A DNA stretch of 64,000 nt from Pseudomonas laurentiana (GTDB taxonomy: Bacteria > Pseudomonadota > Gammaproteobacteria > Pseudomonadales > Pseudomonadaceae): the NCBI RefSeq assembly GCF_014648275.1, contig NZ_BMQU01000005.1, positions 124,001 through 188,000 of the forward strand. The letters run 5' to 3'. The notes below the pieces were generated by a model. The model was not told where the DNA came from. It ran no database searches and worked only from the letters and a program-made list of their open reading frames with translations. Of this stretch, positions 1 to 64,000 are shown one piece after another (the first letter of the stretch is position 1; each line of letters starts with the position of its first letter). A program made the position numbers and the translations under genes.

Positions 1-1123
1 GTTTTTTCAGCTCATCGCCACGCTCACCGGTCACCTGTGCGGCAGCTTCCTGCAGCGCCAGCTGAACTTCAGCCAACGCCGGAATCGGAATGTTAGGCGG
101 TACCACACGATCAAGAATGCCATCGCGGCGCATGTAGGCGTGAGCCAGAACATAGTCACCGATGGTCTGCGACTGGCGCAGGCCACCACAGTGGCCAATC
201 ATCAACCAGCAATGCGGGCGCAGCACCGCGAGGTGGTCGGTGATGTTCTTGGCGTTGGACGGGCCTACACCGATGTTGACCAAGGTAATACCATGCCCGT
301 CGGCAGCGATCAGGTGATAGGCCGGCATCTGGTAACGGTGCCAGACCACACCCGCCACCAGCGCCTGAGCCTCACCGTTATCCATGGCCTTCTCGATGAT
401 GACGTTGCCCGGCAGGATCATGCGTACAAAACGTGGATCGTCGCGCAGGCGTTCCAGGCCATGGCTGATGAACTGGTCCACGTAACGGTGGTAGTTGGTC
501 AGCAGGATCCACGGCTGCACATGGCGCCAGTCACTCCCGGTGTAATGCACCAGGCGGCGCAACGAGAAATCCACCCGCGCGGCATCGAACAGTGCCAGCG
601 GCAGCGGGTCGACGTTGGCCCAGTCATACAAGCCGTCGGCAATACCATCTGTGGCTGCCGACAGATCAGTACTGGGGAAGACCCGCGCCAGCACGGCGGC
701 GGTAATACCACTGCCCGCCAACTCATCACCCTGTTCAACGACGTAAGGGTAAGGAATGTTCTGCTCGCTGACGCCCACTTCCACCGTCACGGTGAAATCT
801 CGCATCAGCGGGCGCAGTTGCTCCAGCAGATAGCTGCGAAACGCGGACGGGTGGGTCACGGTAATGCTGTAGGTACCGGGTAACTGGACCTTGGCGTACG
901 CCCGCGTAATGGCCGGTACTTCACCTTGATACTGATAGGTCAGACGCAATTCAGGATAACGGAACTGTGCGCGTTCGGCGGGGCTCGGCTCGGTACGATC
1001 CTTGAGATAGCGCTTGAGCGCCTGACTCAAGGCCCCGGTAGCCTGCTCGTGCAGGGCGGCCAGACGATCGACCGCCTCATCGGCGGTTTCTACGACAACA
1101 AAGGCTTCAGCAGTGCGGTTCAC
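1..1123 (-). CDS. amn: AMP nucleosidase (partial, 3' end beyond window)
   Basis: Hydrolyses AMP to adenine and ribose 5-phosphate, a cytoplasmic purine salvage step. 374 codons are visible, beginning VNRTAEAFVVVETADEAVDRL, with the family's N-terminal region (RYPELRLTY, YAKVQLPGTY, THPSAFRSYL) followed by the start of the phosphorylase-like catalytic domain. The family is about 480-500 residues, so roughly the last quarter lies left of the window. The start is a GTG preceded by an AGGAAG ribosome site, with no upstream ATG in frame. It lies downstream of aidB on the same strand, 66 nt away. The identification rests on recalled Amn sequences. Confidence 0.85.
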   Translation of the reverse strand, partial: MNRTAEAFVVVETADEAVDRLAALHEQATGALSQALKRYLKDRTEPSPAERAQFRYPELRLTYQYQGEVPAITRAYAKVQLPGTYSITVTHPSAFRSYLLEQLRPLMRDFTVTVEVGVSEQNIPYPYVVEQGDELAGSGITAAVLARVFPSTDLSAATDGIADGLYDWANVDPLPLALFDAARVDFSLRRLVHYTGSDWRHVQPWILLTNYHRYVDQFISHGLERLRDDPRFVRMILPGNVIIEKAMDNGEAQALVAGVVWHRYQMPAYHLIAADGHGITLVNIGVGPSNAKNITDHLAVLRPHCWLMIGHCGGLRQSQTIGDYVLAHAYMRRDGILDRVVPPNIPIPALAEVQLALQEAAAQVTGERGDELKK

Positions 1124-1189
1124 AATGTACTTCCTGTCTGACGTGCAGGATTCCATCTTGCCTATATCCGCGACTAAAGGCACGCCTGT

Positions 1190-2842
1190 TTAGAGCGGCC
1201 AATGCGGCGTCGAACGCTGGACCAATGCCGCGACGTCCAGACCACGCGGCAAGGTCCCGTACACGCGGCCATCGCCTCCCAGACGACTGGCGATGAACGC
1301 ATCGCTGACAGCAGCGTTACCCGCCTCCAGCAGCAGCTTGGCCTGTAGCCCCAAGGCAATCGCCTCGGTGAGTTGGCGGGCACGGTACTGAATGTCATGG
1401 GTATCGCTGAAGGCGCGCTTGAGTGCGGCGATGTGCCCAGCCAGACGCGCATCGCCATGGCCATCACCGAGTTCGGCAAACAAGCTATCCAGTACCCCTG
1501 GCTCCTTTGACAGTGCGCGCAGCACGTCCAGGCACTGCACGTTACCGGAGCCTTCCCACGTCGAGTTGACTGGCGCCTCGCGGTACAGCCGCGGCAGGAT
1601 ACTGTCTTCGACATAACCGGCACCGCCCATGCATTCGGCCGCTTCGTTGATCATTGCCGGGGCACGCTTGCAGATCCAGTACTTGCCCACGGCTGTGACC
1701 AGGCGGGCAAATCGCACCTGCTGGGGATCATCCGGCTGGTCCAACGCATGCCCCATGCGCAAGCTCAGGGCCAAGGCGGCCTCGCTTTCCAAGGCCAGGT
1801 CGGCGATGACGTTCTGCATCAGCGGCTGCTCGGCAAGCAGGCGACCGCCCACCTGTCGATGGGCGCAGTGATGCGCAGCCTGGGTCAAGGCTTGGCGCAT
1901 CAACGCACTGGAACCCACCATGCAGTCGAATCGGGTCATACCCACCATCTCGATGATGGTCGGCACACCGCGCCCCTCCTCGCCAACCATCCAGGCGAGG
2001 GCACCACGAAACTCCACCTCACTGGAAGCGTTCGAGCAGTTCCCCAGCTTGTTTTTCAGGCGCTGGATATAGAACTGATTGCGGCTGTCGTCGGGTCGGT
2101 GGCGTGGCAGGAGGAAACAACTCAGCCCTTTACGGGTCTGCGCCAGGGTCAGGAAGGCATCGCACATCGGTGCGGAGCAGAACCACTTGTGCCCGACCAG
2201 CTCATAGGCCTGGCCCGGCCCCGCCGCACCGACGGGGTAAGCCCGTGTGGTGTTGGCCCGCACATCGGTGCCGCCCTGCTTCTCGGTCATGGCCATGCCC
2301 AGCGTAACGCCCACCTTGTGCCGATCCCCGACGTTACGCGGGTCATACTCGGTGGCAAGGACCTTGGGCAACCAGTACTGGGCCAGGTCCGGCTGCAATT
2401 TAAGCGTTGGCACGGCGGCAAAGGTCATGGTCAACGGGCAACCACTACCCGCTTCGGCCTGGCTGTGCAGGTAAGTCATCGAAGCGCGTGCGACATGAGC
2501 CCCCGCGCCCGGAGAGGTCCAAGGCAGCGAAGGCAAACCCTGTTCGATGGCCGTACGCATCAGCTCGTGATACGCCGGATGGAACTCCACCAGATCAATC
2601 CGGTTACCGTAGCGATCATGGCTGCTGAATTGGGGTTTGTTCTGATTGGCCAGAAACCCGGCAGCCATCAGTGGCCCACCGGCAAGTGCGCCGTAGGCGT
2701 CGATCCGTGATTGTGCCCAACCGGCCCCATAGCGCTGCGACCACTGCTGCAACGGCAGATCGATGCGGTACAGATTGGCACCATCCAGTGAGGGCGGCTG
2801 GTTGGTGACCTCGTGGGTTTCAGCATACTGGTGCAGGTTCAT
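1190..2842 (-). CDS. aidB: AidB-type acyl-CoA dehydrogenase family protein
   Basis: A flavoprotein of the acyl-CoA dehydrogenase superfamily. In E. coli, AidB belongs to the adaptive response to alkylating agents and binds DNA, but its true substrate is unsettled. The 550 residues are close to the 541 of E. coli. Recognisable AidB blocks are LDGANLYRIDLPL near the N-terminus, GMTRFDC, the flavin-site segment GMAMTEKQGGTDV, KLGNCSNASSEVEF, RLYREAPVNSTWEGSGN and the C-terminal helical domain. The ATG has a strong AGGAG site (TCAGGAGCCTCCG). It sits between ladS and amn. No Ada box or ada gene is near it. A second alkylation-repair gene, mpg, lies 31 kb away. Confidence 0.88.
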   Translation of the reverse strand: MNLHQYAETHEVTNQPPSLDGANLYRIDLPLQQWSQRYGAGWAQSRIDAYGALAGGPLMAAGFLANQNKPQFSSHDRYGNRIDLVEFHPAYHELMRTAIEQGLPSLPWTSPGAGAHVARASMTYLHSQAEAGSGCPLTMTFAAVPTLKLQPDLAQYWLPKVLATEYDPRNVGDRHKVGVTLGMAMTEKQGGTDVRANTTRAYPVGAAGPGQAYELVGHKWFCSAPMCDAFLTLAQTRKGLSCFLLPRHRPDDSRNQFYIQRLKNKLGNCSNASSEVEFRGALAWMVGEEGRGVPTIIEMVGMTRFDCMVGSSALMRQALTQAAHHCAHRQVGGRLLAEQPLMQNVIADLALESEAALALSLRMGHALDQPDDPQQVRFARLVTAVGKYWICKRAPAMINEAAECMGGAGYVEDSILPRLYREAPVNSTWEGSGNVQCLDVLRALSKEPGVLDSLFAELGDGHGDARLAGHIAALKRAFSDTHDIQYRARQLTEAIALGLQAKLLLEAGNAAVSDAFIASRLGGDGRVYGTLPRGLDVAALVQRSTPHWPL

Positions 2843-2920
2843 CGGAGGCTCCTGACAGATCCAAACGTCACTGAGCTCAGTGAATCACGCGCCGCCCCCC
2901 TGTCAACGTGACAAAAGTGC

Positions 2921-4915
2921 CTAACTTAGTGGGCGTTGGCCCCTATCAAGGCTCATGTCGGCAATCTGCACGGGATTGGCCGCGACGCACAGGGACAACC
3001 TGAAGCAGCTGCCTTCTCCCGGTTGCGACTCATGCGTCAAACAGGCCCCGATCAGTTCGGCCAATTGCCGACAGATCGCCAAACCAATCCCTAAACCACC
3101 GTATGCACGGGTCATCGAACCATCAAGCTGGAAGAAGCGCTGGTACAGGGTCGCTTGGTCCAGGCAGGTGAACCCTATTCCACTGTCACGAACACTGATG
3201 CTCAGGTTCAACTGCCCAGTGTGGTGCGGTACGCCATTGATATGCACGGTCACACCACCACGGTGAGTGAACTTGATCGCGTTATCGAGCAAGTAACCCA
3301 GGCACGAAGCCAGCTTCTGCCGATCGCCGAGCACGCTATCCGGCAAGCCGGCAGCGCTTTCAAGGCGCAGGAACAAGCCCTTGTGCAACGCCGGCGCGGC
3401 GAACTGCCCCCGCAACTCATGCAACACACTGCGCAGACTGAAGGGTTCACTGTGCTGCTGCAGTCGACCGGCCTGCAACTCGGTCAGGATCAAGATGTCA
3501 TCGACCATCCGCATCATGTCACGCGCCGAGCTGCTGGCCGTTTGCTGGTACTGCGCCATCTCCGGTTCCATTGGCAGGGTTTGCATCAGTTCCAGGCAGC
3601 CAATAACACCGTTCATCGGCGTCCGCAGCTCATGGGTCACCGTGGCGAGGAACTCATCCTTGAGCCGATTGCTCTTGGCCAATTGCTGATTGAGCCGTTC
3701 AAGGCTTTGCCCGGTTTCGCGCAAGGTTCGCGCCTGCATGTCGCGCATGCTGTTGATCCGGTCAGCCAGCGCCAACGACAGCAGACCGACCTCCAGCGCA
3801 GAACCGATCTGGCTGGCATACATCGTCAAAAAGACATTCGGCAGGTAACCCAACACCATCAAGGTGTTGACCAAGCCGCCGAGCAGAAACGCCGACCAGG
3901 CGATGATGAAGTAGCGCGCAACCCTCAATCCGCGCCACCAGGCAAACACACCGGCGGTGAAAATACTGAGGGTAAACATCAACGCCAACAGGGTAGCCAG
4001 GCGCAAGGCAACGCCGTAGCTCAAGGTCAACGACATCAGAACGACCACTGCTGCGCAGGCCATCAAGGCGAGCAACAGGTGATCAAGCAGCCGACTGTGT
4101 TGCGCCATCTGCAGAAAACTTCGGGCGAACTGACAACCGAACAAGCCCGCCGCGCCGATGAAGAACGGGGTTGCCGCATTGGCCCACCAGGGATTGTCAG
4201 GCCAGAAGTAAGCCACCCCGGCACCGTTTACCGAAACCTGGTACAAGCCGAACGAGGCAATGTAGAGAATGTAATAGAGGTAACTGGTGTCGCGCACACT
4301 GACGTAGATGAACAGGTTGTACACCAGCATCCCCAGAAGCACGCCGTAGATCAGGCCCAGCACATACAACCGTGTCGGCTGCGCTTCCAGGTAGGCGTCG
4401 GTAGCCCACAAGGTCAACGGTGCCTGCACCGAACCTTCGCTGTGCAGGCGCAGGTAGACCGTCATTGATTGATCGGGCTTGAACGGAATCTCGAACAGGT
4501 AGTTGTTCTGCTTGATCTGACGACTGTCATAAGGCAGCGCATCGCCTGTTCGCTGAGCCAGGCGATAGGTGCCGCTGTCGTCAGGGAGATAAAGTTCCAG
4601 ATGATCGAGCGGCGGGTAGGCAAGCTCCAGCAACCAGCTGCGAGCGCCGGCTTGGGGCATGGCGGCATAATGCAGATCCAGCTTGAGCCAGAATACCGAT
4701 CTCGAATAGCCCGCGTTGAGCACGTCAGCAGTATGGGCACTGAATCGATCGCTGAAGGCAGCGGCACTGACCTGAGCAATATCGGCATGGCCTTCACGGT
4801 CTTCATAGACCTGCATCAGGCGCCCGAGTGGCAGGCTGCGGGTGGTGTCATTGAAATCGACCGCGCCAGCCAGCGTTGACAGGCAGCCCAGCAAAAAAAT
4901 CAGCAAATAGCGCAT
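2921..4915 (-). CDS. ladS: LadS-like 7TMR-DISM sensor histidine kinase lacking a receiver domain
   Basis: Membrane sensor kinase. Order: signal peptide (1-18); periplasmic 7TMR-DISMED2 sensor domain (about 25-170); seven transmembrane segments (about 183-385); short coiled coil (390-420); HisKA with HELRTPMNG (H428); HATPase with N box LLDNAIKF (N545), G1 box DSGIG (577-581) and G2 box GGLGIGLAI (606-614). P. aeruginosa LadS, which is also beside thiD, adds a C-terminal receiver domain and feeds GacS/GacA. This protein stops at 664 residues just after the ATPase domain. Only 78 nt separate its stop from the next gene, so no receiver remnant fits. It diverges from thiD. The ladS assignment rests on architecture plus location. 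Confidence 0.82.
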   Translation of the reverse strand: MRYLLIFLLGCLSTLAGAVDFNDTTRSLPLGRLMQVYEDREGHADIAQVSAAAFSDRFSAHTADVLNAGYSRSVFWLKLDLHYAAMPQAGARSWLLELAYPPLDHLELYLPDDSGTYRLAQRTGDALPYDSRQIKQNNYLFEIPFKPDQSMTVYLRLHSEGSVQAPLTLWATDAYLEAQPTRLYVLGLIYGVLLGMLVYNLFIYVSVRDTSYLYYILYIASFGLYQVSVNGAGVAYFWPDNPWWANAATPFFIGAAGLFGCQFARSFLQMAQHSRLLDHLLLALMACAAVVVLMSLTLSYGVALRLATLLALMFTLSIFTAGVFAWWRGLRVARYFIIAWSAFLLGGLVNTLMVLGYLPNVFLTMYASQIGSALEVGLLSLALADRINSMRDMQARTLRETGQSLERLNQQLAKSNRLKDEFLATVTHELRTPMNGVIGCLELMQTLPMEPEMAQYQQTASSSARDMMRMVDDILILTELQAGRLQQHSEPFSLRSVLHELRGQFAAPALHKGLFLRLESAAGLPDSVLGDRQKLASCLGYLLDNAIKFTHRGGVTVHINGVPHHTGQLNLSISVRDSGIGFTCLDQATLYQRFFQLDGSMTRAYGGLGIGLAICRQLAELIGACLTHESQPGEGSCFRLSLCVAANPVQIADMSLDRGQRPLS

Positions 4916-5125
4916 ACAGCCCCAGCATGGTCTGCCCCGGTTGCGTCGTGTTCGCCTCCTTTCCTTTTGAGACGACGAAATCCGGCAGTGCCTGTTATCA
5001 GTATTGAGAGCACTCTAGCATAGCTGCCCGGGCTTATTAGACGCCACTTTAAATTTCAAAGAAAAGGCTCTATCTCAGGCATTACAGCCAAAACAACAGA
5101 CAATACCTGACCCCCGTGCCAAAAA

Positions 5126-5155
5126 TTCAACCGAGCAGGGGAAGACCCGTAAAAT
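5126..5155 (+). promoter_or_regulatory. Possible sigma-70 promoter for thiD-thiE-hemL
   Basis: TTCAAC (5126-5131) and TAAAAT (5150-5155) are separated by 18 nt, with the -10 box ending 25 nt before the thiD ATG. No thiamine pyrophosphate riboswitch core was recognised in the ladS-thiD gap (4916-5180), which otherwise holds AT-rich sequence and the ladS upstream region. Confidence 0.35.
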
Positions 5156-5180
5156 GCGTTTGGTGTTAAGCTCGCGCACC

Positions 5181-5978
5181 ATGAATACCTACAGCTCCCG
5201 CCCCGTTGTCCTCTGTCTCTCCGGCCACGACCCCAGTGGCGGCGCCGGCCTGCAGGCAGATATCGAAGCCCTGATCGCTCAAGGCTGTCACGCTGCACCC
5301 ACCGTGACCGCTCTGACCGTGCAGGATACCGTCAATGTAAGCGACTTCCGTGTCCTCGACCGCAAGTGGGTCATGGCACAGGCCAATGCCGTGTTCAACG
5401 ACTCGCCGGTAGCTGCCGTCAAGCTTGGCATGCTCGGCTCGCTGGAAATGGTTGATACCGTGGTCGAGCTGCTGGCCGCCCACCCGCACTTGCCGATGGT
5501 CTGTGACCCCGTGCTGCGCGCCGGCGGCGGCGGACGGCTGGGCAAGGATGAAGTGGGCTACGCCATGCGCGAACGCCTGCTGCCCATCGCAACCATCGCG
5601 ACACCGAACCTGCCGGAAGCGCGCATTCTGGCTGAACTTCCGGAAGGGACTGCCGATGAGTGTGCGGAAAAACTCCTGCCCTTCTGCAAGCACCTGCTGA
5701 TTACCGGCGGTCACGGTGACGAGCACGAGATCCACAACCGCCTGTACAGCCGTGACGGCCAGCGCCACACCTGGACCTGCCAGCGCCTGCCCGGCAGCTA
5801 TCATGGCTCCGGCTGCACCCTGGCCAGTGCCCTGGCGGGCCGCCTGGCCTTGGGCGAGCAACTGGAGAGCGCCGTGCGATCCGCGCTGGACTACACCTGG
5901 CGGACACTGCGCGATGCAGAACAATTGGGCAAAGGCCAGTATGTACCGCGCCGCCTGCCCCTGGATTTCTGTTCCTGA
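5181..5978 (+). CDS. thiD: Hydroxymethylpyrimidine/phosphomethylpyrimidine kinase
   Basis: Phosphorylates HMP and then HMP-phosphate to make the pyrimidine diphosphate used for thiamine. It has a ribokinase-like fold of 265 residues. The N-terminal segment is VLCLSGHDPSGGAGLQADIE, the middle shows VCDPVLRAGGGGRL and TPNLPEA, and the C-terminal anion-hole/base motif is PGSYHGSGCTLASAL. The frame is open for nine codons further upstream, but the ATG at 5181 places the SGHDPSGGAG motif at the usual distance from the N-terminus. It is first in a plus-strand run with thiE (36 nt gap) and hemL. Confidence 0.93.
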   Translation: MNTYSSRPVVLCLSGHDPSGGAGLQADIEALIAQGCHAAPTVTALTVQDTVNVSDFRVLDRKWVMAQANAVFNDSPVAAVKLGMLGSLEMVDTVVELLAAHPHLPMVCDPVLRAGGGGRLGKDEVGYAMRERLLPIATIATPNLPEARILAELPEGTADECAEKLLPFCKHLLITGGHGDEHEIHNRLYSRDGQRHTWTCQRLPGSYHGSGCTLASALAGRLALGEQLESAVRSALDYTWRTLRDAEQLGKGQYVPRRLPLDFCS

Positions 5979-6014
5979 CGACTGGTTTCCGGTCACGGCC
6001 ACGAGGCTCAAGCA

Positions 6015-6641
6015 ATGAAGTTACGCGGTTTGTACGCCATTACGGACAGCCAGTTACTGGCCGGCCGGCTCTTGTCTCATGTAGAAGCCGCGCTGGATGG
6101 CGGGGTGACCTTGTTGCAGTACCGCGACAAGAGTGACGACGCTGCGCAACGGCTGCGCGAGGCAGAAGCGCTGGCCAGACTCTGCGAGCGCTACACAACC
6201 CGACTGATCATCAATGATGATGCCGAGTTGGCCGCACGCCTGGGTGTCGGCGTGCATCTGGGCCAGACCGACGGCCCGCTGACCCCGGCCCGCACACTGC
6301 TGGGGCGCCAGGCAATCATTGGCTCCACCTGCCACGCCCAGCTTGAGTTGGCTGAGCAGGCGGCACGCGAAGGCGCCAGCTATGTGGCCTTTGGTCGTTT
6401 CTTCAACTCCGTAACCAAACCCGGTGCGCCAGCCGCCAGCGTCGAACTGCTGGAACAGGCTCGCAGCCGGATCAAACTGCCGATCGCCGTGATCGGTGGC
6501 ATTACCCTGGACAATGCCGCACCGTTGGTCGCCCATGGCGCCGACCTGCTGGCCGTCATCCACGGGCTGTTTGGTGCCGACTGCGCGCAGGAAGTCACCC
6601 GCCGCGCCCGCGCCTTCAACGCCCTGTTCGAATCTGTTTGA
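6015..6641 (+). CDS. thiE: Thiamine-phosphate synthase
   Basis: Couples HMP diphosphate with thiazole phosphate to form thiamine phosphate. A TIM-barrel enzyme of 208 residues, normal for the family. Visible motifs are LLQYRDKS (diphosphate binding), [23 protein letters not shown], the loop [17 protein letters not shown] and the phosphate-binding end [10 protein letters not shown]. It lies between thiD and hemL; its TGA is 15 nt before the hemL ATG, so the three genes are probably cotranscribed. Confidence 0.94.
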
Positions 6642-6656
6642 TTGAGAGAGACCGTC

Positions 6657-7937
6657 ATGTCCCGTTCCGAAGCCCTGTTCGCCAATGCCCAGAAGCACAT
6701 CCCTGGTGGCGTGAACTCGCCTGTCCGCGCGTTCCGCAGCGTTGGCGGCACACCGCTGTTCTTCAAGCACGCCGAAGGCGCCTACGTTACCGATGAAGAC
6801 GACAAGCGCTATGTCGACTACGTCGGTTCCTGGGGGCCGATGATCCTCGGCCACAGCCACCCGGACGTGCTTGACTCGGTACGCAAGCAACTGGAGCACG
6901 GCCTGTCCTATGGCGCTCCGACCGCGATGGAAACCGAAATGGCCGATCTGGTCTGCTCGATCGTGCCATCGATGGAAATGGTCCGCATGGTCAGCTCCGG
7001 CACCGAGGCCACCATGAGCGCCATCCGTCTGGCCCGTGGCTACACCGGCCGCGACAGCATCATCAAGTTCGAGGGTTGCTACCACGGCCACTCCGACAGC
7101 CTGTTGGTAAAAGCCGGCTCCGGCCTGCTGAGCCAGGGCGTACCCAGCTCTGCCGGTGTACCCGCTGCTTTCGCCAAACATACGCTGACACTGCCGTTCA
7201 ACGACCTTGCCGCCGTCGAGAAGATGCTCAATGAAGTGGGCAAAGAAGTCGCCTGCATCATTGTCGAGCCTGTCGCCGGCAACATGAACTGCGTGCCGCC
7301 GGCCCCCGGTTTCCTGGAAGGCCTGCGCACACAGTGCGACAAGCACGGCGTGGTGCTGATTTTCGACGAAGTGATGACCGGCTTCCGTGTTGCCCTGGGC
7401 GGTGCGCAAGCCTATTACGGCGTTACCCCGGACCTGTCGACCTTCGGCAAGATCGTCGGCGGCGGCATGCCTGTCGGCTGCTTCGGTGGCAAGCGCGAAA
7501 TCATGTCGCAGATCGCCCCGCTGGGCCCTGTGTATCAAGCAGGCACATTGTCGGGCAACCCACTGGCCATGGCCGCTGGCTTGACCACACTGAAGCTGAT
7601 CAGCCGGCCTGGATTCCACGACGAACTGAGCGACTTCACCAGCCGCCTGCTCCAAGGGCTGCAGGAACGTGCCGATGCGGCAGGCGTACCGTTCGTCACC
7701 ACCCAAGCCGGCGGTATGTTCGGCCTGTACTTCAGCGCTGCCGATGACATCGTGACCTTCGACGACGTCATGTCCAGCGATGCCGAGCGCTTCAAGCGTT
7801 TCTTCCACCTGATGCTTGAAGGTGGCGTGTACCTGGCGCCAAGCGCGTTCGAGGCTGGCTTCACCTCTATCGCCCATGGCGAAGCCGAGCTGAAGATCAC
7901 CCTGGATGCGGCCGAGCGAGCATTCGCCAAGCTGTAA
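6657..7937 (+). CDS. hemL: Glutamate-1-semialdehyde 2,1-aminomutase
   Basis: A PLP enzyme converting glutamate-1-semialdehyde to 5-aminolevulinate, an early step of heme synthesis by the C5 route. 426 residues. Key blocks are [51 protein letters not shown] and the PLP-lysine segment [14 protein letters not shown]. The ATG at 6657 is preceded by GAGAGA. The thiD-thiE-hemL order is standard in Pseudomonas. Confidence 0.96.
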
Positions 7938-7945
7938 GTAGCTGC

Positions 7946-7974
7946 CTGTAGCCGCCGGTCTTGCCGGCGCTGTG
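7946..7974. repeat. REP-like palindromic element
   Basis: CTGTAG followed by CGCCGG-tcttg-CCGGCG (stem 7953-7958/7964-7969), placed 9 nt after the hemL stop. It shares the CTGTAG...CTTGCC layout with elements near 49651 and 57744. The rest of the 7938-8161 gap holds no recognised gene. Confidence 0.55.
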
Positions 7975-8161
7975 CCCGATGCGATGCCTGTGAGCACGCG
8001 TTTCAGCCAGTGCCCGCAAGGCCGACGATTGCAAATGGCAAGCGCCGGAAAGACCCTTCAAGCAGAAAATCGAGTAAAGACTTTGTAAGGTTGGCGCAGG
8101 TTATCCCATAATGTGCCACCAGACACATTGGCCGCAGCTTTGCAGAGGTAAGTCGATCCCC

Positions 8162-8710
8162 ATGAACCGCACCGGCCGCGCCCTTGCCCTGGGCTGCCTG
8201 TTGCTTCTTCAACCCCTGCTGGCTACAGCAGGCGGTAACTCGTTGCTGATTCCAGCAACCGGCCGCTGCACCCTCGATTCCCAGCCCGAAGACCTGGCAC
8301 AAGCGCTAGCAGACTGCCAACAAGCGGCAAAGGATGGGGATGCCCAGGCGCAATATGAGTTGGGTGAGTTCTACTACGTCGGCAAAAGCGCACCGCGCGA
8401 CCTGAGCAAGGCACTGAGCTACTTCGAGCAGGCGTCACTGCAAGGGCATGCCGAAGCACAGTACCGCTTGGGCACCATGTTTTTCCGCGGGGAAGGCGTG
8501 GCCGCCAACAACGTGCAGGCCTACATTGTGCTGAAGATGGCTGCAGTGAATGGCGCCGAAGATGCGCTGGACATGGCTGACGAGGTGTCGGCACAAATGC
8601 CGCGCGACGAGCTGGAGGTTGCCACTCAAGTACTGGGGCAGATCTTCCGCAAGTACCTGCTGGAACTGCAGAGCGCCGAAGGGCGCACGCCCTTCTCGCC
8701 ACTCCCCTGA
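8162..8710 (+). CDS. Exported Sel1-repeat protein
   Basis: A 182-residue protein with a cleavable signal peptide (MNRTGRALALGCLLLLQPLLATAG), so probably periplasmic or secreted. The middle carries Sel1/TPR-like repeats (DAQAQYELGEFYYVG, HAEAQYRLGTMFFRGEGV and a weaker third near YIVLKMAAVNGAEDALD). These form helical scaffolds that usually mediate protein contacts. The start at 8162 was chosen because it begins the signal peptide; an upstream in-frame ATG would place it after a non-hydrophobic lead. It faces the DUF1820 gene 18 nt away. Specific function unknown. Confidence 0.75.
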   Translation: MNRTGRALALGCLLLLQPLLATAGGNSLLIPATGRCTLDSQPEDLAQALADCQQAAKDGDAQAQYELGEFYYVGKSAPRDLSKALSYFEQASLQGHAEAQYRLGTMFFRGEGVAANNVQAYIVLKMAAVNGAEDALDMADEVSAQMPRDELEVATQVLGQIFRKYLLELQSAEGRTPFSPLP

Positions 8711-8728
8711 AGCGGAAGTGACGCCCGC

Positions 8729-9055
8729 TTACTTCTCGGGCATCGGCATTGGGAACGGCATTACGTTACTGACACCACGCGCCTCGCTGATCTTGGGCGT
8801 ACCCAGCCGCTCGACCTCATCGATACGCACGATCGAATGCATCGGCACGAAGCTGCGAACCACACCTTCAAACTGTGCCTTGAGCTTCTCTTCACTCGGA
8901 TCGACCACCACCTGGGTGCGCTCACCGAAGACAAACTCCTCCACCTCGAGAAAGCCCCACAGATCACTTTGATAGATCTGCTTGGCATACATCTCGAATA
9001 CCTGGCCCTGGTTTAGAAAAATCACTTTGTAGATCGGATCGGCGCGTTTGGTCAT
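8729..9055 (-). CDS. DUF1820 family protein
   Basis: A 108-residue protein starting MTKRADPIYKVIFLNQGQVFEMYA and continuing YQSDLWGFLEVEEFVFGERTQVVVDPSEEKLK. I recognise this as the DUF1820 family found beside miaB in pseudomonads. The soluble, acidic fold has no signal peptide, so it should be cytoplasmic. The function is not known. The frame is open upstream, but the ATG at 9055 begins the conserved part. It diverges from miaB. Confidence 0.78.
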   Translation of the reverse strand: MTKRADPIYKVIFLNQGQVFEMYAKQIYQSDLWGFLEVEEFVFGERTQVVVDPSEEKLKAQFEGVVRSFVPMHSIVRIDEVERLGTPKISEARGVSNVMPFPMPMPEK

Positions 9056-9185
9056 TTTCGGCGGGAACGAAGACAGGTGGTAAAGAGGACGCAAACTATA
9101 ACATACCCACCTGATCGACAATGCTAGGAACCGTCGACCACGCCCCTTATAATGCGCGGTTCTTTGAATTACCTGATGATCTCCC

Positions 9186-10514
9186 ATGGCCAAGAAGCTT
9201 TATATCGAAACCCACGGTTGCCAGATGAACGAGTATGACAGCTCGCGCATGGTCGATCTGCTGGGTGAACATCAAGCCCTGGAGGTCACGGCCCGGGCTG
9301 AAGACGCCGATGTGATCCTGCTCAACACCTGCTCAATCCGCGAGCGCGCGCAGGACAGGGTCTACTCCCAGCTTGGCCGCTGGCGTGAACTGAAAGAACA
9401 GAACCCTGAGATGGTCATCGCCGTCGGCGGCTGTGTTGCCAGCCAGGAAGGTGAATCGATCCGCAAGCGGGCACCCTACGTCGACGTGGTGTTCGGCCCG
9501 CAGACCCTGCACCGACTGCCCGAGATGATCGACGCTGCACGCGCAACCAAGCTGCCGCAGGTCGATATCTCGTTCCCGGAAATCGAAAAGTTCGACCACC
9601 TGCCGGAACCCCGTATCGACGGCCCTACCGCCTACGTGTCCGTCATGGAGGGTTGCAGCAAGTACTGCACGTTCTGCGTCGTGCCTTACACCCGCGGCGA
9701 AGAAGTCAGCCGTCCATTCGATGACGTGTTGGCCGAGGTCATTCACCTGGCCGAAAACGGCGTGCGTGAAATCACCCTGCTGGGGCAGAACGTCAACGGT
9801 TACCGTGGCCTGACCCACGACGGGCGCCTGGCCGACCTGGCCGAATTGATCCGCGTGGTTGCAGCGGTGGACGGTATCGGTCGCATCCGCTACACCACCT
9901 CGCACCCCCTGGAATTCTCCGACAGCCTGATCCAGGCGCACGCTGAAGTGCCGCAACTGGTCAAGCACCTGCACCTGCCGGTTCAATCGGGCTCGGACCG
10001 CGTATTGGCTGCCATGAAGCGCAACCACACCGTTCTTGAGTACAAGTCCAAGCTGCGCAAACTCAAAGCGGCGGTTCCGGATATCTGCATCAGCTCCGAC
10101 TTCATTGTCGGCTTCCCTGGCGAAACTGAAAAAGACTTCGAGCAGACCCTGAAACTGGTCACCGATGTCGGCTTCGACTTCTCCTACTCGTTCGTCTATA
10201 GCCAGCGCCCGGGCACCCCGGCCGCCGACCTGCCAGACGACACCCCGGAAGAACTCAAGAAGGAACGCCTGCAAACACTGCAGCATCGCCTCGACCATCA
10301 AGGCTTTGAAATCAGCCGACGCATGGTCGGGACCGTTCAGCGCATTCTGGTGACGGATTACTCGCGCCGAGACCCCGGACAACTGCAAGGGCGCACCGAA
10401 AATAACCGTATCGTCAACTTTCGCTGCGACAATCCGAAATTGATCGGCCAGTTCGTCGACGTGCAGATCGACGATGCGCGACCTCACTCGCTGTTCGGCT
10501 CGCTGCTACCGTAA
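9186..10514 (+). CDS. miaB: tRNA-2-methylthio-N6-dimethylallyladenosine synthase
   Basis: A radical-SAM methylthiotransferase that modifies A37 of tRNAs reading UNN codons. 442 residues: N-terminal MTTase domain with [20 protein letters not shown] and GGCVASQEG (auxiliary cluster cysteines); radical-SAM domain with the CxxxCxxC motif [16 protein letters not shown]-terminal TRAM domain ending LFGSLLP. A TATAAT box (9148-9153) lies 33 nt before the ATG. A perfect 8-bp stem follows the stop, before phoH. Confidence 0.96.
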
Positions 10515-10519
10515 AGGCA

Positions 10520-10549
10520 TGACCGGGTCCTGTACATCGGGCCCGGTCA
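10520..10549 (+). terminator. Hairpin between miaB and phoH
   Basis: TGACCGGG (10520-10527) pairs perfectly with CCCGGTCA (10542-10549) across a 14-nt loop, directly after the miaB stop. There is no proper T-run, so it may attenuate or stabilise 3' ends rather than terminate fully. Confidence 0.45.
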
Positions 10550-10638
10550 CCCTTGAACGTTTCAGCGCTTTCGCGCGTGAGCCACTGGGGTTATCCTTGA
10601 ATTCACTCTCATTGCCGTTGGGCGGCTAAAAAACAACC

Positions 10639-11640
10639 TTGAACGCACCCATAGAACCTCATCGTTTCATCCTCGAGCCCTTTGAGGCTCGCCGCTTCGC
10701 CAATCTGTGCGGGCAGTTCGACGAGCATCTGCGCCTCATCGAACAGCGCATGGCCATCGAAATCCGCAACCGCGGCAATCAATTCGAATTGATCGGCGAA
10801 CCCCAACTCACGTCTTCCGCCGAGCAACTGCTTCGACGCCTGTACCGCGAAACCAAAGCCACCGAGCTTTCGCCGGACATGGTTCACCTGTTCCTTCAGG
10901 AGTCGTCGCTGGAAGCCATGGAAAACCCGGCGGCCGCCGAACCGAGCGTGACCCTGCGCACGCGCAAGGGCAATATTCGCCCGCGCGGGCTTAACCAGCA
11001 GCGCTACGTCAAGGAAATCCTGGCGAACGACATCAACTTCGGCATTGGCCCGGCAGGTACGGGCAAGACCTACCTGGCTGTGGCTTGTGCCGTCGATGCG
11101 CTGGAACGTGAACAGGTGCGCCGCATTCTGCTGGTTCGCCCGGCGGTCGAAGCGGGCGAAAAGCTCGGCTTCCTGCCCGGCGACCTGGCTCAGAAAATCG
11201 ACCCGTACCTGCGACCGCTGTACGACGCCCTCTATGAAATGCTGGGGTTCGAACACGTCGCCAAGCTGATTGAGCGCCAGGTTATCGAGATCGCGCCACT
11301 GGCCTATATGCGCGGCCGCACCCTGAACAACAGCTTCATCATTCTCGACGAAAGCCAGAACACCACCGTCGAGCAGATGAAAATGTTCCTGACCCGCATC
11401 GGCTTCGGCTCGACGGCAGTGATTACCGGGGATATCACCCAGGTCGACCTGCCACGCGGCACCAAATCAGGGCTGGCGCACGTCATCGAGGTTCTGGACG
11501 GGGTACCCGGCATCAGCTTTACGCACTTCAAGCCCAAAGACGTTGTACGCCATCCGCTGGTGCAACGCATCGTCGAAGCCTACGAGCGATTCGACAGCAA
11601 GCAGCAGGACAAGCACGAAGGCAACCGTCACAATGGTTGA
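10639..11640 (+). CDS. phoH: PhoH-like ATPase (YbeZ)
   Basis: A P-loop ATPase of the PhoH family, linked to RNA metabolism and ribosome quality control with YbeY. 333 residues; Walker A GPAGTGKT, Walker [10 protein letters not shown], plus [16 protein letters not shown] and [11 protein letters not shown]. The start is a TTG followed by [13 protein letters not shown], as I recall for other pseudomonads; the nearest in-frame ATG would remove a conserved part. It is first gene of phoH-ybeY-corC-lnt, and its stop overlaps the ybeY start by 8 nt. Confidence 0.92.
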
Positions 11641-12127
11641 ACTCGACCTGCAACTGGCTACCGATGCCTTGGCCCCCGATGAAGCCGCCTTCCGTCGCTG
11701 GTGTGAGCTCGCCCTGCGCCAGCGCAGCGCCGACTCCGAACTGACCATTCGCCTGGTCGACGAAGCCGAAGGCCGCGAGCTGAACAACACCTATCGGCAC
11801 AAGGACTACGCCACCAACGTCTTGTCCTTCCCGGCCGATGTACCCGATGACATGCTCGACATTCCGCTGCTCGGCGACCTGGTGATCTGCGTCGCCGTGG
11901 TCGAGCGCGAGGCCGCCGAGCAAGGCAAGTCACTCGACGCCCACTGGGCGCATCTGGTCATCCACGGCTGCCTCCACCTGCTGGGCTACGACCACATCGA
12001 AGACGATGAGGCCGAAGAAATGGAAGCACTGGAACGAACGTTGCTTGCCGAATTGGGTCACCCTGACCCGTATGCCGACGACGAACACGATTTCCCCGAC
12101 ACCGATACCTGTAAGGATCACGAGTAA
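11633..12127 (+). CDS. ybeY: Endoribonuclease YbeY
   Basis: A single-strand-specific zinc endoribonuclease acting in 16S rRNA maturation and late 70S quality control. 164 residues. The zinc motif [11 protein letters not shown] and the conserved TNVLSFP segment are both present. The ATG overlaps the end of phoH by 8 nt, which implies translational coupling, and corC begins 5 nt after the stop. The acidic tail after the catalytic motif is typical for Pseudomonas. Confidence 0.94.
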
Positions 12128-12132
12128 CCGCC

Positions 12133-12972
12133 ATGAGCGAAGATCGATCGAGCAATGGGCAAAAGTCCTGGCTGGGCAAGCTGACCCAGGCTTTTGCCCA
12201 TGAGCCGAAAAACCGCCAGGAACTCCTGGAACTGCTGCGCGAAGCCCATCAGAACAAGCTGCTCGACAGCGAAGCACTGACCATCGTCGAAGGCGCAATC
12301 CAAGTCGCTGACCTGCAGGTGCGTGACATCATGGTCCCGCGCTCGCAGATGAGCAGCATCAAGGCGACCCAAACACCCCGCGAGTTCCTGCCAGCGGTGA
12401 TCGACGCTGCGCACTCGCGCTACCCGGTCGTGGGCGAAAGCCACGATGATGTGCTTGGCGTGTTGCTCGCCAAGGACCTGTTGCCGCTGATCCTCAAGGA
12501 GAACGGCGACCGTTTCAACATCAAGGACCTGCTGCGCCCGGCCACATTTGTACCCGAATCCAAGCGTCTGAACGTGCTGTTGCGTGAATTCCGCGCCAAC
12601 CACAACCACATGGCCATCGTCATCGACGAGTATGGCGGCGTCGCTGGCCTGGTGACCATCGAAGATGTGCTCGAACAGATCGTCGGCGACATCGAGGATG
12701 AGCATGACGTCGAGGAAGACAGCTACATCAAGCCGTTGCCGAGTGGCGACTTCCTGATCAAGGCCCTGACCCCCATCGAGAACTTCAACGAGTTCTTCGA
12801 CAGCGAGTTTTCCAACGACGAGTTCGATACCGTCGGTGGCTTGGTGATGAGCGCATTCGGGCACCTGCCCAAGCGTAACGAGACAACCGAAATCGGCCCC
12901 TACCGCTTCCGGGTTCTCAACGCCGACAGCCGCCGGATACACTTGCTGCGACTGACCCCCATCACCCGCTAA
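12133..12972 (+). CDS. corC: CBS/CorC-HlyC domain protein
   Basis: A cytoplasmic protein of the CorC/YbeX family, associated with magnesium/cobalt efflux or ribosome homeostasis. 279 residues: two CBS motifs (RDIMVPRSQM...SRYPVVGESHDDVLGVLLAKDLL and IKDLLRPATFVPESKRLN...AIVIDEYGGVAGLVTIEDV), then the C-terminal CorC_HlyC domain (DTVGGLVMSAFGHLPK). No transmembrane segments are visible. It sits between ybeY and lnt with short gaps, the same order as in E. coli. Confidence 0.93.
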   Translation: MSEDRSSNGQKSWLGKLTQAFAHEPKNRQELLELLREAHQNKLLDSEALTIVEGAIQVADLQVRDIMVPRSQMSSIKATQTPREFLPAVIDAAHSRYPVVGESHDDVLGVLLAKDLLPLILKENGDRFNIKDLLRPATFVPESKRLNVLLREFRANHNHMAIVIDEYGGVAGLVTIEDVLEQIVGDIEDEHDVEEDSYIKPLPSGDFLIKALTPIENFNEFFDSEFSNDEFDTVGGLVMSAFGHLPKRNETTEIGPYRFRVLNADSRRIHLLRLTPITR

Positions 12973-12980
12973 GGACAACC

Positions 12981-14498
12981 ATGCGTTGGATCACCCGCCC
13001 CGGCTGGCCCGGTAACCTGCTGGCCGTGGCGGCCGGCGCCATCACTACCCTGGCACTCGCGCCATTCAACATCTGGCCACTGGCACTGGTAACCCTGGCC
13101 TTGTTCTACCTTGGCCTGCGCGACCTTGGTCCGCGTCAGGCACTGGCCCGCGGCTGGTGCTACGGTTTTGGCGTGTTCGGCGCGGGCACCAGCTGGATCT
13201 ATGTCAGCATCCATACCTACGGCGGCGCCTCAGCGCTGCTGGCAGGCCTGCTGATGCTTGCCTTCATCGCTGCCATTGCCTTGTTCTTCGCCCTGCCTGC
13301 CTGGCTCTGGGCGCGCTGGATTCGACGCAATGAAGCACCACTGGCCGATGCCCTGGCGTTCGCCGCCCTCTGGCTGGCCCAGGAAGCCTTCCGTGGTTGG
13401 TTCCTGACGGGCTTCCCCTGGCTCTACGCCGGCTACAGCCAGCTTGACGGCCCCTTGGCCGGCCTGGCACCGCTGGGTGGGATGTGGCTGATCTCCTTCA
13501 GCCTGGCCCTGAGCGCCGCCTTGCTGTGCAACCTGAATCGCCTGCGTGAGCGCAAGGGCTTCCTGGTCACCGCGCTGGCCGTGCTGCTGGCACCCTGGAT
13601 CATCGGCATCGCACTCAAAGGCCATACCTGGACCCGCCCGGCGGGTGAGCCACTGAAAGTGGCAGCGATCCAGGGCAATATCGAGCAGTCCTTGAAATGG
13701 GATCCGGCCCAGCTCAACGCCCAGTTGGCGCTGTACCGTGACATGACCTTCAGTAGCAAACAGGCCGACTTGATTGTCTGGCCGGAAACCGCAGTACCCG
13801 TACTCAAAGAATCTGCCCAAGGCTACCTGGACATGATGGGCAGCTTCGCCAGCGACCGTCGTTCGGCGCTGATTACCGGCGTGCCCGTTCGAGAGGTGAC
13901 GCACAATCAACGGCGCTACTACAACGGCATTACCGTTACCGGCGAGGGCGACGGCACCTACCTGAAACAGAAACTGGTGCCTTTCGGTGAATACGTGCCA
14001 CTACAGGATATGCTGCGCGGGTTGATCACCTTCTTCGATCTGCCGATGTCAGACTTCGCTCGTGGCCCCGCAGACCAGACACTACTGCAGGCAAAGGGCT
14101 ACCAGATTGCGCCTTACATTTGCTACGAAGTGGTGTACCCGGAGTTCGCTGCCAGCCTTGCGGCCCGAAGCGACCTGCTGCTGACCATCAGTAACGACAC
14201 CTGGTTCGGCACCTCGATCGGCCCGCTGCAACACCTGCAAATGGCACAAATGCGCGCCCTTGAAGCAGGTCGCTGGATGATCCGTGCAACCAACAATGGC
14301 GTCACCGGCCTGATCGACCCCTTCGGCCGGATCACCGCGCAAATCCCGCAGTTCGAGCGTGGCATCCTGTACGGAGAAGTGGTTCCCATGCAGAAGCTCA
14401 CGCCGTACCTGAAATGGCGCTCCTGGCCGCTGGCAATGCTCAGCACGCTATTACTGGGCTGGGCATTGCTGGCCGGTCGGATTGCCAGGACCGTCTAA
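12981..14498 (+). CDS. lnt: Apolipoprotein N-acyltransferase
   Basis: An inner-membrane enzyme that adds the third acyl chain to the N-terminal cysteine of lipoproteins. 505 residues: about six N-terminal transmembrane helices (to about 200), then a nitrilase-like periplasmic domain with the triad context VWPETAVP (Glu), KQKLVPFGEY (Lys) and APYICYEVVYPE (Cys), and a last C-terminal helix. It is last in phoH-ybeY-corC-lnt. Several lipoproteins in this window (LptE, RlpA, SltB3, the MORN and SGNH proteins) would be its substrates. Its stop overlaps the convergent gene by 4 nt. Confidence 0.95.
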   Translation: MRWITRPGWPGNLLAVAAGAITTLALAPFNIWPLALVTLALFYLGLRDLGPRQALARGWCYGFGVFGAGTSWIYVSIHTYGGASALLAGLLMLAFIAAIALFFALPAWLWARWIRRNEAPLADALAFAALWLAQEAFRGWFLTGFPWLYAGYSQLDGPLAGLAPLGGMWLISFSLALSAALLCNLNRLRERKGFLVTALAVLLAPWIIGIALKGHTWTRPAGEPLKVAAIQGNIEQSLKWDPAQLNAQLALYRDMTFSSKQADLIVWPETAVPVLKESAQGYLDMMGSFASDRRSALITGVPVREVTHNQRRYYNGITVTGEGDGTYLKQKLVPFGEYVPLQDMLRGLITFFDLPMSDFARGPADQTLLQAKGYQIAPYICYEVVYPEFAASLAARSDLLLTISNDTWFGTSIGPLQHLQMAQMRALEAGRWMIRATNNGVTGLIDPFGRITAQIPQFERGILYGEVVPMQKLTPYLKWRSWPLAMLSTLLLGWALLAGRIARTV

Positions 14499-15256
14499 TT
14501 AAGCAAGCGATACGCGAGCAGACCAACGGCTTCATTGAGCAGTTGGCTGCTCTGCCAGAGCGATTTGTTTTCCGGCATCCAGCCACCGAACGGGCGCGCG
14601 TGATTGCGCCCCAAGTAGCCCACGGGTGCCGGCACTACGCTGAAACCAGCCTGCTCAAAACTCCAGCGTGCACGCTGCATGTGCCACGCCTGGGTTACCA
14701 GCACTACCCGCTTGTAGCCTTCCGGCAGCAGTAGCTCGGCGCTCATTTGAGCGTTCTCCCAGGTTGTACGGCTACGCTCTTCCTTCCAGCGCACCGACAC
14801 ACCGAAATCGCGCGCGAGCGAATCCGCCATCAACTGCGCCTCACTGGGCGGCGTGCCGTAATGCAAGCCTCCGCTAATGAGCAAAGGCAAACCGGAGGCC
14901 TTGGCTAATTGCGCCGCATAACGCATGCGCTCCAGGGCGAGGGCACTTGGCTGATCCTCAGCGCCCCATGCGGGATCATCACGCTCGCGGCCAGCCCCAA
15001 GCACGACGATGGCATCGGCACGCTCTGCGAGGCTCCCCCACTGGCCGTAAGCCAATGTGGGCTCACTCTCCAGCACGCGTGCGGCCTGTTGCACGACGAT
15101 CGGCAGACTCATCAGCCACAGCCCACCCAAGCCCAACGCGAAGCATAGACAGGCCGTACGAGGCCAGGTGTTACGCAACCACCAGGCCGCGATCAACAGT
15201 AGAAACAACGCGCCCGGCGGCATGACTAATTGCTTGATGAAATAACGAAACGGCAT
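14495..15256 (-). CDS. YdcF/ElyC family (DUF218) membrane protein
   Basis: 253 residues: two N-terminal transmembrane helices (about 10-30 and 35-58) and a DUF218 domain with ADAIVVLGAGRERDD, LLISGG and VVLVTQAWHMQRARWSF. E. coli ElyC and YdcF belong here, and ElyC affects envelope/lipid-carrier biogenesis. The start at 15256 is preceded by a clear GGAGG site 7 nt upstream, which decides it over longer in-frame options. It is convergent with lnt, with a 4 nt overlap. The exact reaction is unknown. Confidence 0.8.
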   Translation of the reverse strand: MPFRYFIKQLVMPPGALFLLLIAAWWLRNTWPRTACLCFALGLGGLWLMSLPIVVQQAARVLESEPTLAYGQWGSLAERADAIVVLGAGRERDDPAWGAEDQPSALALERMRYAAQLAKASGLPLLISGGLHYGTPPSEAQLMADSLARDFGVSVRWKEERSRTTWENAQMSAELLLPEGYKRVVLVTQAWHMQRARWSFEQAGFSVVPAPVGYLGRNHARPFGGWMPENKSLWQSSQLLNEAVGLLAYRLLN

Positions 15257-15371
15257 CGGCACCTCCATGGATGCGCGAAGCCTAAGAAAATCGGCACCTG
15301 ACAACAATAGCCAAGTGCCGATCATGAGAAGATTCAATGGCCAGGTCGGATTGCCTGAAAGGCCTGCTCGG

Positions 15372-15686
15372 TTACTTGAAATGCAACGCTCTGGACTTTG
15401 TCATGGTTGCAGAACGCGCCTTGTCTTTAAGCCAGACCACTCTGCCAACAGGTGCTTCAGGCTGCTGAAGCGTATCGATATGTGCGCTGTTGCGCTCTGG
15501 ACGCGATGCCAGGTAGGCCTTGATCACTTCAAACTCGGCGTGGCTCAACCCACGCAATTCCAATTCGGCAGGCATCTCATCACGCAGCCGAACAGAGGCT
15601 CTGGCGACATCCAGTGCCAGCCCCAACCGATCGATCAAACGCTCGTAAAGCTCTGGCTCTAATGCTTGTAGCGGCGACTCACCCAT
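15372..15686 (-). CDS. Conserved hypothetical protein
   Basis: 104 residues, cytoplasmic, no signal peptide or membrane segment. The N-terminal half is helical (LQALEPELYERLIDRLGLAL) and the C-terminal part is basic (WLKDKARSATMTKSRALHFK). I know a similar short protein upstream of leuS in other pseudomonads but no named domain. It diverges from leuS across a 233-nt gap. Confidence 0.55.
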   Translation of the reverse strand: MGESPLQALEPELYERLIDRLGLALDVARASVRLRDEMPAELELRGLSHAEFEVIKAYLASRPERNSAHIDTLQQPEAPVGRVVWLKDKARSATMTKSRALHFK

Positions 15687-15853
15687 CCGTTCACCTCATT
15701 TGAGATAGAAATACCGCCCCCAAAGATGAGCTTAGCGGTACTCACAAAAGCAGCGAGGCGCCACGACCAACGGCCCGCAGCCAGTCTGACGATGCAATCA
15801 GGGTTTCCCTCGATAGAGACGGGTCATGTATGCTACTGCGTTCATTATATTGA

Positions 15854-18526
<2,673 letters not shown>

Positions 18527-18534
18527 TGGAATCT

Positions 18535-18559
18535 GGCGCCCTGCTCATCTCAGGGCGCC
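18535..18559 (+). terminator. Intercistronic hairpin leuS-lptE
   Basis: GGCGCCCTG (18535-18543) and CAGGGCGCC (18551-18559) pair perfectly around a 7-nt loop. No T-run follows, so it may limit rather than stop readthrough into lptE. Confidence 0.45.
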
Positions 18560-18599
18560 TGCACAGAATCGGCTTACAAGGTTTCAAGGGAGCAACAAC

Positions 18600-19205
18600 A
18601 TGATCAAACGCAACCTGCTGGTGATGGGCCTGGCGGTACTGCTCAGCGCCTGCGGCTTCCAACTGCGTGGCACCGGCACCAACGAGCTGGCACTCAAGGA
18701 GCTGGATGTCAGTGCTCGCGACGCCTATGGCGATACCGTGACTCAACTGCGTCAGGTTCTGAAAAGCAGCGGTGTCAACGTGCATGCCGGCGCGCCATAC
18801 AAGCTGTTCCTGGCCCGTGAAAGCAATACTCAACGCGCCGCCAGCTATGCCGGTTCTGCTCGCTCGGTCGAGTACGAGCTCACGGACACCCTGAACTTCG
18901 AGATCCGTGGCCAGAACAATGCCAGCCTCCTTGCCGACAAGCTGGAAGTACAAAAGATCTATGTGCATGACAGCAACAACCTCGCGGGCTCCGACCAGGA
19001 AGCCAGCCAGGTTCGCGATGAAATGCGCCGCGAGATGATCCAGAAGATGGTCCTGCGCTTGCAGCTGATCACTCCGGCTCAACTTGAAACCCTGCAAATG
19101 GAAGCCGAGGCGCGCGCCAAGGCCGAGGCTGATGCCCTCGAAGCCGCCCGTCGCGCCCAGGACGAAACGCCGCAGCAATCCCCGCTGGAAATCCCAGCCA
19201 ACTGA
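18600..19205 (+). CDS. lptE: LPS-assembly lipoprotein LptE
   Basis: The outer-membrane lipoprotein that plugs the LptD barrel and helps insert LPS. 201 residues. Signal peptide with lipobox LLSAC (MIKRNLLVMGLAVLLSACGF), then GFQLRGTG and the LptE-type alpha/beta domain; the tail is helical and rich in Ala/Glu. The ATG is preceded by AAGGGAGC. It lies between leuS and holA, the conserved order. Confidence 0.94.
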   Translation: MIKRNLLVMGLAVLLSACGFQLRGTGTNELALKELDVSARDAYGDTVTQLRQVLKSSGVNVHAGAPYKLFLARESNTQRAASYAGSARSVEYELTDTLNFEIRGQNNASLLADKLEVQKIYVHDSNNLAGSDQEASQVRDEMRREMIQKMVLRLQLITPAQLETLQMEAEARAKAEADALEAARRAQDETPQQSPLEIPAN

Positions 19206-19213
19206 GCCTGAAC

Positions 19214-19231
19214 GGGGCACTCAGGTGCCCC
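19214..19231 (+). terminator. Intercistronic hairpin lptE-holA
   Basis: GGGGCAC-tcag-GTGCCCC (19214-19220/19225-19231) lies between the lptE stop and holA start, 10 nt before the holA ATG. There is no T-run. It could reduce holA translation or transcription. Confidence 0.4.
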
Positions 19232-19241
19232 GCCCACCGCG

Positions 19242-20279
19242 ATGAAACTCACACCTGCCCAACTCAACAAGCACCTGCAAGGTTCGCTAGCCCCGGTCTA
19301 CGTGGTCAGCGGCGATGATCCGCTGCTGTGCCAGGAAGCCGCCGACGCCATTCGCGCGGCTGCTCGCCAGCAGGGCTTTGACGAACGCCAGGTGTTCAGC
19401 GCAGATGCCAACTTCGACTGGGGTACGCTGCTCCAGGCCGGCGCCAGCTTGTCGCTGTTCGCACAGCGACGCCTGCTGGAACTGCGTTTGCCCTCTGGCA
19501 AGCCCGGTGACAAAGGTGCAGCCGCACTGATTGAGTATTGCTCCAACCCGGCCGAAGACACCCTGCTGCTGATCAGCCTGCCGAAACTCGACGGCAGTGC
19601 GCAAAAAACCAAATGGGGCAAGGCACTGGTTGACGGTCAGCATGTCCAGTTCATTCAGATCTGGCCGGTGGACAACAATCAACTACCGCAATGGATCAGC
19701 CAGCGCCTGTCCCAGGCTGGCCTCGCGGCCCAACGCGATGCGGTGGAGCTGATTGCAGCGCGCGTGGAAGGCAACCTGCTGGCAGCCGCCCAGGAAATTG
19801 AAAAGCTCAAGTTGCTGGCCGATGGCAATCAGGTCACCGTCGAGACGGTACAGGCCGCAGTGGCCGACAGTGCCCGGTTCGATGTCTTTGGCCTGGTCGA
19901 CGCCATTCTCAACGGCGAAGCCGCCCATGCCCTGCGTATGCTTGAAGGCTTGCGTGGCGAAGGTGTTGAACCACCGGTAATTCTCTGGGCTCTGGCCCGC
20001 GAGCTACGCCTGCTGGCTGGCCTGTCCCAGCAATTCAGCCAAGGCGTGCCTCTGGACAAGGCATTTAGCCAGGCCAAGCCGCCGGTCTGGGATAAACGCA
20101 GGCCACTGATGAGCAAAGCCTTGCAACGTCACTCCGCGCAACGCTGGAGCCAGTTGCTGCAGGATGCGCAACGTATCGATGCCCAGATCAAGGGGCAGGC
20201 GCAAGGATCACCCTGGACCAGCCTGGCACGCCTGTCGCTGCTGATGGCCGGTCAGCGCCTGGCATTACCCGCTGAGTAA
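19242..20279 (+). CDS. holA: DNA polymerase III delta subunit
   Basis: The clamp-loader subunit that opens the beta sliding clamp. 345 residues. It begins MKLTPAQLNKHL and shows the family features YVVSGDDPLL, LELRLPSGKPG, VEGNLLAAAQEIEKL and a C-terminal helical collar domain. Third in leuS-lptE-holA. Confidence 0.93.
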   Translation: MKLTPAQLNKHLQGSLAPVYVVSGDDPLLCQEAADAIRAAARQQGFDERQVFSADANFDWGTLLQAGASLSLFAQRRLLELRLPSGKPGDKGAAALIEYCSNPAEDTLLLISLPKLDGSAQKTKWGKALVDGQHVQFIQIWPVDNNQLPQWISQRLSQAGLAAQRDAVELIAARVEGNLLAAAQEIEKLKLLADGNQVTVETVQAAVADSARFDVFGLVDAILNGEAAHALRMLEGLRGEGVEPPVILWALARELRLLAGLSQQFSQGVPLDKAFSQAKPPVWDKRRPLMSKALQRHSAQRWSQLLQDAQRIDAQIKGQAQGSPWTSLARLSLLMAGQRLALPAE

Positions 20280-20376
20280 TAGGCGGCGAACCCCGTATCG
20301 AGCACCCTGCCAGCGATACTCAACACCGCGTGCCAACTGATACCGCAACCAGCAGATCACCGGTAATCCGCGCATA

Positions 20377-20405
20377 TTGCCCACATGAATACAAGGGCCT
20401 ATAGT
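20377..20405 (+). promoter_or_regulatory. Sigma-70 type promoter of arfA
   Basis: TTGCCC (20377-20382) and TATAGT (20400-20405) with the optimal 17-nt spacer, 37 nt before the arfA ATG. This suggests arfA is transcribed independently of holA. Confidence 0.6.
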
Positions 20406-20442
20406 GCGCGCCAACACCCCCCACATCACAGGATCGCCTGCC

Positions 20443-20607
20443 ATGAGCAAGAAACCGGTCAAACCCGGCCCCAACAAAGCCAAGTCCATCATCGCCCAGC
20501 CCCTGTTCCGTAGTCGCCAGGAACGCTCAGGCAAGGGCAAAGGCAGCTACCGCCGCGAAGCCTTCCAATCGAGAGATTGGGAGGCTTCTTACTTTTGGGC
20601 CGCATGA
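20443..20607 (+). CDS. arfA: Alternative ribosome-rescue factor A
   Basis: A 54-residue factor that recruits RF2 to ribosomes stalled on mRNAs without a stop codon, backing up tmRNA. The recognisable core is PLFRSRQERSGKGKGSYRR followed by REAFQSRDWEASYFWAA. An RNA hairpin is embedded in the last codons (20557-20588), as in E. coli arfA. There it yields non-stop transcripts that tmRNA normally tags, so ArfA accumulates only when tmRNA fails. The start at 20443 is the first ATG matching the family; an upstream in-frame ATG lies next to the promoter and is unlikely. Confidence 0.88.
   Translation: MSKKPVKPGPNKAKSIIAQPLFRSRQERSGKGKGSYRREAFQSRDWEASYFWAA
20557..20596 (+). terminator. Intragenic hairpin and T-rich tail inside arfA
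   Basis: GAAGCCTTCCAATC (20557-20570) and GATTGGGAGGCTTC (20575-20588) form a 14-bp stem with a single G-U pair, capped by a GAGA (GNRA) tetraloop and followed by TTACTTTT. The arfA TGA is at 20605-20607, after the element. Termination or RNase III cutting here would give an arfA mRNA without a stop codon. Confidence 0.85.
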
Positions 20608-20667
20608 AGGCAGGAATCCGGCAAGCATGGTATGGTCAACACCTGACTTGAATTACTGGACCTGTGC

Positions 20668-21993
20668 ATGCCTTTTTGCCTTTCCCGCCGTTGGCAACCC
20701 CGCCAACTGATCGCTGCCTCCAGCCTCATCCTGCTTGTCGCCTGCGCGGAAAAACCGACCGCCGCCGATGCGCTGCCGCTAGCACCGACACAACCTGCTC
20801 CTGTTGCAACCCAGCCAACTGCCGTCACCGATCCGATCGACGATGTGCAACCGCTGCAGACCTTCGCCCAATGGCAAGCCAGCTTCCGCCAGCAAGCCCT
20901 GCAGGCCGGTATCAATCCGGCAACCTTTGACCGCGCCTTTTTTGATATCACCCCTGACATGAGTGTGATCAAGGCCGACCGCAGCCAACCCGAATTCACC
21001 CGCCCCGTCTGGGAGTACCTCGACGGCGCCGTTTCACCTGTACGTGTTCGCAAGGGCCAGGCACTGCTCAACCAGAATGCCGAGTTGCTGACACGCATCG
21101 AGCAACGCTATGGCGTCGACCGCACCGCACTGGTGTCCGTCTGGGGCATGGAAAGTAACTTCGGCCAGTTCCAAGGCAGCAAATCGGTGATCCGCTCGCT
21201 CGCCACCCTGGCCTACGAAGGCCGTCGCCCGGCCTTTGCACAGGCCCAACTGCTCGCGGCCCTGCAGATCCTGCAGAACGGCGATATCCAGCCTGAGGCC
21301 ATGCTGGGGTCATGGGCCGGCGCCATGGGCCAGACCCAGTTCATCCCGACGACCTACAACACCCACGCCGTTGACTTCGACGGTGATGGTCGCCGTGACA
21401 TCTGGAACAGTACTGCCGATGCCCTGGCCTCAACCGCCCATTACCTGCAGAGCTCAGGCTGGAAACGGGGTGAACCCTGGGGTTTTGAAGTCGCTCTGAA
21501 ACCTGGCTTCGACTACTGGCTAGCAGACGGTTCTCAGCGCAAGACCGTCGCTGAATGGCTGAAACTGGGCCTGCAACTCCCGCCAGGGGTGCAGGTACCC
21601 GCAGGTAGCGAACAACTGTCTGCAGCCCTGCTGCTGCCCGCCGGCGCTCGCGGCCCGGCATTCCTGGTACTGGACAACTTCCGGGCCATCCTCAAGTACA
21701 ACAACTCGTCATCATATGCCCTGGCCGTCAGCATGCTGGCCGAGCGATTCGACGGCTCTGGCTTTATCCGCGGCGACTGGCCAAAAGATGATCTGCCGCT
21801 GAGCCGCAGTGAGCGCATGGAACTGCAGAACCTGCTCAGTGCCCGTAACTACGACGCAGGCAGTGCCGATGGCATCATCGGGGCCAATACCCGCAAGGCC
21901 ATCCGTAGCGCACAGCAAGCGCTGGGCTGGCCGGCAGATGGCTATCCGACCCATAAGCTGCTGGACAGCCTGCGCAACCAGCAAGCACGCTAG
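20668..21993 (+). CDS. SltB3-like lytic murein transglycosylase lipoprotein
   Basis: Cleaves the MurNAc-GlcNAc bond to leave 1,6-anhydro ends. 441 residues: signal peptide with lipobox LLVAC, MltB-type catalytic domain (SLT_2, about 75-355; WGMESNFG holds the catalytic Glu, then GSWAGAMGQTQFIPTTY and DFDGDGRRDIW), and a C-terminal peptidoglycan-binding domain (about 372-435; LSRSERMELQNLLSARNYDAG). P. aeruginosa has an SltB3 at the equivalent locus. A second family member, sltB1, lies 4.5 kb away on the other strand. Confidence 0.88.
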   Translation: MPFCLSRRWQPRQLIAASSLILLVACAEKPTAADALPLAPTQPAPVATQPTAVTDPIDDVQPLQTFAQWQASFRQQALQAGINPATFDRAFFDITPDMSVIKADRSQPEFTRPVWEYLDGAVSPVRVRKGQALLNQNAELLTRIEQRYGVDRTALVSVWGMESNFGQFQGSKSVIRSLATLAYEGRRPAFAQAQLLAALQILQNGDIQPEAMLGSWAGAMGQTQFIPTTYNTHAVDFDGDGRRDIWNSTADALASTAHYLQSSGWKRGEPWGFEVALKPGFDYWLADGSQRKTVAEWLKLGLQLPPGVQVPAGSEQLSAALLLPAGARGPAFLVLDNFRAILKYNNSSSYALAVSMLAERFDGSGFIRGDWPKDDLPLSRSERMELQNLLSARNYDAGSADGIIGANTRKAIRSAQQALGWPADGYPTHKLLDSLRNQQAR

Positions 21994-22055
21994 AGCGCCC
22001 GACAGGGAGGTTCAGACTGCCAGCGGCAGACCTTCCTGTAGCCTGTAGCGCAAAC

Positions 22056-22097
22056 AAAAATGCCGACACCCTCGTGAAGACGGGTGTCGGCATTTTT
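22056..22097. terminator. Bidirectional rho-independent terminator
   Basis: AAAAATGCCGACACCC (22056-22071) and GGGTGTCGGCATTTTT (22082-22097) are perfect inverted arms with a 10-nt loop. They are flanked by A- and T-runs, so either strand reads as a terminator. It sits between the convergent transglycosylase gene and lipA. Confidence 0.92.
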
Positions 22098-22109
22098 ATT
22101 CATGTCGGA

Positions 22110-23144
22110 TCAGAGCTTGATCTTGGCCTCATGGGCCTGCTGATCGGCATGATAGGACGAACGCACCAACGGGCCGGACGCAACGTTCTTGAAGCCCATG
22201 CGATACCCTTCCTCAGCGAACCAGGCAAAGGTATCCGGGTGAACAAAGCGCTGTACCGGCAGGTGGCTGCGCGACGGCTGCAGGTACTGGCCGAGGGTCA
22301 GCATGTCGATGTCGTGCTCACGCATGCGCTGCATGACTTCGATGACTTCCTCGTCGGTCTCGCCCAGGCCCAGCATCAGGCCGGACTTGGTCGGAACATG
22401 CGGTACCAGTTGCTTGAACTTTTGCAGCAGGTCCAGCGACCACTCGAAATCAGACCCCGGACGCGCAGCCTTGTAGAGGCGCGGTACGGTTTCCAGGTTG
22501 TGGTTGAACACATCTGGCGGCTCTTGCGCGGTGATGGCCAAGGCCACGTCCATACGACCACGGTAGTCTGGAACCAGCGTCTCCAGCTGCACGCCCGGGG
22601 ACAGTGCGCGGATCTCGCGAAGGCAGTCGGCGAAGTGCTGAGCGCCACCGTCACGCAGGTCGTCACGGTCCACCGAAGTGATGACCACGTACTTCAAGCG
22701 CAAGTCGGCGATGGCAACCGCCAGGTTCTTCGGCTCATCGACGTCCAACGGTTTGGGTCGGCCATGACCAACGTCGCAGAATGGGCAACGGCGGGTACAG
22801 ATATCACCCATGATCATGAAGGTGGCGGTGCCGCCAGAGAAGCACTCACCCAGGTTCGGGCAGGAGGCCTCTTCACACACGCTGTGCAGCTTGTGCTTGC
22901 GCAGCAGTTGCTTGATACGGTCGACTTCCGGCGAAACCGGGATGCGCACGCGAATCCAGTCAGGTTTCTTCGGCAGCTCTTCGGTAGGAATGATCTTTAC
23001 CGGAATGCGCGCAACCTTTTCGGCGCCACGCAGTTTTACACCGGCTTCAACTTTTGCCCGGGGGGCCGACGTGGCCGACGCATCCACCGCAGCGGTCACG
23101 TTCGGCGCGCTGCTCTCCAGCGGTTCTTGCACAACAGTAGTCAT
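22110..23144 (-). CDS. lipA: Lipoyl synthase
   Basis: A radical-SAM enzyme inserting two sulfurs into protein-bound octanoate. 344 residues. Auxiliary-cluster motif [12 protein letters not shown], radical-SAM motif [10 protein letters not shown], and a family C-terminal region with [14 protein letters not shown]. The N-terminal 50 residues are a low-complexity Ala/Pro-containing extension. It follows lipB by 2 nt and closes the minus-strand wall/lipoate cluster. Confidence 0.96.
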
Positions 23145-23146
23145 AA

Positions 23147-23794
23147 TCAGTCGATTCCGCCCGTAAGGGTCGTCTGCTCAGCATAGTCGAGGTGCTTGAC
23201 CAGCTGCGCACGCAGCCTTGCCCTTACCTCGGAGAGTTCGATCGGGCCTGTTTGGTCGCGCAGCTGGGTCATTGCCAGCCCCGCATACCCACAGGGATTA
23301 ATACGACGGAATGGCGCAAGGTCCATATCCACGTTCAAGGCAAGCCCATGGAAGGAGCAGCCATTACGAATTCGCAAGCCAAGGGAGGCGATTTTCGCTC
23401 CATCGACATAGACACCCGGAGCGTCAGGCTTGGCAGCGGCTTCAATGCCATAACCGGCCAGCAGATCGATCAGGCAGCGCTCGATACGGCTGACCAGATC
23501 CCGCACGCCAAAACCAAGCCGGCGTACATCCAACAGCAGATACGCGACCAACTGACCTGGGCCATGGTAGGTGACCTGGCCTCCGCGATCGACCTGCACC
23601 ACCGGAATATTGCCCGGCAGCAGCACGTGCTCAGCCTTGCCAGCCTGCCCCTGAGTGAACACCGGCGGGTGTTCAACCAACCAGACTTCATCGCCCGTCT
23701 GAGGCCCACGCGTATCGGTAAAACGACGCATGGCCTCCCAGACAGGTTCATAAGGCAACAGGCCTAGTTCGCGAAAGCCCAGGCTTCCCGGCAT
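23147..23794 (-). CDS. lipB: Octanoyl-ACP:protein octanoyltransferase
   Basis: Transfers octanoate from ACP to lipoyl domains; LipA acts next. 215 residues with [15 protein letters not shown], the catalytic Lys segment [12 protein letters not shown] and the catalytic Cys segment [12 protein letters not shown]. The ATG at 23794 shares one base with the ybeD stop (TGATG). A TTG one codon earlier is possible but less likely. Confidence 0.95.
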
Positions 23795-24069
23795 CAAAGC
23801 ACCATATGCACGATGCCAGTAGCACGCAGGGCGCTATTGATATCTCGCAATTGATCTTCACCGGTCGCTTCGATGTGCAGTTGCACCGTGGTGTACTTGC
23901 CATTGCTGCTCTGGCGCTCGGCCAGTGTCTGCAGGTCGATCTTGGCATATTTGCTCAGGATCTCGATCACCGTGTCCTTGAAATTGACCACGGTATCGCC
24001 GATGACCTTGATCGGGTAATCAAGGCAGGGAAACTCAATAGTGTGCGACTTGACGTCAGGTACGCTCAT
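23794..24069 (-). CDS. ybeD: YbeD family (DUF493) protein
   Basis: A 91-residue cytoplasmic protein with an ACT-like fold. It begins [24 protein letters not shown] and ends TGIVHMVL. The position between dacA and lipB is conserved in gamma-proteobacteria; a regulatory role in lipoate synthesis has been suggested but not settled. The start at 24069 begins the conserved domain; the frame upstream is open but lies in the dacA 3' hairpin region. Confidence 0.85.
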
Positions 24070-24103
24070 GGCAGTAACGGCCTCGTAAGCCGTGGCAACA
24101 ACA

Positions 24104-24132
24104 ACGCCCTCACCAACCTGTGGCGAGGGCGT
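24104..24132 (-). terminator. Hairpin after dacA
   Basis: ACGCCCTC (24104-24111) pairs with GAGGGCGT (24125-24132), with a further CC/GG pair inside. Read on the minus strand it follows the dacA stop and leads into TTGTTGTTG, a weak T-rich tail. It is probably a partial terminator before ybeD-lipB-lipA. Confidence 0.45.
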
Positions 24133-24145
24133 GCAGGTCACGATA

Positions 24146-25306
24146 TCAGTTGAACAACCCGTAGAAGAATAGCCGAATGCTATCCCACACACGACGGAAG
24201 AAACCACCCTCCTCCACGCCGTCCAAGGCGATCAGGTCGGCGCTGTGCACCACATTATCATCCAGTTTGACTTCCACTTTACCAATCACGTCACCTTTGG
24301 CGATAGGCGCGGTCAGTTGTGGGTTCATGGTCATGCTGGCAGCCAGCTTCTTCAATTGGCCTTTAGGCAAAGTCATGCTCAGGTCTTCGGCCAAACCGGC
24401 CTTGACCTGACTGGTGGCACCCTTCCAAACCGGCGCCTGGGCCAACTCGGTTCCCTTCTGGTAGAAGGTCTGGGTTTCGAAGAAACGGAAGCCATAGGTC
24501 AGCAGCTTTTGCGTTTCGGCGGCACGCGCCTGCTCGCTGTTCGTACCGAAGACCACGGCGATCAGGCGCATGCCGTCACGCACAGCCGAAGACACCATGC
24601 AGTAGCCGGCTTCGTCGGTATGGCCGGTTTTCAGGCCATCGACGGTCTTGTCACGCCACAGCAGCAGGTTGCGGTTAGGCTGCTTGATGTTGTTCCAGAA
24701 GAACTCTTTCTGCGAGTAAATCGCATAGTGAGCAGGGTCTTCATGGATGATCGCACGAGCCAGCAGGGCCATGTCGTGCGCCGACGAGTAATGCTCAGGG
24801 TTCGGCAAGCCGGTCGGGTTCATGAAGTGGCTGTTGCTCATGCCCAGATCGCCAGCCGTCTTGTTCATCATGTCGGCGAACGCATCTTCGCTACCCGCGA
24901 TGTGCTCGGCCAGCGCAACGCTGGCGTCGTTACCCGACTGGATGATGATGCCGTGCAGCAGGTCGCTGACGCTAACCTGCGTACCCACCTTGATGAACAT
25001 CCGCGAACCGCCGGTACGCCAGGCGTTTTCGCTGACAGTCACAGGATCGTTCTCGCCGATCTGCCCGCGACGGATATCCAGGGTCGCGATGTAGGCGGTC
25101 ATCAGCTTGGTCAGGCTGGCCGGTGGCAGACGCTCGTCGCCATTGTTCTCAACCAGGATGTTGCCGCTGGAGGCTTCCATGAGCACGTAGGACTTGGCTG
25201 CCAGTTGCGGCGGCGACGGCATCATCTGCTCTGCCGCGAACGCGGCAGGGGTGATCATCAGCGGGACAAGCAGGCAAAGGCGTTTGGCAAAGGTGGTGAT
25301 GTTCAT
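24146..25306 (-). CDS. dacA: D-alanyl-D-alanine carboxypeptidase (PBP5 type)
   Basis: Trims the terminal D-Ala from peptidoglycan pentapeptides; periplasmic, anchored by a C-terminal amphipathic helix (RRVWDSIRLFFYGLF). 386 residues with a signal peptide cleaved near FAA-EQ. Penicillin-binding motifs: SLTK, SGN (QSGNDAS) and KTG (DGLKTGHTDEAG); a C-terminal PBP5 beta domain follows. The start at 25306 gives the signal peptide; the frame is open upstream. It is named dacC in P. aeruginosa. It is 169 nt downstream of rlpA, so it may have its own promoter. Confidence 0.95.
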   Translation of the reverse strand: MNITTFAKRLCLLVPLMITPAAFAAEQMMPSPPQLAAKSYVLMEASSGNILVENNGDERLPPASLTKLMTAYIATLDIRRGQIGENDPVTVSENAWRTGGSRMFIKVGTQVSVSDLLHGIIIQSGNDASVALAEHIAGSEDAFADMMNKTAGDLGMSNSHFMNPTGLPNPEHYSSAHDMALLARAIIHEDPAHYAIYSQKEFFWNNIKQPNRNLLLWRDKTVDGLKTGHTDEAGYCMVSSAVRDGMRLIAVVFGTNSEQARAAETQKLLTYGFRFFETQTFYQKGTELAQAPVWKGATSQVKAGLAEDLSMTLPKGQLKKLAASMTMNPQLTAPIAKGDVIGKVEVKLDDNVVHSADLIALDGVEEGGFFRRVWDSIRLFFYGLFN

Positions 25307-25453
25307 CCGTCTCTCGAAATGGCTAATGGGCTCATGCCCGCAAGGGCAAAACGTTTCCAGGCGCGTGGCCTGATGAGCAAAACAGGCATTGTACAGACTG
25401 TTTTGCCACGCCGGTCGTTCACACTGGAGCACACCGACCGGCGTATTTCACAA

Positions 25454-25483
25454 CAGACTGATCAGGCCCCCTGAGTCAGTCTG
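25454..25483 (-). terminator. Hairpin at the rlpA stop codon
   Basis: CAGACTG (25454-25460) and CAGTCTG (25477-25483) pair, with an inner CAG/CTG stem. The element overlaps the rlpA TGA. On the minus strand it is followed by TTGTG, a poor T-run. Confidence 0.5.
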
Positions 25484-26465
25484 CCGTGACAACTTTCGGC
25501 TGGCCCAGATTGGCCAGACGTACACTGTCCTGCATTTGTTGGGCTTCGCCCTGGCTGCTGATCGGGCCCATGCGAACCCGGTGCAGGGTCTGCTGGTTAC
25601 GCACGATCGAACTGATGAACACCGGGGCATTGACCATGGTGCTGAGCTTGGAGCGCAGCAATTCCGCAGCATCCGGGTTGGCAAATGCGCCGACCTGCAA
25701 GTACATGCCGGAACTGGCCGAGCTTGCATTACTGGCCACCTGGACCGGCACCACCGCTGCGGCATGCTGCTGCGGCGGCGGCGTCCACTGCTCGACCGCC
25801 CCGGTATTGCTCGACAACGGCTTGGCCTGGGCGACCTGCGGCTGCTCCAGCACCAGCGGTGCAGGGCGACCGCGCTGGGCCCACCATTGCTGGGGATCGA
25901 TACCTTCAACACGCACACGCGCCGTGCCGGTCTCAGCGTAGCCGAGCTTTTTCGCTGCCGCGTACGACAGGTCGATGATCCGGTCGGAGTAGAACGGACC
26001 ACGGTCGTTGACCCGCAAAATCACACTGCGGTTGTTGTCCAGATTGGTAACCCGTACGTAGCTCGGCAGCGGCAAGGTCTTGTGCGCCGCGCTCATGCCA
26101 TACAGGTCGTAGACTTCCCCGTTGGCCGTGTTCTGGCCGTGAAACTTGGTGCCGTACCAGGACGCAGTGCCCTGGGCCACGTAGTTGCGCGACTCACCCA
26201 TCGGGTAGTACGTCTTGCCCAGCACCGTATAGGGGTTGGCCTTGTACGGGCCATTGTGCACCGTAGGGGTCGCATCGGGGATCTTCGAGACATCGACGTC
26301 CCACCAAGGCGCACCGTCCTTGTGGGCACGGTTGATGTCCAGGCCGGGCTGTGAACGAACACCACCCTGTTGCTGGGGTGAACGACCCGTGGAACAACTG
26401 ACCAGCACCAGCCCCAGAGTGGCCACGCCAAGCAGTTGCAAGGAAGTTGTGAGCGATACGCGCAT
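25476..26465 (-). CDS. rlpA: Septal-ring lytic transglycosylase RlpA
   Basis: An outer-membrane lipoprotein; in P. aeruginosa RlpA cleaves denuded glycan strands at the septum. 329 residues: lipobox LVSCS (MRVSLTTSLQLLGVATLGLVLVSC), double-psi beta-barrel domain (about 95-190; QGTASWYGTKFHGQNTANGE, RVNDRGPFYSDRIIDLS), Pro/Gln-rich linker, and SPOR domain (about 252-325; GMYLQVGAFANPDAAELL) that binds denuded peptidoglycan. Its ATG shares one base with the sltB1 stop (TAATG). Confidence 0.95.
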   Translation of the reverse strand: MRVSLTTSLQLLGVATLGLVLVSCSTGRSPQQQGGVRSQPGLDINRAHKDGAPWWDVDVSKIPDATPTVHNGPYKANPYTVLGKTYYPMGESRNYVAQGTASWYGTKFHGQNTANGEVYDLYGMSAAHKTLPLPSYVRVTNLDNNRSVILRVNDRGPFYSDRIIDLSYAAAKKLGYAETGTARVRVEGIDPQQWWAQRGRPAPLVLEQPQVAQAKPLSSNTGAVEQWTPPPQQHAAAVVPVQVASNASSASSGMYLQVGAFANPDAAELLRSKLSTMVNAPVFISSIVRNQQTLHRVRMGPISSQGEAQQMQDSVRLANLGQPKVVTAD

Positions 26466-27475
26466 TATTTGGCGCCTCGTGCTTGAACCAGCAGGTCCGA
26501 AAGTTGATGTACCGCCATGGCGTACATCACGCTGCGGTTGTAGCGCGTGATCGCATAGAAGTTCTTGAGGCCCATCCAGTACTCAGGACCGTTGTCGCCT
26601 TCAAGCCGAAAAGCGGTGACTGGCAGATCATCGCGCAGTACATCATGGCTTGACCAGCCCAGTGCCCGCAACTCTCCAACCGTTCGCACAGGCTCGATTC
26701 CGGGCGTCAGCCCTTCGTCCACGCGCTCGCCGCGAACCATGGCGCGGCTGACCACGCCCTCGCCGGCCACCCAACCGTGGCGCTTGAAGTAACTGGCGAC
26801 ACTGCCGATGGCATCGTCCGGATCGTTCCAGATATTGATATGACCGTCGCCGTCGAAATCCACGGCATACGCCCTAAAGCTGCTCGGCATGAACTGCGGC
26901 AGCCCCATGGCGCCGGCGTAGGAACCCTTGAGGGTCAGCGGATCGACCTGCTCCTCACGGGCCAGCAACAGGAACTCGCGCAGCTCCTTACGGAAAAACT
27001 CGGCACGCGGCGGGTAATCGAAGGCTAGCGTCGACAAGGCATCAATGACCCGATAGTTGCCTGTATTGCGGCCAAAGAAGGTCTCGACACCAATAATCGC
27101 CACGATCACCTGGGCAGGTACACCGTACTCCTGCTCGGCACGGGCCAGAGCGACCTCGTGTTGACGCCAGAAATCCACGCCACGGGCGACACGCGCATCG
27201 GTCAGGAACATCGGGCGATATTCCTTCCAGGGTTTTACCCGCTCAGCAGGTCGGGAAATGGCATCGAGAATCGATTGTTTGCGCTCGACCTCACGAAACA
27301 CGCCGATCAACTGCTCACCAGCAAAACCGTAGTCGCGGGTCATTTCGCCGACAAACTCGGCCACCTGAGGCGAGCCGTCATAGTCGCCAGCCACAACCTG
27401 TTGCGCCGAGCCGAGCAGGCCGAGCAGGCCAACCCAAGGCGCGCAACGAGCCGCCCAGCTACGCATTGCTTGCAT
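26465..27475 (-). CDS. sltB1: Lytic murein transglycosylase B (SltB1/MltB)
   Basis: 336 residues: signal peptide (cleavage near VVA-GD), then the MltB catalytic domain with IIGVETFFGRNTGNY (catalytic Glu), GSYAGAMGLPQFMPSSF and DFDGDGHINIW. No lipobox cysteine is visible, unlike E. coli MltB, so it is likely a soluble periplasmic form. The start at 27475 was chosen for an AAGGTGA site 10 nt upstream; an ATG three codons later is an alternative. It lies between rodA and rlpA, as in other pseudomonads. Confidence 0.92.
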   Translation of the reverse strand: MQAMRSWAARCAPWVGLLGLLGSAQQVVAGDYDGSPQVAEFVGEMTRDYGFAGEQLIGVFREVERKQSILDAISRPAERVKPWKEYRPMFLTDARVARGVDFWRQHEVALARAEQEYGVPAQVIVAIIGVETFFGRNTGNYRVIDALSTLAFDYPPRAEFFRKELREFLLLAREEQVDPLTLKGSYAGAMGLPQFMPSSFRAYAVDFDGDGHINIWNDPDDAIGSVASYFKRHGWVAGEGVVSRAMVRGERVDEGLTPGIEPVRTVGELRALGWSSHDVLRDDLPVTAFRLEGDNGPEYWMGLKNFYAITRYNRSVMYAMAVHQLSDLLVQARGAK

Positions 27476-27492
27476 TAAATTCTTCACCTTAT

Positions 27493-28638
27493 TCAAGCTT
27501 GTGCAATCCATTTACGGTGCGTATGGACCGACATTAAAACCCCAAACGCTGAAAGCAGCGTCACCAACGAAGTGCCACCATAACTGATGAAGGGCAGCGG
27601 CACCCCCACCACCGGGAGCAGCCCACTGACCATGCCGATGTTGACGAAGACATACACAAAGAAGGTCATGGTCAGGCTGCCCGCCAACAATTTGCCGAAC
27701 AGCGTTTGCGCCTGGGCAGTAATCACCAGGCCGCGCCCGATCAACAACATGTAAATCAACAGCAGTGCACAGATACCCACCAACCCGAACTCCTCGCCCA
27801 TGACGGCGATAATGAAGTCCGTATGGCTTTCCGGAAGGAAGTCCAGGTGCGACTGCGTTCCCAGCAGCCAGCCCTTGCCGAACACACCGCCCGACCCAAT
27901 GGCGGCCTTGGACTGGATAATGTTCCAGCCCGTGCCCAACGGATCGCTTTCCGGATCAAGGAACGTCAGCACCCGCTGTTTCTGGTAGTCGTGCATGACG
28001 AAAAACCACATCGCTACCGCCACAGGTACTGCAGCAGCGACCACACTGATGATCCAGCGCCACTTCAGCCCGCCCATGAACAGCACGAAGGCCCCCGAAG
28101 CCAGAATCAGCAGCGCGGTGCCCAGGTCCGGTTGACGGACGATCAAAATGAATGGCACACCGATCATCACCAGGCTGATCACCACATGCTTCAAATGCGG
28201 CGGTAGCGTGCGCTTGGCCAGGTACCAGGCAATGGTGGCGGGCATGATGATCTTCATGAATTCCGAAGGCTGGAAGCGAATCACCCCCGGAATGTTGATC
28301 CAGCGCGTGGCCCCCATGGCGTTGTGCCCCATGACATCCACCACGACCAGCAAGATCACGCCGAAGACGTAGGCCAGTGGCACCCAACGCGCCATGAACC
28401 GGGGCTCGAACTGCGCAATGATGAACATCGAGACCAGGCCAATACCAAATGAACTGGCTTGCTTCAGCAGCAGATCCCAGTCCTTCCCGCTGGCCGAATA
28501 CAGCACGAACAGGCTGCCCGCCGCCAGCGTCAACAGGAGAACGAGCAACGGACCATCAACGTGGATACGCTGAAGGAACGTCGCCCGACGGCGCATGACG
28601 TCCTCACTGGAGAGCATGCGATCGAAATTGCTTTTCAC
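27493..28638 (-). CDS. rodA: Peptidoglycan polymerase RodA (SEDS family)
   Basis: The SEDS glycosyltransferase of the elongasome, working with PBP2. 381 residues with about ten transmembrane helices. Motifs include NAMGATRWINIPGVIRFQPSE, VRQPDLGTALL, FLPESHTDFIIAVMGEEFG and VGVPLPFISYGGTS. The GTG start overlaps the mrdA stop (GTGA), implying coupled translation; a downstream ATG (28617) would shorten it by seven residues. Confidence 0.95.
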   Translation of the reverse strand: MKSNFDRMLSSEDVMRRRATFLQRIHVDGPLLVLLLTLAAGSLFVLYSASGKDWDLLLKQASSFGIGLVSMFIIAQFEPRFMARWVPLAYVFGVILLVVVDVMGHNAMGATRWINIPGVIRFQPSEFMKIIMPATIAWYLAKRTLPPHLKHVVISLVMIGVPFILIVRQPDLGTALLILASGAFVLFMGGLKWRWIISVVAAAVPVAVAMWFFVMHDYQKQRVLTFLDPESDPLGTGWNIIQSKAAIGSGGVFGKGWLLGTQSHLDFLPESHTDFIIAVMGEEFGLVGICALLLIYMLLIGRGLVITAQAQTLFGKLLAGSLTMTFFVYVFVNIGMVSGLLPVVGVPLPFISYGGTSLVTLLSAFGVLMSVHTHRKWIAQA

Positions 28639-30524
28639 TGGGCAGGTTCCTGAGCGACAGAAGGTGTGGCGTACTCCGGTTTGAGGCGCCCATGTTCGTC
28701 AAGCAACCAGGCATCCATCACCTGCCGCACGACTGGCGCGGCAACGCCCGAACCGGACTCGCCGTTCTCGACCATCACCGACACGACAATCTTCGGATCA
28801 TCGGCCGGCGCAAAGCCGACAAACAGCGCATGGTCACGGTGGCGTTCCTGCAGCTTGTTACGGTCGTACTTCTCGCCCTGCTTGATCGCGACTACCTGGG
28901 CGGTACCACTCTTGCCGGCAATCCGGTACTGGGCACCAATCGAGGCCTTGCGCGCGGTCCCTCGAGCACCTTGCATCACCTGCTCCATGCCGTGGGTAAC
29001 CTTGTTCCAATCGGATTTGTCCCGCAACACGATGTCTTCCATCGGGTTTTCATCCACCGGCGGCAGACCTTCGATGGTCTTGGCCAGGTGCGGACGGTTC
29101 CACTTGCCCTTGTTGGCAATCAACGCGGTGGCCTGCGCCAACTGCAACGGCGTCGCCTGCATATAGCCTTGGCCAATACCGAGGATCAGCGTCTCACCCG
29201 GGAACCAGGCCTGACGACGGGTCGCCCGTTTCCATTCACGGGACGGCATCAACCCCGGTGACTCTTCAAACATGTCCAGCGCCACTTTCTGGCCAATACC
29301 AAAGCGGTTCATGTAGTTGGCCAACCGATCGATGCCCATCTTGTGCGCCAGATCGTAAAAATAAGTGTCGTTGGAGCGCATGATGGCCGTGTCCAGATCG
29401 ACCCAGCCGTCACCGGTACGGTTCCAGTTACGGTACTTGTGGTCATAGTTGGGCAACTGGTAATAGCCGGGGTCAAACACCCGCGTGCCGGCAGTCACCA
29501 CACCCGTGTCAAGACCGGCAATCGCCACGGCGGGCTTGATCGTCGACCCCGGCGGATAAAGGCCACGCAGTACACGGTTGAACAGAGGCCGGTCAATCGA
29601 GTCGCGCAACTCGGCATAGGCCTTGAAACTGATGCCGGTCACGAACAGGTTCGGGTCGAAGCTCGGCTGGCTAACCATCGCCAACACCTCACCGGTACGC
29701 GGATCCAGGGCCACAATGGCTCCTCGGCGCCCGCCCAGCGCGGCTTCTGCGGCCTCCTGCAGTTTGATGTCGAGGCTCAGGACGATATCTTTGCCCGGCA
29801 CCGGGTCGGTGCGTTTGAGTACACGCAGTACGCGGCCACGGGCATTGGTCTCGACTTCCTCGTAACCCACCTGACCGTGCAATTCCGGCTCGTAGAATCG
29901 CTCGATACCGGTTTTGCCAATGTGATGGGTACCGCTGTAGTTGACCGGGTCTAGGGTCTTGAGCTCTTTCTCGTTGATCCGCCCGACGTAACCCACCGAA
30001 TGGGCGAAATGCGGCCCTTGCGGGTAGTGCCGGACCAGTTGCGCAACCACTTCGACACCCGGCAGACGGAACTGATTCACCGCAATGCGGGCAATCTGCT
30101 CCTCCGTCAGCTCGAACAGGATCGGCACCGGTTCGAAGGGACGGCGCCCTTGCTTCATGCGTTTCTCAAACAACGCTCGGTCGTCGGGAGTCAGTTGCAG
30201 CACTTCGACAATGGCATCAAGCACCTGATGCCAGTCCCCGGCCCGCTCACGCGTCATGCTCAGACTGAAACTGGGCCGGTTATCGGCGACGATGACGCCA
30301 TTTCGGTCGAAAATCAGCCCGCGGGTCGGCGGAATCGGCTGTACATGCACCCGATTGTTTTCCGATAGCGTGGAGTGATAGTCGTACTGTATGACCTGCA
30401 GGTAATAGAGACGAACAATCAGCACGCACACCAGCAAGACGACCGCCACTGCACCGACCACAACGCGGCTACGCACTAGACGGGCGTCTTTCTCGTGATC
30501 CTTGAGGCGAATCGGCTGCGACAT
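28635..30524 (-). CDS. mrdA: Penicillin-binding protein 2
   Basis: The transpeptidase of the elongasome. 629 residues: one N-terminal transmembrane helix (about 22-45), dimerisation/pedestal domain, and transpeptidase domain with SxxK (PGSTIKPA), SxN (RSNDTYF) and KSG (GKSGTAQ). It is paired with RodA, with which it overlaps by 4 nt, and is 16 nt after rlmH. Called pbpA in P. aeruginosa. Confidence 0.96.
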   Translation of the reverse strand: MSQPIRLKDHEKDARLVRSRVVVGAVAVVLLVCVLIVRLYYLQVIQYDYHSTLSENNRVHVQPIPPTRGLIFDRNGVIVADNRPSFSLSMTRERAGDWHQVLDAIVEVLQLTPDDRALFEKRMKQGRRPFEPVPILFELTEEQIARIAVNQFRLPGVEVVAQLVRHYPQGPHFAHSVGYVGRINEKELKTLDPVNYSGTHHIGKTGIERFYEPELHGQVGYEEVETNARGRVLRVLKRTDPVPGKDIVLSLDIKLQEAAEAALGGRRGAIVALDPRTGEVLAMVSQPSFDPNLFVTGISFKAYAELRDSIDRPLFNRVLRGLYPPGSTIKPAVAIAGLDTGVVTAGTRVFDPGYYQLPNYDHKYRNWNRTGDGWVDLDTAIMRSNDTYFYDLAHKMGIDRLANYMNRFGIGQKVALDMFEESPGLMPSREWKRATRRQAWFPGETLILGIGQGYMQATPLQLAQATALIANKGKWNRPHLAKTIEGLPPVDENPMEDIVLRDKSDWNKVTHGMEQVMQGARGTARKASIGAQYRIAGKSGTAQVVAIKQGEKYDRNKLQERHRDHALFVGFAPADDPKIVVSVMVENGESGSGVAAPVVRQVMDAWLLDEHGRLKPEYATPSVAQEPAQ

Positions 30525-30540
30525 TACGGAGGCTTACGGC

Positions 30541-31008
30541 TTATTTGTGGTAAGGGTGCCCGGACAGAACCGTCCAGGCGCGATACAGCTGTTCGCCGAT
30601 GAGTATCCGTACAAGCGGGTGCGGCAGGGTCAAGGGTGACAGCGACCAGCGCTGTTCACTGCGCGCACAGACTTCCGGTGCCAACCCCTCGGGGCCGCCG
30701 ACCATGAAGTTGACCGTACGCGAATCCAGCCGCCAGCGGTCCAACTCGACCGCCAGCTGTTCAGTGCTCCAGGGCTTGCCATGGACCTCCAGCGTGACGA
30801 TACGTTCCCCCGGCTGGACTTTGGCCAGCATGGCTTCGCCCTCCTGACGGATCAGGCGGGCGACATCGGCATTCTTGCCTCGGGTATTGAGTGGAATCTC
30901 CACCAGCTCCAGCGACAGCTCAGAAGGCAGACGCTTGGCATATTCATGCCAGCCGTCTTCGACCCACTTGGGCATGCGCGAGCCAACCGCGATCAGACGC
31001 AGACGCAC
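30541..31008 (-). CDS. rlmH: 23S rRNA (pseudouridine1915-N3)-methyltransferase
   Basis: A SPOUT-class methyltransferase acting on pseudouridine 1915 in helix 69 of assembled ribosomes. 155 residues, normal length. It begins [14 protein letters not shown]; the SAM knot shows [11 protein letters not shown] and [25 protein letters not shown] start. It is 9 nt downstream of rsfS. Confidence 0.96.
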
Positions 31009-31017
31009 GACGCTTCC

Positions 31018-31437
31018 TTATTCCTTGTCGCGGAGCTTGTCGAAGTGCTCGTGCGAATGCTCAGGCGAGTGGTGCTTGCCATCGGCAGCACGGCTCTGCT
31101 CAGCGCCCTGCCACAGACGCTCCAGGTCGTAGAACTGACGTGCGGCGGCCGTCATCATGTGAACGATGACATCACCCAGGTCCAGAAGCACCCAGTCACT
31201 GTCGCCCTTGCCTTCTTCGCCCAGCGGCTGAGCGCCCTGCTTCTTCACGTTCTCGCGAACCTTCTCCAGCATCGCGTTGATCTGGCGATTGGAGGTACCG
31301 GTAGCGATGATCATGTAGTCGGTGATGCTGTGCTTGTCGCGTACGTCGATAACCAGGATGTCCTGGGCCTTGACGTCAGCCAGTGCCGCTTGGGCCAGTT
31401 CGACCAGTGTTTCGGCGTTGATTGCTTGGTTCTTCAT
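31018..31437 (-). CDS. rsfS: Ribosomal silencing factor RsfS
   Basis: Binds uL14 on the 50S subunit and blocks subunit joining when nutrients are short. 139 residues: the Iojap domain is seen in DVKAQDILVIDVRDKHSITDY, SNRQINAMLEKVRE and DWVLLDLGDVIVHMM. The C-terminal tail is His/Glu-rich (HHSPEHSHEHFDK), an extension after the domain. ATG start; it lies between nadD and rlmH. Confidence 0.94.
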   Translation of the reverse strand: MKNQAINAETLVELAQAALADVKAQDILVIDVRDKHSITDYMIIATGTSNRQINAMLEKVRENVKKQGAQPLGEEGKGDSDWVLLDLGDVIVHMMTAAARQFYDLERLWQGAEQSRAADGKHHSPEHSHEHFDKLRDKE

Positions 31438-31485
31438 ATAAAACTCATTCAGCTCGTAAGTAGGGGCCGCCTCGCGGCGTGCCCT

Positions 31486-32172
31486 TCAGTTCGGCGTACG
31501 GTACAAGCCGTGCGCCTCGATATAGGCCAGTACTGCGTCTGGAACCAGAAAACGCACCGACTTGCCATTGGCCAGCAGCTGTCGGATTTGCGTGGCGGAG
31601 ACCGCCAGCGGCGTTTGCCAGACGAATGCAATTTGCCCGGCAGGCCCAACCAGGGCCTGAGGGTCGCTGACCGAGCGTGCGGCCAGCAGGTTGCGCAACG
31701 CATCCGGCGGTTCAACGTCGGCATCCGGGCGTTGCAGCACCAGGATATGACAGTGTTTCAGCAACTCATCCCAACGGTGCCAACTGGGCAAGCCACAAAA
31801 GGCATCCCAGCCCACCAACAGGAACAACTGGTCTTCAGCAGCCAGCTCGGCCCGCATCAGTTCCAGCGTTTCAATGGTGTACGACGGTTTATCACGGGAC
31901 AACTCCCGGGCATCGACCGTCAGCAGCGGCACGCCCCGCACCGCCTGTTCGACCATTGCCAGACGGTCGAGCGCCGACACCTGCGGGGTATCGCGGTGTG
32001 GCGGTCGAGCATTGGGCATCAGCCGCAACTCATCCAGCGCCAACACTTCGGCAACCTCCAGCGCACTGCGCAGGTGACCGATATGCACGGGATCGAAGGT
32101 TCCGCCGAGCACGCCAATGCGCCGCCGAGGCGGCACGCTGACAGCAGCGGCGAGAGGGGCATGCTCAACCAA
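31486..32172 (-). CDS. nadD: Nicotinate-nucleotide adenylyltransferase
   Basis: Adenylates nicotinate mononucleotide in NAD synthesis. 228 residues. Nucleotidyltransferase motifs [11 protein letters not shown] and SATQIRQLL, plus [11 protein letters not shown]. No ATG exists upstream of the catalytic motif. The TTG at 32172 has an AGGAG site 10 nt upstream inside the proA end; a GTG at 32136 is the alternative. It starts one base after the proA stop region, so the two are cotranscribed. Confidence 0.93.
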
Positions 32173-32173
32173 G

Positions 32174-33445
32174 TCAGAGCGACTCCTGGCCGCGTAACTG
32201 GCCGTCGCCGATCACAACATATTTCTCGCAGGTCAACCCTTCCAGGCCAACCGGACCACGGGCATGCAGCTTGTCGGTAGAAATACCGATCTCGGCACCC
32301 AGGCCGTACTCGAACCCGTCGGCAAAGCAGGTCGGGGTATTGAGCATGACCGACGCCGAGTCGACCTCGGCGATGAAACGCCGGGCCAGGCCCTGATGTT
32401 CGGTCACAATGGCGTCCGTATGGTGCGAGCCGTAGTGGTTGATGTGTTCGATCGCCTGATCCAGGCCATCGACCACACGGATCGACAGAATCGCGTCCAG
32501 GTACTCAGTGTGCCAGTCTTCTTCCGTCGCTGGCAGCGCCTCAATGTACTGGCGGGTGCGTTCGCAACCACGCAACTCAACGCCTTTTTCCTTGAACAGG
32601 GTCGCCATTGCCGGCAGGAACTCCGCCGCAACACACTGATCGACCAGCAAGGTTTCCATCGCGCCGCAGATGCCATAGCGATAGGTCTTGGCATTGAAGG
32701 CAATGCGCCGGGCCTTCTCCAGGTCGGCATGCTCGGCCACATACACATGGCAGATACCGTCGAGGTGCTTGATCACCGGCACGCGGGCTTCGCGACTGAC
32801 CCGCTCGATCAGACCCTTGCCGCCACGCGGCACGATCACATCGACATACTCAGGCATGCTGATCAGCGCGCCGACCGCCGCACGGTCAGTGACCTCAACC
32901 ACTTGCACCACCGCCGCAGGCAAGCCGGCTTCAGCCAGGCCACGCTGGATGCAGGCGGCAATCGCGCGATTGGAATGAATGGCCTCCGAGCCTCCACGCA
33001 AGATGGTGGCGTTGCCGGACTTCAGGCACAGACTGGCCGCATCGATGGTCACGTTAGGCCGCGACTCATAAATGATCCCGACCACACCCAGCGGTACACG
33101 CATCTTGCCAACCTGAATGCCCGAAGGGCGGTAGCTCATGTCGCGAATCGCTCCGACCGGGTCTGGCAGGCTGGCGACCTGGCGCAAGCCGACGATCATG
33201 CTGTCGATACGTGCCGGCGTCAGTGCCAGGCGCTCGAGCATGGCCGGCTCAAGGCCGTTGGCCCGGCCAGCAGCCAGATCCAGCTCATTGGCAGCGGACA
33301 GTTCGGCGCGGGCGGCGTCCAGCGCATTGGCAGCAGCCTGCAGCGCGCGGTTCTTCTGCGCAGTGCTGGCACGACCAATGACGCGGGCCGCTTCACGGGC
33401 GGCGCGACCCAGGCGGGTCATGTAGTCAAGAACGGACTCAGTCAT
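32174..33445 (-). CDS. proA: Gamma-glutamyl phosphate reductase
   Basis: Makes glutamate-5-semialdehyde from gamma-glutamyl phosphate with NADPH in proline synthesis. 423 residues of the aldehyde dehydrogenase fold, with [25 protein letters not shown], the catalytic Cys segment [15 protein letters not shown] and the C-terminal [20 protein letters not shown]. It appears to be the first gene of the minus-strand run down to lipA. Confidence 0.96.
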
Positions 33446-33638
33446 GGGGCTCAGTGTCTTGGCGGAGGGGAAATCGGCTGATTATAACTGTCATGCAGGT
33501 GAACGCCCAGCGGTGGCTGGCGGATGGTCGAAATCAGCCACCTAAAACACCCCTGCCGAGACTCGCGCCCCTTGTACACGCCGGCTTTGCCGACGATAAA
33601 TTGCTATTATCGCCGCCAGCCTTCAACGATGCCCGAAG

Positions 33639-34325
33639 ATGCCTACGCCGAACACTTGCCGGCCACTGCCCGATACCTTTTTCGACCGTGATGCGCAAAC
33701 CCTGGCCAAAGCCTTGCTCGGTAAAGTCATCCGCCACCGACAAGGCCCCTACTGGCTGTCGGCACGCATCATCGAAACCGAAGCCTATTACTGCGCCGAG
33801 AAAGGCAGCCACGCCTCACTGGGCTACACGGAAAAGCGCAAAGCCCTGTTTCTTGAGGGCGGGCATATCTATATGTACTACGCCCGTGGTGGCGACTCAC
33901 TGAACTTCAGCGCCCAAGACCCCGGCAATGCGGTGCTGATCAAATCCGGGTACCCGTGGCTGGACGCCTGCTCGAATGCCGACAGCCTGGCGCACATGCA
34001 AGCGAACAATCCCGACACCCGTGGCCAGCCACGCCAACCTGAGCGCCTTTGCGCCGGGCAAACCTTGCTGTGCAAGGCGCTTGGGCTGAAAGTGCCCGAC
34101 TGGGACGCCCAGCGCTTCGACCCCGAACGGCTGTTTGTCGACGATTGCAGCATCATCGTGAAACACATTATCCAGACCACCCGTCTAGGCATTCCCCGCG
34201 GCCGCGATGAACATCTGCTGTATCGTTTCGTTGATGCCGAATTCGCCCGTTACTGCACCCGCAACCCGTTGCGCCGAGGGCAGGTCGAGGGGCAAGACTA
34301 CTTTCTACTGACACAAGGAATTTGA
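33639..34325 (+). CDS. mpg: DNA-3-methyladenine glycosylase (AAG/MPG family)
   Basis: Excises alkylated purines to start base-excision repair. 228 residues. The family features are FFDRDAQTLAKALLGK, the catalytic region ARIIETEAYYCAEKGSHA, YMYYARGGDSLNF and LTKS-like C-terminal elements. The frame can start at an ATG at 33639. It diverges from proA. The gap 33446-33638 includes an AT-rich stretch (ATAAATTGCTATTAT) that may hold its promoter. Confidence 0.88.
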   Translation: MPTPNTCRPLPDTFFDRDAQTLAKALLGKVIRHRQGPYWLSARIIETEAYYCAEKGSHASLGYTEKRKALFLEGGHIYMYYARGGDSLNFSAQDPGNAVLIKSGYPWLDACSNADSLAHMQANNPDTRGQPRQPERLCAGQTLLCKALGLKVPDWDAQRFDPERLFVDDCSIIVKHIIQTTRLGIPRGRDEHLLYRFVDAEFARYCTRNPLRRGQVEGQDYFLLTQGI

Positions 34326-34329
34326 ACCT

Positions 34330-35646
34330 ATGGGCGCATGGCTCGACAGCCTTACCGGCTGGCTGACCACCCACCCGCAATGGCTTGGCCTGGCGATTTT
34401 TGTGGTGGCATGCATCGAGTGCCTGGCGATAGCCGGGATCATCGTCCCGGGTACCGTGCTGCTGTTCGCCATTGCCGTACTGGCCGGCAGCGGCGCTCTG
34501 TCGCTGGGCGAAACGCTGTTGCTGGGCTACGCGGGCGGCCTGCTCGGCGATGCGATCTCCTACACACTTGGCCGACACTTCCATCAGAACATCCGACGCT
34601 TGCCACTACTGCGCACGCACCCGCAATGGATCGGCAGCGCGGAAACCTACTTCCAGCGCTACGGTATCGCCAGCCTGCTGGTCGGACGCTTTATCGGCCC
34701 GCTACGCCCGATGCTGCCGATGGTTGCAGGCATGTTCGACATGCCGCTACCGCGTTTTATCATGGTCAGCCTGATTGCGGGCGCTGGCTGGTCAATCGCC
34801 TACCTGCTGCCAGGCTGGGCGACCGGCGCAGCCATGCGCCTGCCGCTGCCGGACGGCTTCTGGCCACAGGCGGGCATCGTAGCTGGCGGCCTGGCGGTAC
34901 TGATCGCGCTGAGCATCAATTGCAGCCTGCGCAGCCAGCGTCGGGGCACTCGGCTGATGGCCGCACTGAGCCTGACAGTGCTGATTGCCCTGTTTTTCGG
35001 CTGGCCGTACCTGACCCAACTGGACCAAGGGTTGATGGCCGTGGTTCAGGAAAGCCGTAGCCAAGGGGTCGATGATATCGCCGTGATGATCACCCGACTG
35101 GGCGACTTCCGAACGCAGCTCGTGGCTGGCGGCCTGCTGACTGGCCTATTGCTGCTGGCCCGGCAATGGCGCCACGCCCTCTTCGCCGCAACCACCCTGA
35201 TCGGTACCGCACTGCTCAATGGCACCCTGAAATGGTTCTTCGCCCGCGCCCGTCCGGATGTACTGACAGACCCCTTGGGCACCTACAGCATGCCCAGCGG
35301 ACATAGCTCTGCGTCGTTCGCGCTCTTTCTGGTGCTGGCCGTGCTGGCGGGTCGCGAACAACCACCGCGGATGCGCCTGACCTGGGTCATGCTGGGCTGC
35401 CTACCGGCCCTGGCCATCGCCTGCTCACGTGTCTACCTCGGCGCACACTGGCCTACCGACATCCTCGCCGGAGCCATGTTGGCCTGCTTTGTGTGTGCGA
35501 GCAGCCTGACACTGATTCAGGATCGTGCGCCGCTGAACGCCTTGCCACGACGGGTCTGGTGGCTGGTGCTGCCAAGCTGCACCGCACTGCTTGCCTTTTT
35601 TGCCCTGCATGCATTGCCGCAGGCACTGGCGCGCTACCAGTACTGA
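34330..35646 (+). CDS. DedA-PAP2 phosphatase fusion protein
   Basis: An inner-membrane protein of 438 residues with two domains. Residues about 15-190 form a DedA/SNARE-associated domain (GIIVPGT, GDAISYTLGRHF, GRFIGPLRPMLP). Residues about 240-420 form a PAP2 lipid phosphatase with all three signature motifs: KWFFARARP (301-309), PSGH (322-325) and SRVYLGAHWPTD (366-377). DedA proteins flip polyprenyl phosphate or phospholipids; PAP2 enzymes dephosphorylate undecaprenyl diphosphate or phosphatidate. I infer a lipid-carrier recycling role. It starts 4 nt after mpg. Confidence 0.88.
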   Translation: MGAWLDSLTGWLTTHPQWLGLAIFVVACIECLAIAGIIVPGTVLLFAIAVLAGSGALSLGETLLLGYAGGLLGDAISYTLGRHFHQNIRRLPLLRTHPQWIGSAETYFQRYGIASLLVGRFIGPLRPMLPMVAGMFDMPLPRFIMVSLIAGAGWSIAYLLPGWATGAAMRLPLPDGFWPQAGIVAGGLAVLIALSINCSLRSQRRGTRLMAALSLTVLIALFFGWPYLTQLDQGLMAVVQESRSQGVDDIAVMITRLGDFRTQLVAGGLLTGLLLLARQWRHALFAATTLIGTALLNGTLKWFFARARPDVLTDPLGTYSMPSGHSSASFALFLVLAVLAGREQPPRMRLTWVMLGCLPALAIACSRVYLGAHWPTDILAGAMLACFVCASSLTLIQDRAPLNALPRRVWWLVLPSCTALLAFFALHALPQALARYQY

Positions 35647-35650
35647 GCAG

Positions 35651-36241
35651 TCAGGCGAACAACTCACCCTGTAAGCGATCAAGCAGCGCCTGGATAGCAT
35701 CCAGACGCTGCTGTGGCGCATCGATCGCCAACAGGTCGAGCTTGTCCTCTTCGACAAATGGCAACAGATAGGCCAATTGGTTCGCCAGGCTCTGCTGCCC
35801 GATAATGGCCCTCGGCATGTTCAGCGCTTCGACCATCGGATGCTCAGCCAATGCAACGAGCAGTGCTCGCAGGTCTTCGTCCTGATCCCGCAACGGGCGA
35901 TCCGGCTGTTCGGCCAGCCACTGCACCTGCGCCAGCAACAACTGGTCTTTCTGCACCTCGGTCTGGGTCACGCGAAAACGTCGCATGCCCTCGACACGAA
36001 TCCCGAGCAAGCCGTTGTCCTGTTGCTGAAAATCGCGAATCAGGGCCTCACAGCCGATCGAGGCATACCCTTGGGCAGCGCTACCGACTTCAGCCCCGTC
36101 AAGAATGCAGACCACACCAAAGCCACCGCCCTGTTTCATGCAACGGCCAATCATGTCCAGGTAACGTGCCTCAAAGATCTGCAGGTCCAGGTAGCAGCCG
36201 GGAAACAACACCGTATTAAGCGGAAACAGCGGTAACGTCAT
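35651..36241 (-). CDS. LON N-terminal (substrate-binding) domain protein
   Basis: 196 residues made almost wholly of the Lon N-terminal domain: TLPLFPLNTVLFPGCYLDLQIFEARYLDMI, then GFGVVCILDG and the helical part with LPFVEEDKLDLLAIDAPQQRLDAI. There is no ATPase or protease domain. Such stand-alone proteins are widespread; they may bind unfolded proteins, but no defined role is known to me. It precedes no gene on its strand within 4 nt of the facing DedA-PAP2 gene. Confidence 0.82.
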   Translation of the reverse strand: MTLPLFPLNTVLFPGCYLDLQIFEARYLDMIGRCMKQGGGFGVVCILDGAEVGSAAQGYASIGCEALIRDFQQQDNGLLGIRVEGMRRFRVTQTEVQKDQLLLAQVQWLAEQPDRPLRDQDEDLRALLVALAEHPMVEALNMPRAIIGQQSLANQLAYLLPFVEEDKLDLLAIDAPQQRLDAIQALLDRLQGELFA

Positions 36242-36250
36242 TGCGACTCC

Positions 36251-36967
36251 TCATGCAACCAGGCTGACTGCCAACGGCAGGAACACCGCCGTGGCAACGC
36301 CCATCAGGCTCATGGCCAGGGCCGCAAAGGCCCCGCACTCCTCACTTTCCTGCAATGCCACTGAAGTGCCGACCGCGTGTGCCGTCAAACCCAGCGCCAT
36401 GCCACGAGCCTCCGGGCTATGGACACCGCAACGGGACAACAGTGCCGGACCAAAGATGGCCCCGATTACCCCGGTGATCAATACAAATACGGCCGCCAAC
36501 GCCGCAACACCGCCAATTTGCTCAGCCACCAGCATGGCAATCGGCGAAGTTACCGACTTCGGCGCCAGGGTCATCAGAATCATATGCTCGGCGCCAAACC
36601 ACCACCCCAACAGCAGGCAGACCCCCGTTGCCACCACGCCTCCGAATACCAGCGTAGTAAAGGTCGGCCAAAACAGCTGGCGAATACGCCGCAGATTCAG
36701 GTACAGCGGCACTGCCAGCGCGACGGTTGCCGGCCCCAGAAGGATATTGAGAATTTCGGTACTTTTTCGGTATTCGCTGTAGGTCAAGCCGCACAACAAC
36801 AGTACGCTGATGACCACCAGCATCGACATCAGCACTGGCTGCAGGAAGATCCAGCGAGTCTTCTCGTAGGCCGCAAGCACCAGTTGATAGGCCCCCAACG
36901 TGATGCCGATACCGAACAAAGGGTGATGAATGACCGCATCGACGGCGCCGTGCCAATCCAGGTTCAT
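36251..36967 (-). CDS. lrgB: LrgB/CidB family membrane protein
   Basis: 238 residues with about six or seven transmembrane helices. Typical LrgB motifs: LAVPLYLNLRRI, LAPKSVTSPIAM, GVIGAIFGPALL and GLTAHAVGTSVALQESEECGAFAALAMSLMG. LrgAB/CidAB pairs control murein hydrolase export, and some act in pyruvate uptake or acetate metabolism. It overlaps lrgA by 4 nt (ATGA). Confidence 0.9.
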   Translation of the reverse strand: MNLDWHGAVDAVIHHPLFGIGITLGAYQLVLAAYEKTRWIFLQPVLMSMLVVISVLLLCGLTYSEYRKSTEILNILLGPATVALAVPLYLNLRRIRQLFWPTFTTLVFGGVVATGVCLLLGWWFGAEHMILMTLAPKSVTSPIAMLVAEQIGGVAALAAVFVLITGVIGAIFGPALLSRCGVHSPEARGMALGLTAHAVGTSVALQESEECGAFAALAMSLMGVATAVFLPLAVSLVA

Positions 36968-37326
36968 GGCCGCTCCTCATGCCGCGCCTGACGGGCGATG
37001 AGTTTCTGCATCAAGACACCGGCGAAGACCATGGAAATAAGTAACGACAGCACCAGAGCACCGGCAATCGCCCAGAAGTCCGCCGCAATATCGGCGGCAT
37101 AAACCATCACCCCTACTGCCGGCGGAACCAGCAACAATGGTAGGTAGCGCAACAGGGTGCTGGCAGCTTCGCTCAGCGGCGCACCGACCTCACCCCGGAC
37201 TATCAGGTACGTCAGCAGGAGCAAGAGCCCGATAATCGGCCCTGGCAATATGGACAGGAACAAATGATTGATCGCCGTCCCCAATAACTGAAACAACACC
37301 AGCCACGTCAAACCACGCAACAGCAT
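36964..37326 (-). CDS. lrgA: LrgA/CidA family holin-like protein
   Basis: 120 residues with four transmembrane helices, starting MLLRGLTWLVLFQLLGTAI and including LPGPIIGLLLLL and RYLPLLLVPPAVGVMVYA. It is the upstream partner of lrgB with a 4-nt overlap. An inverted repeat 42 nt upstream (37368-37385) might be its operator. No LysR-type cidR gene is adjacent. Confidence 0.88.
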   Translation of the reverse strand: MLLRGLTWLVLFQLLGTAINHLFLSILPGPIIGLLLLLTYLIVRGEVGAPLSEAASTLLRYLPLLLVPPAVGVMVYAADIAADFWAIAGALVLSLLISMVFAGVLMQKLIARQARHEERP

Positions 37327-37367
37327 AGGAATCTCCCTCAGGCCCGCCGGCCATTATAAGCACCCTA

Positions 37368-37385
37368 TCGGTATGCCTATACCGA
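37368..37385. promoter_or_regulatory. Inverted repeat upstream of lrgAB
   Basis: TCGGTAT-GCCT-ATACCGA, perfect 7-bp arms, in the gap between divergent lrgA and the MaoC gene. Size and location fit an operator for either gene. No candidate regulator is adjacent. Confidence 0.45.
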
Positions 37386-37495
37386 GATATTCGTTCAAGT
37401 CATGCTGACTTGACCGGTGCCGCCTGGCGTGCTGATCTTAAACGCTTGAATCTGCCGTAGTCATAAGAAAACCAAAGACAATCAGGAGAGTCTCG

Positions 37496-37951
37496 ATGCC
37501 CTATGTACCCGTTACAGCGCTCAAGGACTATGTCGGCAAGGAACTGGGACGTTCCGCATGGCTAAAGATCGATCAAGAACGCATCAACCTGTTCGCCGAA
37601 GCCACTGGCGACTTCCAGTTCATTCATGTTGATCCAGACAAGGCGGCAAAAACGCCGTTCGGTACGACCATTGCTCATGGTTTTCTGACCCTGTCACTGA
37701 TCCCCAAGTTGATGCTGGACATTCTGGTGCTGCCGGAAGGCGTGAAAATGGTGGTCAATTACGGCCTGGACAGCGTCCGCTTCATCCAGCCGGTAAAGGT
37801 CAACAGCCAGGTAAGGCTCAAGGTTGACCTCACCGACGCCACCGAAAAGAAACCGGGTCAATGGTTGCTGAAGGCTACCGTCACCCTGGAAATCGAAGGT
37901 GAAGAAAAACCTGCGTACGTCGCCGAACCGCTTTCGCTCTGCTTCGTCTGA
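37496..37951 (+). CDS. MaoC-like (R)-specific enoyl-CoA hydratase family protein
   Basis: A 151-residue hot-dog fold protein. The hydratase motif is ATGDFQFIHVDPDKA (Asp/His pair), followed by FGTTIAHGFLTLSLIP. The length is that of NodN-like single-domain members. The substrate cannot be read from sequence; (R)-3-hydroxyacyl-CoA/enoyl-CoA is typical. The ATG has an AGGAGAG site. It is monocistronic between lrgA and the MORN lipoprotein. Confidence 0.85.
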   Translation: MPYVPVTALKDYVGKELGRSAWLKIDQERINLFAEATGDFQFIHVDPDKAAKTPFGTTIAHGFLTLSLIPKLMLDILVLPEGVKMVVNYGLDSVRFIQPVKVNSQVRLKVDLTDATEKKPGQWLLKATVTLEIEGEEKPAYVAEPLSLCFV

Positions 37952-38039
37952 CGAACATTGCCGGTGAAACAGTCAGCGCGGCTGTTTCCACCGGCGCATT
38001 CTGCGGCATACTCGGCGGCTCACCCGCCCGGACCCCGTT

Positions 38040-39767
38040 ATGCGCCCACTTGCCCCACTCGCCCTGACCCTGCTGCTCACCGCCTGCGGTGACGGCGAAC
38101 CGCTTTCACCGCCCGATGCCCGCCTGCCCGATGGCGGTCGCTATCGCGGAGAGGTGGTGAATGGCCTGCTACAGGGTGCTGGACGCATCGACTACCCCAA
38201 TGGCAGTTGGTATGCCGGAGGTTTTCTGAACGGCCAATGGCACGGCCAGGGCGAATGGCACGGCAGCAACGGCGAAGTCTATGTCGGCCAATTTGAGCAA
38301 GGCCTGTTCGAAGGCCAAGGTCGCCTCAAAACAGCAGACAGTACCTACCAGGGTGGTTTCAAACTCGGACGTCGCGAAGGTGAAGGCACGCTCAAAGAAG
38401 CCGGGCAGTCCTACCGCGGCCAGTTCAAAGCCGACCAGTACAGCGGCGCCGGCCACCTGGAACTGGAAGACGGCAGCCAATATCAGGGCCTGTTCGCCCA
38501 CGGCAAGCCAAACGGCGAAGGCGTGCGCAGCGATGCCAGTGGCAACCAGTTCAGCGGGCGTTTCGTAAACGGCCAACTGGAGGGCAGCGGCACATTCAAC
38601 AGTGCCGAAGGCGATCAGTACATCGGTGAGTTCCATGACAATCGCCTGGAAGGACGGGGACGCTACGAAAACGCCGATGGCGATGTCTGGATCGGTCACT
38701 TTGAAGACGGCTCGCTCAGCGGCAAAGGCGAACTGTTTGCCAGCGATGGCAGCCATTACAAGGGCGATTTCCGCGACTGGCGCTTTTCAGGATACGGTCG
38801 CCTGCAACTGGCAGACGGCAGCGTTTATGTTGGCGGCTTCGAGAACGACACCTACCAGGGCAAAGGTCGCTTGACCCTGCCCGACGGCCAGGTCGAAAGT
38901 GGGCACTGGATCAATGGCCAACGGGTTCGAGACGATCAGGGACGGCCGCTTTCCGACCCGCTCGAGCTGGCCCTGCTCAACCAGGGGAGCCTGCTCGAAC
39001 AGGCCCTGAAGCAGGTCCCTCACTCCACCGCAGCAGTCGAGCTCTACAGCCTGGTCCTGGCTGGCGACGGTAAACAGAGTGTATTCCTGCGTGAGGCCGA
39101 CTACGTCAGCAGCATGCTTAAAAGCCGGTTTGGCGCCGTTGGCCAAATCACCCTGGCCAATCACCGGGATCACATCGCCGACCGTACGATGGCCACCCGG
39201 GAAAACCTGACTCGGGCCGCCAGCACCCTGGCCGAACGCACCGGCCCGGAAGACCTGATATTCATCTACCTGACCAGCCATGGCAGCGAGACCCATGAAC
39301 TGGTGCTCGATCAACCGCGCCTGCAACTGGCCGACCTGCCGGCCAACGAACTGGCCACAGCGCTTGCCCCGCTGAAAGGACGAGACAAAATCATTGTCAT
39401 CTCCGCCTGCTACTCCGGAGGCTATATCGATTCGCTCAAGGACGATAAGACCCTGATCATGACCGCCGCACGGGCGGACAGAGTCTCGTTTGGCTGCTCC
39501 GAGGAAGCCGACTTCACCTATTTCGGTGACGCCCTGTTTGCCCAGGCACTGAACCAGACCGATGACCTGCAAAACGCCTTCGCGCTGGCCCGCACCCAAG
39601 TCGCCTTGCGCGAGAACAACGAAGGCTTCGAGCCCTCGGAGCCACAGATCTGGGCGCCCAAAGGCGTGCTTGCGCACTGGCAGCGCCTGCGTCAACAGCA
39701 GGCCCGTAAAGCCCTGCAGAGTGACGAAAAAACGACGGAACAAGCAAAGAGTGCCAGCAGCCACTAA
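38040..39767 (+). CDS. MORN-repeat lipoprotein with caspase-like C13 peptidase domain
   Basis: 575 residues. Lipobox LLTAC puts the lipidated Cys at 16. About eleven MORN repeats of 23 residues follow (roughly 33-295; units like YxGxFxxGxxxGxGxxxxxDG). A C-terminal clan-CD cysteine peptidase domain (about 330-540) has the catalytic His in YLTSHGSETHE (H414) and the catalytic Cys in IVISACYSGGYID (C457), as in legumain/C13 enzymes. Both catalytic residues are intact, so it is probably an active envelope protease. The substrate is unknown. P. aeruginosa carries a relative at the same locus. The next gene starts 26 nt later. Confidence 0.85.
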   Translation: MRPLAPLALTLLLTACGDGEPLSPPDARLPDGGRYRGEVVNGLLQGAGRIDYPNGSWYAGGFLNGQWHGQGEWHGSNGEVYVGQFEQGLFEGQGRLKTADSTYQGGFKLGRREGEGTLKEAGQSYRGQFKADQYSGAGHLELEDGSQYQGLFAHGKPNGEGVRSDASGNQFSGRFVNGQLEGSGTFNSAEGDQYIGEFHDNRLEGRGRYENADGDVWIGHFEDGSLSGKGELFASDGSHYKGDFRDWRFSGYGRLQLADGSVYVGGFENDTYQGKGRLTLPDGQVESGHWINGQRVRDDQGRPLSDPLELALLNQGSLLEQALKQVPHSTAAVELYSLVLAGDGKQSVFLREADYVSSMLKSRFGAVGQITLANHRDHIADRTMATRENLTRAASTLAERTGPEDLIFIYLTSHGSETHELVLDQPRLQLADLPANELATALAPLKGRDKIIVISACYSGGYIDSLKDDKTLIMTAARADRVSFGCSEEADFTYFGDALFAQALNQTDDLQNAFALARTQVALRENNEGFEPSEPQIWAPKGVLAHWQRLRQQQARKALQSDEKTTEQAKSASSH

Positions 39768-39793
39768 GCTGACTGTAACAAGGGAGAGACATC

Positions 39794-40438
39794 ATGTACT
39801 TGACGCCTCAGCACATCCTGCTTGCCGGAGCCACCGGACTGACCGGTGAACACTTACTGGATCGGCTGCTCAACGAACCGACCGTCAGCCGTGTCCTTGC
39901 CCCAACCCGTCGACCACTGGCCAAACACCCGCACCTGGAAAACCCGGTGGGTGATCCTGCGGTTTTTCTGCCCCAACTCAATGGGCGCGTCGATATCGCC
40001 TTCTGCTGCCTGGGCACGACCATCAAGCAAGCCGGCTCGGAGCCCGCCTTCCGCGCGGTAGACCTGGACATGGTCGTTGCCTTCGGCAAGCGCGCCCGCG
40101 AGATGGGCGCACGGCACCTGCTGGTCGTCAGCGCACTCGGCGCAGACCCGAAATCCTCGGTGTTCTACAACCGGGTGAAGGGGGAAATGGAGGAAGCACT
40201 CAAGGCGCAGAACTGGCCACAACTGACCATCGCCCGCCCCTCCCTGCTACTTGGCGAACGCGTCGAACCCCGTCCCGCAGAACGCTTGGCGGCACCACTG
40301 GCACGGCTACTGCCAGGCAAGTACCACGGGATTGAAGCCTGCGAACTGGCCCGGGCGCTATGGCGCCTGGCGCTGGAGGAGCAAGATGGAATACGCGTGG
40401 TGGAGTCCGACGAACTGCGCAGACTCGGCAAGAAGTAA
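39794..40438 (+). CDS. NAD(P)-binding atypical short-chain dehydrogenase family protein
   Basis: 214 residues. The Rossmann motif is [15 protein letters not shown], then [24 protein letters not shown] and a Tyr-x-x-x-Lys-like [13 protein letters not shown], where the Tyr/Lys pair is kept. This resembles the NAD-dependent epimerase/YwnB group. The reaction is unknown. It is 26 nt downstream of the MORN protease gene and probably cotranscribed with it. Confidence 0.78.
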
Positions 40439-40478
40439 GCCCAGAGTCACTGCCTTCGATCCGGCTGGCAGTCGGCGC

Positions 40479-40766
40479 TTACAAGCCGCCTGTGGCCTGG
40501 AAGCTGACACCCAGCACGGTCAGCAGTGACAACGGCAACAGCAGCGTGTCGAGCAGCGCACTCGCGGGTAGATCGAGCCCAGGGTAAGCCGGCGCCTCAG
40601 CACCAAAACGGTCCATGGGACAGCACCCGCCCTGCATGGCATACAGGTCCAGGCGCGTCCCCGAGTAGACAATCGGCGCGCCCGGCTTGGCCGCGTCCAG
40701 GGTGCGCACACTGGCGCAACCACTGAGCAGCGCCAGCACCATCACCAGTACAACCGGCCGTTTCAA
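40479..40766 (-). CDS. YceK/YidQ family lipoprotein
   Basis: 95 residues: signal peptide and lipobox LLSGCAS, then [17 protein letters not shown], which marks the YceK/YidQ family, and a hydrophobic C-terminal segment ([18 protein letters not shown]). A TTG start is chosen because it supplies the basic N-terminus (KR) of the signal peptide and overlaps the ubiX stop by 4 nt (TTGA). Function unknown. Confidence 0.75.
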
Positions 40767-41392
40767 TCCTCACCGCCGACATGGTGCTCGCCCCAACGCG
40801 GCAACATGTCCTGAGGAATGTTCAGCACATTGAGAATGCGCGCAACGACAAAATCGATCAGGTCGTCGATCGTCTGGGGCTGATGATAGAAACCTGGCGC
40901 CGCCGGCAGAATCACCGCACCCATGCTCGACAGCTTGAGCATGTTCTCCAGGTGAATGGTGGAGAACGGCGCCTCACGTGGCACCAGGATCAACTGCCGA
41001 CGCTCCTTCAGGGTGACATCTGCCGCCCGCTCGATCAGGTTGTTACAGGCACCGGTCGCAATGGCCGAAAGCGTGCCCGTGGAACACGGCACGACCACCA
41101 TCGCTGCCGGTGCACCGGAGCCTGAAGCGACTGGCGACATCCAGTCTTCCTTGCCGTACACACGAATCTGCCCTGCGGCTGCGCCGGTGTACTCGGTCAG
41201 AAAGGCCTGCATTGCCTGTGGCTTGGCCGGTAGCAGCACATCGGTTTCCGTCGCCATCACCAACTGCGCAGCCTTGGAGATCAGGAAATGCACCTCCCGG
41301 TCTTCGCGCACCAGGCAATCAAGCAGGCGCAGACCGTACTGCGCCCCCGAGGCGCCGGTCATGGCCAGCGTGATGCGCTCCGGCCCGCTCAT
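40763..41392 (-). CDS. ubiX: Flavin prenyltransferase UbiX
   Basis: Attaches a dimethylallyl group to FMN, giving the prenylated cofactor used by the UbiD decarboxylase in ubiquinone synthesis. 209 residues with [47 protein letters not shown] and the [20 protein letters not shown] end. ATG start overlapping the mpl stop by 4 nt (ATGA). Confidence 0.94.
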
Positions 41393-42738
41393 CGCAGGGC
41401 CTCGGCCAACTTCCCGTGCAAGCCACCAAAACCACCGTTACTCATGATCACAACCTGGGTACCGGGTTTGGCCTGGCTTTTCACCCGGGCAATGATCGCC
41501 TCCAGGCTATCAGCCACCACCGCTGGCACCGGGCACTGGGCCGCCGTGGCTGCCAGATCCCAGCCCAGGTTAGGCGGCGCATACCAGATCACCTGATCGG
41601 CCTGGCGCACGCTTTCCGGCAGACCATCGCGGTGCGCGCCCAGCTTCATTGAGTTCGAGCGCGGCTCGATCACGGCGATCAGGGGTGCATCACCGATCCG
41701 TTTGCGCAGACCATCCAGCGTGGTGGCAATGGCGGTCGGATGGTGGGCAAAGTCGTCATAAATCGTCACGCCCTGTACTTCAGCGACTTTCTCCATGCGC
41801 CGCTTCACGCTTTTGAAGGCGCTCAGCGCGGCGATACCCATCGACGGCACCACACCAACATGACGCGCAGCCGCCAACGTAGCCAAGGCGTTGGCGACGT
41901 TGTGCTGACCCGTCAGCTCCCACTCGACAACCCCGTGCGACTCGCCTTCAAAGCTGACTTCAAAACGCGAACCATCGGCACTGAGCAGCTTGACCTGCCA
42001 CTGACCACCAACCCCAGTCGTCTGGACCGGGGTCCAGCAGCCCATCTCGATCACGCGCTGCAAGGCGGGCTCGGTAGTGGGGTGGATGATCAGGCCTTCA
42101 CTCGGAATCGTGCGCACCAGATGGTGGAACTGCCGCTCGATGGCCGCCAGATCAGGGAAAATATCCGCATGATCGAATTCAAGATTGTTCAGGATGGCCG
42201 TACGTGGACGGTAGTGGACGAATTTCGAACGCTTGTCGAAAAAGGCGCTGTCATATTCATCGGCCTCAACCACGAAGAACGGCGTCCCGCCCAAGCGTGC
42301 CGACACCGAGAAGTTCTGTGGCACACCGCCGATCAGGAAGCCAGGGCTCATCCCGGCATGCTCCAACACCCAGGCCAGCATGCTGCTGGTGGTGGTTTTG
42401 CCATGGGTTCCGGCCACGGCCAGAACCCAACGTCCTTGCAGCACATGATCGGCCAGCCACTGCGGGCCGGACACATAAGGCAGGCCCTTGTTCAGCACAT
42501 ACTCTACCGCGGGATTACCGCGCGACAGGGCATTGCCGATAACCACCAGATCCGGTGCCGGGTCCAGCTGGCTGGCATCATAGCCTTGGGTCAGTTCAAT
42601 CCCCTGGGCCTGAAGCTGAGTGCTCATCGGTGGATAGACGTTGGCGTCGGAGCCCGTGACGCGGTGGCCAAGTTCCTTGGCCAACACCGCCAGCGAACCC
42701 ATGAAAGTGCCGCAAATACCGAGAATGTGAATGTGCAT
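41389..42738 (-). CDS. mpl: UDP-MurNAc:L-Ala-gamma-D-Glu-meso-DAP ligase
   Basis: Re-attaches the recycled murein tripeptide to UDP-MurNAc. 449 residues of the Mur ligase fold: start [17 protein letters not shown] site [30 protein letters not shown]-like [11 protein letters not shown], and [11 protein letters not shown]. The first ATG matching the family is at 42738; the open frame upstream is not conserved-looking. It is first of the mpl-ubiX-yceK set, all overlapping by 4 nt. Confidence 0.95.
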
Positions 42739-42800
42739 GGTCAACCTCGCAAAACATCGAGGCAGGGTAGCCCAGGGCGGGGAAAATCGCATCCTTTCGT

Positions 42801-44726
42801 TCAGGCGTCCCGGGCAATACCATGCTTGCGAAGCTTTCGGTACAAGGTATTGCGGCTAACGCCCAGATGCGCAGCCACATGGCTCATATGCCAGCGCTGC
42901 TGCTCAAGCACCGCCAGCAAGGCGCTACGCTCCGCATCGTCAAGTGGATGTTCAGGCGCCTCGCAGGAAACCGTGGCCTTCGCGGAAGCGGCTGGGCGAC
43001 GGATCAACGGCGGCAGGTCATTGAACGTAATGTCCTCGCCTTCGGCCAGTGCAACCAATGTGCGCAGGACATTGCGCAACTGGCGGACGTTGCCGGGCCA
43101 GGCAAAATCGAGCAAGGCACCTCGTGCCTTGGCCTCCAGACGGATAACCTGCCCCGCCGCTTCCTCGGCCAGTAGAAAATCAAGCAACTGGGCTTTGTCA
43201 CTGCGCTCGCGCAGGGCCGGCAAGGCCACTTCCAAACCATTCAACCGATAATAGAGGTCTTCGCGAAAGCTGCCGTCCTCGACCCGCTCCAACAGATTGC
43301 GGTGGGTGGCACTGATGATACGGACATCGACCGCCTGAGGTTCGCCACCAATAGGTACCACCATGCGCTCTTCAAGCACACGCAGCAGCCGGGTTTGCAG
43401 CGCCAGCGGCATGTCGCCGATTTCGTCCAGCAACAGGGTGCCGCCATCGGCCTGTTGCAGCTTCCCACGCATCCCTTCCTTGCGAGCGCCGGTGAACGTG
43501 CCGCCGCGATAACCAAACAACTCACTCTCGATCAAGCTCTCGGGAATCGAGGCACAGTTCAGGGCGACAAACGGCTTCGCCGCCCGCTGACTGGCCTGGT
43601 GCACCGCCTTGGCAAAGGCCTCCTTGCCACACCCTGTCTCGCCATTGAGCAGCAAGGGCACATCGCGTTCGAACACCCGCACGGCACGGCGAAAATCGTT
43701 CTGCAATGCAGGGTCGACCAGACAGATCGAACCTGTAATCGGTGCCGGTGGCGGCAACGCCACCGCGGCCAATGATGACGGTTGTGGCGCCCGAACCTGA
43801 CCGCGCACACTGGCAAACAACTGGCGACCATCACGTGTACGCAATGGCCAACTGGCATTGGCCTGAGCAGTAGCACGCCCCAGCAGCTCATCCAGTGAGC
43901 ACTCGAAGAACATCTCCACAGGCTTTTCCAGCAGGCCGCCACGCACATGCCCAAGCAGGTTCAAAGCGCTCTGGTTGGCCGCGCAGATACGCCCATCCCC
44001 CTCAAACGCCAGCAGCCCTTCGCTGAACAGGCCCACCGACTCAGCCTGCAGATGAAAGCGCAACAGCCACTGCTTTTCGAAATGGCGCAGGAAGTAGCAG
44101 CTCTCGATCATCTTCGCCGAGAGGTTTACCAAGGCCATGGTGTGAAACTGACTCTGCCGCGAGACCTCGGGGCGTGCCGACGATACGTCTAGCACTGCAA
44201 GCAGCTCGCCATGGGGATCGAACACCGGGCTGGCCGAGCAGGTCAGGCCGGTATGACGGCCACGGAAATGCTCATCCTGATGAATCGTGACGGCTTGGCG
44301 TTCGACCAGACAGGTACCAATCCCGTTGGTGCCTTCGCTGGCTTCACTCCAGTCAGCGCCGAGCCAGAGCCCGGCACGCTCGAAGATCTTGCGCTCGGTT
44401 GGCGCCGTTACACAGTTAAGGATCACCCCACGCGCATCGGTCAGCAGCACCGCGTGGCCCGCGCCGGAAAGCTGCTGATGCAGACTGTTCATCTCGTTGC
44501 CGGCAATGTGCAGCACCTGCTGCAGACGCTCACGGCTTTCCAGCAGACGCTCATGCTCCAGCACGGTCGGCGCCATCGCCATGGCCGGATCGAGGTGATA
44601 GTCCTCCAGGCAACGCAGCCAGGAACGAGCAATTGATGGATCGCTACCCGGCCCCTGCAAGTGGGCCTTGCCCTGAGTCACTGTAAGCACTTGCCGAGCG
44701 TGCCGGCTCAAATGATTGCTCTGCAC
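42801..44726 (-). CDS. Sigma-54-dependent transcriptional activator, AcoR/EatR type
   Basis: 641 residues: GAF-like sensory domain (about 70-200; SEASEGTNGIGTCLVE), PAS-like segment (about 225-290), AAA+ domain (about 335-550) with Walker A GETGCGKE, the sigma-54 contact loop GTFTGA and Walker B GGTLLLDEIGD, and a Fis-type HTH at the end (MSHVAAHLGVSRNTLYRKLRKHG). GTG start with a GGGAG site. It diverges from an aldehyde dehydrogenase that has a sigma-54 promoter, so it most likely activates that gene. In P. aeruginosa the corresponding regulator controls ethanolamine genes; none are present here. Confidence 0.88.
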   Translation of the reverse strand: MQSNHLSRHARQVLTVTQGKAHLQGPGSDPSIARSWLRCLEDYHLDPAMAMAPTVLEHERLLESRERLQQVLHIAGNEMNSLHQQLSGAGHAVLLTDARGVILNCVTAPTERKIFERAGLWLGADWSEASEGTNGIGTCLVERQAVTIHQDEHFRGRHTGLTCSASPVFDPHGELLAVLDVSSARPEVSRQSQFHTMALVNLSAKMIESCYFLRHFEKQWLLRFHLQAESVGLFSEGLLAFEGDGRICAANQSALNLLGHVRGGLLEKPVEMFFECSLDELLGRATAQANASWPLRTRDGRQLFASVRGQVRAPQPSSLAAVALPPPAPITGSICLVDPALQNDFRRAVRVFERDVPLLLNGETGCGKEAFAKAVHQASQRAAKPFVALNCASIPESLIESELFGYRGGTFTGARKEGMRGKLQQADGGTLLLDEIGDMPLALQTRLLRVLEERMVVPIGGEPQAVDVRIISATHRNLLERVEDGSFREDLYYRLNGLEVALPALRERSDKAQLLDFLLAEEAAGQVIRLEAKARGALLDFAWPGNVRQLRNVLRTLVALAEGEDITFNDLPPLIRRPAASAKATVSCEAPEHPLDDAERSALLAVLEQQRWHMSHVAAHLGVSRNTLYRKLRKHGIARDA

Positions 44727-44815
44727 TTTTTATTGTTCTCCCCGGAAGCGGTTCAACCCAGCATCCTCCAGCCGCTGACGCTTTGCAATGTCACGGCGAT
44801 CACTGCGTCACAGGC

Positions 44816-44866
44816 TGTCTCGTATCTGGCACAAAGTGTCACCCCCGCTGTCCCGAAAATGCCACA
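44816..44866 (+). promoter_or_regulatory. Paired upstream activator sites
   Basis: Two 18-nt sites, TGTCTCGTATCTGGCACA (44816-44833) and TGTCCCGAAAATGCCACA (44849-44866), fit the shared form TGTCYCGNANNTGSCACA. They lie 64-114 nt upstream of the sigma-54 promoter, typical for enhancer-binding proteins, and their outer ends are inverted (TGT...ACA). A further half-site pair lies at 44789-44812. Confidence 0.6.
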
Positions 44867-44929
44867 AACACGCTAGCGCGCCGCCACAGAACACTATCAA
44901 CCCCTTGATTTACATAGACCTGCCAGCAG

Positions 44930-44945
44930 TGGCCCGAGCTTTGCT
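44930..44945 (+). promoter_or_regulatory. Sigma-54 (-24/-12) promoter
   Basis: TGGCCCGAGCTTTGCT matches TGGCACG-N4-TTGCW at all positions except the fifth, with correct GG-to-GC spacing. It lies 48 nt before the aldehyde dehydrogenase ATG. Confidence 0.82.
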
Positions 44946-44993
44946 CTACGCTCTATATCCTCCCCAACAAGCACAAAAGCCAGGAGACACACC

Positions 44994-46514
44994 ATGCGTT
45001 ACGCACACCCCGGTACCGAAGGCGCAATCGTTTCCTTCAAGAGCCGTTACGGGAACTACATCAATGGCGAGTTCGTCACTCCGGTCAAAAGCCAGTACTT
45101 CACCAACACCTCGCCAGTGAATGGCCAGCCGATCGCAGAATTCCCGCGCTCCACTGCCGAAGACATCGAGAAGGCCCTGGATGCCGCCCATGCCGCCGCT
45201 GATGCGTGGGGCAGCACTTCGGTACAAGCCCGCTCGCTGATCCTGTTGAAGATCGCCGACCGTATCGAACAGAACCTTGAACTGCTGGCCATCACTGAAA
45301 CCTGGGACAACGGTAAAGCTGTCCGTGAAACACTGAACGCTGATATTCCGCTGGCCGCCGACCATTTCCGCTACTTCGCTGGCTGCCTGCGCGCCCAGGA
45401 AGGCAGCGCCGCCGAGATCGACGGCAACACGGTGGCGTACCACATCCACGAGCCGCTGGGCGTGGTCGGACAAATCATCCCGTGGAACTTCCCGATCCTG
45501 ATGGCCGCCTGGAAACTGGCCCCGGCACTGGCTGCCGGTAACTGCATCGTGCTCAAACCAGCCGAGCAAACCCCACTGGGCATTACGGTGCTGATGGAAG
45601 TCATCGGTGACCTGCTGCCACCTGGCGTCCTCAACGTGGTGCAAGGTTTCGGCCGTGAAGCCGGCGAAGCACTCGCCACCAGCAAGCGCATTGCCAAGAT
45701 TGCCTTCACCGGCTCGACCCCGGTCGGCTCGCACATCATGAAATGTGCAGCCGAAAACATCATTCCCTCTACCGTTGAGCTGGGCGGCAAATCGCCGAAC
45801 ATCTTCTTCGAAGACATCATGCAAGCTGAGCCTGCCTTCATCGAGAAGGCCGCCGAGGGCCTGGTGCTGGCGTTCTTCAACCAGGGCGAAGTCTGCACCT
45901 GCCCATCGCGTGCGCTGGTACAGGAATCGATCTACCCGGCGTTCATGCAAGAGGTGATGAAGAAGATCAAGCAGATCAAACGTGGCGACCCACTGGACAC
46001 CGACACCATGGTCGGTGCCCAGGCCTCTGAACAGCAATTCGAGAAAATCCTGTCCTACCTGGACATCGCCGAGAAGGAAGGTGCCGAACTGCTGACCGGC
46101 GGCAAGGTGGAAAAACTCGAAGGCAGCCTGGCCACCGGTTACTACATCCAACCGACCCTGCTCAAAGGCACCAATCAGATGCGGGTCTTCCAGGAAGAGA
46201 TCTTCGGCCCAGTGGTAAGCGTCACCACCTTCAAGGACGAGGCGGAAGCCCTGGCCATCGCCAACGACACCGAGTTCGGGCTGGGCGCAGGTGTATGGAC
46301 CCGCGACATCAACCGTGCATACCGCATGGGCCGTGGAATCAAGGCGGGCCGTGTGTGGACCAACTGCTACCACCTCTACCCGGCGCACGCAGCCTTCGGT
46401 GGCTACAAGAAGTCGGGCGTGGGCCGTGAAACCCACAAAATGATGCTTGATCACTACCAACAGACCAAAAACCTGCTGGTGAGCTACGACATCAACCCAT
46501 TGGGCTTCTTCTAA
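44994..46514 (+). CDS. NAD+-dependent aldehyde dehydrogenase (ExaC/AldB/AcoD type)
   Basis: Oxidises acetaldehyde or similar short aldehydes to acids. 506 residues, beginning [20 protein letters not shown], the usual ExaC/AcoD start. Catalytic Glu in VELGGKSPN (E262) and catalytic Cys in [11 protein letters not shown] (C301); cofactor-site segments [10 protein letters not shown] and [10 protein letters not shown]. Expression should depend on sigma-54 and the divergent activator. A perfect hairpin follows the stop. The substrate (ethanol, ethanolamine or acetoin derived) cannot be fixed from sequence. Confidence 0.92.
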
Positions 46515-46525
46515 CCCAACGAACG

Positions 46526-46555
46526 GTGCGGCCTTCAACTGATTGAAGGCCGCAC
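46526..46555 (+). terminator. Perfect hairpin after the aldehyde dehydrogenase
   Basis: GTGCGGCCTTCAA-ctga-TTGAAGGCCGCAC: 13 perfect pairs with a 4-nt loop, 11 nt after the stop. No T-run. The rest of the gap to 46802 includes only a weak Cys-rich mini-frame, discussed under rejected items. Confidence 0.6.
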
Positions 46556-46802
46556 TGGCTTGCAGCCCCCTTATATCGCCGCCCCTCAACAGCAGCCGCC
46601 TTGTCGCCCGCCTTGCCGCCCCACGTCGGTGCACAGGCAGGATTCAGACATAATCCCAGCCAGAAACTGAAATTTCCTAATCGACAAGACCCGGATTCGG
46701 GTCCATTTTTGCCAATTGCGCTTTTTTTCCGCTTTAGGCAGCATCAGGGCTACGGCTGCCCTGCGATTCGCCGCCACCCCCAAAGGAACCTGAGGACTGC
46801 TT

Positions 46803-47261
46803 ATGCGAATCATCAAAGCAACCCTTGAGCATCTGGATCTGATCGCTCCGCTTTTCGTCAAATACCGCGAGTTCTACGGCCAACCACCCTACCCGGACTC
46901 CTCGCGCAAGTTCCTCGAAAAACGCCTGAAACGTGGTGAATCGGTGATTTACCTGGCACTGGCCAACGATGACGACAGCAAACTGCTCGGTTTCTGCCAG
47001 CTGTATCCGAGTTTTTCCTCGCTGTCGCTCAAGCGCGTCTGGATCCTCAACGATATCTATGTCGCCGAAGACTCACGCCGCCAACTGGTGGCCGACCACC
47101 TGATGCGCGCCGCGAAAAAAATGGCCAAGGAGACCAATGCCGTGCGCATGCGGGTTTCCACCAGCACCAACAACGACGTGGCCATGAAAGTCTACGAATC
47201 CATCGGTTTTCGTGAAGACACCGAGTTCAAAAGCTACATTCTCCCCATTCAGCAAGACTAG
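46803..47261 (+). CDS. GNAT family N-acetyltransferase
   Basis: 152 residues with one acetyltransferase domain: N-terminal MRIIKATLEHLDLIAPLF, the acetyl-CoA region LNDIYVAEDSRRQLVADHLMRAAKKMA, and STSTNNDVAMKVYESIGF. The basic and helical character suggests a small-molecule or protein amine as acceptor, but nothing specific shows. It lies between two hairpins and is likely monocistronic. Confidence 0.82.
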   Translation: MRIIKATLEHLDLIAPLFVKYREFYGQPPYPDSSRKFLEKRLKRGESVIYLALANDDDSKLLGFCQLYPSFSSLSLKRVWILNDIYVAEDSRRQLVADHLMRAAKKMAKETNAVRMRVSTSTNNDVAMKVYESIGFREDTEFKSYILPIQQD

Positions 47262-47271
47262 GCGTGTCACT

Positions 47272-47292
47272 GGGCAGGCCGCGGGCCTGCCC
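47272..47292 (+). terminator. Hairpin after the GNAT gene
   Basis: GGGCAGGCC-GCG-GGCCTGCCC: nine perfect pairs, 11 nt after the acetyltransferase stop, no T-run. Confidence 0.5.
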
Positions 47293-47332
47293 GGTATGCA
47301 CCTGCAAAAACCTCCGCTATAAACCGCGCAGG

Positions 47333-47455
47333 TATAATCCGTTTGCGGCCGTATAATACGGCACCAGAATTTGTGTGAACGCTCTCGCAGCTCGCTGGAG
47401 TGAACGCGAACGTAGACCACTGACAGTCATCGCAGGCCCGACAGCACGGGCTTTT
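47333..47455 (+). promoter_or_regulatory. dedA leader: two TATAAT boxes, a palindrome and a terminator-like hairpin
   Basis: TATAAT occurs at 47333-47338 and 47352-47357; the second lies in the perfect palindrome CCGTATAATACGG (47349-47361). About 80 nt later GCCCG-acagca-CGGGC with TTTT (47436-47455) forms a short terminator-like hairpin, 16 nt before the dedA ATG. This could be an attenuated leader or a small RNA ending at 47455. Confidence 0.4.
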
Positions 47456-47471
47456 ACCACAGGTGCCGTAT

Positions 47472-48122
47472 ATGGATTTCAACCCGCTGGACATCATCCT
47501 GCATCTCGATACCTACCTCGATTTGCTGGTCAACAACTACGGCCCCTGGATCTACGCCATTCTGTTCATGGTGATTTTCTGCGAGACAGGCCTTGTAGTA
47601 ACGCCGTTCCTGCCGGGCGACTCCTTGCTGTTCATTGCTGGCGCGGTAGCCGCGGGCGGTGGCATGGACCCATTACTGCTTGGGGGCCTGCTGATGGCTG
47701 CGGCAATCCTGGGCGACAGCACCAACTATGTCATCGGCAGAACGGCTGGCGAACGACTCTTCCGTAACCCCGACTCGAAGATCTTCCGCCGCGACTACCT
47801 GCAACAGACCCACGACTTCTACGACCGCCACGGCGGCAAGACCGTCACCCTGGCGCGCTTCCTGCCGATCCTGCGAACTTTTGCACCGTTCGTCGCCGGT
47901 ATTGCCAAAATGACCTATAGCCGTTTTCTGGCCTTCAGTGTCACCGGCTCCATCTTGTGGGTGGGCGGCCTGGTCACCCTCGGCTACTTCTTTGGCAATG
48001 TGCCATTCATCAAGAAAAACCTGTCGCTGATGATCGTCGCGATCATTCTGGTGTCGATGCTGCCGATGATCATTAGCCTGGTGCGCAGCCGCATCAACCG
48101 TAACGCCGCGAAGGTCAACTAA
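47472..48122 (+). CDS. DedA family membrane protein
   Basis: 216 residues with about five membrane segments. DedA motifs: FCETGLVVTPFLPGDSLLF, GDSTNYVIGRTAGERLF and RFLPILRTFAPFVAGIAKM. Members translocate undecaprenyl phosphate or phosphatidylethanolamine and support envelope integrity. The ATG at 47472 is preceded by AGGTG; a GTG three codons earlier is possible. It differs in architecture from the DedA-PAP2 fusion at 34330. Confidence 0.88.
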   Translation: MDFNPLDIILHLDTYLDLLVNNYGPWIYAILFMVIFCETGLVVTPFLPGDSLLFIAGAVAAGGGMDPLLLGGLLMAAAILGDSTNYVIGRTAGERLFRNPDSKIFRRDYLQQTHDFYDRHGGKTVTLARFLPILRTFAPFVAGIAKMTYSRFLAFSVTGSILWVGGLVTLGYFFGNVPFIKKNLSLMIVAIILVSMLPMIISLVRSRINRNAAKVN

Positions 48123-48131
48123 GCCCTGCTC

Positions 48132-48947
48132 ATGTGGTCCCTGAGCGCCTGGCGCCGCCGCCGTACATTGGCCCGACACCCTCTCGATGCGCAGCTGTGG
48201 CAGCGCATCCGTGAACGCCTGCCGCTGCTCGACGGCCTGAGCGAGGCAGAAGATCAATGGCTACGCGACGCCTGCGTGCTGTTTTTGCGCGAAAAACACC
48301 TCACCGCCTTGTCCGGCGTCGAACTGGATGCCGAGCAGCGCCTGTACCTGGCCGCCCAGGCGCAGTTGCCCTTGCTGCACCTGGGGGACCTGAACTGGTA
48401 CCAGGGCTTCCATGAAATCATTCTGTACCCCGACGACTTCCTCAGCCCACAGCGCCACCGCGACGCCAGCGGCGTGGAGCACGAGTGGAATGGCGAGCAC
48501 AGTGGCGAAGCCTGGCTGCAGGGCCCGGTAATCCTGGCCTGGCCCGGGGTTCTGGCCAGTGGTGGCTGGGAAGGCTACAACCTGGTCATCCATGAGCTGG
48601 CGCACAAACTCGACATGCTCAACGGTGATGCCAACGGCCTGCCGCCACTGCACAGCGACATGCGTGTCAGCGATTGGGCGTCAGCCATGCAACATGCGTA
48701 TGACGACCTCAACCGTCAACTTGACCGCCACCCGGATGCAGAAACCGCCATTGATCCCTATGCTGCGGAAAATCCGGCGGAATTCTTCGCGGTCACCAGC
48801 GAGTATTTCTTCAGCGCCCCCGATGTGCTGGCCCGGGCCTACCCCAAGGTCTACCAGCAACTGCGTGCGTTCTACCGCCAGGACCCGCTACTGCGCCTGC
48901 AACACCTACACGCCAGCCATCCCCACTATCGCCACGCCAAAGACTGA
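48132..48947 (+). CDS. mtfA: MtfA-family zinc metallopeptidase
   Basis: A cytosolic peptidase; in E. coli MtfA also binds the Mlc repressor and affects glucose uptake. 271 residues with the zinc motif VIHELAHKLDMLNGDANG and a downstream ENPAEFFAVTSEYFF holding the third ligand. It starts 9 nt after dedA, so the pair may be cotranscribed. Confidence 0.88.
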   Translation: MWSLSAWRRRRTLARHPLDAQLWQRIRERLPLLDGLSEAEDQWLRDACVLFLREKHLTALSGVELDAEQRLYLAAQAQLPLLHLGDLNWYQGFHEIILYPDDFLSPQRHRDASGVEHEWNGEHSGEAWLQGPVILAWPGVLASGGWEGYNLVIHELAHKLDMLNGDANGLPPLHSDMRVSDWASAMQHAYDDLNRQLDRHPDAETAIDPYAAENPAEFFAVTSEYFFSAPDVLARAYPKVYQQLRAFYRQDPLLRLQHLHASHPHYRHAKD

Positions 48948-48971
48948 GCATGCCAAGCATCCGGGTGGGCG

Positions 48972-49000
48972 TGGCAAGCGCGTGGGAATGTGCCTATAAT
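48972..49000 (+). promoter_or_regulatory. Probable ppa promoter
   Basis: A perfect TATAAT (48995-49000) with TGGCAA (48972-48977) 17 nt upstream; the ATG of ppa is 39 nt downstream. Confidence 0.5.
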
Positions 49001-49038
49001 CGCGACCAATTTTTGGCCAAACATGGGGGCAATGCCCA

Positions 49039-49566
49039 ATGAGCTACAGCAAGATTCCGGCTGGCAAAGACCTGCCGAACGACATCTACGTCGCCATCGA
49101 GATTCCAGCCAATCACGCGCCGATCAAATATGAAATCGACAAGGACAGCGACTGCCTGTTCGTCGACCGTTTCATGGCCACCCCAATGTTCTACCCGGCC
49201 AACTACGGTTTCATCCCGAACACCCTGGCTGACGACGGTGATCCGCTGGACGTGCTGGTTGTAACCCCGTACCCAGTCGCACCAGGTTCGGTCATCCGTG
49301 CCCGTCCGGTTGGCATCCTGAACATGACCGACGACGGCGGCGGCGACGCCAAAGTCATCGCCGTACCGCACGACAAACTGTCGCAACTGTACGTCGACGT
49401 CAAAGAGTACACCGACCTGCCAGCCCTGCTGCTGGAGCAGATCAAGCACTTCTTCGAGAACTACAAGGATCTCGAGAAAGGCAAATGGGTGAAGATCGAA
49501 GGCTGGGGCAACGCTGACGCTGCCCGCGCCGAAATCACCAAGGCCGTTGCTGCCTACAAAGGCTAA
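49039..49566 (+). CDS. ppa: Inorganic pyrophosphatase
   Basis: Hydrolyses pyrophosphate and so drives biosynthetic reactions. 175 residues, family I. Active-site segment [39 protein letters not shown] and [16 protein letters not shown] strong terminator follows. Confidence 0.96.
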
Positions 49567-49580
49567 GCACCGCGCTCAAC

Positions 49581-49606
49581 AAAAGGCCCCGCTCGCGGGG
49601 CTTTTT
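49581..49606 (+). terminator. Rho-independent terminator of ppa
   Basis: GGCCCCGC/GCGGGGCT stem with a TC loop, A-run before and TTTTT after, 14 nt beyond the ppa stop. Confidence 0.9.
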
Positions 49607-49650
49607 GCTGCCTGCGAAAATATCCTGAAAGTCGCAGCCTTGAGCGCCCC

Positions 49651-49677
49651 CTGTAGGAGCAGGCTTGCCTACGATGG
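49651..49677. repeat. REP-type element
   Basis: CTGTAGGAGCAGGCTTGCC followed by TACGATGG, close to the Pseudomonas REP form CTGTAGGAGCGGGCTTGCC. GTAGG/CCTAC pair around the centre. It lies 84 nt after the ppa stop. The remainder of the gap to 49845 shows nothing else I can name. Confidence 0.7.
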
Positions 49678-49845
49678 CATCAGCGGGGTGTCAGCCAATA
49701 CGCGGCGCATGTATCGCAGGTAAAACCAACACCTAGAGCCGCGAGAAACGTCCTGCAAATTCCTCGGAAAAACCCTTAACTCCGAGAAATTCTTCAACCC
49801 AATGTTTATATCCTGATCACGCCGAGCCCCGTAAAATCGGGCCTC

Positions 49846-50550
49846 ATGAATACTTCTGGCAGCCGTTTGAAAGCCCTCCTGCGCGAGTGCAACCTGACCC
49901 CCTCCGACTTTGCCGCCCACCGCAAAGTGACACCGCAGCACGTCAACAACTGGTTCAACCGCGGCGTGCCGCTGGCACGTATCGACGAAATCGCAGAGCT
50001 TTTGTGCGTCTGCAGCAAATGGCTGCGCAGCGGTGAAGGGCCCAAGCATCCGCCACCCGCACCACGCGTGACCCCGACCGAGACCGAAGTCGAGCCACCC
50101 GACACCAGCCTGATGGCCGCACATAGAGAAGATGATGCGCGCCTGCCCTTCTACTGCGTGAAGGACAAACAGCTGAGCGTGATCACCGACCGCCACCTGC
50201 GCCTGCCCGCCTGCAGCCTGGAACGGCTTGGCGTCGACGCCGCACGGGCATTCTGCTTGAGCATGCCAGACACCAACATGGCGCCGCTGCTGTCACAGGG
50301 TGCGACCCTGGCAATCGACCGCAGCCTGACCCGTATCGTCGAAGGCGAACTCTACGCCCTGCTGCACAATGGCCGTCTGCGCATCCACACCCTCAGCCGA
50401 CTGCGGGGTGGTGCCATCGCCCTGCACAACTACGACAACCGGCAATTCCCCAGCGAAAGCTACAGCCCGGCCCAGGCCAAAATGCAGCACCTGGAAATCC
50501 TCGGCTGGGTCTTCTGGTGGGGACAACGACGCACCGAACGGCCAGCCTAA
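49846..50550 (+). CDS. XRE-family regulator with degenerate S24-like domain
   Basis: 234 residues: N-terminal Cro/CI helix-turn-helix (about 5-60; SDFAAHRKVTPQHVNNWFNRG), a Pro-rich linker (62-88), and a C-terminal LexA/CI-like domain (about 115-225). In active S24 proteins the serine sits in GDSM; the aligned segment here is DTNM (142-145), with Asn in place of Ser. The usual VKRL lysine segment reads IHTL, with His at 181. So self-cleavage should not occur, and the domain may serve dimerisation or ligand sensing. No phage genes are nearby. Confidence 0.8.
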   Translation: MNTSGSRLKALLRECNLTPSDFAAHRKVTPQHVNNWFNRGVPLARIDEIAELLCVCSKWLRSGEGPKHPPPAPRVTPTETEVEPPDTSLMAAHREDDARLPFYCVKDKQLSVITDRHLRLPACSLERLGVDAARAFCLSMPDTNMAPLLSQGATLAIDRSLTRIVEGELYALLHNGRLRIHTLSRLRGGAIALHNYDNRQFPSESYSPAQAKMQHLEILGWVFWWGQRRTERPA

Positions 50551-50709
50551 AGCGCTCAAGGTGAATTTCCACTAGGCATCACGCGCCATTGCCAGTATGC
50601 TACGCCGCACATTTAGCCCCTGGCAGCCGAGCGCCTGCCAACGGGTTTGGCGACGCAATACATTCGCGTCCAGCCACCTTCGGCCCTCGCGCCGACGCAA
50701 CGATTTGAA

Positions 50710-50776
50710 GGCGGTTGCGGCTTACCAAAAATAAGCCAAGACCGTCCCCGAGAAGCCGGCCACAAGCCGGCTTTTT
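50710..50776 (+). ncRNA. Structured RNA candidate ending in a terminator
   Basis: Stem GGCGGT/ACCGTC (50710-50715/50741-50746), symmetric internal loop (tgc/aag), inner stem GGCTTA/TAAGCC (50719-50724/50732-50737) and loop CCAAAAA, followed 6 nt later by a rho-independent terminator. The 5' end is not clear; the RNA could begin anywhere in 50570-50700. It could be an sRNA or the 3' UTR of the XRE gene. Confidence 0.5.
50753..50776 (+). terminator. Rho-independent terminator
   Basis: AAGCCGGC-cacaa-GCCGGCTT with TTTTT (50753-50776). It lies 203 nt after the XRE gene stop, leaving room for a small RNA between. Confidence 0.85.
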
Positions 50777-50808
50777 AATGCCCGAAATCCCCCATCAAGA
50801 CACACCGA

Positions 50809-51276
50809 TCAATGCGGCGCCTTCTCCAGCGCTTCACGCAGTGCCGCCGCCGTGGCGTATTCCTGTTGCGCGACCAATCGGCCGTTGTCCAGTTGCAGCC
50901 ACAGTACCTTGTCTTCGGCACCGGCATAACGGGTTGCCACGCGCGCGTCGCGGTCGAGGAGTACCCGGTAGTTGTAATCACGCATGGCGGGGATGGCGAA
51001 CATTTTTGCGATCAGTGCAGGCATGCGCTGGATGTCGGCAACGAACACGGTATGTCGTGCTTCCAGATAGCCCTTGGGACGGTCTTGCAGGGCCTCTTTC
51101 ACCAGTTTGGCGCCATCCATGCCACGGGCCACCAACAGGGTTCGGGTTTGATCATCGAGGCTGTAGGCCTGATCAAATTGATCGAGCAGGGTCCAGGGCG
51201 CCAGGCGCTCACCGACTTCGACCGCCTGGGCCAACAATGGCAACAGGCTCAACAGCAGAACCGACAGATATCTCAC
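50809..51276 (-). CDS. Exported conserved hypothetical protein
   Basis: 155 residues. Signal peptide MRYLSVLLLSLLPLLAQA, then a small globular domain with VGERLAPWTLLDQFDQAYSLDD, KGYLEARHTVFVADIQRMP and NGRLVAQQEYATAAALREALE. The pattern resembles thioredoxin-like/YtfJ-type periplasmic proteins, but no CxxC motif is present, so no redox activity is claimed. GTG start at 51276 with GAGG 8 nt upstream; the open frame upstream lacks a signal peptide. Function unknown. Confidence 0.65.
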   Translation of the reverse strand: MRYLSVLLLSLLPLLAQAVEVGERLAPWTLLDQFDQAYSLDDQTRTLLVARGMDGAKLVKEALQDRPKGYLEARHTVFVADIQRMPALIAKMFAIPAMRDYNYRVLLDRDARVATRYAGAEDKVLWLQLDNGRLVAQQEYATAAALREALEKAPH

Positions 51277-51337
51277 AGCACACCTCGTTGTAGTGGTTGC
51301 ACAGCCAGGCCCGCAGTCTACACCGCCGCGCATGCAC

Positions 51338-52552
51338 CTAGCCTTTCACGCATACCACTTGTCGCAGGGTATGCACCACTTCCACCAGATCACGCTGGGC
51401 CTGCATGACTGCGTCGATATCCTTGTAGGCCATGGGGATCTCATCGATCACGTCTTTGTCTTTGCGGCACTCGACGTGCGCGGTGGCACGCACCTGATCC
51501 TGGACGGTGAAGCGCTTCTTCGCCTGGGTGCGACTCATCACGCGCCCCGCACCGTGGCTGCAGGAGCAGAACGCTTCTTCGTTACCCAGCCCGCGGACGA
51601 TGAAGCTGCGTGCGCCCATCGACCCTGGAATGATCCCCAATTGGCCTTTTTGTGCAGAAACCGCGCCTTTGCGGGTGACCAACACCTCATGACCAAAGTG
51701 CTGCTCCTTCTGCACGTAGTTGTGGTGACAGTTCACCGCTTCAAGGTTGGCGTCGAAGGGTTTGCTGATCACCTTACGCGCGGCTTCGATCACCGCGTGC
51801 ATCATCAGCGCTCGGTTCTGTCGGGCAAAATCCTGGGCCCATTCCACGGCTTCGACGTAGTCGTGGAAATGCCGGCTGCCGTCCTCGAAGTAGGCCAGGT
51901 CTTTGTCCGGCAGATTGGCGATATGCTGGCGCATATCGGCTTGGGCCAGTTCGATGAACAGGTTGCCGATGGCGTTACCCACCCCACGCGAACCGCTGTG
52001 CAGCATGAACCAGACGCGATTGCTCTCGTCCAGGCATACCTCGATGAAATGGTTGCCTGTGCCCAAGGTTCCCAGGTGCTGACGGTTGTTGGTGCGCTCC
52101 AGCTTCGGGTACTTGTCGGTGATGGCCTTGAACCGGCCAGCCAGTGCCCGCCAGGCATGATCGGCCACGCCGGGGACGGTGTCCCAGGCGCCTTGATCGC
52201 GTCGGCCGAAGGTCTTGCCGTGCGGTACCGCCTTTTCGATGGCCGTACGCAAGCCGTGAAGGTTGTCCGGCAGGTCTGCTGCCTGCAATGAAGTGCGTGC
52301 GGCGATCATCCCGCAGCCAATGTCCACGCCTACCGCTGCCGGAATGATCGCTCCAAGGGTAGGAATCACACTGCCGATGGTCGAGCCTTTGCCCAGATGG
52401 ACATCCGGCATCACCGCCAGGTGCTTGAAGATGAACGGCAGTTTGGCGGTGTTGATCAACTGCTGCCGCGCCTCCTCCTCCACCGGCACGCCCTGGGTCC
52501 AGAGCTTGATCGGTTTGCCGTTGGCGACTTCGAGGATGTTCATGGTTTTCAT
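51338..52552 (-). CDS. rtcB: RNA-splicing ligase RtcB
   Basis: A GTP- and manganese-dependent ligase joining 3'-phosphate or 2',3'-cyclic phosphate RNA to 5'-OH ends. 404 residues and strongly like E. coli RtcB: HLAVMPDVHLGKGSTIGSV, the metal/active-site Cys in VGVDIGCGM, NCHHNYVQKE, the GMP-binding region FCSCSHGAGRVMSRTQAKK and the C-terminus LRQVVCVKG. The start is uncertain: 52552 has AAGG 8 nt upstream; 52543 aligns with the E. coli start; 52570 is the longest option. No rtcR or rtcA is adjacent, unlike E. coli. Confidence 0.93.
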   Translation of the reverse strand: MKTMNILEVANGKPIKLWTQGVPVEEEARQQLINTAKLPFIFKHLAVMPDVHLGKGSTIGSVIPTLGAIIPAAVGVDIGCGMIAARTSLQAADLPDNLHGLRTAIEKAVPHGKTFGRRDQGAWDTVPGVADHAWRALAGRFKAITDKYPKLERTNNRQHLGTLGTGNHFIEVCLDESNRVWFMLHSGSRGVGNAIGNLFIELAQADMRQHIANLPDKDLAYFEDGSRHFHDYVEAVEWAQDFARQNRALMMHAVIEAARKVISKPFDANLEAVNCHHNYVQKEQHFGHEVLVTRKGAVSAQKGQLGIIPGSMGARSFIVRGLGNEEAFCSCSHGAGRVMSRTQAKKRFTVQDQVRATAHVECRKDKDVIDEIPMAYKDIDAVMQAQRDLVEVVHTLRQVVCVKG

Positions 52553-52652
52553 CTGGCGGCCTTGCTGCATGGCGGGTTACTCAAGCTTCACCACACCATT
52601 CAACACCGGATACCGCCCACCGCACACTGAAATCTGATCGTCAGCGAGGGCT

Positions 52653-53861
52653 TCACTGCAACCCGAGCTGCCCACGCAGGAAGTCGTACAGACCAGACGC
52701 ACTTTTGCGGTAACCCTCGGCGGATAAATGCACCAGATCGTTACGGGCCAGGCCTTCAGCCTGCCAGTTGACGATCGAGCAGGGGCCACCCATGTACGCC
52801 TGCCAATCCCAGAACAGGCCGTTGAACTGCTTGGCGGCCTGACGCTGGATACGGATGATCTGGGCCAACGGTTGCGGCTGACGGGCGGCACAGGTACGCG
52901 CCTTGCGCTGCTTGATCGAGTCCGGTGGGCCGACCAACAGAATGGCGGCACGCGGCATGTTGCGGCGCAACTCGGCCAAGGTCTGGTTCAGATGGTCACG
53001 GTACTGGTTCAAGTCGAGCGTGTCGTCGAAGGCTTCGTTGGTACCGTAAGCCAGAATGATCAAATCCGGACGCAGCGCCTTGAAACTCTCCTGCCAGCCG
53101 GGCTGCCACTTATCCACAACATCCAGCCGCGCGCCGTTGATCCCCAGGGCGGAATAGGTCACACCGGCATTCTTCTGGCCCTGAATGTACCAGCCGCCCA
53201 GCGCCACATCCTTGCGGTTGCTCAAGGTGAGGTCCAACGGCAAGCTGACACTGTTAAACACCGGGCTGAAACGCCACTGCCCATTGGTTGCCGCCAGCAG
53301 ACGCCGGTTCTGGGTAGTGCCATCGCGGGCGAGCAATGTCGTGTTGGCCGTTGAGGTGTAAAGGGCCGACACGCGGTAACGCTGGGTCGTGGGCTCACGC
53401 GCTTCGATGCGTACGGCTGCGTTGGCCGTCAGCGGTAATGACAGGTAACCGCCCAAGGGAAACTGGGTGTTTTGCTGGTTCCGCGCCGAAACCAGCTCCC
53501 ACTGCCGCTTGGCCGCTTTGAGGATCACCGTCTCATAGCGCGTCCCTGGTACCGGCGAGCCTGCGACGAGGCCGATACCGCCATCACCATACTGGGCCTG
53601 TAACAGGCGACGCATTTCCCCGCTGAACAGGTCGGCCGCAGTGTGTGAGTCACCCAGTTGAACGATGTTGATGGGGGTGCGGTTTGCGCTGCGGAACTTG
53701 CCCGCCAACAGTGCCAGATTGCCGTTTGCAGGGGCCTGAGCCGCTTTTTGAGGCACCTGAAGTGGACGCGCTGCCGGCCCATTGACCGCCGCGACCGGGC
53801 TACAGCCCGGCAACGCGCAGATCAGTGCCACCAGGGCCAGGATGTTGTGCAATCGACGCAT
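52653..53861 (-). CDS. SGNH hydrolase lipoprotein, Ape1-like O-acetyl esterase candidate
   Basis: 402 residues. Lipobox LPGC gives a lipidated Cys20. SGNH block I is QLGDSHTAADLFSG (Ser72), then a beta-rich insert of about 100 residues (130-230), then block II GINGA, block III YGTNEAFDD and block V DLVHLS (Asp375, His378). An SGNH fold split by a carbohydrate-binding-like insert, in a lipoprotein, is the layout of Neisseria Ape1, which removes O-acetyl groups from MurNAc. It is last in a three-gene operon, 1 nt after the DUF459 gene. Confidence 0.75.
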   Translation of the reverse strand: MRRLHNILALVALICALPGCSPVAAVNGPAARPLQVPQKAAQAPANGNLALLAGKFRSANRTPINIVQLGDSHTAADLFSGEMRRLLQAQYGDGGIGLVAGSPVPGTRYETVILKAAKRQWELVSARNQQNTQFPLGGYLSLPLTANAAVRIEAREPTTQRYRVSALYTSTANTTLLARDGTTQNRRLLAATNGQWRFSPVFNSVSLPLDLTLSNRKDVALGGWYIQGQKNAGVTYSALGINGARLDVVDKWQPGWQESFKALRPDLIILAYGTNEAFDDTLDLNQYRDHLNQTLAELRRNMPRAAILLVGPPDSIKQRKARTCAARQPQPLAQIIRIQRQAAKQFNGLFWDWQAYMGGPCSIVNWQAEGLARNDLVHLSAEGYRKSASGLYDFLRGQLGLQ

Positions 53862-53862
53862 T

Positions 53863-54975
53863 TCAGTGTCCCGTCACGGTCAAGCCTGGGAAGGTGATCA
53901 TTGACAACACTTGCTGTGCAATGAGCTTCTGCCCGGTGGGGGTAAAGTGAATGCCGTCATCAACTCGGGTCTTGACCCGTTTGCCCTGGTCATCCTGCAA
54001 GGTATAGGAAAACTCATCAGCCTTGTAACCCAACACGCCGTTGGCAGAGACGTAATGCTGCTGGTAGCGCTTGGTCTGGGTTTCATAGAGCGTGCTCAAG
54101 TAGGCCATGGCACTGGACAGCTTGGTTTTCTGCATGTTCGGCGGGCCAACCCAAATCACTTGCACATCATGCGCGCGCGCCTGCTCAAGAATCGAGTCGA
54201 TACGCTGCCGGTACTGCTCCTCCCACTCGGCGGTTTTAAAGCGCAGGAACGGCTTACCTTTGGCGACCGGCATGTCCCAAGGATCATTCGGCCCAAGGAA
54301 CACGACCATCAGGCGAATGTTCGGCTGGCTCTGCAAGGTATTGGCCACCGTCTGTGGCCAGTTGAAAAAGCCCGGATAGGCAAGCCCGGTGCTCTGCTTG
54401 CTGAGGTTGACGCTCTTGATCTGGTAGCGCTTGTGCAAGGTATTGGCCAGGTGTGGCGCCACCCCTTGCATCAGCGAATCGCCGACCAGAAAGACTTCAT
54501 CGCCCGCCGACAGGGTCACCGGCATGGGTTGTATTGGCTGCGGAATGGGCGCAGGCAATGGCGTCGCCGCCACCTTGGCCGACTTGGCGACCTCATGCAC
54601 GGGGGCAACATGCACCGGGGCCGCATGCTTGCCGTCCAGCTTCACCGGCACGACAGGCGCAGAGGCAGGCATCGTCATTGTTTCACTAGCGGGAGCCTGC
54701 GCCACCATTGCTGGTGGATCAGATTGGGTCAGGCTTTCGATAACGCTGTCGCGGGCATTGCCCATGGCCTGAGTCAGGTTGCTTCCCATCCGCCAGGCCG
54801 AACTCTGACCCAGTAATGGCAGCTCACAGCCCTGGTGGTACTTCTGCTCGCAATAAAGGCGGATCGAGTCCTGGTTGAACCAGAACAACAGCAAGGTCGT
54901 CACCACAATGGCATACAGTACCCTGGCCGCGCCCACCTGCGTCTCGAACAGCTTGCTGGCACTAGAAACTTGCAT
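53863..54975 (-). CDS. Membrane-anchored DUF459/SGNH protein, PatB-like O-acetyltransferase candidate
   Basis: 370 residues: a short cytoplasmic start, one transmembrane helix (about 18-34), a periplasmic stalk with a Pro/Ala/His-rich stretch (85-153), and an SGNH/DUF459 domain with GDSLMQG (Ser167), FLGPNDPWDM and DDGIHFTPTG (Asp340, His343). The triad is complete. In Neisseria, PatB of this type transfers acetate to MurNAc after PatA exports it. The start at 54975 overlaps the MBOAT gene by 14 nt; the longer open frame upstream is a shadow of that gene. Confidence 0.78.
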   Translation of the reverse strand: MQVSSASKLFETQVGAARVLYAIVVTTLLLFWFNQDSIRLYCEQKYHQGCELPLLGQSSAWRMGSNLTQAMGNARDSVIESLTQSDPPAMVAQAPASETMTMPASAPVVPVKLDGKHAAPVHVAPVHEVAKSAKVAATPLPAPIPQPIQPMPVTLSAGDEVFLVGDSLMQGVAPHLANTLHKRYQIKSVNLSKQSTGLAYPGFFNWPQTVANTLQSQPNIRLMVVFLGPNDPWDMPVAKGKPFLRFKTAEWEEQYRQRIDSILEQARAHDVQVIWVGPPNMQKTKLSSAMAYLSTLYETQTKRYQQHYVSANGVLGYKADEFSYTLQDDQGKRVKTRVDDGIHFTPTGQKLIAQQVLSMITFPGLTVTGH

Positions 54976-56377
54976 AGATGAACCCCGGAACGCCCGATTG
55001 CGATGCAAAGATGACCAAGGAAATAAATACCCCCAATGGCACGGGGTACAACTGCCAAGGCAAGCGCGTGGTCGCGGCGAACAACTGGCGCAGACGCTCA
55101 ACCAGTTGCCGGTAGACAGCGATGTACAGCACGCAGGCCAGCAGCAAGGCACCTGTCGGCGAGAACAACGCTTCCAGACGCAAGCCAGCGATACCGGCAA
55201 GCATGTCCTTGGCATCATCGAGGCTGGCACAACGGAAGAAAATCCAGGCAAAAGCAACATAGTGGAAGGTCAGCAATCGCGCGGCGATCCCCGCGCCAGG
55301 CCAACGCATGGGCTGTGGCAACCAATAGGTCGACGCCTTGTACAGCGCCAACCCCAGACCGTGCAGCGCGCCCCAGATAATGAAATTGATGCTCGCGCCA
55401 TGCCAAAGCCCGGAGATCAGCATGGCTAGCAGCATGTTCAGGTTGCCGCGCCAGACACCCTGACGGTTACCGCCCAACGGGATGTACACGTAGTCGCGGA
55501 TAAAGGTCGACAGGCTGATGTGCCAGCGGCCCCAGAATTCCTTCAGGTTGTTCGCGGCATAGGGCGCATTGAAGTTGTCCGGCAAACGGAAGCCCAACAA
55601 CAAGGCAATACCTGTTACCAGGTTGGTGTAGCCACTGAAGTTGAAGTAGATCAGAAAGCTGTAGCCATAGACGCTGAGCAGAATCTGCTCAGCCGAGTAG
55701 CTGCTCGGTGTCTCGAAGACCGGGTCAACCCACTCACTGGCCAGCCAGGCGCTGAAGAAGAACAGCTTCACCACCGCTAATGCAATCAGCCCCAACGCGC
55801 GTTGCGGTTCCAGCACCTGACGCATCTGCCCGGCCTGGATCTGCGGCAACATGTGCGCGGCACGGTTCACCGGCCCAGCAATCAGGCTCGGGAAGAACGC
55901 CAGGTACAGGGCCAGGTCAAGCACAGGAGCGGGAGCCATCTCGCGACGGTTGATCGATACCAGGTAGCTGACCGAATGGAAGGTATAGAAGGACAGGCCA
56001 ATAGGCAGCAGGACTTCCAGAATGGGCAGCGACACGTCGAGCCCGGCACTGGCCAGCGCCGACTGAACGCCACCGACGAAGAACTCCTGGTACTTGAACA
56101 GGTAGAAACACCCCAGCACCAGCAGCGCAACCAGCCCGTAACTGAAGCGTCGTCCCGGATACCGCGCCCCCAGTAACCCCAGCAGATAGACCAGTGCGGT
56201 GTATCCCAACAGGATATAAAGAGAGTTCAGACTGAAGCTGGCGACAAGGCCATAACTGGCGGCCAGCAGCATGGCGTTCTGCAAGCGAACGCTCCAGCAG
56301 AGGCTCCAGTAGATAGCGAAAAACAGGATGAAGCAGAGGCCGAACTCGATCGAAAGGAAGCTCACAACGTAGTCCAT
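54962..56377 (-). CDS. MBOAT O-acyltransferase, PatA/AlgI-like
   Basis: 471 residues with about eleven transmembrane helices. MBOAT/AlgI signatures: FWGRWHISLSTFIRDYVYIPLGGNR (281-305) and SGLWHGASINFIIWGALHG with the invariant His326. It moves acetyl groups across the inner membrane for O-acetylation of a periplasmic glycan. It is first in the operon with the two SGNH genes; divergent from xseB. There are no alginate (algF, algJ) or cellulose (wss/bcs) genes in the window, so the acceptor is more likely peptidoglycan; that is an inference. Confidence 0.85.
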   Translation of the reverse strand: MDYVVSFLSIEFGLCFILFFAIYWSLCWSVRLQNAMLLAASYGLVASFSLNSLYILLGYTALVYLLGLLGARYPGRRFSYGLVALLVLGCFYLFKYQEFFVGGVQSALASAGLDVSLPILEVLLPIGLSFYTFHSVSYLVSINRREMAPAPVLDLALYLAFFPSLIAGPVNRAAHMLPQIQAGQMRQVLEPQRALGLIALAVVKLFFFSAWLASEWVDPVFETPSSYSAEQILLSVYGYSFLIYFNFSGYTNLVTGIALLLGFRLPDNFNAPYAANNLKEFWGRWHISLSTFIRDYVYIPLGGNRQGVWRGNLNMLLAMLISGLWHGASINFIIWGALHGLGLALYKASTYWLPQPMRWPGAGIAARLLTFHYVAFAWIFFRCASLDDAKDMLAGIAGLRLEALFSPTGALLLACVLYIAVYRQLVERLRQLFAATTRLPWQLYPVPLGVFISLVIFASQSGVPGFIYASF

Positions 56378-56607
56378 TACGCGACATCAGGAAGGGAGGG
56401 CCTTGCCGGGCAACGCCACAGCGCAAAGCGGCGGCAATTATGGCAGAGAGCCACAAGCCCTCACAATGACAGGCTCGCAGAAAAAGCAAGATAGTGGACA
56501 AAGGCTTTATGCAACAGAATGCGACGAAAGATCATCGGCACTGATTTGCTCCCCCTGCCCTGCTCTGCTAGTGTCGCGCCGTTTAAACCGCCACAGAGAC
56601 AGCCGCC

Positions 56608-56850
56608 ATGGCCCGAAAAAAAGCCGCCGTTGATTTCGAGCAATCCCTCGCCGACCTGCAAGCCCTGGTCGAACGGCTGGAGAACGGCGAACTGTCGCTG
56701 GAAGACTCGCTGACCGCCTTCGAACAAGGTATCCGTCTGACCCGTGACTGCCAGGGCGCCCTGGCACAGGCCGAGCAGAAAGTGCAGATCCTCCTCGAAC
56801 GCGATGGTGAGCTGGCCGCCGAACCCTTCAGCGCAGAGCAGCCGGAATGA
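56608..56850 (+). CDS. xseB: Exodeoxyribonuclease VII small subunit
   Basis: 80 residues, the normal size, with [26 protein letters not shown], the helical hairpin that caps XseA. Its stop overlaps the ispA ATG by 4 nt (ATGA), the conserved xseB-ispA-dxs arrangement. The 230-nt gap from the MBOAT gene must hold its promoter; I see no clear consensus. Confidence 0.94.
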
Positions 56851-57734
56851 TCGCCCGCTACCAAGCCACCTGCCAGGCCCGTGTCGATGCGGCGCTGGAA
56901 CAGTTGTTTGTCGCCCCTTCAGCCGAACTCACCCGTCTCTACGCCGCCATGCGCTATAGCGTAATGAACGGTGGTAAACGGGTCCGCCCGCTGCTCGCCT
57001 ATGCCGCCTGCGAAGCCCTGGGGGCTGCAGCCGAGCAGGCTAACGGTGCGGCCTGTGCGGTTGAACTGATCCATGCCTATTCACTGGTTCACGATGACCT
57101 GCCGGCCATGGACGACGACGACCTGCGCCGGGGCCAGCCGACGACCCACAAAGCGTTCGATGAAGCCTGCGCGATCCTGGCCGGCGATGGCCTGCAAAGC
57201 CTGGCTTTCAGCGCCTTGCTCGACCCGCGCCTGAGCCCGCAGAGCGACAGCAACCGCCTGGCTATGGTCCAGACCCTGGCCCTGGCTGCCGGCCCGGCCG
57301 GGATGGTCGGTGGCCAAGCCATCGACCTGGGTTCCGTGGGCCTGAAACTTGACCAGCAAGCGCTTGAATTCATGCACCGGCACAAGACCGGTGCCCTGAT
57401 CGAAGCCAGCGTGCGCCTTGGCGCCCTGGCCAGCGCCCGCGCAAGCAGCGCCGATCTGGACGCCTTGCAGCGCTATGCCCAAGCGATCGGCCTGGCGTTC
57501 CAGGTGCAGGACGACATTCTCGACGTCGAAAGCGATACTGCCACCCTCGGTAAACGCCAAGGCGCGGATATCGCCCGCGACAAACCGACCTATCCGGCGC
57601 TGCTGGGCCTGGATGCTGCCAAGGCCTACGCATTGGAACTGCGTGATCATGCCCTGGAGGCGCTGGATGCTTTCGATGGCGCAGCCGAGCCTCTGCGCGA
57701 TCTGGCCCGCTACATCGTAGAACGTAAGAACTGA
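56847..57734 (+). CDS. ispA: Farnesyl diphosphate synthase
   Basis: Condenses IPP with DMAPP and GPP to farnesyl diphosphate. 295 residues. First Asp-rich motif [17 protein letters not shown], second [23 protein letters not shown] near the N-terminus and [10 protein letters not shown]. It works with dxs downstream to feed ubiquinone and undecaprenyl phosphate. Confidence 0.95.
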
Positions 57735-57743
57735 GTGCAGCCC

Positions 57744-57797
57744 CTGTAGGCGTCGGCCTTGCCAGCAGTAAGACACATTGCCGGCAGGACCGACGCC
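57744..57797. repeat. REP-like long imperfect hairpin
   Basis: CTGTAGGCGTCGGCCTTGCC opens an 18-nt arm (57749-57766) that pairs imperfectly with 57780-57797 across a 13-nt loop. It sits 9 nt after the ispA stop and before dxs, and shares the CTGTAG...CTTGCC layout of the elements near 7946 and 49651. Confidence 0.55.
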
Positions 57798-57900
57798 GGT
57801 GGCAGACGATGCACAGGTGTCGCAGAAGCACCACGCAATGGGCAGTCATCACCGCAATAAGGTAAACTGCCGCCTCTCCACACCTATAACGATTCGCCTG

Positions 57901-59799
57901 ATGCCCACGACGTTTCAAGAGATTCCCCGCGAACGCCCGGTCACGCCGCTGCTCGACCGTGCTGATACGCCCGCTGGCCTGCGCCGGCTGGCTGAAGCCG
58001 ATCTGGAGAGCCTGGCCGACGAACTGCGCCAGGAGCTGCTCTATACCGTTGGTCAGACCGGCGGGCATTTCGGTGCCGGCCTGGGCGTCATCGAGCTGAC
58101 GATTGCCCTGCACTACGTCTTCGACACCCCGGATGACCGGCTGGTGTGGGACGTTGGTCATCAGGCCTATCCGCACAAGATCCTCACCGGTCGACGCAAG
58201 CGCATGAGTACTCTGCGCCAAAAGGATGGTATCGCTGCCTTCCCGCGTCGTGCCGAGAGTGAGTACGACACCTTTGGCGTCGGCCACTCCAGCACCTCGA
58301 TCAGCGCCGCACTGGGCATGGCGATCGCCGCCCGCCTGCAGAATGAACCGCGCAAATCCATCGCCGTGATCGGTGACGGTGCACTGACTGCCGGCATGGC
58401 TTTCGAAGCGCTGAACCATGCGCAGGAAGTCAATGCTGACATGCTGGTGATCCTCAACGACAACGACATGTCGATTTCGCGCAATGTCGGCGGCCTGTCC
58501 AACTACCTGGCGAAGATCCTTTCCAGCCGCACCTACGCCAGCATGCGCGAAGGCAGCAAAAAAGTGCTGTCGCGCCTTCCCGGCGCCTGGGAAATTGCCC
58601 GCCGCACCGAAGAGTATGCCAAGGGTATGCTGGTGCCAGGCACCCTGTTCGAGGAGCTCGGCTGGAACTATATCGGCCCGATCGACGGCCACGACCTGCC
58701 GACCCTGATCGCCACCCTGCGCAACATGCGCGACCTCAAGGGACCACAGTTTCTGCACGTGGTCACCAAGAAAGGCAAAGGTTTCCGGCCGGCCGAAGTC
58801 GATCCAATCGGTTACCACGCGATCACCAAGCTTGAGCCCGTCGACGCACCGACTGCCGCACCGAAGAAAGCCAGTGGGCCGAAGTATTCGGCGGTGTTCG
58901 GCCAGTGGCTATGCGACATGGCCGAAGCCGATCAACGCCTGGTTGGCATCACGCCGGCCATGAAAGAAGGCTCGGATCTGGTGGCCTTCAGCGAACGCTA
59001 CCCGGCGCGCTACTTCGATGTCGCCATCGCTGAGCAACACGCCGTTACCCTGGCCGCCGGCATGGCCTGCGAGGGCACCAAGCCAGTCGTCGCGATCTAC
59101 TCGACCTTCCTGCAGCGCGCCTATGACCAACTGATCCATGACGTTGCGGTACAGAACCTCGACGTATTGTTCGCCATCGACCGCGCCGGCCTGGTCGGCG
59201 AAGACGGCCCGACCCACGCAGGCAGCTTTGACCTGTCGTTCCTGCGCTGCATCCCCGGCATACTGGTGATGACCCCAAGCGACGAGAACGAACTGCGCAA
59301 GATGCTCAGCACGGGCTACCTGTACAACGGCCCGGCGGCGGTGCGTTACCCGCGCGGCACCGGCCCGAACACGCCCATTGAGAGCGACCTTGAGCCGCTG
59401 GAAATCGGCAAGGGTGTCGTACGCCGTCAAGGCAGCAACGTCGCATTGCTGGTCTTCGGTGTACAGTTGGCCGAAGCACTCAAGGTGGCTGAACAGCTCG
59501 ATGCCACCGTCGTCGACATGCGTTTCGTCAAGCCGCTGGATGAAGCCTTGGTGCGCGAAATGGCGAACCAGCATGCACTGCTGGTGACCATCGAAGAGAA
59601 CGCCATCATGGGTGGCGCTGGCGCGGCGGTCAGCGAGTTCCTGGCCCGCGAAAACCTGCTCAAACCGATCCTTCACCTGGGCCTGCCTGACATTTATGTC
59701 GAGCATGCCAAGCCGGCACAAATGCTTGCCGAATGCGGTCTGGATGCGGCGGGAATCGAAGCGGCGGTCCGTCAACGCCTGCAACTGTTGGGCCTTTGA
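57901..59799 (+). CDS. dxs: 1-deoxy-D-xylulose-5-phosphate synthase
   Basis: A thiamine-diphosphate enzyme condensing pyruvate and glyceraldehyde-3-phosphate, the entry to the MEP pathway. 632 residues. TPP motif [17 protein letters not shown]...[32 protein letters not shown] and [15 protein letters not shown]. The ATG at 57901 starts the conserved sequence; upstream frame extension runs through the REP-like hairpin. Its cofactor links it to thiD, thiE and thiL in this window. Confidence 0.96.
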
Positions 59800-59805
59800 C
59801 TGCTC

Positions 59806-59845
59806 GCCGGTATGGCAGGCCCCCACAGGAGCCCGCCATGCCGGC
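59806..59845 (+). terminator. Hairpin after dxs
   Basis: GCCGGTATGGC (59806-59816) pairs with GCCATGCCGGC (59835-59845) with one G-U pair, extended by GGC/GCC inside; no T-run. It lies between convergent dxs and the small membrane protein gene. Confidence 0.55.
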
Positions 59846-59863
59846 AACACGACCTACAGCCTG

Positions 59864-60283
59864 TCAGCCCAGTTGACGCGGAATACGGTAGAGGTAGAGC
59901 ACGACCACGCTTGAGACCGCCAACAGAATCTGCGGCACAGCCTCCAGGCCAACAAACACCGACACGGCAGCAAGCCAGGCAGGCAAGCAGGCATAGAGCA
60001 TGGCTACTCGACGTACGCGAGCCAGCTCAATCCAGGCCGCGGACTCAGCCTCGCTATTCAATGCCTTCTCCGTCGCAATCAGCCCATGCTTGTAAGCACC
60101 GAAGCGCGGCAGGCTGAGGAACATCGAAGAAACACTGACGATGAACATCGGCATGGCGAGGATTGGCAGCAATGCCTCGCGATCACCAAACGCCCAATTG
60201 AAGACAAACACTGGCACCAGTGCAATCAGCAGGTGCTGCCACCAGGCGATGCTGAGACGGCGACGAACCTGAGCGCGAGTCAC
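59864..60283 (-). CDS. Small integral membrane protein
   Basis: 139 residues with about four transmembrane helices (roughly 14-31, 37-57, 92-110, 116-134) separated by a basic/helical loop ([31 protein letters not shown]). The GTG start overlaps the ribA stop (GTGA), so it is translationally coupled to ribA. No domain is recognised; a counterpart sits beside ribA in other pseudomonads. Confidence 0.68.
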
Positions 60284-60897
60284 GCGCGACCGACCTCGCC
60301 CTGATGCTCATTGCCCATCATGTGGCCAAGTTTGCCGGCCTTGGTGGCCAGGTAGTGTTTATTGTGAGGGTTGTGGCCGGTGTGCAACGGCACACGTTCA
60401 GCGACGACAATACCCATTGCTGTGAGCGCTTTCACCTTGCGTGGGTTATTGGTCATCAGGCGCAGCGACTTCACCCCCAGATGCTCAAGCATCGGCAGGC
60501 AGATGCCGTAATCACGCTGATCGGCAGCAAAACCCAGACGCTCATTGGCCTCGACGGTGTCGGCACCACCATCCTGAAGTTCGTAAGCGCGAATTTTGTT
60601 CAACAAACCAATGCCGCGACCTTCCTGGCGCAAGTACAGCAAAACGCCGCGCCCCTCATGAGCGATGGCCTGCAGCGCGGCTTCCAGCTGCGAACCGCAA
60701 TCGCAGCGCTGGCTGAACAGCGCATCGCCCGTCAGGCACTCGGAGTGCAGGCGTCCCAATACCGGCGCGCCATCGGCCACATCACCCAGACTGAGCACCA
60801 CGTGCTCGCGACCGGTGGCCTCATCGAGAAAACCATGCATGGTGAAAGTGGCAAAGGGTGTAGGCAGCTTGGAGGCAGCAACGAAAACGACGGGCAC
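60280..60897 (-). CDS. ribA: GTP cyclohydrolase II
   Basis: First step of riboflavin synthesis from GTP. 205 residues. Zinc ligands in [20 protein letters not shown], catalytic region [14 protein letters not shown] and [11 protein letters not shown] start with an AGGAG site 7-8 nt upstream, matching the known [16 protein letters not shown] start. Stand-alone RibA, without a fused RibB domain. Confidence 0.95.
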
Positions 60898-61030
60898 CTT
60901 GTGCTCCTGAAATCACGTGAATATTTGGCGTGGGCTGGATTGTAACAGCAGCGTGGCGTAGGTGCTTATGCTGAATTTTCGTACAGACATATCGAAAAGT
61001 TCGATGCGCCTGCCGATCTTCATAAGCGCC

Positions 61031-61762
61031 CTAGAACGGATACGGTTGCTGCCAGCGCGTGAATATTTCGCGCAACTGCCCACTCGGCACCAGTTCGTCC
61101 ATGCGCTGATCGAATATCGCCTTGAGAGCCCGCCCTTCAGGGGTTTTTGCAAATGCCAGGTACAACGGCAATTCAGCCAGATGAGTACGACGAAATAGCG
61201 ACGGATCCGGTGCCTGCGCCAACACGTAATCGACCTCGGTCAGGGCATCGATGTAAAAATCGACTCGACCATACTCAAGCATCGGCAGAATCCCCTCACG
61301 ACGCTGCACCTCGCGGTAACGGTCAACATAGGGCAGATAACTATTGAAATCATAGCCACGCACCCAAGCCAATCGGAACTGTCCCAGGGTTTCCTGGGTA
61401 GGTACTGGTCGACTAGCCAAGCCCAGGGCATAGATATGGTCCAGGTCGAAATGCCAGCGCGGGTAAGTATTATCAGCGTTTTCTTCGTGATAGGAGCCGA
61501 CCCAGGCATCTGCTTCACCACGCTTGACCAGCCCGATGGCCCGGCTGTAAGGCACACTGACCGCCTTGACCTTCACACCCGCAGGCTCGAACACCTTGCG
61601 CAGTACCTCCCACGCCAATCCTGTGCCGTCAGCATTGGTGTAGTCGAGCCAGACCTCACTGGCCAAGCGCGCCTGCAAGGGTTTTGTCGGCACGGGTTCT
61701 GCTGCCCACACCACACCGACAGCCAAGAGCAGCACCAGCAGCAACCATCGGCATCCCTGCAT
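61031..61762 (-). CDS. Periplasmic solute-binding protein (SBP family 3)
   Basis: 243 residues: signal peptide (cleavage near VWA-AE), then an extracellular solute-binding fold with VWLDYTNADGTGLAWEVLRKVFEPAGVKVKAVSVPYSRAIGLVKRGEADAWVGSY, the usual amino-acid-binding pattern. No ABC permease or ATPase gene lies nearby, and no sensor domain is fused. It might serve an orphan transporter or act as a metabolite-binding sensor. It begins 12 nt after pgpA. Confidence 0.78.
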   Translation of the reverse strand: MQGCRWLLLVLLLAVGVVWAAEPVPTKPLQARLASEVWLDYTNADGTGLAWEVLRKVFEPAGVKVKAVSVPYSRAIGLVKRGEADAWVGSYHEENADNTYPRWHFDLDHIYALGLASRPVPTQETLGQFRLAWVRGYDFNSYLPYVDRYREVQRREGILPMLEYGRVDFYIDALTEVDYVLAQAPDPSLFRRTHLAELPLYLAFAKTPEGRALKAIFDQRMDELVPSGQLREIFTRWQQPYPF

Positions 61763-61774
61763 CGCCCTATCCTC

Positions 61775-62272
61775 TTAAGTAAAGCTCCATACCAGCCCTT
61801 GCATCGTCAGCCAGGCAAACACACCGGCAAGCACATCATCGAGCATGATGCCGACACCTCCATGCACATGCCGATCAAGCCAACTGATTGGCCACGGCTT
61901 GAGGATGTCAAAGAAGCGGAACACCAAGAACCCGATCAGCAGCCAGTACCAACCTTGCGGCACCAGCCACAGGGTTATCCACATGCCCACCATCTCGTCC
62001 CAGACGATACCTTCATGGTCATGCACACGTAAATCACTGGCAACCTTACCGCACAGCCAGAAGCCAAACAGCATGGTCAGGCCCAACATCAGCCAATAAC
62101 CCCAGTCTGGCAGCATTTGCCACAACGGCATGAACGGCAAGGCGACCAACGAGCCCCAGGTCCCTGGCGCCTTGGGCAAGGTACCCGAGCCGAAGCCGAA
62201 TGCCATGAAATGCCAAGGGTTGCGCCAGACCGAAGGCGGAACAGGCTTCACCTGATTACGGTGATCGGTCAC
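61775..62272 (-). CDS. pgpA: Phosphatidylglycerophosphatase A
   Basis: Dephosphorylates phosphatidylglycerophosphate to phosphatidylglycerol at the inner membrane. 165 residues with several membrane helices and the family motifs GFGSGTLPKAPGTWGSL, HDHEGIVWDEMVGMW and FRFFDILKPWPISWLD. GTG start, 9 nt after thiL; part of ribH-nusB-thiL-pgpA. Confidence 0.93.
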   Translation of the reverse strand: MTDHRNQVKPVPPSVWRNPWHFMAFGFGSGTLPKAPGTWGSLVALPFMPLWQMLPDWGYWLMLGLTMLFGFWLCGKVASDLRVHDHEGIVWDEMVGMWITLWLVPQGWYWLLIGFLVFRFFDILKPWPISWLDRHVHGGVGIMLDDVLAGVFAWLTMQGLVWSFT

Positions 62273-62281
62273 GGTCTCTCC

Positions 62282-63241
62282 CTAATCCCTAAAATGTTGA
62301 TAACCCCGTACAGCCGGGGTGATGTCGCGCCCTTCCCGATCATGCAAGCTGACACCTGAGCCAACCTCGACCCTGCCAACCACATGGATCGGCCATCCAG
62401 CGGCCAGTAACCCCGGGAGCTCGGCGCCTGGAAGTGTGAACGCCAGCACATAGTCGTCGCCACCGGTCAATGCGGCGAGGCGCGCATCTTCCAGGCCCAA
62501 AAAGCTTTGCAAAGCCTGGCTGACCGGCAGTGAGTCCTTCTGCAAGCGCAGCGCCACCTTCGATGCCGTGGCAATGTGCCCGCAATCAGCGAGCAAACCG
62601 TCGGAGATATCCAGCGCTGAAGACGCCTTGCCACGCAACGCCTGGCCAAGTGCCAATTGCGGCGCTGGCGACCAGTAGTGCGCCAGCAGCGGCGCGGCCA
62701 CCGACGGCTCAGCCTGGCGCTCTGCCAGCACCAGCGGCAAAGCACCGGCGGCATTGCCCAGCTCGCCGCCGACACACACCAGGTCACCGGGGCGTGCGCC
62801 AGAACGGGTCAGCGCCTGCCCTGCCGGCACCCGACCGAACACCGTCATGGTCAGGCTCAACGGGCCACGGGTGGTGTCGCCACCGACCAGGCTCATGTTG
62901 CACTGCCTGGCCATGCTATTAAGGCCTTCCGCATAGGCACGCAACCAGTCAGCCGAGGTATCCGGCAGGGTCAGGGCAAGGGTAAAGGCAAGGGGCGTGG
63001 CCCCCATCGCCGCCAAGTCGCTGGCGGCAACGGCCAGCGAACGCTGGCCAAGCAGGAACGGGTCGCTGTTGTGTGGAAAATGCACACCGACGACCAGCGT
63101 GTCGGTAGACACCGCCAACTGCTCGCCCGCAGGCAAGGCCAGCAGGGCGCAGTCGTCGCCGATGCCCAAGGCAACCCCTTCGCCACCTTGCGCACACGGC
63201 GCGGCAGCGAAGTAGTGGCGGATCAGCTCAAACTCACCCAT
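62282..63241 (-). CDS. thiL: Thiamine-monophosphate kinase
   Basis: Makes the active cofactor thiamine diphosphate from thiamine phosphate. 319 residues of the PurM-like fold: N-terminal GEFELIRHYF, metal site GIGDDCALL, STDTLVVGVHF, VGGDTTRGPLSLTMTVFG, LDISDGLLADCGH. It completes the thiamine set with thiD and thiE. It sits between nusB and pgpA, 18 nt after nusB. Confidence 0.95.
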   Translation of the reverse strand: MGEFELIRHYFAAAPCAQGGEGVALGIGDDCALLALPAGEQLAVSTDTLVVGVHFPHNSDPFLLGQRSLAVAASDLAAMGATPLAFTLALTLPDTSADWLRAYAEGLNSMARQCNMSLVGGDTTRGPLSLTMTVFGRVPAGQALTRSGARPGDLVCVGGELGNAAGALPLVLAERQAEPSVAAPLLAHYWSPAPQLALGQALRGKASSALDISDGLLADCGHIATASKVALRLQKDSLPVSQALQSFLGLEDARLAALTGGDDYVLAFTLPGAELPGLLAAGWPIHVVGRVEVGSGVSLHDREGRDITPAVRGYQHFRD

Positions 63242-63259
63242 CGGCCAGCAGCGCCGCGA

Positions 63260-63760
63260 TCAGCGCTTGTATGCCCGTACTTCGGCTTCGCGAAGCCGTG
63301 GAGCCAGCTTGTCGAGCACACCGTTGACGAACTTGTGGCCATCGGTGGCGCCAAAGACCTTGGCCAACTCGACACCTTCGTTGATCACAACGCGAAACGG
63401 CACGTCGACACGCTTGATGAACTCCCAGGTGGACAGGCGCAACACTGCCAGTTCCACTGGATCGAGCTCTTCGAGCGGCAGGTCCAGGCAGGGTGCCAGA
63501 GCCTTGTCGATTTCTTCCTTCATGACCGGAACCCCGTGCAGGATTTCACGGAAGTAGGCGCCATCGACATCGCTGAAATCGTTATCGACCCGGAATTGCG
63601 CTTCAATCTCGTTCAGCGATTGCTTGGCCATATGCCATTGGTACAGGGCCTGAGTCGCGAGCTGACGGGCTTCACGACGCTTGGCACTTTTCGATGGCTT
63701 GCCAGCATCCGCAGGTTTTGGATCGCGCGGGTTGAAACGATCGCTTTCGTCGCTAATCAC
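63260..63760 (-). CDS. nusB: Transcription antitermination factor NusB
   Basis: Binds boxA RNA with NusE for rRNA antitermination. 166 residues, with [44 protein letters not shown] and [31 protein letters not shown] start overlapping the ribH stop by 4 nt (GTGA). The N-terminal 25 residues form a charged extension. Confidence 0.95.
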
Positions 63761-64000
63761 TTGGCCTCCAACTGCGCCAGCAGGCTGACCATTTCCAGGG
63801 CGGACAGGGCTGCTTCAGCGCCCTTGTTGCCGGCCTTGGTACCGGAACGCTCGATGGCTTGTTCGATCGAGTCGACAGTCAAGACACCGAAAGACACCGG
63901 TACGCCGAACTCCATGGACACCTGGGCCAGGCCCTTGGTGCACTCGCCAGCCACGTATTCGAAATGCGGAGTACCGCCACGAATCACCGCGCCCAGGGCG
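63757..64000 (-). CDS. ribH: 6,7-dimethyl-8-ribityllumazine synthase (partial)
   Basis: Builds the riboflavin precursor lumazine. Only the C-terminal 81 codons are visible: [56 protein letters not shown], typical of the family. The 5' part lies right of the window. It is coupled to nusB through a 4-nt overlap. Confidence 0.92.

Follow-up and report, generated by a model that had tools for sequence, protein, structure and literature searches.

Three adjacent genes in a 64,000-nucleotide stretch of the Pseudomonas laurentiana genome, here called the window, raise the question of whether some pseudomonads O-acetylate their peptidoglycan. A sequence-only reading had proposed an operon resembling patA-patB-ape1 of Neisseria, and its coordinates, overlaps and motifs proved correct when the open reading frames were read again (Table 1). 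An ATG at 54975 gives patB a 14-nt overlap with patA; it opens an ORF of 370 residues, chosen over the mechanical ORF of 465, and ape1 starts 1 nt past the patB stop. Both the membrane helix of PatB and the lipobox of Ape1 were assigned by reading the sequence.

Table 1. Features of the trio, which runs in the order patA, patB, ape1 on the minus strand from 56377 to 52653.
Feature	Coordinates	Strand	Description	Residues and context
patA-like	54962..56377	(-)	MBOAT acyltransferase, 471 aa	His326 in WHG; C-terminal FIYASF (Tyr468)
patB-like	53863..54975	(-)	SGNH/DUF459 protein, 370 aa, N-terminal membrane helix	GDSLMQG Ser167; Asp340/His343
ape1-like	52653..53861	(-)	SGNH lipoprotein, 402 aa, inserted Ape1_N	LPGC lipobox Cys20; GDSH Ser72; Asp375/His378
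Predicted sigma-70-like promoter	56437..56466	(-)	TTGTGA-18-CATAAT	Precedes patA; divergent from xseB-ispA-dxs

The patA product matches the Pfam MBOAT family at 1e-21 and has both the MBOAT histidine and a shuttle tyrosine within an FxYxxF motif. Such a hexapeptide carries the acetyl group in PatA, as FIYANF in the gonococcus and FIYSSF in C. jejuni (PMC12148441). The motif of the window fits this pattern; since bacterial MBOATs other than PatA have FxYxxF too, the motif is no mark of PatA alone. The His, the Tyr and both motif Phe residues are invariant in the homologues compared, which comprise 52/52 from the Pseudomonas side, 26/26 enteric, one gonococcal and two from plasmids. Residue counts and trees cover 52 of 54 Pseudomonas-side loci, leaving out L097, where the patA match stops at residue 337 with another frame beyond, and L134, which is cut by a contig end; L063 has a short ape1 ORF (289 aa), and a single row of the PatB alignment carries X in three columns. 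PDB relatives of PatA found by sequence are of DltB type only. D-alanylation by a Dlt system (DltABCD, DltX) was considered and rejected, as PatA scores 146 bits against a cut-off of 375 for TIGR04091.

PatB matches DUF459 at 2.3e-67, and among solved chains it finds 7trr (gonococcal PatB) and 7tjb at about 5e-59, and 8tlb at 4.5e-39. Mapping onto NgPatB places Ser167, Ser195 (block II), Asn230, Leu286, Asp340, Ile342 and His343 at the active-site positions checked; 7/7 are kept, among them, in NgPatB numbering, Ser161 of block II and the wall of Leu250 and Ile304. The protein has the Ser-Asp-His triad and the block III Asn together with a block II Ser and a hydrophobic wall; a block II Ser or Asn replacing Gly, along with such a wall, is described as a mark of transferases (PMC12148441). 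The NCBIfam equivalog model for PatB, NF045704, gives the window protein 303 bits, below its cut-off of 580. Homologs from Providencia (288), Budvicia (285) and Photorhabdus (277) score lower than the window protein, and a trimmed piece of gonococcal PatB, at 574 bits, also falls below the cut-off. Providencia and Photorhabdus appear in a review's list of species with OAP clusters (PMC6174289); as both miss 580 along with the trimmed gonococcal piece, the cut-off appears to be set close to Neisseria. PatB is thus assigned by its features, and not under that equivalog.

In the third gene product, the region that had been described as a beta-rich insert splitting an SGNH lipoprotein is the Pfam domain Ape1_N (residues 94-209, E-value 2.9e-18), and the protein fits an exported SGNH esterase with an inserted, CBM35-like domain. 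Residues Cys20, Ser72, Asn275, Asp375 and His378 are invariant among the homologues compared. The protein matches PDB entry 4k3u at 1.5e-54 across residues 63-396, or at 2.3e-81 when a 21-sequence profile is used. We take 4k3u to be meningococcal Ape1, although the tool names it only as a GDSL-like family protein. This identity agrees with the mention of an NmApe1 structure in PMC9487903.

An MBOAT gene, patB and ape1a follow one another in strict order on one strand. This is the arrangement MBOAT-ape2-ape1a described for Ape1a types (PMC1199599), ape2 being the former name of patB (PMC6174289), and it upholds the proposed likeness to the Neisseria trio in composition and order. The clusters of Neisseria gonorrhoeae and N. 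meningitidis resemble the window in content, order and active-site residues, and share FIYxxF, the inserted domain of Ape1, and the block II Ser and hydrophobic wall of PatB. Identity between window and Neisseria over aligned parts is 36.8% for PatA (gonococcal L174, across residues 3-471), 38.3% for PatB and 34.7% for Ape1. The two differ in chromosomal surroundings and in the region ahead of the PatB Ser, which is 34 residues longer in the window (Ser167) than in Neisseria (Ser133). With E-values down to 2e-67 and a conserved gene order, the finding of the trio is far beyond chance; gene content, order, family placement, catalytic and shuttle residues and cross-species conservation are all seen directly. 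Families, order and mechanism residues together bear out a PatA-PatB-Ape1-like operon, and make it highly probable that the trio is a complete Ape1a-type OAP (O-acetylpeptidoglycan) operon, acetylating and deacetylating peptidoglycan.

The trio is present in this strain as proposed, but it is not peculiar to it. Genes patB and ape1 occur, patchily, in 46 of 399 sampled Pseudomonas genomes, among them P. protegens, P. chlororaphis, P. entomophila and P. mosselii; patA is seen in 45, the remaining locus (L085) being cut by a contig end. Besides the window, 45 trio loci were fetched, and 44 show the order patA-patB-ape1, the 45th being contig-cut. The trio sits at no fewer than five chromosomal places in the genus, L068 representing the fifth. 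In the tree, rows group by place into clades with 35, 13, 3 and 2 members, every clade on one side of a branch; on this and on the genome count, a strain-level curiosity was rejected. In a concatenated tree with 13 outside rows, 10 of them from the 26 enteric loci, the Pseudomonas-side rows all fall on one side of a branch. Among 80 loci kept for comparison, those closest to the Pseudomonas trio from outside the genus are the clusters of Providencia, Photorhabdus, Xenorhabdus, Budvicia and Leminorella (PatA 47-53%), with the three genes in 26/26 enteric loci kept. Copies on plasmids are distant, with PatA at 41% in Citrobacter portucalensis (L175) and 37% in Acinetobacter junii (L176), and a plasmid origin of the window copy finds no support. 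A class-wide search of 369 genomes with Pfam Ape1_N gave matches above cut-off only in the window genome, plus one weak match; as enteric carriers turn up among the kept loci, that sample is sparse.

So patchy a distribution would suit an operon that is silent or only stress-induced, leaving peptidoglycan unacetylated in ordinary culture. Agrobacterium offers a parallel, having Ape-like genes and minimal O-acetylation, with induction by signals suggested (PMC1199599). Against this stand the active-site residues, invariant across the Pseudomonas-side homologues compared, and the predicted promoter upstream of patA, whose stretch CTCTGCCATAAT recurs in at least 90% of 35 aligned upstream regions, namely the window and 34 loci at the same chromosomal place. 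We regard a silent or only stress-induced operon as unlikely.

Another envelope polymer (exopolysaccharide, cellulose or O-antigen) could be the substrate in place of peptidoglycan, as MBOAT-SGNH pairs serve alginate and cellulose elsewhere (PMC12148441). The genome has two MBOAT matches, the window PatA and one on another contig (G000:C15, L091), with no second match within the 64-kb window; as far as MBOAT matches go, the statement that no alginate or cellulose acetylation genes lie near the trio holds. The second MBOAT sits in an alginate cluster with alginate-export and alginate-lyase genes and two AlgX-type partners. Like the trio, that cluster pairs an MBOAT with SGNH-like proteins; its MBOAT ends in the shuttle motif FLYFQF and is 33% identical to window PatA across residues 33-348, but its partners are ALGX-type, and no Ape1-like gene was found among the proteins read. 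Alginate acetylation (algI/J/X) was accordingly rejected as the task of the trio, the alginate cluster having its own MBOAT and ALGX-type genes.

At two other loci the neighbours of the trio nudge the other-polymer reading slightly upward. In L080, an MBOAT gene (product ending in FLYFQF) and an ALGX-type SGNH partner lie about 1.5 kb upstream of the trio, in an operon separate from it that, from the look of its genes, we presume to be a cellulose operon of wss type. In L068, a gene that we liken to WssF is about 3.6 kb away. The L080 set, like the alginate cluster, has acetylation genes of its own, and the commonest neighbours of the trio are housekeeping genes (ispA at 29/48 and ilvD at 12/48 genus loci fetched). 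Ape1 bears Ape1_N; PatB belongs to DUF459, described as a peptidoglycan O-acetyltransferase family (PMC9487903), and, unlike the alginate and L080 partners, the SGNH proteins of the window show no match to the ALGX family. A different polymer is, even with these neighbours, very improbable.

With peptidoglycan as the probable polymer, we infer the chemical steps and the physiological role, as we do the polymer itself, from characterised relatives. PatA would take acetyl from cytoplasmic acetyl-CoA via His326 and load it onto Tyr468 of the C-terminal FIYASF at the periplasmic face. PatB, anchored by its one N-terminal helix, would accept the acetyl on Ser167 and transfer it to peptidoglycan, onto the MurNAc C6 hydroxyl, and the lipoprotein Ape1 would strip it off again. 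Acetylated MurNAc would keep lytic transglycosylases from carrying out their 1,6-anhydro reaction, and would block lysozyme too, so the operon would set the place and time of wall cutting.

Both consequences had been suggested as functions. Control of lytic transglycosylases appears the likelier main role, being stressed by reviews for Gram-negatives (PMC6174289, PMC6783866), and lysozyme resistance the weaker part of the suggestion. The two lytic transglycosylases said to be encoded in the window are there, as both SLT_2 matches of the genome fall at 20863-21744 (+) and 26495-27370 (-); they are at least 25 kb from the trio, so nearness carries no meaning by itself. A main role in resisting lysozyme of hosts or rivals, which is compatible with an OAP operon, seems to us rather unlikely. 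Carriers do include the insect-associated P. entomophila and P. protegens, and enteric relatives include Photorhabdus, Xenorhabdus and Providencia, likewise insect-associated. O-acetyl MurNAc blocks lysozyme (PMC6174289), and text mining of the literature associates Ape1_N with infection of humans (PMC12746109). However, the phenotype of Zymomonas without patA is reduced salt resilience (PMC13101528), and trio genomes retain lysozyme inhibitors: MliC in 46/46 versus 326/353 others, and Ivy in 39/46 (one weak, 7e-4) versus 275/353. These counts, with trio members ticked by eye on listings and kinship ignored, give no sign of a trade-off between trio and inhibitors.

Three of the 399 genomes, beyond the 46, encode an Ape1 although the whole genome gives no strong match to PatB, and no patA lies within the 17 kb fetched at these loci. 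A strict patA-patB-ape1 partnership does not predict such genomes, and they count against the OAP reading. The esterases of L088-L090 have their residues intact, and 2/3 lack the usual lipobox. In the free tree the orphan Ape1 proteins stand apart from the ilvD-place clade; a tree joining them to it is not rejected (AU p 0.15; 61 rows, without L175 and L176), so they may descend from a trio at that place. One might go further and suppose both that peptidoglycan O-acetylation is widespread, and has gone unnoticed, as a wall trait in a minority of pseudomonads, having been placed at five or more chromosomal sites with one site then kept per clade, and that L088-L090 lost the acetyltransferase pair, leaving an esterase that now acts on acetylated wall material or glycans of non-self origin; this combined account is a long shot.

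The kit itself is well known in other Gram-negatives, and the window trio joins the known Ape1a-type OAP clusters; what is new is the taxon. The sequence-only reading knew of no such cluster described in Pseudomonas, and we found no description that contradicts this in the open-licence literature searched. The species list given in a 2018 review names OAP clusters without Pseudomonas, and P. aeruginosa is said there not to O-acetylate peptidoglycan (PMC6174289). Should the trio be functional, roughly one sampled Pseudomonas genome in nine would differ in wall chemistry from the model species, with consequences in the carriers for autolysis and lytic transglycosylases, for salt tolerance, and for the action of phage lysins and lysozyme. 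Non-pathogenic species of one genus, some with the trio and some lacking it, would then serve for studying the purpose of the modification.

Reading of the open reading frames reproduced all the coordinates, overlaps and motifs of three minus-strand genes that the sequence-only reading had described as a PatA-PatB-Ape1-like O-acetylation operon. On its homology, this trio is an O-acetylpeptidoglycan (OAP) operon of the Ape1a type. Of 35 aligned upstream regions from the same chromosomal place, at least 90% retain the CTCTGCCATAAT stretch of its predicted promoter.

Features of the OAP trio in the window and of orphan ape1 genes at other loci (L088-L090, local coordinates)
Feature	Coordinates	Strand	Remarks
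patA	54962-56377	-	ORF, 471 aa
patB	53863-54975	-	ORF, 370 aa; ATG 14 nt within preceding gene
ape1	52653-53861	-	ORF, 402 aa; starts 1 nt past preceding stop
Sigma-70-like promoter TTGTGA-18-CATAAT	56466-56437	-	between patA and divergent xseB-ispA-dxs genes; predicted from sequence
Orphan ape1, L088 (G158)	7872-9050		no patA/patB adjoining; active-site residues intact
Orphan ape1, L089 (G178)	7878-9182		no patA/patB adjoining; active-site residues intact
Orphan ape1, L090 (G214)	7565-8869		no patA/patB adjoining; active-site residues intact

Ape1 matches the Pfam models Ape1_N (2.9e-18) and GDSL_2 (4.1e-13), and its residues 63-396 match PDB chain 4k3u (1.5e-54, or 2.3e-81 using a 21-sequence profile). 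PatB matches DUF459 (2.3e-67), described in available text of PMC9487903 as the peptidoglycan O-acetyltransferase family, and also PDB entries 7trr/7tjb (about 5e-59) and 8tlb (4.5e-39), the gonococcal and C. jejuni PatB structures of PMC12148441. PatA is an MBOAT protein (Pfam) whose sole PDB relatives by sequence are DltB-type. Window PatB scores 303 bits against the NCBIfam PatB model, below its cut-off of 580. That cut-off appears to be set close to Neisseria, because a trimmed gonococcal piece scores 574 and other PatB proteins 277-299 (Photorhabdus akhurstii 277, Budvicia aquatica 285, Providencia alcalifaciens 288, a Citrobacter plasmid 296, P. protegens 299).

Among 399 genomes of the genus, 49 have an Ape1_N match above cut-off, and comparison of genome handles places all 46 with strong DUF459 matches (E < 1e-60; 46/399) within those 49. 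Outside the window, 48 loci were fetched, and 44 of them carry all three genes in order, counting L063 (G108), whose short ape1 ORF ends early at 289 aa. At L085 the contig ends before patA, and at the three orphan loci ape1 stands alone, with no strong PatB match genome-wide and no patA within the 17 kb fetched.

Among the best 80 of 155 relatives from named genomes, 54 loci are Pseudomonas, or group with Pseudomonas by tree or place, and the other 26 come from Providencia, Photorhabdus, Xenorhabdus, Budvicia or Leminorella. The closest within these 80, a set that may lack the window's own record or very close ones, is P. defluvii (PatA 97.8%, PatB 92.9%, Ape1 98.2%). Three of the 54 are labelled otherwise: Pantoea sp. 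Cy-639, a Paucimonas MAG and gamma proteobacterium L18. The first two (L115, L133) have a Pseudomonas-type trio adjoining ispA and nest within Pseudomonas on the tree; their labels are probably wrong. In P. aegrilactucae (L097) the patA match stops at residue 337, with another frame after it.

The trio also occurs on plasmids. Citrobacter portucalensis NZ_CP134684.1, a mobilizable IncFIB/IncFII plasmid, has full patA-patB-ape1 (L175, 3611-7286), with DUF2138, DUF1175 and alpha-2-macroglobulin genes a few genes away: a kit for wall modification carried by a mobile element. Acinetobacter junii plasmid CP077416.1, an unannotated record, has a PatA-PatB-Ape1 set (L176, PatB match 5001-6065) whose PatA is 36.5% identical to that of the window. 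Two 2.17-Mb N. gonorrhoeae entries filed as plasmids in PLSDB, NZ_CP119142.1 and NZ_CP119140.1, are evidently chromosomes.

Neighbours at the 48 genus loci are ispA (29), ilvD with a HAD-type gene (12, including the three orphans), an aldehyde-dehydrogenase-like gene (4) and a copper amine oxidase gene (1, L080). None of these adjoins the remaining two, contig-cut L085, where rtcB is present, and L068 (G149, 1-16288), a fifth chromosomal place flanked by what we take to be curli-like genes and a WssF-like gene. The 54 named loci divide into 35 ispA, 13 ilvD, 3 aldehyde-dehydrogenase-like and 2 copper amine oxidase, plus contig-cut L134. In a joined three-protein tree (66 rows) each of the four places forms one side of a branch and the five place labels need four changes, the minimum, which argues that the trio stayed at one place within each clade. 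Its ultimate origin is unsure because outgroup branches are long. The orphan genes occupy the ilvD place, where other species have the trio. Their proteins form a separate clade, and the AU test does not reject a tree in which they join the ilvD clade (p 0.15). The usual lipobox is absent from L089 and L090, and L088 has a possible one.

Available text of PMC12148441 describes a conserved His required in PatA, acetylation by PatA of the Tyr of a C-terminal FxYxxF peptide, use of that acetyl-Tyr peptide by PatB as donor, and a block II Ser/Asn plus a hydrophobic wall that distinguish PatB from esterases. The hexapeptide is FIYASF in window PatA, compared with FIYANF in N. gonorrhoeae and FIYSSF in C. 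jejuni. No variation occurs in the PatA His, the Tyr or either motif Phe at 52/52 Pseudomonas-side loci (the 54 minus L097 and L134), at 26/26 enteric loci, and in one gonococcal and two plasmid homologues. NgPatB Ser133, Ser161, Asn196, Leu250, Asp302, Ile304 and His305 align with window PatB Ser167, Ser195, Asn230, Leu286, Asp340, Ile342 and His343, of which only position 342 varies among the 52 (Val in three). Ape1 keeps Ser72, Asn275, Asp375 and His378 throughout the same 52, the 26 enteric, the gonococcal and the plasmid sets, and their equivalents are intact in the three orphan proteins.

The best inference for the substrate is peptidoglycan. The trio was rejected as a set of alginate acetylation genes. 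The only other MBOAT match in the window's genome lies within an alginate cluster (L091 3056-11754, contig G000:C15) with GDP-mannose/UDP-glucose dehydrogenase, alginate export, two ALGX-type, alginate lyase and beta-helix genes, and therefore alginate acetylation is accounted for. In that cluster the alginate-export gene is followed directly by the MBOAT and an ALGX-type gene, then AlgX-CBM, alginate lyase and beta-helix genes, an arrangement that looks rearranged and differs from that of P. aeruginosa. Action on some other polymer, such as cellulose, would fit two loci: L080 (G181), where an MBOAT ending FLYFQF and an ALGX-type gene lie about 1.5 kb upstream of the trio with a RES/Xre toxin-antitoxin pair in between (all of these within 1953-5903), and L068, where the WssF-like gene is about 3.6 kb away. 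We take both to represent cellulose acetylation genes. Yet alginate acetylation is served by its separate cluster, and the genes beside the trio at its two commonest places have housekeeping roles. Peptidoglycan O-acetylation by the trio is, on this comparative evidence, very likely.

In Gram-negatives this modification is described as controlling lytic transglycosylases, with lysozyme resistance as its other effect (available text of PMC6174289 and PMC6783866); deletion of Zymomonas patA abolished O-acetylated muropeptides and reduced salt resilience (PMC13101528, in part). In the window's genome SLT is matched four times and SLT_2 twice; both SLT_2 matches fall in the window, in agreement with the earlier claim of two lytic transglycosylases there. 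With trio members marked by eye in match listings, MliC occurs in 46/46 trio genomes versus 326/353 others, and Ivy in 39/46 (one match weak, 7e-4) versus 275/353. The window's own genome has MliC and no Ivy match. The trio is not a substitute for lysozyme inhibitors.

As far as the available text of each source extends, no Pseudomonas appears among the OAP-cluster species in Table 1 of PMC6174289, and the same paper states that P. aeruginosa peptidoglycan is not O-acetylated; PMC6719521 and PMC9239049 report no O-acetylation of P. aeruginosa muropeptides; and PMC1199599 names Pseudomonas only with regard to AlgI, alginate and references. Available portions of PMC5077204, PMC12632261, PMC4148444 and PMC10302187 contain nothing on a patA-patB-ape1 cluster in Pseudomonas, nor was a description found in the accessible parts of open-licence PMC literature. 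In portions of three further papers, P. protegens CHA0 is cited for an AT3-SGNH gene of O-antigen, a different system (PMC9558356), text mining ties the Ape1_N domain to infecting humans (PMC12746109), and a peptidoglycan O-acetyltransferase occupies one table row whose adjacent rows appear Bacillus-like (PMC9239112). The Ape1a-type OAP cluster is an already known kind, of which the trio is, judged by its sequences, another member; it does not fit the customary view of this genus and lends itself to direct testing.
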